Origin: a virus
Virus record (IMG/VR): IMGVR_UViG_3300035487_000071
Location: 1 to 23,839 of that record
Length of the DNA stretch: 23,839 nt
Reading direction: 5' to 3' (one strand)
Positions 1 to 23,839 of the stretch are shown here, piece by piece (positions within the stretch are counted from its first letter, which is position 1; every line of letters begins with the position of its first letter). The position numbers and the translations under genes are program-made. Below the pieces are notes generated by a model, which was given only the letters and a program-made list of their open reading frames with translations, did no database searches and was not told the origin of the DNA.

Positions 1-696
1 GAGATGGCAGAAGAAAGAATCGCAGAAAGAATTGATAGTAATTTATTAGATGTAACCACAGATGACTTACACGCTTTACCTAAAGATATGTTTGATGACA
101 GGATTAAAAAGTTAAAATCAAAAAGTCCTGGTACATTAATCGTCAAAGAATATCCAACAGCGTCTGCTCATAGTGGTCACTTCAAGTCATTATTAAATGA
201 ACTTGCATTAAAGAAAAGTTTTAAACCAGATGTAGTCTTCATAGATTATCTTAACATATGTGCTTCAAGTAGATTTAAAGGTGGTAACATATCATCTTAC
301 TTCTATATCAAAGCGATTGCAGAAGAGTTAAGAGGTCTTGCAGTAGAATTTAAATTACCTATATTTACTGCTACACAAACAACAAGAAGTGGTTTCACTT
401 CTACTGATATTGGACTTGAAGATACTTCCGAAAGTTTTGGTCTACCTGCTACTGCCGACTTTATGTTTGCTTTGATGACTAACGAAGAGTTAGATAATCT
501 TAATCAAATGAAAGTAAAACAATTGAAGAACCGGTATAGCGACCCATCAATCAATCGTAGTTTTATTATTGGCGTTGATAGAAGTAAGATGAGATTGTAT
601 GATGTAGAGCAAAAAGCACAAAACATTGTAGACGCTAACCAGGAGAAAGAATTTGCTGAAGACCCTTACGACAAATTTTCAGATTTTAAAGTATAA
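1..696 (+). CDS. 41: Replicative DNA helicase, T4 gp41/DnaB type (5' partial)
   Basis: This is the C-terminal part of the ring helicase that drives the T4-like replisome with the gp61 primase. The frame is open from base 1, so the gene begins before the window. Visible landmarks of the RecA-like DnaB C-terminal domain are a Walker B strand (VVFIDYLNI, the Asp at residue 81 counted from the Met at base 4), a sensor-like stretch (FTATQTTRSG) and a late basic segment (RSKMRLYD). The Walker A loop lies upstream of the window. The acidic tail (EDPYDKFSDFKV) is typical of the family. The next gene follows at once. Confidence is high for family and moderate for exact equivalence to gp41. Confidence 0.88.
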   Translation, partial: EMAEERIAERIDSNLLDVTTDDLHALPKDMFDDRIKKLKSKSPGTLIVKEYPTASAHSGHFKSLLNELALKKSFKPDVVFIDYLNICASSRFKGGNISSYFYIKAIAEELRGLAVEFKLPIFTATQTTRSGFTSTDIGLEDTSESFGLPATADFMFALMTNEELDNLNQMKVKQLKNRYSDPSINRSFIIGVDRSKMRLYDVEQKAQNIVDANQEKEFAEDPYDKFSDFKV

Positions 697-700
697 ACTT

Positions 701-964
701 ATGCCTAGAAAAAACACATCACCAACAAAACAAACACAAAGTAGAAGCTTAGAGCGTGGAGAAAAACTACACTATACTAAGACAATGATTAAGAAGAGAG
801 GTAGGATGTACTGGAGAGTAATAGAAAAACCTACTAATGTTATTGTCAAAGATTTCTTTTTTGAAAAGGATGCTAGGTCACTAGTTAGATTTCAGAATAA
901 AGAAAGAGTATGGGAAGTAAACGGTGGGATACCTCACTTTCTTTGTGAATTAGAACCAAATTAA
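701..964 (+). CDS. Small basic protein, unknown function
   Basis: This encodes 87 residues and is not recognised. The frame stays open further upstream, but the Met at 701, just past the helicase stop, avoids a long overlap and is the likelier start. The N-terminus is Lys/Arg/Ser/Thr rich (MPRKNTSPTK...SRSLERGEK) and probably disordered. A compact middle with aromatic residues follows (RGRMYWRVIEKP, VKDFFFEKDARSLVRF). It ends in EPN directly at the AAATTAATTCA block that opens the downstream promoter cassette. It probably belongs to the replication-side transcript with the helicase. No function is assigned. Confidence 0.6.
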   Translation: MPRKNTSPTKQTQSRSLERGEKLHYTKTMIKKRGRMYWRVIEKPTNVIVKDFFFEKDARSLVRFQNKERVWEVNGGIPHFLCELEPN

Positions 965-997
965 TTCACTTTTTTTTACTTTTTGCTCGTTTTTCGC

Positions 998-1026
998 TTG
1001 ACACTATGCTATGAGTGTGTTATTAT
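998..1026 (+). promoter_or_regulatory. Host sigma70-like extended -10 promoter (cassette copy A)
   Basis: TTGACA (998-1003) is followed by exactly 17 bases and then TATTAT (1021-1026), with TGT just before the -10 (extended -10). T-rich DNA upstream (CTTTTTGCTCG) could act as an UP element. An imperfect dyad, TGTGT (1016-1020) and ACACA (1029-1033), brackets the -10. It should transcribe the gene at 1069 and the two tRNAs. A nearly identical cassette lies at 11954. Confidence 0.75.
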
Positions 1027-1068
1027 ATACACATAATCAATGATGAAACAACAACTAAAGGATTTACT

Positions 1069-1356
1069 ATGAACTTTCCAAACACTAACTCAAAAGACCT
1101 AATCAATTTCTTATCTGCTAACAATGGCGAACTTGAAATAACTACCGAAGAAGGTCTTATCTACAGCACAGCGAAGTTAGAGACTATCGCTAAAATCATT
1201 ACTAATCACACAATGCCTATTGATGGTGTTTTGTCTTCTTCATCTATGGACTTTGCAAAAGAATATGGATTTAAGACTAATGACGCCGCTTCTAAACTAT
1301 GGGAAAAGGCAGTTGACTTAGTTATCGCACAACAAACAACTACCGTTTACGCTTAA
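1069..1356 (+). CDS. Small phage protein, unknown function
   Basis: This encodes 95 residues, starting MNFPNTNSKD. The start at 1069 is chosen over an in-frame ATG at 1015 because AAAGGA lies 7 bases upstream and because 1015 falls within the promoter, before the expected transcript start. No known motif is seen. The protein looks globular, with alternating helical stretches (DLINFLSAN, LETIAKIITNH, AASKLWEKAVDLVIAQ). It is the first gene after a strong host-like promoter and is followed within 12 bases by tRNA genes, which suggests an early-expressed transcript. It could be a host-takeover protein, but nothing in the sequence proves that. Confidence 0.6.
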   Translation: MNFPNTNSKDLINFLSANNGELEITTEEGLIYSTAKLETIAKIITNHTMPIDGVLSSSSMDFAKEYGFKTNDAASKLWEKAVDLVIAQQTTTVYA

Positions 1357-1367
1357 TATCTAAGGTC

Positions 1368-1452
1368 GCCACCGTGGTGAAATTGGCAAACACAACGGAC
1401 TTAAAATCCGTCGGAGTAATCCTTACCGGTTCAAGTCCGGTCGGTGGCACCA
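1368..1452 (+). tRNA. tRNA-Leu (UAA)
   Basis: The acceptor arms GCCACCG (1368-1374) and CGGTGGC pair fully, followed by discriminator A and an encoded CCA (to 1452). The anticodon stem ACGGA/TCCGT holds the loop CTTAAAA with anticodon TAA. A long variable arm (class II) and a T loop with GGTTCAAGTCC fit leucine. UUA is a favoured codon in this AT-rich genome. Confidence 0.95.
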
Positions 1453-1463
1453 ATCTGGAGTAT

Positions 1464-1540
1464 GGCCTCGTAGCTCAACTGGATAGAGCACCAGTCTTCT
1501 AAACTGGATGTTGCAGGTTCAAGTCCTGCCGAGGTCGCCA
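1464..1540 (+). tRNA. tRNA-Arg (UCU)
   Basis: The acceptor arms GGCCTCG and CGAGGTC pair with one G-T wobble, followed by discriminator G and an encoded CCA. The anticodon stem CCAGT/ACTGG holds the loop CTTCTAA with anticodon TCT. D arm (TAGCTCAACTGGATAGAGCA) and T arm (GCAGGTTCAAGTCCTGC) are canonical. AGA is the dominant Arg codon of the genes around it. Confidence 0.95.
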
Positions 1541-1542
1541 GC

Positions 1543-1571
1543 TTGACAAATGAATAAATATGTTGTAGTAT
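1543..1571 (+). promoter_or_regulatory. Host-like promoter after the tRNA pair
   Basis: TTGACA (1543-1548) starts two bases after the encoded CCA of tRNA-Arg, with a 17-base gap to TAGTAT (1566-1571). It shares the GCTTGACA core with the promoters at 998, 11954 and 22247. An AATAAATA (1553-1560) inside it is one base from a T4 late promoter and could serve instead. Either would drive the gene at 1606. Confidence 0.5.
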
Positions 1572-1605
1572 AAGAGAGTAATAAAAAATTAATGGATAAA
1601 TAACA

Positions 1606-3024
1606 ATGGCAGTTTTTAAAAAGACAGATTTTATAAGAGACAACAGACCATATGCAGCCAAGAATGGTAAGTATGCTGGTAAGTCTCGTTTTGAAATTGT
1701 ACAATTAATGATAAACGCTAAAGAACGATTTGCTGAAGGTACTTCAGGTAGTGGTCGTAAACTAGAAGGTATCGCAATTGTATCAAAACCTAATACTTGG
1801 CCTTGTATTATTCAAGTCAAATCTTCTACAGGAAGTAAGATAGAAGAAGTATCACTTACAACAATCCATAAGTCAACACTATTTGGTGGTGGAGGTGGTT
1901 CAGGTGGTGGTGCAGCCGTGACAGCAATTACTGAAAGTGGACAATGTTATTATTGTTCATTAGCATTTAATGTTAAGAAAGGTCCAATAAAGTTAGCAGA
2001 CATTACAGACGCCAATATGGAAAAGGCTGCTCGTTATGTACAGGCGACCGTTGCTTACAAAGCATTTAAAGATAGAGTACCAGAAGATTGGATTGATAGT
2101 GGTACATTTCTAAAAACAGCAAACGAAATTTATAAAAAGTATTCATCAAGGGTTACTGGTGGTGTTTACTTTCATAGAGGCAGTACTTTTATGGGTAAAG
2201 TATATGCAGCTAAAAAAGAAGTAATTAGAATAGATAAACAAATGGCACAGAAAGATGGTAGAGCACCATTAGCGCCAGGTAGTTTTTCAGATGACAAATG
2301 GAATCCAGGTGATATATGGATGACTACAATGACACCAGGTTCGGATCCTCTTGCATTGTTTAAGCAAGATTGGGGAATATTAAATCAAGCAGTATTAGAT
2401 AAAGCAGGTAGATTAAATTCTCCTAGAACTTTCTTACTAGGTATCTCTCTAAAGAAACTAGGTAGTACCGTTAAGTTAGAAGAGTATAATGCTCCTGAAA
2501 GAGTGAAGTTAATATCACACGATTACAAAAGTCATAAATTTGGAAGCAACAACGATTTCTTTTCGTCAATTGATATGTATATGGGTATGGGTGGTGCGAA
2601 TGTTCAGTTTAGAGCATTTAATTCTACTTCAAGTTGGCAAGGAGAAATAAAAGGATTGAGTGCTGCCGGTGGTAAAATCGGTGCAGGTAATGTAAATTTC
2701 TATTGTGAGAAACACATACGAAAATCTATAGGTTTACAAGGTATAAGGTCTGGTTGGAAAGAAACACCAGGTAATCAAGTTAAGTTGAATGATATGTACC
2801 ACCTATATAAGAAGTATGTTAAGAATCCATTAGATAGTACTACTTTTATCAAACAATGTATTGACAAAGGTGGTAGTTTTATATTCTCAAAGAATATGTG
2901 TCTATTGTTTTTAGACACTATGATGACAGCTACAACAACACAAAGAAATAAAGTAAGTACAGATATTATAAAATATGCAGCTTCTAGTACTGATTTATCT
3001 TCTTTCTTTGTTAAGGTGTCATAA
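1606..3024 (+). CDS. Large conserved-type phage protein, unknown function
   Basis: This encodes 472 residues and is not recognised. It shows an N-terminal domain (about 1-92), a Gly-rich hinge (93-103, FGGGGGSGGG) and a large C-terminal domain. The C-terminal domain begins with a CYYC pair (114-117) and carries KWNPGDIW (231-238) and GISLKK (279-284). An Asp followed by a strand ending in xLK is reminiscent of PD-(D/E)xK nuclease cores, but this is only a visual likeness. Many Gly, Ser and aromatic residues and no membrane segment point to a soluble enzyme or virion protein. It has its own leader with a TTGACA promoter and is separated from the next gene by a late promoter. Confidence 0.7.
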   Translation: MAVFKKTDFIRDNRPYAAKNGKYAGKSRFEIVQLMINAKERFAEGTSGSGRKLEGIAIVSKPNTWPCIIQVKSSTGSKIEEVSLTTIHKSTLFGGGGGSGGGAAVTAITESGQCYYCSLAFNVKKGPIKLADITDANMEKAARYVQATVAYKAFKDRVPEDWIDSGTFLKTANEIYKKYSSRVTGGVYFHRGSTFMGKVYAAKKEVIRIDKQMAQKDGRAPLAPGSFSDDKWNPGDIWMTTMTPGSDPLALFKQDWGILNQAVLDKAGRLNSPRTFLLGISLKKLGSTVKLEEYNAPERVKLISHDYKSHKFGSNNDFFSSIDMYMGMGGANVQFRAFNSTSSWQGEIKGLSAAGGKIGAGNVNFYCEKHIRKSIGLQGIRSGWKETPGNQVKLNDMYHLYKKYVKNPLDSTTFIKQCIDKGGSFIFSKNMCLLFLDTMMTATTTQRNKVSTDIIKYAASSTDLSSFFVKVS

Positions 3025-3028
3025 GACT

Positions 3029-3036
3029 TATAAATA
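3029..3036 (+). promoter_or_regulatory. T4-type late promoter TATAAATA
   Basis: This is an exact match to the T4 late -10 octamer, recognised in T4 by gp55 with gp33/gp45. It lies in an intergenic region 71 bases upstream of the start at 3107 and is the only strong promoter visible before the polycistron running to 11929. Confidence 0.75.
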
Positions 3037-3106
3037 GTAGCACAACGAAGTGAAAATTTATATTAATGGATAGTTTATTTGTATATGGAAAAAATGAAGG
3101 ACAAAA

Positions 3107-4321
3107 ATGTTTAGTTTTAAAGGATATTCTAGCTCAGGTACGAACACACACCTTGAGCATTTAGAAGACGAAATAATTAATAACGGCCTGGCAGGCGGTA
3201 AGAACGCTATAGCGTTTCTACAATCTTTACAGAAAATGTTAACAGGTAATGTTAGCAATAAAGTAAATGTAACCGTTAAGTGGGATGGAGCTCCTGCGAT
3301 AGTATGTGGAACTAATCCTGAAAACGGCAAATTCTTTGTCGGTACAAAATCTGTATTCAATAAAACTCCTAAAATCAATTACACTTCAGCAGACATAAGA
3401 AAGAATCACCCAGGTGGTGTTGGTCCAAAATTAGAAGTTGCATTAAGAGAACTAAAAAAATTAGGTATAAGAGGCATTGTCCAAGGTGATTGTCTCTTTA
3501 CTAATGAAGATAAGAAAGTGAATAACATTGACGGGCAATCAATGATTACCTTTACTCCTAATACTATAACATATGCTATGCCTGTTTCGAGTGCGGTCGG
3601 TAAAAAGATTGCTCGTGCTAGAATGGGCATAGTGTTCCATACACAATATGTTGGTGACAGAATGGATAGCCTAAATGCTAACTTTGGTTATGTTAAAGGA
3701 ATCAGAAGTAGTAGTGTGTGGGTACCAAGTGCAGAATACAAAGACACTAGTGGTAGTGCAAGTTTCAATCGTGCAGAAGTTTCAGCGTTCAACGCTCAGT
3801 TAAGAATGGCACAAGGTAGTTTACAAAAAGCAGGGCCTATGTTAAATGAGTTTAATAGTAATGACGAGTTAAGTGTAGGTTATAAAATTAAAACATATTT
3901 CAATAGTATCGTTAGAGGTACACAAGGTATGGGTAGTGTTAAATCACTAGTAGATGGTTTTGAACCATACTATACAAGTTTCATTGATAATGAAATAACA
4001 AAACGAAAAACAGAAAAAGGTAAAGCACCTTACATCATTGCAAAAGAAAAGAATATAAAATTTATTCAAAGAAATAAACAATCATTATATTTTGCTATTG
4101 CAACATATGTTACCTTACAGAATTGCAAAAACATTTTAGTACGAAAAATAGCACAGATACAATCTATCGGACACTTTTTAAAAACTGATACAGGTTTTAA
4201 GGTAACAGCACCTGAAGGTTATGTTGCAACAGATAAGATTGGTAATGTAGTTAAACTCGTAGACAGATTAGAATTTAGTAGAGCAAACTTTACAATTGCT
4301 AAAGATTGGGTGAAAGGATAA
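3107..4321 (+). CDS. Ligase-like covalent nucleotidyltransferase candidate (DUF6267-like)
   Basis: This encodes 404 residues. The HLEHLEDEI start and long conserved blocks resemble the DUF6267 family of marine T4-like phages, which I recall as uncharacterised. The order of blocks fits the lysine nucleotidyltransferase fold of DNA/RNA ligases: motif I-like KWDG with candidate nucleophile Lys58, a GIVQGDCLF strand (123-131) where motif III sits, a MGIVFHT strand (173-179) like motif IIIa, PEGYV (369-373) like motif IV (EGxV), and VVKLVDR with Lys383 like motif V. A helical insert separates IIIa and IV. RBS AAGGA precedes the ATG. It is the first gene of the operon. The ligase-fold reading is inference; substrate (RNA, DNA or other) is unknown. 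Confidence 0.75.
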   Translation: MFSFKGYSSSGTNTHLEHLEDEIINNGLAGGKNAIAFLQSLQKMLTGNVSNKVNVTVKWDGAPAIVCGTNPENGKFFVGTKSVFNKTPKINYTSADIRKNHPGGVGPKLEVALRELKKLGIRGIVQGDCLFTNEDKKVNNIDGQSMITFTPNTITYAMPVSSAVGKKIARARMGIVFHTQYVGDRMDSLNANFGYVKGIRSSSVWVPSAEYKDTSGSASFNRAEVSAFNAQLRMAQGSLQKAGPMLNEFNSNDELSVGYKIKTYFNSIVRGTQGMGSVKSLVDGFEPYYTSFIDNEITKRKTEKGKAPYIIAKEKNIKFIQRNKQSLYFAIATYVTLQNCKNILVRKIAQIQSIGHFLKTDTGFKVTAPEGYVATDKIGNVVKLVDRLEFSRANFTIAKDWVKG

Positions 4322-4322
4322 T

Positions 4323-4922
4323 ATGGATACCTTTAAACAACACCTATTTAATAATTTGATGGAAGCCAAACAAACAAGAGTTGTTATTATGGGTGGACCA
4401 GGAAGTGGTAAATCAACTTATAGTGAATACATTGTAAGACACTTTGGTATTAAACATATTTATCCTGGTGGATTATTAAGAAAAGAAATTGAGAACGGTG
4501 GTCCTGAAGGACAGAAGATTAAAGATTTATTAGACCAAGGTAAATTTGCACCTAATGAAATAGTTTTAAATTTAGTTAAGAAAGCACTACAAGACAAAGG
4601 TGCTTCAAAAGGTTATGTGTTAGACGGTTATCCTAGATATATGCAACAAGTAAGAGATATGGAATCAAATGGTATCACTTATGATGTTGTTATATACCTT
4701 GATGTGAGTAGTGAAGAAGTTATTAGAAGACTTACTAAGAGAGGAAGAAAAGATGATAAGCCAGATATTATTAATGATAGAATTGGGTTATATAAAAAAG
4801 AAACCGGTCCCGCCATTGAACATTTTAAAAAGAGACCTGGGTTTGTTTCTGTTAAGGCAGAAGGAAAAGAGCCTGGCGATATTGCGAAAAACATTATTAA
4901 GGAGATAGAAAATGCAATTTAA
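4323..4922 (+). CDS. adk: Adenylate kinase-like nucleoside monophosphate kinase
   Basis: This encodes 199 residues. Adenylate kinase transfers phosphate between ATP and AMP. Visible landmarks are the P-loop GGPGSGKST (24-32), an NMP-binding stretch (YPGGLLRKEI), DGYPR (101-105), LDV strand (126-128) and a short LID with RRLTKRGRKDD. The Zn-binding LID insertion is missing, so it is the short type. About 16 residues precede the kinase core (MDTFKQHLFNNLMEAK). This extension is dispensable for the fold, resembles the T4 capsid-targeting sequence and holds LME|A, a match to the prohead protease site. The gene starts two bases after the upstream stop, so it is translationally coupled. Confidence 0.88.
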   Translation: MDTFKQHLFNNLMEAKQTRVVIMGGPGSGKSTYSEYIVRHFGIKHIYPGGLLRKEIENGGPEGQKIKDLLDQGKFAPNEIVLNLVKKALQDKGASKGYVLDGYPRYMQQVRDMESNGITYDVVIYLDVSSEEVIRRLTKRGRKDDKPDIINDRIGLYKKETGPAIEHFKKRPGFVSVKAEGKEPGDIAKNIIKEIENAI

Positions 4923-5229
4923 TGAATACCAAACTCTAGCTGCAAACACAGCAATTTATCCACACGCAAGTAAGGTAACTTATCCTGCATTAGGATTATG
5001 TGGTGAAGCAGGTGAAGTCGCAGAAAAAGTTAAGAAGAGTATTAGAGACGGTGCAAGTCCTACATTTAAAGAAGATATGAAAAAAGAATTAGGTGATGTG
5101 TTATGGTATATATCAGCACTTGCTAGAGATTTAGATATTGATTTAGATACAATCGCACAAATGAATTTACAAAAATTAAAAGATAGACAAGAAAGAAACC
5201 AAATACAAGGAAGCGGAGATAACCGTTAA
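4912..5229 (+). CDS. mazG: MazG-like nucleoside triphosphate pyrophosphohydrolase
   Basis: This encodes 105 residues. MazG-type enzymes hydrolyse NTPs or (p)ppGpp-like nucleotides to monophosphates. The all-alpha Mg-binding motif is present: GEAGEVAEK (31-39, Glu32 and Glu35) and ELGDVLWY (59-66, Glu59 and Asp62). The C-terminal QERNQIQGSGDNR tail is typical of the short phage form. RBS GGAG (4901-4904) lies inside the end of the preceding gene and the two reading frames overlap by 11 bases. Short MazG homologues are widespread in marine T4-like phages, where a role in altering host nucleotide pools has been proposed. Confidence 0.9.
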   Translation: MQFNEYQTLAANTAIYPHASKVTYPALGLCGEAGEVAEKVKKSIRDGASPTFKEDMKKELGDVLWYISALARDLDIDLDTIAQMNLQKLKDRQERNQIQGSGDNR

Positions 5230-5232
5230 GTA

Positions 5233-5907
5233 ATGAAAACTTTTAAACACATAATACAAGAAGGCGTTTACGACCCAGGTATATTTAAAGCGTTCTTTTT
5301 AGCAGGTGGTCCTGGTTCTGGTAAGTCTTATGTTACCAATAGAACAACTGCTGGTATGGGTTTAAAATTAGTTAATTCAGATGTAAGATTTGAAAATTAT
5401 TTAAAGAAGGCTGGTCTATCATTAAAAATGCCTGACCGTGAAGCAGACAAAAGAGACCCATTAAGAAATAAAGCAAAGGTAGTCACAGGCGACCAGATGG
5501 ACTTATATGTTAGAGGTAGATTAGGTCTTGTTATTGACGCCACAGGTAGAGACTATGACATTATTAATAAACAACGAAGTATGTTAAGAATGTTAGGTTA
5601 CGATACTTATATGATGTTTGTAAATACAAGTTTAGATGTTGCATTAGAAAGAAATAGAACAAGAACTAGAACCGTGCCTGTAGATATTGCAACGAAGAGT
5701 TGGAATGTTGTACAAAGTAATATAGGTAGATTTCAAAATCTATTTGGTACAGGTAGTATGATTGTAGTTGATAACAATAATGCAAGTGAAGATACACTTA
5801 ACAAAGTTTACACAAGAATTAGAGGACTCGTTAGACAACCTGTTCAAAATTATGTTGCGAAAAAGTGGATGGAACGGGAACTAGCGAAGAAAAGAAATGC
5901 CAGATAA
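5233..5907 (+). CDS. P-loop kinase, polynucleotide-kinase or zeta-toxin like
   Basis: This encodes 224 residues. Walker A is GGPGSGKS (25-32). It is followed by VNSD, a candidate substrate or Mg ligand strand, then GLVIDATG, like the Walker B-side strand of zeta/PNK kinases, and an Arg-rich lid (ERNRTRTRT). The layout fits the kinase clade that phosphorylates polynucleotide 5' ends or small molecules; the substrate cannot be read from sequence. The N-terminus MKTFKHIIQE|GVYD has Glu10 and Gly11 exactly where the T4 internal-protein propeptide is cut. The start is 3 bases past the upstream stop and the end overlaps the next gene by 11 bases. Confidence 0.82.
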   Translation: MKTFKHIIQEGVYDPGIFKAFFLAGGPGSGKSYVTNRTTAGMGLKLVNSDVRFENYLKKAGLSLKMPDREADKRDPLRNKAKVVTGDQMDLYVRGRLGLVIDATGRDYDIINKQRSMLRMLGYDTYMMFVNTSLDVALERNRTRTRTVPVDIATKSWNVVQSNIGRFQNLFGTGSMIVVDNNNASEDTLNKVYTRIRGLVRQPVQNYVAKKWMERELAKKRNAR

Positions 5908-8824
5908 CTTTCAAAAGAAACATAGAATGGACTATGTTAAGGAACTATTAAAGAAGTGCAAGTCTGTAGCAGAAGACTTGAATGACTTAACACACCCTAA
6001 AGTTTCTACTAAACCTGTACAGAATATTGTAGGTGACTGGAAGAAAATTGATGTTAAAGCACCTTCTAAAAATGATAGTCCTGAAACTAAAAAAGAATTA
6101 GATATGATGTCTGAACTATTTACACAAAGAAATAGTGCAGTAAAAGAAAGTATAAAGAACCACGATACAGATACATTTTATGGTATTGAAAAATACTTAA
6201 CTGCTAATAATTTAGAATATGATACAAAAGATATATCTGAATTAAAGAAAGCAGGTAGTGGTGTAGTTAGACATTACAAAAACTTATATCAAAGACCAAG
6301 ACCATATGAACTTGCAAAAGAAATGAATATGGATTTTGATAGTATGGAATTAATTTCTGATAGTATGAAGACACCAGCATATCCTGCTGGTCATAGTCTA
6401 CAAAGTAGATTGATTGCAGAATACTATGGTAAATTATATCCTAAACATAAAGATAATCTAATAGAACTTGCTGACGAATGTGGTTATGGTAGAGTAGTTG
6501 CCGGTTGGCACTATCCGTCTGACCATACAACTTCTGTAAAGATTGCAGATGAGTTAATCAATATGGTAGATATTCAGGAAAGTATTATTGACATTCCTAG
6601 AAAAACATATGCACCTGCTGTATTTGATAACGCAGATACAAATAATCCTAAGATGAAAGCAAGTGTAGTAAAACAAATACAAGACCAAATTAAAGTATTT
6701 GAAAAAGAATTTCCAGTTATCAAGTATGGTTTGATTGGTTCTATTCTAACACATAGATATAGAAATGACGCAGACCTAGACATCAATGTATTATTTGATG
6801 TACCTGAAAGTGAAAGAGTTGCAGAAAGAGAAAGACTATCTTTAGAATTTCTTTCATCAAAGAATCCAAATAACATACAAGGTAAACTAATACCTGGTAC
6901 AAAGCATCCTATTAACTATTACTTTGTAACCGATGAAGCAACATATAAAGACCAAGAGAAAAAAGCAGACGCAGTATTTTCAATTACAAGAAATGTATTT
7001 GTTAAAAGACCTGAAGATTTTGCTTTTGATATTGATGTTTATATTGCTGACTTCAATAAGAAGGTACAAGAAATAGATGTAGTCAAAGGTGAATTAAAAA
7101 GAGACATTGTTGACTATGACGAATTAAAAGAATTAAGTCCTAACGACATAGAAAACTTACAAGCAAGAGTAGAAAGTAAGTTAGAAGAAATAGAAAATGA
7201 TATAGAGGACATAATAAAGATTGGTGACGGTGTTGACGCAGAAAGAAGAAGTGCGTTTGATACAGATATGTCGCCAGACGAAATCAGAAAGTATAGTATT
7301 AAAAACAGATTACCTAAGAATGTAATCTATAAGATGTTAGAGAAATATCATTACATTACTTTCTTTAAGAAGTGCAAGAAGATTTTAGATGACGGTATAG
7401 TTACCGATAAAGAAATTGATAGTCTAAAAACTGAAGCAGTAGGCACACCTAAAAAACATATCGCATTTACATTTGGTAGATTTAATCCACCAACGATAGG
7501 CCATGAAAAGTTAATTAACAAAGTGGCTGCTGTAGGTGCAAATGATTATCTCATTGTGCCAAGTGGTTCGCAAGACCCAAAGAAAAATCCATTGAAAGTT
7601 GCTGATAAGATTAGCATTATGAAATCAATGTTCCCTAGACACTCAAGCAAGATAAAACAAATTGCAGGTGCAAGAACAGCTATTGAAGTCATCAATAAAT
7701 TAAATGGAAAAGCAAATCAAATAACAATGGTAGTTGGTTCAGATAGAGTAAGAGAATTTGAAACACTACTAAACAAGTACAACGGAGTACAAGCAAGAGG
7801 AACTAATTACGAGTTTGATAAAATCAATATCGTATCTGCTGGCGAAAGAGACCCAGACGCTGAAGGCGCTATGGGAATGTCAGCAAGTAAAATGAGAGCT
7901 GCGGCTCAATCTAATGACCTTAAATCTTTTAAACAAGGTCTACCTACATCTTTTAGAGACAAAGATAAACTATTTGGATTAATTAGAAAAGGAATGAACT
8001 TGGCTGCAGGTTATACTGGACCAGGTATCGGAACATATCAACCTATCGCTAGTGTTGAAAGCTTTACTAAATGGCATTTAAGAGACTTGTATATCCGTGA
8101 ACAACTATTTAACATAAACGATAGTGTTGAAGACCAAGAACAAGAGATTACAGGTAAAGTAATTCGTAGAAGTACAAACTATGTTGTATTAGAAGACAAT
8201 AATTCTAATTTACATAAGTGTTGGATATGGAATTGTATTCCACATGGCACAATAATAGATGAAACTAAATTACACGAAATTAACTTAAATGTAGACTATG
8301 GTTTTGAGGCAGTATCAGAAACGGAAGTCAAAATGAATGAAGAATATGGTAAGAAATTACCACAAGATAAGGATGTGAAAAGTAAAGACGGTTCACAACC
8401 TAAGAAGTATTACAAAGATGTAAAGAAAAATGATAAAGAGAAGAGAGCAAAACACTTTTCAAAACAAAAATATAAGAAGTCGGATAACGACAAAGACTAC
8501 AAAGTTGCACCAGGAGATAAAGACGCAAAGACTACTACTAGTGTACATACGAAGAAGTATCAACAGATGTATGGTAAAGAATCCTATGAAGTAGGTAAAG
8601 AATATGCAGACCATACTAAAAGAATGACCCCTGGACAGAGTGCAGAAACTAGTCCAGAGACAATAAACCAAGAAGATATACAGAAATGGGCTTCTTCAAG
8701 TGAGACTATTGATAAATATAAGAAGAGATACGGAGAAGAGTATCAAGTAGAATTGAATGACGCTGTGAAAAAAATGGAGGAGAGATTGAAGATACAATCT
8801 TTTAAAGAATATGTTAAGGTTTAG
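5897..8824 (+). CDS. PAP2 phosphatase / nucleotidyltransferase / NMNAT-like fusion
   Basis: This encodes 975 residues with at least three enzyme-like domains. (1) A PAP2 acid-phosphatase domain (about 80-225) with the full signature: K128-x6-R135-P136, PAGHS (163-167) and R199-x5-H205-x3-D209. (2) A polymerase-beta-type nucleotidyltransferase core (about 250-400): GS (281-282), D293-x-D295 and a later DID (378-380). (3) An HxGH-type nucleotidyltransferase resembling NMN adenylyltransferase (about 518-700): GRFNPPTIGH (527-536), VVGSDR (612-617) and MSASKMR (661-667). A small beta-rich segment (752-785) and a Lys-rich disordered tail follow. The start at 5897 is supported by coupling to the preceding gene; Met11 (5927) is an alternative. 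Substrates are unknown. Confidence 0.85.
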   Translation: MPDNFQKKHRMDYVKELLKKCKSVAEDLNDLTHPKVSTKPVQNIVGDWKKIDVKAPSKNDSPETKKELDMMSELFTQRNSAVKESIKNHDTDTFYGIEKYLTANNLEYDTKDISELKKAGSGVVRHYKNLYQRPRPYELAKEMNMDFDSMELISDSMKTPAYPAGHSLQSRLIAEYYGKLYPKHKDNLIELADECGYGRVVAGWHYPSDHTTSVKIADELINMVDIQESIIDIPRKTYAPAVFDNADTNNPKMKASVVKQIQDQIKVFEKEFPVIKYGLIGSILTHRYRNDADLDINVLFDVPESERVAERERLSLEFLSSKNPNNIQGKLIPGTKHPINYYFVTDEATYKDQEKKADAVFSITRNVFVKRPEDFAFDIDVYIADFNKKVQEIDVVKGELKRDIVDYDELKELSPNDIENLQARVESKLEEIENDIEDIIKIGDGVDAERRSAFDTDMSPDEIRKYSIKNRLPKNVIYKMLEKYHYITFFKKCKKILDDGIVTDKEIDSLKTEAVGTPKKHIAFTFGRFNPPTIGHEKLINKVAAVGANDYLIVPSGSQDPKKNPLKVADKISIMKSMFPRHSSKIKQIAGARTAIEVINKLNGKANQITMVVGSDRVREFETLLNKYNGVQARGTNYEFDKINIVSAGERDPDAEGAMGMSASKMRAAAQSNDLKSFKQGLPTSFRDKDKLFGLIRKGMNLAAGYTGPGIGTYQPIASVESFTKWHLRDLYIREQLFNINDSVEDQEQEITGKVIRRSTNYVVLEDNNSNLHKCWIWNCIPHGTIIDETKLHEINLNVDYGFEAVSETEVKMNEEYGKKLPQDKDVKSKDGSQPKKYYKDVKKNDKEKRAKHFSKQKYKKSDNDKDYKVAPGDKDAKTTTSVHTKKYQQMYGKESYEVGKEYADHTKRMTPGQSAETSPETINQEDIQKWASSSETIDKYKKRYGEEYQVELNDAVKKMEERLKIQSFKEYVKV

Positions 8825-9350
8825 TGATTATGCAGATAAGATAACGGTATCGTTAAACTATCACATTGAGAATAAGATACCTTTAGCAGAGAACATATAT
8901 AGAGTACATAGCGAAGAGTTTTATGCCTTGTTTAGAGAAGCAAGACATATGTTTAATGAAGGTCTATTACAATGCGAAAGTGAATGGGATAGAACTTTAT
9001 TAGAAACAGACATTGGAGAATTTGCTAAATATGAAGGTATGAAAGTACCTTTAGATTGTCCGATACAAGAAGAAGACGAAAAGAATCCGCCTTTAAATAA
9101 ACCAAAAAAAGGTGGACCTAAAAAGTTTTATGTTTTTGTAAAAGATGGCGACAAGATTAAGAAGGTTACTTGGGGAGACACTACTGGTTTAAGAGTTAAG
9201 TTAAATGACAAAGAAGCCAGAAAAAACTTTGCTGCTCGGCACAATTGTGCTAGCAAAACAGATAAAACTACACCTGGATATTGGGCGTGTAATTTACCTA
9301 GATATGCAAAGTCATTAGGACTTACAGGTGGCGGTAACTTTTACTGGTAG
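8811..9350 (+). CDS. Conserved phage protein with DUF5872-like C-terminal module
   Basis: This encodes 179 residues. The N-terminal half (IPLAENIYRVHSEEFYALF...ETDIGEFAKYEG) and the C-terminal module (105-171, KKFYVFVKDGDKIKKVTWGD, then ARHNC and GYWACNLPRYAKSLGL) resemble blocks repeated across marine T4-like phage proteins. The second is close to what I know as DUF5872. Two Cys (146, 160) flank a basic, aromatic patch that could bind metal or nucleic acid, but no activity is known. The gene overlaps the preceding stop by 14 bases. Confidence 0.75.
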   Translation: MLRFSDYADKITVSLNYHIENKIPLAENIYRVHSEEFYALFREARHMFNEGLLQCESEWDRTLLETDIGEFAKYEGMKVPLDCPIQEEDEKNPPLNKPKKGGPKKFYVFVKDGDKIKKVTWGDTTGLRVKLNDKEARKNFAARHNCASKTDKTTPGYWACNLPRYAKSLGLTGGGNFYW

Positions 9351-9358
9351 GAGTAGTC

Positions 9359-9661
9359 ATGTATAAATGGTTGCAAAACGAGTATGATGTCTTCTATGAT
9401 GAGAGACCGGATGAAACAAAAACGGATTCTTTCTTTCAAAGAAGTTTTGGACAAGACGCCAAAGAAGATAGTTTAGTTTGGCACAAAGACAGAAGAGATA
9501 GAACGATAAGAATTATTGCTGGAGTTAATTGGAAATTACAAATGGATAATAAACTCCCAGAGATTATGAAAATAGGAGATGTTTTTGAAATACCGAAGGA
9601 AACATTTCATAGAGTACACAAAGGTGATGGTAGACTAATAATAGAAATAAAGGAATTTTAG
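9359..9661 (+). CDS. Small cupin-like protein
   Basis: This encodes 100 residues and looks like a single small beta barrel of the RmlC/cupin type. LVWHKDRRDRTIRII (about 38-52) resembles the first cupin motif, and GDVFEIPKETFHRVHKGDG the second, with a conserved-looking HR pair. Cupins of this size often bind a metal and a small ligand, but the two His here are fewer than the usual three, so catalysis is not assured. RBS GGAG lies 8 bases ahead of the ATG. It is in the same operon as the enzyme-like genes before it. Confidence 0.65.
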   Translation: MYKWLQNEYDVFYDERPDETKTDSFFQRSFGQDAKEDSLVWHKDRRDRTIRIIAGVNWKLQMDNKLPEIMKIGDVFEIPKETFHRVHKGDGRLIIEIKEF

Positions 9662-9675
9662 GAGAGAAATATAAG

Positions 9676-11610
9676 ATGACTAGATATACACAAACAATGA
9701 GAGAAGCACTGGAAGAGGTGTGGGCAAACGATATTCAGATTGACGAAGGCAAGATGAAAACTATCGCTACTCTTTTTGACCAAGGTAAATCAGCTGAAAC
9801 AATAGCAAAACAAATGGGTTTGCCTGTTGCAACCGTTAAAACTATTCTTGGTGAAGAAGACATCACAGAAGAACAACTGGTTGAATTTACAGACCAACAA
9901 ATTAAAAGACTGAAAGCACAATATGCTGACCTTGCAGGTAAAAGAATATCTATCGCAAGAGCAAATCAGTTAAGAAATATTTTTGATAAAATTGCAGACG
10001 CTCAACTTCCTAAACTCTTCAAAGCAGACATTCCTTTTATTTCAGCAATGGCAGTTAGTCGTATGATATCTAAAGGTATCAAAGTACCACAAGGTGTAAA
10101 ACTTTCAGCATTTGAAAACAAGTCTTGGGACGAAGTTATTTTAGAATATACTGAATATGTAGAGTATATGGCAAAGAACGGCGGCGAGGCTGGTAAAATT
10201 GCAAATATGTTTAAAGGTAAAACAGGTGGTGGAGAAATTCACAAATCTGGTTCAGAAGTTAGAATTGATAGTGCAAAAGATGTAGAAGCAATCCATAAAA
10301 AAGTAATGGATAACTTCCCAGACACTAGAATACTAACTAAAGAAGAAGACGATTTACCAGGCAATCTTGGATTACAAGAAGGCACAGGAACTATTAAAGG
10401 TTTCACAAACGAAAAAGAGAAATCAAATATGGTTTCACTTGCAAAACAACACGGTCTAAAAGTATCAGATGTACCTGGTGGTATTGAACTAAAAGGTAAC
10501 ATGAGAAAGATACTAGATATGCAATTAGCAACTAGGTCTCACTTAAAGACTGAAAGTATTGAAGAAGCAGTACTTGCCGGAAGAGATTACAAATACTCTG
10601 GTAAAGGTGCTGTTGAAATCAGTAAAGCAAATTTCGCAAAAATTAATAAAGACTATAAGAAGACTACACCTGGACAAGAAATGATGGTAGTACTAGACCC
10701 GAAAACACACGGTACGGTATTAGCACCAGTTAAGTTTACAGAAGAAACAGAAAATGGTGAAGTTGAATCTGGTAAGATTAAGTTTAAAGACTTGAAGAAA
10801 GAGAAGAAAGATGAACCTAAAGTTGATGTAGACGCTCTTAAAGACCAGATACATATGTTAAAAACAAAATTAGAAAACGAAAAGAATAAAGCAATCAAAC
10901 CAGAACCAAATCCTGATACAGGAGAAGTTCCATTACAAGTTGGATTAGCACAAAAGATATTAAGAGACAAACAAAAGAAAGAAGTAAAAGAAGAAACATT
11001 AGTAGAATTTACTTCACAACAAATCAAAATGGCATACGGTATTGCAAACGATAAGAGATACAAAGGTGGCAATATGACAGGTGCTGTTAAAGCAATTGAG
11101 AAACTTGCAAAAGGATTATCAGACCATCCAGATGTTCAAAAAGTACTACAAAGAACTAACGAAGGTTTTGCTTCAGACGCTCAGAGAAAGGCTGCTTTCG
11201 CAAATGGTTATAAAGAACCTAAGAACAAAAATGAAGAAGACGCTTATGATAAAGATGATGAGAAACCTAAGACTAAACCTAAGAAGAAATTTAAAGAAAC
11301 TTATGGTAAGAAGTTTGAGACTAACACATCGGTTGAGAAAAAAGTAAAAACAGAAAACAAAAATCATCCTGCAAAAGAAATGTATGAAGCGATTGAAGGA
11401 TTAAAAAACAAATCAGAAAAATCTGGAATGCCATATGGTATCTTAAAGAAAGTATTTGATAGAGGAATGGCTGCTTGGAAAGGTGGACACAGACCTGGAG
11501 CTAGTCAACACCAATGGGCGTTTGCTAGAGTAAATTCATTTATAACAAAATCCTCAGGAACATGGGGCGGTGCAGATAAAGATTTAGCTGCAAAAGTAAA
11601 AGGAAACTAA
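9676..11610 (+). CDS. Multi-module phage protein, candidate processed virion protein
   Basis: This encodes 644 residues built of phage-specific modules. An HTH-like stretch (27-60, AETIAKQMGLPVATVKTIL) is followed by LVEFTDQQIK (68-77) and a helical module (85-135). An extended middle, a SIEEAVLAGRDYKYSGKG block (294-311), and a Lys/Glu coiled segment come next. A second LVEFTSQQIK (442-451) leads into a helical repeat. It ends with a DUF5824-like module (566-625, GMPYGILKKVFDRGMAAWK...HRPGASQ). The N-terminus MTRYTQTMRE|A resembles the capsid-targeting layout, and IDE|G (22-25) and IEE|A (295-298) also match the T4 prohead protease consensus. No enzymatic motif is seen. It may be a structural or injected protein. 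Confidence 0.72.
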   Translation: MTRYTQTMREALEEVWANDIQIDEGKMKTIATLFDQGKSAETIAKQMGLPVATVKTILGEEDITEEQLVEFTDQQIKRLKAQYADLAGKRISIARANQLRNIFDKIADAQLPKLFKADIPFISAMAVSRMISKGIKVPQGVKLSAFENKSWDEVILEYTEYVEYMAKNGGEAGKIANMFKGKTGGGEIHKSGSEVRIDSAKDVEAIHKKVMDNFPDTRILTKEEDDLPGNLGLQEGTGTIKGFTNEKEKSNMVSLAKQHGLKVSDVPGGIELKGNMRKILDMQLATRSHLKTESIEEAVLAGRDYKYSGKGAVEISKANFAKINKDYKKTTPGQEMMVVLDPKTHGTVLAPVKFTEETENGEVESGKIKFKDLKKEKKDEPKVDVDALKDQIHMLKTKLENEKNKAIKPEPNPDTGEVPLQVGLAQKILRDKQKKEVKEETLVEFTSQQIKMAYGIANDKRYKGGNMTGAVKAIEKLAKGLSDHPDVQKVLQRTNEGFASDAQRKAAFANGYKEPKNKNEEDAYDKDDEKPKTKPKKKFKETYGKKFETNTSVEKKVKTENKNHPAKEMYEAIEGLKNKSEKSGMPYGILKKVFDRGMAAWKGGHRPGASQHQWAFARVNSFITKSSGTWGGADKDLAAKVKGN

Positions 11611-11611
11611 T

Positions 11612-11929
11612 ATGTCATATTTAAAAAGTAAACCTGGTTCAGTTGAAGAAGCAATCACAGCTGCAGTAATGCAGGAGAAGTTGTCACCTAAACAACAAAA
11701 ACTAGACAAGAATAATAATGGTAAAATTGATGGTTCTGACCTTGCAAAATTAAGAGCAAAGAAAGAAGATAGTCATACAGATGATAATGCTAAGAGTGTT
11801 TTACCTAAATCACAAGACCCTAAAGACCCAATGAACATCAAAACTAAAGAACCTGAAAAGAAAACTACTATGAATGCTAGTAAATCAGACAAAATTGATG
11901 TTAATCCTAAGATAGATTACGCAAATTAA
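11612..11929 (+). CDS. Small protein with EF-hand/dockerin-like calcium loop
   Basis: This encodes 105 residues. Residues 32-43, DKNNNGKIDGSD, give Asp, Asn, Asn, Lys, Asp and Asp at loop positions 1, 3, 5, 7, 9 and 12, with Gly at 6 and Ile at 8, which is the EF-hand/dockerin calcium-loop layout. A short helix (LAKLRAK) follows. The rest is hydrophilic and Lys/Asp/Pro rich and probably disordered. SVEEAITAAV (10-19) echoes SIEEAVLAG of the preceding protein. The start lies right behind the upstream stop. It ends at the AAATTAATTCA block opening promoter cassette B. Confidence 0.7.
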   Translation: MSYLKSKPGSVEEAITAAVMQEKLSPKQQKLDKNNNGKIDGSDLAKLRAKKEDSHTDDNAKSVLPKSQDPKDPMNIKTKEPEKKTTMNASKSDKIDVNPKIDYAN

Positions 11930-11953
11930 TTCATCTTTTTGCTCATTTTATGC

Positions 11954-11982
11954 TTGACAAGGCCATAATAATGTGTTATTAT
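11954..11982 (+). promoter_or_regulatory. Host sigma70-like extended -10 promoter (cassette copy B)
   Basis: TTGACA (11954-11959), 17-base spacer, TATTAT (11977-11982) preceded by TGT. A perfect dyad, ATAATAA (11965-11971) and TTATTAT (11976-11982), has a TGTG loop and covers the -10, so a repressor could bind here. It sits between late-type genes and should give the HAD gene at 12013 its own early or host-dependent expression. Confidence 0.75.
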
Positions 11983-12012
11983 AAAGCATAATGAAAAAAG
12001 GATATACACACT

Positions 12013-12609
12013 ATGAAATTTAAAGAACTCCGAGCTGATGTAATACATCAAGTCAAAAAACTATCACTTACAAACGAAGCATTTAGGCAAGACAACAAGA
12101 AGTTGCCTCGTATCTATTGTGATATGGATGGAGTGCTATGTAATTTTGAACAGGCTGCACAAAAAGCAGTTAAAATGCCTCTATCACAATGGGCACAAGA
12201 ACCTAAAAAAGTATTTAAAACAATAAGAGATAAGTGGCAACCGATAATGCAGACTAAAAATTTCTGGTCTACATTACCTTGGAATCCAGGTGGTCAACAA
12301 CTATGGTCTTTCATTAGTAAACATGACCCACACATCTTATCTGCTTATGTCGAACAGACATCGGATCCTAGTTGTATTCCTGGCAAATCAAAATGGGCTA
12401 GAACCAAATTAGGTATGTCCGGCAGTAAAGTAAATTTAGTAAAAAGAAGAGAAAAGCAGAATTTTGCTAAAGTTGGTGGTATGCCAACAATTCTAATTGA
12501 CGACTATATCAAAAACATTAATCAGTTTAGAGCAAGAGGTGGTATAGGTATTCATCACACTAGTGCCGCTAAAACGATTTCTGAATTGAGAAAACTAGGT
12601 TTTAAATAG
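12013..12609 (+). CDS. HAD-family 5'-nucleotidase-like phosphatase
   Basis: This encodes 198 residues. All four HAD motifs are visible: I DMDGVLCNF (Asp37 nucleophile, Asp39 acid/base), II ILSAY (Ser110), III Lys125 in IPGKSKWA, and IV LIDDYIKN (Asp163, Asp164). Its length and the cap between motifs I and II resemble 5'(3')-deoxyribonucleotidases, which remove phosphate from dNMPs. This would recycle nucleotides alongside the kinase and MazG genes upstream. The start is supported by AAAAAAGG upstream. Residues 1-30 are an extra N-terminal helix. It has a private host-like promoter and a late promoter follows it. Confidence 0.85.
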   Translation: MKFKELRADVIHQVKKLSLTNEAFRQDNKKLPRIYCDMDGVLCNFEQAAQKAVKMPLSQWAQEPKKVFKTIRDKWQPIMQTKNFWSTLPWNPGGQQLWSFISKHDPHILSAYVEQTSDPSCIPGKSKWARTKLGMSGSKVNLVKRREKQNFAKVGGMPTILIDDYIKNINQFRARGGIGIHHTSAAKTISELRKLGFK

Positions 12610-12616
12610 TCAATCT

Positions 12617-12624
12617 TATAAATA
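12617..12624 (+). promoter_or_regulatory. T4-type late promoter TATAAATA
   Basis: This exact late octamer is intergenic, 48 bases upstream of the structural gene at 12672. The leader after it contains a 14-base perfect palindrome. Confidence 0.8.
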
Positions 12625-12630
12625 TAAACG

Positions 12631-12658
12631 ATTAATCATTAAGTTAACTTAAATTAAT
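12631..12658. repeat. Palindrome in late mRNA leader
   Basis: The perfect 14-base palindrome TTAAGTTAACTTAA (12639-12652) is flanked on both sides by ATTAAT (12631-12636 and 12653-12658). It forms a long inverted repeat with a 2-base asymmetry, just ahead of the GGAG ribosome site. It could be an mRNA-stabilising hairpin or a protein-binding site. Confidence 0.5.
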
Positions 12659-12671
12659 AAGGAGAGATACT

Positions 12672-13250
12672 ATGAGTTTATGGGGAGCAAGTTCCAGTGA
12701 TGAAAGTAAACCTAAAAATCTTACTACAACTGAAAAAGCAGAAGTTTTTGCTAATCAAAAAGGTTGGGTTGTAAGAGCAGGGTCTACAAGAACTGGTAAC
12801 GGAAACACAGCCGCTACTCCAGAAGTACTAGTCGCATTAGGTGGTCTATCAACAGCATTAGCTGCTGCTACGATTTCATCTACTGAATTTGATATATCAT
12901 CATTTGATGTATCAGCAGGTGGTACTTTATCGGTAACGGTAAACTATAACGAACAAATCACGGTTGCAGGTTCGCCTACAATCGCAGTAACCAATTCACA
13001 AGCAGGCGGTGGTTCAGCTGCGTCATTAACATTGACGAAATCAGCTTCTACTGCTAACACGGTAACATTTACACTAGTTGTAGGTGCTGCTGGTTCAACT
13101 ATATCAGCAGATGATATACTATCTATCGGGGCTCAAAATGTCTTGTTAGCGGGTGGTACTATTACTGATACGGTTGCTACAACTGCTGCTGCTGTCGCAG
13201 TATCAGCTGCTGCTGGTGCCGGTGCAGGAACAATTACTGCTGTTGCGTAA
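12672..13250 (+). CDS. Virion structural-type protein, beta-rich
   Basis: This encodes 192 residues. The start MSLWGASSSDESKPK and NQKGWVVRAGSTRTGNGN are familiar from virion proteins of marine T4-like phages. The second half (from about 75) is Ala/Thr/Val/Gly rich with alternating strands (LSVTVNYNEQITVAGSPTIAV), like an Ig-like or decoration domain. No Cys, membrane segment or signal peptide is seen. It stands alone between a late promoter and a terminator, which fits a strongly expressed late protein. RBS GGAG lies 7 bases ahead. Its exact place in the particle is unknown. Confidence 0.7.
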   Translation: MSLWGASSSDESKPKNLTTTEKAEVFANQKGWVVRAGSTRTGNGNTAATPEVLVALGGLSTALAAATISSTEFDISSFDVSAGGTLSVTVNYNEQITVAGSPTIAVTNSQAGGGSAASLTLTKSASTANTVTFTLVVGAAGSTISADDILSIGAQNVLLAGGTITDTVATTAAAVAVSAAAGAGAGTITAVA

Positions 13251-13280
13251 TAGATAATAACAATAAAATTAAGAATATTA

Positions 13281-13306
13281 GGGGATCCGTTGTGGTCCCC
13301 TTTTTT
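13281..13306 (+). terminator. Rho-independent terminator
   Basis: GGGGATCC and GGTCCCC form a GC-rich stem (five pairs, one bulged T, two more pairs) with a short loop, followed at once by TTTTTT. It lies 31 bases after the stop of the gene at 12672. Confidence 0.8.
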
Positions 13307-13311
13307 ATTTG

Positions 13312-13319
13312 TATAAATA
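13312..13319 (+). promoter_or_regulatory. T4-type late promoter TATAAATA
   Basis: This exact late octamer lies five bases after the terminator T-run and 69 bases before the start at 13388. It restarts late transcription for the next operon. Confidence 0.8.
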
Positions 13320-13329
13320 GTGTTAATGG

Positions 13330-13369
13330 TGCGTATATGATGTACGCAGTAGTTTACCACAACTAGTGG
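13330..13369 (+). promoter_or_regulatory. Two tandem hairpins in 5' UTR
   Basis: TGCGTA (13330-13335) pairs with TACGCA (13343-13348), and CCAC (13357-13360) pairs with GTGG (13366-13369). Both lie between the late promoter and the GGAG ribosome site, which remains free. They may protect the late transcript. Confidence 0.4.
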
Positions 13370-13387
13370 AATTATAGGAGAACTAAA

Positions 13388-13837
13388 ATGGCAGACAAAA
13401 AGATTACAGCCTTAGACAATCTAGGCACATCATTGGCGGTAGAGGATTTATTCCATATTGTTGATGACCCCTCAAATACACCAATTAATAAAAAGGTAAC
13501 AGCGAAAGATGTTTTTAATAACATTCCAACTTTTATCGGATTGACATCAACTAGTGAAGCATTGACTTCTACTAGCACAGCGATTAATACAACATCAGCA
13601 ATTTCAGAAGTAGACCAATCTGGTGGTGCAACAGCACTTTCAATGGCAGATGGTACTAACGGAATGATTAAAACAATTATTGCAGTAGGTACTGGTGGTA
13701 ATTCCATCACTATCACACCATCTAATTTAAGAGGATATTCAACTATCGTTCTTAATGCAGAAGGCGAAACGGTAACTTGTTTATTTAAAAATTCTAAATG
13801 GAATGTAATTGCTAATCAAGGCGCTACAATCGCATAA
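13388..13837 (+). CDS. Virion/tail-fibre-like structural protein
   Basis: This encodes 149 residues. The N-terminal MADKKITALDNL...EDLFHIVDDPSNTPINKKVTAKDVFNN segment is typical of phage fibre and virion-surface proteins. The C-terminal part (about 95-149) is a small beta domain with STIVLNAEGETVTCLF and WNVIANQGATIA, also recurrent in phage structural proteins. The middle is Ser/Thr rich. It is the first gene of a late operon with a strong RBS GGAG and may be a trimeric surface protein. No receptor-binding tip or chaperone is visible here. Confidence 0.72.
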   Translation: MADKKITALDNLGTSLAVEDLFHIVDDPSNTPINKKVTAKDVFNNIPTFIGLTSTSEALTSTSTAINTTSAISEVDQSGGATALSMADGTNGMIKTIIAVGTGGNSITITPSNLRGYSTIVLNAEGETVTCLFKNSKWNVIANQGATIA

Positions 13838-13863
13838 TATAATTAATTTGAGGAGATAAAATT

Positions 13864-14106
13864 ATGGCTATATCACTTGGTTTAGTTGAGAAAGAATACA
13901 ATCAACTATTTAAAGAAAGAGAAACACTAACTGAAAGTGTTAACAAATTAGAAGGTGAACTCGCAAGTACAAAGTCTCGTTTAAATGCTTTGCACGGTGC
14001 AGTACAAGTACTAGAAAAGTTAATGCGAAAAGCAGATAGTGATTTGACATTAAGAGAAGCACAGAAAGAATTAAACCCTGTTGTAGAGGAAAAACAAAAT
14101 GGATAA
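13864..14106 (+). CDS. Small coiled-coil protein
   Basis: This encodes 80 residues. Heptad-like spacing of Leu/Val runs from about residue 8 to 60 (KERETLTESVNKLEGELAS, then LNALHGAVQVLEKLMRK), which predicts a coiled coil. No signal peptide or membrane segment is seen. RBS GAGGAG precedes the ATG. The stop overlaps the next small gene. It may be a scaffold-type or adaptor protein; function is unknown. Confidence 0.65.
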   Translation: MAISLGLVEKEYNQLFKERETLTESVNKLEGELASTKSRLNALHGAVQVLEKLMRKADSDLTLREAQKELNPVVEEKQNG

Positions 14107-14248
14107 AATTACAGAAAAGTCTAATACTTTACAGGAGATTTTAACGGTTAACCCTAATGAAGTTAATACTGAAAATGACCTTAATGAATTTGAAGAAGAT
14201 TTAGTACCTGGTACTAAAAAAGATAATAAAAAAGAAAAAGAGGAATAA
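14099..14248 (+). CDS. Very small acidic protein (49 aa)
   Basis: The ATG at 14099 overlaps the end of the preceding gene by 8 bases and the TAA at 14246-14248 abuts the next ATG at 14249. The product begins MDKITEKSNTLQEIL and ends in an acidic/Lys tail (KKDNKKEKEE). Tight coupling on both sides and full use of the gap support a real gene. No RBS stands out, so translation probably depends on coupling. Function is unknown. Confidence 0.55.
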   Translation: MDKITEKSNTLQEILTVNPNEVNTENDLNEFEEDLVPGTKKDNKKEKEE

Positions 14249-14671
14249 ATGAAAACTTTTAGAGAACACTTAAAAGAAGACAAGGTGGTAGGAACAGCTA
14301 CTTCAAACGCAGTAGAAGATAGTAATATCGGTACAGCGAATTTGAAAGACCCTAATGTACTTAAAAGAGTTAATGCCTTTGTTGGTTCGGTTGCAGATAT
14401 GGAATATATCAAACCACAACAAGCAGTTGATTCGTTAAGAGAAAAGTTAATGAGAATTGGTTTAGATATTTCACCTATGAAATTAGATGGTGACGCCGGT
14501 ACGGTAACTGGTGAAGTAAAACAATTCGGCGGTACTTACGGTAAAACAACTGAAACTAAGCCTGAAGATGTAGTAGTAGATAATGGACCTGGTATTGATA
14601 ACTTAAAATTAGAAGTTAAGTACGAAACATTGTCTAACGGTTCATCAAAGGTTTACGCTAAACTGAAATAG
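14249..14671 (+). CDS. Conserved-type phage protein with capsid-targeting-like N-terminus
   Basis: This encodes 140 residues. MKTFREHLKE|DKVVG matches the layout of the T4 capsid-targeting sequence (Phe4, hydrophobic 8, Glu10), although Asp11 replaces the usual Ala/Gly/Ser after the cut. The rest forms a compact domain with FVGSVADMEYIKPQQAVDSLREKL helices (about 48-72) and a beta-rich C-terminus (KLEVKYETLSNGSSKVYAKL). A virion-internal protein is a reasonable guess. It is coupled to the upstream stop with no gap. Confidence 0.65.
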   Translation: MKTFREHLKEDKVVGTATSNAVEDSNIGTANLKDPNVLKRVNAFVGSVADMEYIKPQQAVDSLREKLMRIGLDISPMKLDGDAGTVTGEVKQFGGTYGKTTETKPEDVVVDNGPGIDNLKLEVKYETLSNGSSKVYAKLK

Positions 14672-14681
14672 GCGTAAATTA

Positions 14682-15044
14682 ATGTTCAAACAGATAACCG
14701 ACAAGAACTGGTTATTGTATGCACAAAAGCATTATGATAATCCGACATTTGAAACTGAAAAAGAATTTTGGGATGATATAAAGAGATTTAAATATCTCAA
14801 AAGATTGTTTCGTAAATATGAAACTACGAGCCTATTAAAGATTAGGTTGGTAACAAATCATATTATCGTACTACAAAATGTTTTCGGTACGGATGCCTGT
14901 ATTACTTTATTGTTATATAAAAATGACACGAAGTATTGGCCTATCTTAAAGTCTGTTTTTAAATACCTAAACTATTTGTATCCGTCAGAGTTAGACGAAC
15001 TAACCGAAGACGAATATGTTAGACGGGAGTTAGAGAAACTATAA
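14682..15044 (+). CDS. Conserved-type phage protein, all-alpha, unknown
   Basis: This encodes 120 residues that are Lys/Tyr/Phe rich and helical throughout (FWDDIKRFKYLKRLFRKY, NHIIVLQNVFGTDACITLLLY). The layout resembles a family common in marine T4-like phages, near my memory of DUF7207, whose function is unknown. It ends with TAA sharing its last base with the next ATG. No signal peptide or true membrane segment is seen. Confidence 0.68.
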   Translation: MFKQITDKNWLLYAQKHYDNPTFETEKEFWDDIKRFKYLKRLFRKYETTSLLKIRLVTNHIIVLQNVFGTDACITLLLYKNDTKYWPILKSVFKYLNYLYPSELDELTEDEYVRRELEKL

Positions 15045-15637
15045 TGGCAAGCAGAGCAGTAGATTTATTAATAGCATATAGAGTAATTAAATTATTGGTT
15101 ACTCCATTTAAGAACCAAGCTGCGTTTAAGACAGGTATCATAGACGCTGACGGTAAAGTACTTAAACCATATAGACTATTAAAAACAGGTGCAGAGAAAT
15201 CATCTTACACCATGCTACATAGATTTGTATTCAACTTAAAAAGAATACTAGGTAAAGTAGGATTAGGTGGTAAGATAGGTTCGTTTGCTGTTGCTTTAGG
15301 TTTATTACTTAAAGAAGACAAAGAGTTTGCTGAAGACCAAGGTAAGAACATAGAGAGTACACTTGTTAAGATATTAAAAGAGAAGAACGAATTAGTTTAT
15401 TCTATGTCTCTTAATGAAGAGTATTTTACAGATTCAACTTTAAAGGTTGGAAGTTATCAATTAAAAGAAGAACTATTTACTGGCGAAGAATTTTTACCTA
15501 AAGGTACAGATGTCTTTACTATAGAAGAACTTAAACCAGATTCAACGGTGTTAGGTTTAGATATATATAAGATGAAGTACGGTAAAGATATGCAAGAAAT
15601 ATATGTTCCTGGAGACTATTTAGATGAGCGAAAATAA
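15044..15637 (+). CDS. Conserved-type phage protein, unknown
   Basis: This encodes 197 residues. The first 90 residues (VIKLLVTPFKNQAAFKTGIID..., then MLHRFVFNLKRILGKVGL) contain blocks I associate with a conserved protein next to virion genes in marine T4-like phages. The Gly-rich GLGGKIGSFAVALGLLL could insert in or lie on a membrane. The second half is an acidic beta-rich domain (STLKVGSYQLKEEL...FTIEELKPDSTVLG). The start overlaps the upstream stop and the end overlaps the next gene by 14 bases. Function is unknown. Confidence 0.68.
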   Translation: MASRAVDLLIAYRVIKLLVTPFKNQAAFKTGIIDADGKVLKPYRLLKTGAEKSSYTMLHRFVFNLKRILGKVGLGGKIGSFAVALGLLLKEDKEFAEDQGKNIESTLVKILKEKNELVYSMSLNEEYFTDSTLKVGSYQLKEELFTGEEFLPKGTDVFTIEELKPDSTVLGLDIYKMKYGKDMQEIYVPGDYLDERK

Positions 15638-16220
15638 AAAACTAAAAGAATTTAAAGATGTATGGGAAGCTTGTTGGGACTCACACAAACAAGTCGGAAC
15701 TAAAATGAAAGGTGGCAAAGAAGTACCTAATTGCGTACCTAAAAATGAAGACGCACCTGTTAATTCAGTTGCGAGTGGCGGAGTTTCTATGCCACCTGAC
15801 GCTATGATGAAGAAAAAGAAGAAAGATATTCTAACTAAACTTGGTAGAAATATCAAAGAGAATAAAGATAACAATAACGCTGTAATGAATAGTGTACTAG
15901 ACCAACTAGATAGACTAGATGTTATTGTAGACGAATTAACATACGGTAAAAACGAACCAGAGTTTGTCGTAGACGAATCAAAAAAATCAATTTTAGAAAA
16001 AGCAAGATTAACTGATAGTGCATTTGGTAGTATCGGTTCTGGTGGTGCCATGGGTGGTATGCACCCGGTAGCAGCTTTAGGAGATACTCCTCCAAAAGGA
16101 TATGGAAGTAGAAAGATTGGATTAGCGGCCAATAAGGATCCTAGACATGGTATCAAACAAGACAAGAAGACAAAAAACTTGAAAATAGTTAAACGAGAGG
16201 ACAACAATGAAGAAGAGTAA
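15624..16220 (+). CDS. Conserved-type phage protein with CWDSHKQVG module
   Basis: This encodes 198 residues. Residues 12-42 carry a small module (ACWDSHKQVGTKMKGGKE, then VPNCVPKNE) seen in many marine phage proteins; its two Cys frame a basic Gly-rich strand. A Lys cluster (MKKKKKDILTKL) and a helical pair (MNSVLDQLDRLDVIVDEL) follow. A Gly-rich low-complexity tail with SGGAMGGMHP and YGSRKIG ends it. RBS GGAG lies 9 bases ahead of the ATG. Function is unknown; nucleic-acid or capsid contact is possible. Confidence 0.65.
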   Translation: MSENKKLKEFKDVWEACWDSHKQVGTKMKGGKEVPNCVPKNEDAPVNSVASGGVSMPPDAMMKKKKKDILTKLGRNIKENKDNNNAVMNSVLDQLDRLDVIVDELTYGKNEPEFVVDESKKSILEKARLTDSAFGSIGSGGAMGGMHPVAALGDTPPKGYGSRKIGLAANKDPRHGIKQDKKTKNLKIVKREDNNEEE

Positions 16221-16716
16221 TTGGAACGGATTATTAGACGCAATATTTTTACCACCAAGAAACTGGGTATTAAATAAAGCGCTAAAGTTTAAGTCAGATG
16301 ATTTAGATGATAGAGAAGTATCAATGTTATTAGATTGCAAAGTAGATGTTTATGACAACGGAAGAAATACAGCAACGATAACGGTACCAGCAAAATACAT
16401 AACAGACCTTGCAAGTGTACCAAGAATATGTTGGGCATTTATTGCTCCATTTGATGTTGCAAGAGCAGCTGTAATACATGACATCATGTACGAAAAGATT
16501 AATAGTGCATTTAAAGAAGGTATCATATCTACGAAGAAAGACCGAGAACTATATAGAAGTATAGCAGATAAGGTATTCAGACAAGGTATGGAAAATTCAG
16601 AACCTTCAGTTCCTAAGTGGAAAATAAAATCTGCTTACTATAGTGTGAGAATGTTTGGCCGTTGGGCAATCAACTCAAGCGCTCCACGAGGTGCGAAACC
16701 ACAGGCGAAGAAATAG
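16207..16716 (+). CDS. DUF1353-family protein
   Basis: This encodes 169 residues. The family core is plain: ITVPAKYITDLASVPR (58-73) and AAVIHDIMYEK (87-97, His91, Asp92, Tyr95), then RELYRSIADKVFRQGM. DUF1353 proteins occur often in phages near lysis or tail genes; no activity is established. The HDxxY-type core suggests a metal or catalytic site. It overlaps the preceding gene by 14 bases and opens the envelope-related cassette. A tail of SSAPRGAKPQAKK is basic. Confidence 0.85.
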   Translation: MKKSNWNGLLDAIFLPPRNWVLNKALKFKSDDLDDREVSMLLDCKVDVYDNGRNTATITVPAKYITDLASVPRICWAFIAPFDVARAAVIHDIMYEKINSAFKEGIISTKKDRELYRSIADKVFRQGMENSEPSVPKWKIKSAYYSVRMFGRWAINSSAPRGAKPQAKK

Positions 16717-16717
16717 T

Positions 16718-16987
16718 ATGTGGTTCTTTTTAATCAAATCTGCTATGGGTGCCATAGTAGGACAAGCTACTAACTCATGGTTTAAGAAAACTAAGATGGG
16801 TATATGGTTTTACCAGAAAGTAGATAAGTGTTATAGTTGGGCAGCCAAGAGATACGACTTAGATGTTCTTTCTAAAGAAGAGAAACTAATACAAAAGTTT
16901 CCTATGTTAGTAAAGAAGATTAACAAACTAGAAGATGAAATAGCGAAAGTGAAAGTAGAACAAGTAAAATTAAGGAGTAAGAAATAA
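16718..16987 (+). CDS. Small membrane-associated coiled-coil protein
   Basis: This encodes 89 residues, starting MWFFLIKSAMGAIVG. The ATG at 16718, one base after the upstream TAG, is chosen over an in-frame ATG at 16655 that would overlap DUF1353 for 60 bases. The first 17 residues are a weak hydrophobic anchor. An aromatic segment (FYQKVDKCYSWAAKRYDL) and a charged coiled coil (KKINKLEDEIAKVKVEQVKL) follow. The TAA shares its last base with the next ATG. Function is unknown, probably at the inner membrane. Confidence 0.68.
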   Translation: MWFFLIKSAMGAIVGQATNSWFKKTKMGIWFYQKVDKCYSWAAKRYDLDVLSKEEKLIQKFPMLVKKINKLEDEIAKVKVEQVKLRSKK

Positions 16988-17094
16988 TGTTTTTAACAAT
17001 AGGACTTATAATTGGTTTTGTTTTAGGTTGGTATGTAAACGAGAAGTTTGAAGACCTAGTAGAACTAATACAAAAATTAAAATTCTGGAGATAG
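16987..17094 (+). CDS. Single-span mini membrane protein (35 aa)
   Basis: The ORF runs from the ATG that overlaps the upstream TAA to the TAG at 17092-17094. One membrane span (FLTIGLIIGFVLGWYV, about 2-17) is followed by an amphipathic charged helix and a FWR end. It is packed tightly between neighbours and its tail carries the RBS GGAG of the next gene. It may be a lysis accessory or holin-like peptide, but this cannot be told from sequence. Confidence 0.6.
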   Translation: MFLTIGLIIGFVLGWYVNEKFEDLVELIQKLKFWR

Positions 17095-17098
17095 TAAT

Positions 17099-17578
17099 AT
17101 GATATTCGGTGGTGCAAAAATGATTATGGCAGGTATATTGATTGCAGGACTAGCCGGTGGTGCAGCTTATGTTTATAAGTTGAAAGCAGACAATGCTATT
17201 TTACAAGCAAACCAAATCAAGTTAGAAGAAGCAGTTAGTAGCCAAAAGGCTGTAATAGAGCAACAAAAAGAAGACTTTGGTAAAATACTAGAAGCGAACA
17301 AACAAATGAATGTTCTGGTGAGCGCCCTAAAGAAAGACTTAACCGACCTTGATAAAAGGTTTAATAAGAAACAACGAGACATTGGTAAACTTGCTGTAGA
17401 GAGAACTGAAACAATAGAGAGAATAATTAACAAAGGTAGTGCAAATGCTACTAGATGTATTTCAATCGCTATGGGTTCTCCACTTACAGAAAAAGAAATT
17501 AAAGCAACTAAAAAGAGTGAAATTAATTCTGAATGTCCATCAATAGCGAATCCAAATTATGTTGAATATGCAAATTAG
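17099..17578 (+). CDS. Inner-membrane spanin (Rz-like)
   Basis: This encodes 159 residues. An N-terminal span (about 8-26, MIMAGILIAGLAGGAAYVY) is followed by a long coiled coil (about 30-110, with LEEAVSSQKAVIEQQKEDF) and a periplasmic tail with two Cys. This is the layout of an i-spanin, which joins the outer-membrane spanin to fuse the membranes at the end of lysis. The following lipoprotein gene overlaps it by 20 bases in another frame, which is typical of Rz/Rz1 pairs. RBS GGAG (17087-17090). Confidence 0.75.
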   Translation: MIFGGAKMIMAGILIAGLAGGAAYVYKLKADNAILQANQIKLEEAVSSQKAVIEQQKEDFGKILEANKQMNVLVSALKKDLTDLDKRFNKKQRDIGKLAVERTETIERIINKGSANATRCISIAMGSPLTEKEIKATKKSEINSECPSIANPNYVEYAN

Positions 17579-17936
17579 AAATATATTTTTAGTTTTAATA
17601 CTTGCAATCGCAATTAGTGGTTGTTCTTCTGTTAAGAAGTTAGACATCTTTAAAACAGAAGTAGAAAGAACAAAACTAAATTTAGAGAAACCAACACCAC
17701 CTGAACTAGAACAGATTAAGTGGATTATTATTACTTCTGAAAATGCACAAGAAGTATTTAAGAAGTTAGAAGAAGCAGGTATAGACCCTGTGCTGTTTGG
17801 TTTAACAGACGCAGACTATCAACTCATTGCAAAGAACTTTGCTCAGATTAGAAACCATATGGTAAAGACTAATAGATTGCTAGATGAGTATAAAAAATAC
17901 TACGAACCAGAAACAGAAAATGACACGAAAGACTAA
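17559..17936 (+). CDS. Outer-membrane lipoprotein spanin (Rz1-like)
   Basis: This encodes 125 residues. The signal peptide ends in a lipobox ISGC with Cys22 as the lipidation site. The mature part has a Pro-rich start (EKPTPPELEQIKWIIIT), NAQEVFKKLEEAGIDPVLFGLTDADY and a helical end (RNHMVKTNRLLDEYKKYYE), matching phage o-spanin-type lipoproteins. It begins inside the i-spanin gene. Met4 (17568) is an alternative start. It would form the span between the outer membrane and the Rz-like partner. Confidence 0.8.
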   Translation: MLNMQIRNIFLVLILAIAISGCSSVKKLDIFKTEVERTKLNLEKPTPPELEQIKWIIITSENAQEVFKKLEEAGIDPVLFGLTDADYQLIAKNFAQIRNHMVKTNRLLDEYKKYYEPETENDTKD

Positions 17937-18105
17937 TACAATGTTAATAGGTCTTTTAGGTTCAATCCTATTAGGGTTAGCAACCTGGACACTAGTCACA
18001 TTAATAGAATTACAATTACTAGTGACTATGATACAACAAGACCTGATAAGCATTGATAAGCAATTCGGAAGAGTTTACAATTTCATAGACTCTGTTAGAA
18101 AATAA
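17920..18105 (+). CDS. Small membrane protein, unknown
   Basis: This encodes 61 residues, starting MTRKTNTMLIGLLGS. The ATG at 17920 overlaps the spanin stop by 17 bases. One membrane span (about 8-33, rich in Leu/Ile) is followed by an amphipathic helix (VTMIQQDLISIDKQFGRVYNFIDSVRK). A longer in-frame start at 17884 would lie deep in the spanin gene and is less likely. The position in the lysis cassette allows a holin or antiholin-type role, but one span and no family match make this speculative. Confidence 0.55.
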   Translation: MTRKTNTMLIGLLGSILLGLATWTLVTLIELQLLVTMIQQDLISIDKQFGRVYNFIDSVRK

Positions 18106-18133
18106 CTAAATAGTAATATGATTTGATGTTTTA

Positions 18134-18167
18134 CCTTATGACTACAGCCCCACACTATAGCATAAGG
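18134..18167 (+). promoter_or_regulatory. Hairpin that sequesters the ribosome site
   Basis: CCTTATG (18134-18140) is the exact complement of CATAAGG (18161-18167). An inner CTA/TAG pair adds to the stem. The 3' arm covers most of the AAGGAA ribosome site (18164-18169) of the TTG-started gene at 18178, so folding should lower translation. Confidence 0.55.
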
Positions 18168-18177
18168 AACGAGAACA

Positions 18178-18657
18178 TTGATAGACCCAATATCAGCAAT
18201 AGCAATTGCAACAACAGCATACAAAGCAGTCACAAGAGCAGTCGCATTAGGTTCGGAAGCTGAACACACCTTCAAACAAATGGGTAAGTGGTATACTGCT
18301 GTAGCAGATATACGAAAAGCAGCTGAACATAACAAGAACCCACCTATATTTAAGAAACTCTTTTCAGCAGGTAGCGTAGAAGAAGAGTCCTTACAATTAC
18401 TCATACACGAAAAGAAGATACAGGAACAAGAGAGAGACTTACGGTCTCTTCTAAACTTCCGTTTTGGTCCCAATACTTGGTCTGAACTTACAGAAATGAG
18501 AAGAGAGATTAGGGCCCAAAGAGAAAAAGAAGTCTATAGACAAAGAGAACTACAAAGAGCTATATTAGATGGTATTGCCATACTAATGCTTGTACTTCTA
18601 GTAGGTGCCTGTGTATGGGGTATGATATTACTTGCAATTAGTCAAGGAAAACTCTAG
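18178..18657 (+). CDS. Conserved-type membrane-anchored phage protein, TTG start
   Basis: This encodes 159 residues from a TTG start 8 bases after AAGGAA. No ATG gives the MIDPISAIAIATTAYKAV start that I associate with this family in marine T4-like phages. A helical N-terminus, GSVEEESLQLL, an Arg/Glu-rich coiled segment (WSELTEMRREIRAQREKEVYRQ) and a C-terminal span (about 134-154) follow. It is probably tail-anchored in the inner membrane with a cytoplasmic body. Function is unknown. Its RBS lies in a hairpin. Confidence 0.72.
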   Translation: MIDPISAIAIATTAYKAVTRAVALGSEAEHTFKQMGKWYTAVADIRKAAEHNKNPPIFKKLFSAGSVEEESLQLLIHEKKIQEQERDLRSLLNFRFGPNTWSELTEMRREIRAQREKEVYRQRELQRAILDGIAILMLVLLVGACVWGMILLAISQGKL

Positions 18658-18666
18658 TCAATTAAA

Positions 18667-18691
18667 TGACACCCTAATGTGTCAAATTTTT
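18667..18691 (+). terminator. Rho-independent terminator
   Basis: The perfect stem TGACAC (18667-18672) / GTGTCA (18679-18684) with a six-base loop is followed by AA and TTTTT (18687-18691). It lies 10 bases after the stop at 18657, and a late promoter follows 35 bases later. Confidence 0.75.
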
Positions 18692-18725
18692 CCCACGAAA
18701 ACAACCATTTAGAATGTGCCTTCTC

Positions 18726-18733
18726 TATAAATA
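18726..18733 (+). promoter_or_regulatory. T4-type late promoter TATAAATA
   Basis: This exact late octamer is 31 bases upstream of the start at 18764 and just past the terminator. It should start the transcript for the exported-protein genes. Confidence 0.8.
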
Positions 18734-18763
18734 ATAGTATAGATTAACTCAAGGACACACACA

Positions 18764-19579
18764 ATGGATAGATTACTTAGTTTATTTATAGTATGTTTTG
18801 TTATGTTAGGAATCACTACAATTCCTGCTTGGTCTGATACAACATCATCTGGAGCGACTACCAATTCCCTTACTAATACTACTGGAAGTAATACTACAAT
18901 TACGGGTGGATATTCACAGGAAGACACAACTACTTACCAATCTGGTTCGTCTAGTAATACAACGAGCAGTACTAACGCAACCACAAACAACAACTCAAAC
19001 ATAAGAGACCAACAGAATACTGCCTCAGCGCCCTCTATGAGTGCTATGTCGCAAGATGTATGCGTTATGGGTGTATCTGGAGGTCTACAATATCCAGGTA
19101 TCGGTATATCAATGGGTGCTCATATAAGAGACGAAAATTGTGAACGAATTAAATTAAGTAAAGTCTTAAATGACCTAGGTATGAAGGTCGCTGCTGTTTC
19201 TATATTATGTCAGGATCCTAGAGTATTTGAAGCAATGATACACTCGGGAACACCTTGTCCATATCAAGGTAAGATTGGTGCAGAAGCAAAAGCACAATGG
19301 AACAAATACGACAAGTTAAGACCAGACTATGACTTATATGTTCATAAACTAAAAATCATAGAGAAGAAAGAAAAAGAATTAACAAAGACTAGTGAAGAAG
19401 ACAAGTCTTTAAATTACCAATTGACTGAACAAACTGCTATCGCTGATGAAATAAGAAAAGAAAATAAGAAGTTAGACGCATACGCAGATAAACTTGAAAA
19501 GAAAGTTGAGAAGCTTGAAATGAAAGTTGAAACGAAAGATAAGATTATCTGGAAAGATAAGAATAACAAATCAAAATAA
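18764..19579 (+). CDS. Secreted phage protein with signal peptide
   Basis: This encodes 271 residues. A Sec signal peptide (1-24, likely cut after AWS) leads to a Thr/Ser/Asn-rich low-complexity stretch (25-95). A conserved-looking domain follows (VCVMGVSGGLQYPGIGISMG, RDENCERIKLSKVLNDLGMKVAAVSILCQDPRVFEAM, GTPCPYQGKIG) with four Cys that could form disulfides. The C-terminus (about 195-271) is a Lys/Glu coiled coil. I associate this domain with uncharacterised exported proteins of marine T4-like phages. It probably acts in the periplasm or envelope. RBS AAGGA. Confidence 0.75.
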   Translation: MDRLLSLFIVCFVMLGITTIPAWSDTTSSGATTNSLTNTTGSNTTITGGYSQEDTTTYQSGSSSNTTSSTNATTNNNSNIRDQQNTASAPSMSAMSQDVCVMGVSGGLQYPGIGISMGAHIRDENCERIKLSKVLNDLGMKVAAVSILCQDPRVFEAMIHSGTPCPYQGKIGAEAKAQWNKYDKLRPDYDLYVHKLKIIEKKEKELTKTSEEDKSLNYQLTEQTAIADEIRKENKKLDAYADKLEKKVEKLEMKVETKDKIIWKDKNNKSK

Positions 19580-19588
19580 GGACACACT

Positions 19589-19702
19589 ATGGAACTATTA
19601 ATATGGTTAACAATTTATTTAGGAGTACTCGGATATGCGTGGTTTAAACTTGATAAACTTGCTGACGACCTTAATCCTTATAATTTCCGTAAACGAGATT
19701 AA
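19589..19702 (+). CDS. Single-span mini membrane protein (37 aa), overlaps next gene
   Basis: The ATG at 19589 has AAGGA upstream with the same spacing pattern as the gene at 18764. The product MELLIWLTIYLGVLGYAW is one membrane span, followed by KLDKLADDLNPYNFRKRD, a positive-end tail. Its last 68 bases overlap the signal-peptide region of the gene at 19635 in another frame. Strong RBS and clean span support a real gene. Confidence 0.55.
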   Translation: MELLIWLTIYLGVLGYAWFKLDKLADDLNPYNFRKRD

Positions 19703-21404
19703 GGCAGAAGAAGCAACAACAGGTAATCTATTACCCAACGCAGGTGATGGACAATCTAGTTATCAGAATACACAAGACTCTCACACACCTGATAAGGTAG
19801 GTAGTGGTTCAGGTTTTACCATTGATAGTGGTATACAAGCATTTCAAAACGAACTAGAAGCAAAAGGAACTGGTAATGTTACCGCTAATGGTTCACTAGT
19901 CGGTATAACTACAGAAAAAGAAAACGGTGGTCAGTTTAATATAACTGCTGATAGTTTAGATGGTGGTGTATCACTTAATTCACTTACCGAAGTACAGAAT
20001 TGCGAATGGTTAGGTTCTACTAGTCGTTGTGGTTCAGCAACTGCTGGGGCAGATAGTTATAAAACAATATTAAAAATACTAGATGACAACAACAATGTCC
20101 TTGCGACTACCTCTATAACTAGAAATAATGACGCCGGTTACGGTGTTAACTCATATACATATAGCGATACAATTGCTCACAACGGAACAGGTGCAAGAAA
20201 GTGGGATTGGCAATGGCAAGGTATAGATGGTAACAATACTAGTGCAACTGCTTCAGTAGGACCTAACTTATTAGGTGCAAGTCTAACTGCTACTCTAGCA
20301 GATATAAATTTTCAACAACTAACAGAAGAACAATCAACTAACATATCATCAGCGAATACGCAGATAGAAGAATCACAAACAGCATTGACAGAAGTATTTA
20401 AAGATGTAAAACAATTTAAACCTGAAGTTAATATAGAAATTGCACCTAGAATAGAAAGACAAGAAGTTAAGATAGAAGAATTTAAAGCACCTGCTATAGA
20501 AATGAAGAAACTAGAAACTATGGTAATTGAACAATTTAAACAGATAATCGTAAAGGAAAATTTAGTACAAGAATTTAATACTGCTCTCGTTGAAGAGAAT
20601 ATAACAGAAGAACAATTTTTTGAAGAAGTAGGTAATATGATGAAGGAAGAACTCAATGTTGTTCCGGAACCTAAAGTAAAAGAACCTAAAATGGAGGAAA
20701 ATAATGTTGTAGCAAAGAAGTCTAATTTAGAAGAAGAGACTATCAAAGAGGAACCTAAAGTAAAAGGTGAACCTAAAGTAGAAAACGAACCTAAAAAAGA
20801 GGAATCAAATGCAAGTAATTCAACTGAACCAAAACCCGAAACTACTAAAGAAAATGAGACAAGTAGTGAGAATAAACCTGAGGAGAGTGAAAACACAGAA
20901 GAGAAGTCAAATGAATCTTCTATGGATGAAGATACGGAAACAGAAGGAGAGGAGACGAAGAAGACTAATGAAGAAAAATTGGATGCAGATGAGACTGGAA
21001 CAACAAAGAAAGCAGATGTTGATAGCGGAGATGAGAAATCTATTGCAAGCAGCATAAGTGCTAAAGTAGAAAAGATTATTAAGAAATTAGAGAATACATT
21101 GATGACGGTAGACCAGAAAGTAAAAGCAGTACAATTTATAACACTAAGGGCAATGAGCGATGAAGCTCCTGATATGTCTTCATATAAAAATCAGTCCTTT
21201 TACTCTTCTACACAACTTCCTGATGGCAATGTAGATTTCTTTAATCAACTAAATATAGAGCAAACACAAATATATACAGGTGTTACCTTAGCAAAATATA
21301 CTGATAACGATCCGTTGACTAGTCAGCGTGTAGAGTTAGACAGAATTAAGACTGAGGAAACCAGATTACAGATTGAATTAAAACAATTAAGGGAACAACT
21401 ATGA
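19635..21404 (+). CDS. Large exported acidic protein with signal peptide
   Basis: This encodes 589 residues. A signal peptide (1-24, likely cut after IKA) is followed by a beta-rich domain (30-220) with a single Cys pair (CEWLGSTSRC) and Gly/Asn-rich strands, like an adhesin or glycan-binding module. A helical region (225-345) and a long Glu/Lys/Ser/Pro stretch (about 346-470) with EPKV repeats follow. A C-terminal helical domain ends in a coiled coil (ELDRIKTEETRLQIELKQLREQL). RBS AGGAG sits inside the overlapping mini-gene. It is probably periplasmic or surface associated. Function is unknown. Confidence 0.72.
   Translation: MRGLNLINLLTTLILIISVNEIKAEEATTGNLLPNAGDGQSSYQNTQDSHTPDKVGSGSGFTIDSGIQAFQNELEAKGTGNVTANGSLVGITTEKENGGQFNITADSLDGGVSLNSLTEVQNCEWLGSTSRCGSATAGADSYKTILKILDDNNNVLATTSITRNNDAGYGVNSYTYSDTIAHNGTGARKWDWQWQGIDGNNTSATASVGPNLLGASLTATLADINFQQLTEEQSTNISSANTQIEESQTALTEVFKDVKQFKPEVNIEIAPRIERQEVKIEEFKAPAIEMKKLETMVIEQFKQIIVKENLVQEFNTALVEENITEEQFFEEVGNMMKEELNVVPEPKVKEPKMEENNVVAKKSNLEEETIKEEPKVKGEPKVENEPKKEESNASNSTEPKPETTKENETSSENKPEESENTEEKSNESSMDEDTETEGEETKKTNEEKLDADETGTTKKADVDSGDEKSIASSISAKVEKIIKKLENTLMTVDQKVKAVQFITLRAMSDEAPDMSSYKNQSFYSSTQLPDGNVDFFNQLNIEQTQIYTGVTLAKYTDNDPLTSQRVELDRIKTEETRLQIELKQLREQL
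20667..20800 (+). repeat. Degenerate GAACCTAAAGTA repeats (EPKV coding)
   Basis: GAACCTAAAGTA or GAACCTAAAA-type units occur at 20667, 20682, 20751, 20769 and 20787. They encode EPKV/EPKM/EPKK units in the acidic linker of the exported protein. They suggest slippage-driven expansion of a disordered spacer. Confidence 0.6.
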
Positions 21405-21733
21405 TAAAACAATTAAAAGATAACTTGGCAAGTGTGGCAGCTTTAATCGCAGCCGTAGTTGCTATTGGTGGTGGATTCGTTAAATACGGAGAGTTGACTA
21501 CTAAAATGAACGCAATGGAAGAAAGAAAAGGTGTTAACATTGCACCTCTACAAGAAACTATTAAATCATTACAAATTAAAATTACGGAATTAGAAGGTAA
21601 AATACCTGCTGATATTTCTGGTAGTGTACAAAAGAACAAGACAGCAATTAAAATAAACGAAAAAGAAGTCGAAGTCTTAAAACTACAGATACAAGAACTT
21701 AAATTAAAAGCAAAAAATCCGCTAGCGGGTTAA
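21401..21733 (+). CDS. Membrane-anchored coiled-coil protein
   Basis: This encodes 110 residues. An N-terminal span (about 9-29, ASVAALIAAVVAIGGGFVKYG) is followed by a coiled-coil body with heptads in ETIKSLQIKITELEGK and EKEVEVLKLQIQELKLK. The ATG overlaps the upstream stop in ATGA, so translation is coupled. The layout is spanin-like or a membrane scaffold. It may pair with the exported acidic protein, whose C-terminus is also a coiled coil. Confidence 0.68.
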   Translation: MIKQLKDNLASVAALIAAVVAIGGGFVKYGELTTKMNAMEERKGVNIAPLQETIKSLQIKITELEGKIPADISGSVQKNKTAIKINEKEVEVLKLQIQELKLKAKNPLAG

Positions 21734-21756
21734 TTGACTTTGGGAGAATAATCGCT

Positions 21757-22242
21757 ATGTCTACAACAACAGGTAACGGTAACGGTGAAACTAGGTCAAC
21801 CATAACCACACTATCAAAAGAAGTGTACGATAACCGTACAAGTATAGAGGTGTTGAAGTCCGAACTTCAGCAAAGTAATCAAGTGCATAAAAGACTAGAC
21901 ACAGCGATTGATAAGTTAACTGGTATCAGTAGTGGTATTAAGCAGATGTTAGCCGTACATGAAGAGAAATTAAATCAAGCAGAAAAACTAGATGAAATTA
22001 TCTTTTCAAAGTTAAAAGACAGACAAGAAGATACTGAAAGTAGATATAGACAATTAAAAGATAATATAGATATGACTGAAAAGCGTATTATGAATGAAAT
22101 ACGAAGTATTAAGAACTCTCTAGGAGAAAAGGTAAATATGCTAGAGAAGTGGAAGTACTTAATTATTGGTGGTTCTATAGTAATCGGTTTTATTTTAGCA
22201 AGAAACTTCCCATTAGTCGTGGAGTTAATGAAAGTCACATAG
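21757..22242 (+). CDS. Coiled-coil protein with C-terminal membrane anchor
   Basis: This encodes 161 residues. Coiled-coil heptads run from about 15 to 130 (STITTLSKEVYDNRTSIEVL, then KRLDTAIDKLTGISSGIKQML and MLAVHEEKLNQAEKLDEIIF). A C-terminal span (about 134-152, YLIIGGSIVIGFILA) ends in LVVELMKVT. The block resembles a conserved family of marine T4-like phages, function unknown. The body is cytoplasmic if the tail anchor inserts in the usual way. It closes the envelope cassette before a promoter. Confidence 0.68.
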   Translation: MSTTTGNGNGETRSTITTLSKEVYDNRTSIEVLKSELQQSNQVHKRLDTAIDKLTGISSGIKQMLAVHEEKLNQAEKLDEIIFSKLKDRQEDTESRYRQLKDNIDMTEKRIMNEIRSIKNSLGEKVNMLEKWKYLIIGGSIVIGFILARNFPLVVELMKVT

Positions 22243-22246
22243 GTGC

Positions 22247-22275
22247 TTGACAAATAGCGTAAGATATAGTATAGT
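22247..22275 (+). promoter_or_regulatory. Host-like promoter for primase and nrdA
   Basis: TTGACA (22247-22252), 17-base spacer, TATAGT (22270-22275), with the GCTTGACA core shared by the other host-like promoters. The -10 is buried in the dyad at 22263-22287. TACTAT (22279-22284) next to GTGTG is an alternative -10 but would be too far from this -35. Confidence 0.6.
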
Positions 22276-22287
22276 GTGTACTATATC
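22263..22287. promoter_or_regulatory. Perfect 9-bp dyad over the -10, operator candidate
   Basis: GATATAGTA (22263-22271) and TACTATATC (22279-22287) are exact reverse complements around a seven-base loop. The dyad overlaps the -10 and probable start point, so it is a good operator candidate. It could also fold in the RNA if transcription starts upstream of it. Confidence 0.55.
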
Positions 22288-22309
22288 AATTAAAGATAAG
22301 AAGTGCTAA

Positions 22310-23320
22310 ATGTCAAGTTATACAGATTTAAAATTTATACAAGAAATATCGACCCGGCTAGCTCATTTTAAGAAAAAAGGTGACTATCTATTTAACTTTA
22401 GATGTCCTCATTGTGGTGATAGTCAAAAGTCGAAACTAAAGTCCAGAGGTTATTTCTACCGTAAGAAAAACGATATGTTTTTCAAATGCCACAATTGTGG
22501 TATGGGTCAGAACCTCGCAAACTTTCTAAAACAGATAGACCCAAAAATCTATCAAAATTATCTATTAGAAAGATACAAGTCGGACGCACCTGCAACACCA
22601 AAACCAGAGTTTAAGTTTGATTTTAAACCGAAGATAAAGTTAGAGAACGACTATATATCTCTACTCACTTCAATATCAGATTTAGAAGACGAGCATCCAG
22701 TACGAAAGTATGTGGATAATAGAATGATACCTGAAAAGTATTTTGATAAACTTTTCTTATGTCATAAGTTTTATGAGTGGGCACACAAAATCTCACCTCG
22801 TAAATACAATACAAGTAAGTACGACCATCCAAGACTAGTGATACCGTTCTATGATACAGACGGTAAAGTATTCGCCTATCAAGGTAGAGCCTTTGGTAAT
22901 GAGACACCAAAGTATGTAACCATTAAGTTAGACGAAGACAAAGACAAGATATACGGATTAGAAAGAGTAAACTTTGCACAACACATTTATGTTGTAGAAG
23001 GTCCTATTGATAGTTTGTTTATCGACAATTGTATCGCAGCTGGTGGCGCTGATTTGACACTAGATAGTAAATATAATCCTGAACAGGTGACATATATATT
23101 TGATAACGAACCGAGAAATAAAGAAATAGTAAAGCGAATGGAGAAGATAATTGAATTAGGTTACAACATTTTTATTTGGCCAGAAGATATACAACTCAAA
23201 GATGTTAATGACTTAATTAAGACAGGTGTATCTAAAGTACAACTACAAGAGATTATAAGTATCAACACATATTCAAAATTATCAGCACAACAAGTTTTAA
23301 CAAATTATAGAAAAGCATAG
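22310..23320 (+). CDS. 61: DNA primase, T4 gp61 type
   Basis: This encodes 336 residues. The primase makes RNA primers for lagging-strand synthesis with the gp41 helicase. A zinc ribbon is seen at the N-terminus: CPHC (32-35) and CHNC (60-63), then an RNA polymerase-type domain and Toprim: VVEGPIDSLF (Glu230) and DNEPRN (Asp265, Glu267). WPEDIQLKDVNDLI resembles the later conserved acidic stretch. The length matches gp61. It sits behind its own promoter with only 15 bases before nrdA, so the two are likely cotranscribed. Confidence 0.92.
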   Translation: MSSYTDLKFIQEISTRLAHFKKKGDYLFNFRCPHCGDSQKSKLKSRGYFYRKKNDMFFKCHNCGMGQNLANFLKQIDPKIYQNYLLERYKSDAPATPKPEFKFDFKPKIKLENDYISLLTSISDLEDEHPVRKYVDNRMIPEKYFDKLFLCHKFYEWAHKISPRKYNTSKYDHPRLVIPFYDTDGKVFAYQGRAFGNETPKYVTIKLDEDKDKIYGLERVNFAQHIYVVEGPIDSLFIDNCIAAGGADLTLDSKYNPEQVTYIFDNEPRNKEIVKRMEKIIELGYNIFIWPEDIQLKDVNDLIKTGVSKVQLQEIISINTYSKLSAQQVLTNYRKA

Positions 23321-23335
23321 GAGTAGGAGAGATAG

Positions 23336-23839
23336 ATGACTGAAAAAGAAATTAATGTTATAAAAAGAAATGGCCGTGGACAAGAGCCATTGAATATTGA
23401 CAAGATACACGATATGGTAGAATACGCTTGTGAAGATATAAAAGGTGTATCATCAAGTCAAGTTGAAATGAATAGTGGGTTACAATTTTATGATAATATT
23501 CCTACAGACCAAATACAACAGATTTTAATTAGGTCAGCTTCAGACTTAATATCATTAGAGAATCCAAACTATCAATATGTTGCAAGTAGACTTCTTCTTT
23601 ATAGTCTAAGAAAAAGTATTAATGGTAAACTATGGGACCATCCTCATCTATTTGCTCACACAAAGAAGTGTGTAGATTTAGGTGTCTATGACGCAGACAT
23701 TTTAAATCAATATGATGAAGGCGACTTTGATAGAATGAATACTATGATTGACCACGATAGAGACTATAGCTTTACCTATGCAGGTTTAAGACAAGTTATG
23801 GACAAGTATCTTGTACAAGACAGAAGTAGTGGTGCAATC
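23336..23839 (+). CDS. nrdA: Ribonucleotide reductase class I large subunit (3' partial)
   Basis: The first 168 residues are in the window and the frame runs off the end. The start MTEKEINVIKRNGRGQEPLN with DKIHDMVEYACEDIKG resembles the ATP-cone allosteric domain of NrdA. IQQILIRSASDLISLENPNYQYVASRLLLYSLRK is the conserved N-terminal helical block, and YSFTYAGLRQVMDKYLVQD is close to the expected next block. The active-site Cys lie beyond the window. The enzyme would make dNTPs for the phage. RBS GGAGA precedes the ATG. Confidence 0.9.
   Translation, partial: MTEKEINVIKRNGRGQEPLNIDKIHDMVEYACEDIKGVSSSQVEMNSGLQFYDNIPTDQIQQILIRSASDLISLENPNYQYVASRLLLYSLRKSINGKLWDHPHLFAHTKKCVDLGVYDADILNQYDEGDFDRMNTMIDHDRDYSFTYAGLRQVMDKYLVQDRSSGAI

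Follow-up and report, generated by a model that had tools for sequence, protein, structure and literature searches.

Leaders in the gp41-gp61 block

The window, that is, the whole stretch of 23,839 nucleotides analysed here, encodes an adenylate kinase (gene 4323; genes are named by their first nucleotide), a PNK-like protein (5233), a small protein (14249) and a DUF5824 protein (9676), each of which begins with a short leader resembling the capsid-targeting sequence (CTS) of T4 internal proteins (Table 1). A preliminary description of this DNA had listed five such N-termini, all of which are present at their starts in the window sequence, and in the four named above the sequence agrees with the shared methionine, aromatic residue at position 4, hydrophobic residue and glutamate that it had described, 9676 being a variant. 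With F or Y at position 4 and a length of 10 residues in 5233, 14249 and 9676 and of 14 in 4323, all four have the length and F/Y4 of a T4-type CTS propeptide (about 10-19 residues). The processing half, hydrophobic-x-Glu, is present as IQE in 5233, LKE in 14249, LME in 4323 and MRE in 9676. Mutagenesis of the T4 CTS, as described in PMC9026906, indicates that positions 4 and 7 matter for targeting and positions 8 and 10 for processing. Position 7 is I in 5233, H in 14249 and 4323, and T in 9676; T4 IPII and IPIII have F there, and the 53 leaders used for training below mostly have I, H, Y or F. As adenylate kinase models, among those listed, start matching the 4323 protein only at residues 16-20, its first 14 residues are read as an added leader.

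Table 1. Features of the window. A slash marks the predicted cut.
Position	Strand	Feature	Remark
1606..3024	+	Protein without CTS	S-SCSM1 ortholog ORF90 annotated as virion protein
3107..4321	+	DUF6267 protein	Start MFSFKGY resembles a targeting half but lacks the Glu; KWDG, EGYV and KLVDR are ligase-like motifs
4323..4364	+	CTS-like leader MDTFKQHLFNNLME/ of adenylate kinase	Gene 4323-4922
4912..5229	+	MazG-like protein	No such leader; internal contrast
5233..5262	+	CTS-like leader MKTFKHIIQE/ of PNK-like (AAA_33) protein	Gene 5233-5907
5897..8824	+	Fusion of PAP2 phosphatase, Pol-beta-type nucleotidyltransferase and cytidylyltransferase/NMNAT-like domain	
5897..5974	+	Putative 26-residue leader of the 5897-8824 protein, ending SVAE/DLNDLTHP	
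6572..6580	+	Predicted internal gp21 site IQE/SIIDIPR	Between PAP2 phosphatase and nucleotidyltransferase-cytidylyltransferase parts
9676..9705	+	Variant leader MTRYTQTMRE/ of protein with C-terminal DUF5824 domain	Gene 9676-11610
14249..14278	+	CTS-like leader MKTFREHLKE/ of small protein, function unassigned	Gene 14249-14671

The leaders of 5233, 14249 and 4323 are retained in diverged orthologs at a variable distance from the protein core (a distance of 2 between Glu and core in one kinase ortholog is an artefact, a later Glu having been picked by the script); this family survey covered records from outside GenBank. Glu10 and Gly11 of the PNK-like leader are conserved in at least 90% of 33 aligned sequences, and among 17 distinct leaders of the 9676 class Glu10 occurs in 14 and Ala11 in 16. 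The expectation that A, G or S follows the glutamate held in part: when each distinct N-terminus carrying Glu10 is counted once, G follows in 20/23 PNK-like proteins and A in 8/15 kinases, but any of the three in only 10/31 members of the 14249 family, where D or H is frequent at P1'. A CTS is not claimed for gene 11612, in whose leader, MSYLKSKPGS[VLI]EEA, both the Glu and the residue after it vary.

Frequency of the motif and matrix tests

The strict pattern M-x2-[FY]-x3-[LIVMF]-x-E matches three of the 32 window genes (5233, 9676 and 14249). When residues 2-31 of the window genes were shuffled, the mean was 0.034 matches, and three were never reached in 20,000 trials; the preliminary description had asked for shuffled controls in a search of marine T4-like proteomes. 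Among 1,963 distinct ORFs drawn from the window and 196 related IMG/VR loci, the pattern occurred at 104 N-termini compared with 31 of 10,189 internal methionines, an enrichment of about 17-fold in which the matches are not independent because many of these ORFs are mutual orthologs.

A scoring matrix was trained only on marine leaders with Glu at position 10, and so misses shorter or longer ones such as MIPFILKE/G of HTVC008M. This marine-trained matrix ranked T4 IPI, IPIII and IPII first to third among 64 T4 proteins. These come from the 60-108 kb stretch, which has 72 CDS (left out were two CDS cut at the ends, repEA, repEB, three alternative gene 17 starts and one gene 21 start). After removal of ORFs that run off a locus edge and of N-termini already represented, leave-one-family-out tests passed 36/37 distinct N-termini of the 14249 family with a matrix built from the other two families, 19/36 of the kinase and 23/52 of the PNK family, the last set including the true start in only 41. 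Two untrained families also passed in part, the 5897 family with 15/46 (excluding three fusions that start with a PNK leader) and the 8811 family with 18/38. The gp41 (0/55), gp61 (0/7) and NT5C (0/39) families had no passing member, and NT5C (12013) was ruled out as a CTS bearer. Likely false positives were UvsX (5/28), the PTOX of S-SCSM1 and the UvsX of HTVC008M, which ranks second in that phage. Enrichment in the HTVC008M block was marginal at best (2/22 against 2/174, p=0.06; 0.06-0.14 over three thresholds; 196 of the 198 annotated features of the record).

An apparent cleavage site within a fusion protein

The 5897 gene, which the preliminary description had missed, appears from its sequence to belong to the tagged set. 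An apparent cleavage site is kept between its phosphatase and nucleotidyltransferase parts: the Glu of this predicted internal site is invariant in 42 sequences, and in unfused orthologs the leader ends at the corresponding Glu, for example MRFKDYIKE/SIIDIPR. In two related loci (L017 and L015) a leader similar to the putative 26-residue one of the fusion, MPDNFQ...YVKELLK, directly abuts the nucleotidyltransferase core. PADLOC was uninformative, with one model for the nucleotidyltransferase (PDC-S09), three for the 4323 protein (VakA, PDC-M51B and mad8) and none for the other five proteins submitted. We do not claim a general C-terminal tag, as the enriched SFKEY-type end is almost confined to the 5897 family (18 distinct ends; one each in two other clusters).

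The DUF6267 protein has the aromatic half alone

Gene 3107 had been put forward as a weaker version of the leader. It has the aromatic half, MFSFKG[FY], with F2, F4, K5 and G6 invariant in 38 aligned relatives, but the family has no conserved Glu, and the processing half is absent. In the cyanophages S-SZBM1 and S-CRM01 the DUF6267 proteins lack the leader altogether and begin almost at the core. Without the Glu, and with these two orthologs leaderless, 3107 was ruled out as a full CTS bearer. In 38 sequences of the family, K58-x-D60-G61, E370-G371-x-V373 and K383 are invariant; the polynucleotide ligase/covalent nucleotidyltransferase family has KxDG as motif I and EGxV...K among its later motifs. 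The structure model (mean pLDDT 70) had no Foldseek match at E <= 0.001, and among its VIA rows ligases recur with Z of 5-6, where rows for unrelated helical proteins reach Z 8.4. A comparison of the DUF6267 sequence with the PDB gave no match with E below 0.5, and the term 'DUF6267' was absent from the literature searched.

A gp21-type protease and cyanophage virion proteins

Co-occurrence with a gp21-type protease, another check proposed at the outset, was found in a near-identical contig: the window ends short of that region, and contig G002, which has 12,066 bases in common with it at 99.3% identity, encodes the protease (Peptidase_S77, E=7e-36). T4 gp23 is cut at 65/66. The matching gp23 sequences are SFLTE65/A66 in T4, GLLTE/A in S-CREM2, SFLAE/A in S-SCSM1 and FMTE/T in contig G002.

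Published proteomes report a cytidylyltransferase in virions of S-SM1, S-SCSM1, S-SZBM1 and S-CREM2, and in all four phages this ortholog of the 5897-gene domain carries a leader, with predicted cuts at FLNE/A in S-SM1, FLKE/A in S-SCSM1, FIIE/A in S-SZBM1 and FLTE/A in S-CREM2; the cytidylyltransferase of S-CAM1 is leaderless. For two near relatives of the virus, the mature proteins would start with GLYDPG (PNK-like protein of HTVC008M), EVSADG (14249 ortholog of Melnitz) and ARGDTAVF (cytidylyltransferase of Melnitz). In S-CREM2, the strict pattern occurs in 4/219 proteins, all four of which are in the published virion proteome (p=0.003), and of the six N-termini that the matrix scores highest, five are from virion proteins classed as hypothetical or non-structural (p=1.3e-4); across all 28 virion proteins not classed as structural there was no significant score shift (Mann-Whitney p=0.16). 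No significant enrichment was seen in S-SCSM1, in which 1/47 virion and 2/233 other proteins pass (p=0.43; 280 CDS, two more being omitted, one of them virion-marked; the record marks 47 of 280 as virion proteins, the paper gives 45). The tagged small proteins S-SCSM1 ORF30, S-SZBM1_191 and S-SZBM1_192 are missing from the virion lists, the S-SZBM1 set comprising 62 CDS from two stretches. A comparison of the window's two kinases with all S-CREM2 proteins and with the blocks of S-SCSM1, S-SZBM1 and S-CRM01 gave no match. A virion kinase of S-CRM01 is stated in PMC10665884, and the relevant part of PMC9964418 gives 14 virion proteins for S-CREM1 without naming a cytidylyltransferase among them. 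Further sources were PMC3012670, PMC9602691, PMC3037559 and PMC9146016.

Discussion

The leaders of 5233, 14249 and 4323 can be read as T4-type capsid-targeting sequences, an assignment largely supported at the level of sequence. The interpretation in the preliminary description is partly supported, by the likeness of the leaders, the key T4 positions, the gp21-type gene and relatives reported in virions, and fails for 3107, which lacks the processing half. We consider it likely that the gp41-gp61 block encodes a set of head cargo proteins whose T4-type leaders would be cut by gp21 and which would be packaged, injected with the DNA and active early. Its members would be the adenylate kinase, the PNK-like kinase and the 14249 protein, probably joined by the 9676 protein and by the nucleotidyltransferase-cytidylyltransferase, each with such a leader. 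The aromatic front half of the leader would bind the scaffold core and trap the protein in the prohead; gp21 would then cut after hydrophobic-x-Glu and free the mature enzyme, which would enter the host along with the phage DNA. A further gp21 cut within the 5897 fusion would separate the phosphatase from the nucleotidyltransferase, so that a single precursor would yield two enzymes.

The leader might instead bring the enzymes to a partner protein or to a phage structure other than the head, the Glu being no protease site. The D or H that often follows the Glu in the 14249 family, unlike the A/G/S described earlier, would fit this, but we think it unlikely, given that the same matrix retrieves the T4 internal proteins first, that tagged proteins are found among the S-CREM2 virion proteins and that the Glu persists at the domain junction after fusion of a domain in front. 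Equally improbable in our view is that the leaders give head targeting only, without processing or an injected function, the tagged proteins having a role in assembly or being kept by chance. Targeting and processing are separable in T4, where Asp at position 10 blocks cutting and leaves targeting unaffected (PMC9026906), and the 3107 family retains the aromatic half alone; against this, the families of the PNK, the kinase, 14249 and the nucleotidyltransferase all retain hydrophobic-x-Glu, at a distance from the core that varies. Chance likeness, or a shared composition of helical, Lys- and Phe-rich starts as in the matrix's likely false positives, is very improbable in view of the shuffled and internal-methionine controls and the constancy of the leaders across orthologs.

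The leaders of this ocean T4-like virus suggest that ready-made enzymes are carried into the host alongside the DNA. According to the S-CREM2 and S-SCSM1 authors, carry-over of cell-expressed proteins is not excludable, and the enzymes reported in cyanophage virion proteomes were not distinguishable by their authors from such proteins. If the head-cargo reading is true, the shared leader would be a route into the head for these enzymes, with exact mature N-termini predicted, and head cargo, including candidate first-minute effectors and counter-defence proteins, would be readable from marine T4-like genomes. More tentatively, and with less than even confidence, we suggest that marine T4-like phage heads may hold a ready-made kit for the repair of nucleotides and RNA (ligase-like and PNK-like enzymes and adenylate kinases, together with a Pol-beta-type nucleotidyltransferase and an NMNAT-like enzyme). 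The kit would be synthesised as precursors with tags, in part as one polyprotein split by the head protease in the capsid, and would allow host-defence damage to tRNA or NAD to be reversed ahead of all phage gene expression.

The virion enzymes of S-CREM2, S-SZBM1, S-SCSM1 and S-SM1 resemble the window's set in their orthologous cytidylyltransferase and leaders of like kind. This gene lies between gp41 and gp61, as in the window, in three of the four phages, whereas in S-CREM2, whose reported virion enzymes also include a kinase and a SAM hydrolase, it precedes gp61 without adjoining gp41; the available portions of the published accounts describe no targeting signal. Phage RNA repair sets of ligase, polynucleotide kinase and RlaP-type Pol-beta nucleotidyltransferase (PMC7824862) recall the window block, which pairs ligase-like motifs, a PNK-like kinase and a Pol-beta-type nucleotidyltransferase; they differ in that 3107 is ligase-like by motifs only, and virion packaging is not described for them in the part of that source available. 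Also close are T4 IPI, IPII and IPIII, with leaders of 10-19 residues, F/Y4 and a hydrophobic residue two before the final Glu (IPI begins MKTFKEF), as well as unrelated mature parts and a CTS cut by gp21, whose counterpart is encoded in the near-identical contig. The T4 proteins, however, are restriction inhibitors, reported in PMC12373910 to act on GmrSD-type enzymes, whereas the tagged proteins of the window are largely enzymes, grouped in one block and including one fusion with an internal site.

The window is a complete IMG/VR contig of 23,839 bases from a marine T4-like phage and runs from the end of the DnaB-like helicase gene (gp41) through the primase gene (gp61) to the start of the ribonucleotide reductase gene, with gp41 and gp61 being T4 names applied by analogy. 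Contig G002 (119,869 bases) matches one part of it at 99.3% identity and then reaches beyond it. Two phages assigned to Kyanoviridae, HTVC008M of Pelagibacter and Melnitz of Methylophilales, carry blocks with largely the same gene content and order. The adenylate kinase had no match in either of these blocks, and the Melnitz PNK-like gene lies outside its block, unlike that of the window. Genes are named below by start position; a slash marks the predicted gp21 cut.

Leader-like N-termini exceed chance

The N-termini that the preliminary description had read as T4-type capsid-targeting sequences (CTS, or leaders) are present as described. Three of 32 window genes match the strict pattern M-x2-[FY]-x3-[LIVMF]-x-E; shuffled N-termini gave a mean of 0.034 matches and never reached three in 20,000 trials. 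Across 196 related loci plus the window, many of whose ORFs are mutual orthologs, 104 N-termini from 1,963 distinct ORFs matched, compared with 31 of 10,189 internal methionines.

The leader is conserved as a module

Kinase orthologs retain leaders down to ∼45% identity (MKTFKQYFFE/A, MKSFKNFITE/A, MKTFLNFLLE/Q), mostly with 5–8 and at most 13 residues between Glu and the P-loop core. In the PNK-like protein (5233), the final Glu-Gly directly precedes the core, each residue being at least 90% conserved among 33 aligned proteins. Most orthologs of the small protein 14249 start with MKTF[KR] and carry Glu at position 10. We trained a matrix on 53 leaders, with Glu at position 10 as a selection rule and the tested family held out. 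Phe occupied position 4 in 43 of these and position 8 was hydrophobic or aromatic in all 53, position 9 being freest. Distinct N-termini passed in 36/37 (14249), 19/36 (kinase) and 23/52 cases (PNK, where only 41 of the 52 contain the true start). Families outside training also passed (5897, 15/46; 8811, 18/38; another small family, 10/13). Controls gave no passes (gp41, 0/55; gp61, 0/7; 14682, 0/22; 13388, 0/31; NT5C, 0/39; DUF6267, 0/40), and UvsX gave 5/28, likely a false-positive class. At the sequence level, this pattern of conservation shows a module rather than a domain. The DUF6267 member of the window, 3107, previously described as a weaker leader, keeps the aromatic half and lacks the rest, unlike its counterparts in HTVC008M (MYNDLLVE/D) and Melnitz (MLTLINFSKYITE/D).

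Two further N-terminal patterns were seen. M[ST]RY..T[MF].EA, a second leader class, marks the 9676 family, also heads four ORFs that the clustering did not assign to it and occurred at 0 of 10,378 internal methionines. The conserved start of the 11612 family, unlike the CTS, may represent a third class.

Features with coordinates and virion cytidylyltransferase N-termini (window positions unless a locus is named)
Feature	Sequence	Position	Strand
tRNA-Leu(TAA) and tRNA-Arg(TCT), block edge		1368-1540	
Protein of unknown function; S-SCSM1 ortholog ORF90 annotated as virion protein		1606-3024	
PAP2–nucleotidyltransferase–cytidylyltransferase/NMNAT-like fusion		5897-8824	+
5897 C-terminus, resembling the targeting half of a leader	QSFKEYVKV	8795-8821	
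9676 family start	M[ST]RY..T[MF].EA	9676-9705	
11612 family start	MSYLKSKPGS[VLI]EEA	11612-11660	
Match to G002		11774-23839	
S-CREM2 Cas9-like protein, with displaced tag	PLRFASFMAE/AA	L202:7704-10313	-
S-CRM01 g128, with displaced tag	LSLDSFIKE/AA	L206:4702-5253	-
Cytidylyltransferase, S-SM1	MKKFSAFLNE/A		
Cytidylyltransferase, S-SCSM1	MKSFLQFLKE/A		
Cytidylyltransferase, S-SZBM1	MRFRQFIIE/A		
Cytidylyltransferase, S-CREM2	MKNFSSFLTE/A		

A predicted internal site in the 5897 fusion

In most unfused orthologs, the leader is followed by the nucleotidyltransferase core (for example, MRFKDYIKE/SIIDIPR). The window and its near relatives have a PAP2 phosphatase ahead of the nucleotidyltransferase, yet the junction is kept as IQE/SIIDIPR; other such fusions have FKE/. 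Across 42 aligned sequences, this Glu never varies. In two loci (L017, L015), the nucleotidyltransferase directly follows a leader resembling the one ahead of PAP2 in L077. From these alignments, we infer that gp21 would cut the fusion at the predicted junction site, releasing two enzymes. Leader-like C-terminal ends take 18 distinct forms in the 5897 family, and the S-SCSM1 virion protein ORF93 ends in RTFKEFLEYIE.

Predicted functions of the putative cargo

The 5233 protein shows similarity to the AAA_33 and zeta-toxin kinase models. The middle part of 5897 is modelled as a Pol-beta-type nucleotidyltransferase, its top structure matches being weak (AadA, MNT, CD-NTase; E ∼0.005–0.1, none ≤0.001), and a cytidylyltransferase/NMNAT-like domain follows. 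KWDG, EG-x-V and K-x-VDR motifs are invariant in the 3107 family; similar motifs are typical of polynucleotide ligases. Fold searches with 3107 recurrently returned RNA/DNA ligases at Z 5–6, amid unrelated helical proteins up to Z 8.4. Phage RNA repair can bring together ligase, PNK and a Pol-beta nucleotidyltransferase (PMC7824862); the boldest reading is therefore that the head would carry a packaged repair kit, which we consider possible but doubtful.

Leader-bearing proteins in cyanophage virions

The S-CREM2 virion proteome comprises 52 proteins (PMC10665884, Table 3). Only 4 of 219 S-CREM2 proteins match the strict pattern (a SAM hydrolase, an APH-like kinase, a cytidylyltransferase and a hypothetical protein), and all four are virion-listed (p=0.003). 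Ranked by matrix score, the top six include five virion proteins that are not placed in the structural class (p=1.3e-4). Scores ≥6 were reached by 4/28 virion proteins of this kind, by 0/24 structural ones and by 1/167 proteins undetected in virions (Fisher p=0.0016). Taken together, these 28 showed no significant shift in rank (p=0.16), as expected if most are tail parts. Virion proteins reported for S-SM1 (PMC3037559), S-SCSM1 (PMC9602691), S-SZBM1 (PMC9146016) and S-CREM2 (PMC10665884) include the cytidylyltransferase, an ortholog of the last enzyme domain of 5897. A kinase of S-CRM01, which PMC10665884 describes as virion-associated, starts with MISFDQFLSE/K. Other results speak against the link to virions. 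The S-CAM1 cytidylyltransferase has no leader. S-SCSM1 as a whole showed no enrichment (1/47 virion, 2/233 other proteins), and S-SCSM1 ORF30, S-SZBM1_191 and S-SZBM1_192 bear strong leaders but are absent from the virion lists. A shared start, in which a displaced tag comes after RW..WS.G, is seen in the Cas9-like virion protein of S-CREM2 and in g128 of S-CRM01.

Comparison with T4

The T4 major capsid protein is presumably cut at SFLTE65/A66. Major capsid proteins resemble this site at the same place in S-CREM2 (GLLTE/A), S-SCSM1 (SFLAE/A), HTVC008M (FLGE/I) and G002 (FMTE/T). A gp21-type protease (Peptidase_S77), whose co-occurrence with the motif was proposed earlier as a check, is encoded in 7 of 11 records (G001, G002, G004, HTVC008M, Melnitz, S-CREM2, T4); S77 had no match in the four others, contigs of 61–99 kb that are possibly fragments. 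Among 64 T4 proteins scored with the leader matrix, trained on no T4 sequence, the internal protein IPI ranked first and IPIII and IPII, with tied scores, second and third (chance of this top three, 2.4e-5). According to a 2022 review, T4 propeptides span 10–19 residues; mutagenesis assigns residues 4 and 7 to targeting and 8 and 10 to processing, and Asp at position 10 blocks cutting with targeting unaffected (PMC9026906). A literature search for cyanophage with capsid targeting returned only this review, in which 'cyanophage' occurs once, in a reference title. No description of a CTS on these marine enzymes was found in the literature searched, mostly outside subscription journals; the enzyme leaders and the internal site therefore appear undescribed. 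The kind of thing is already known: CTS-driven packaging of varied proteins is proposed for T4-like phages, with the same review suggesting that the CTS may enable them to package various proteins (PMC9026906).
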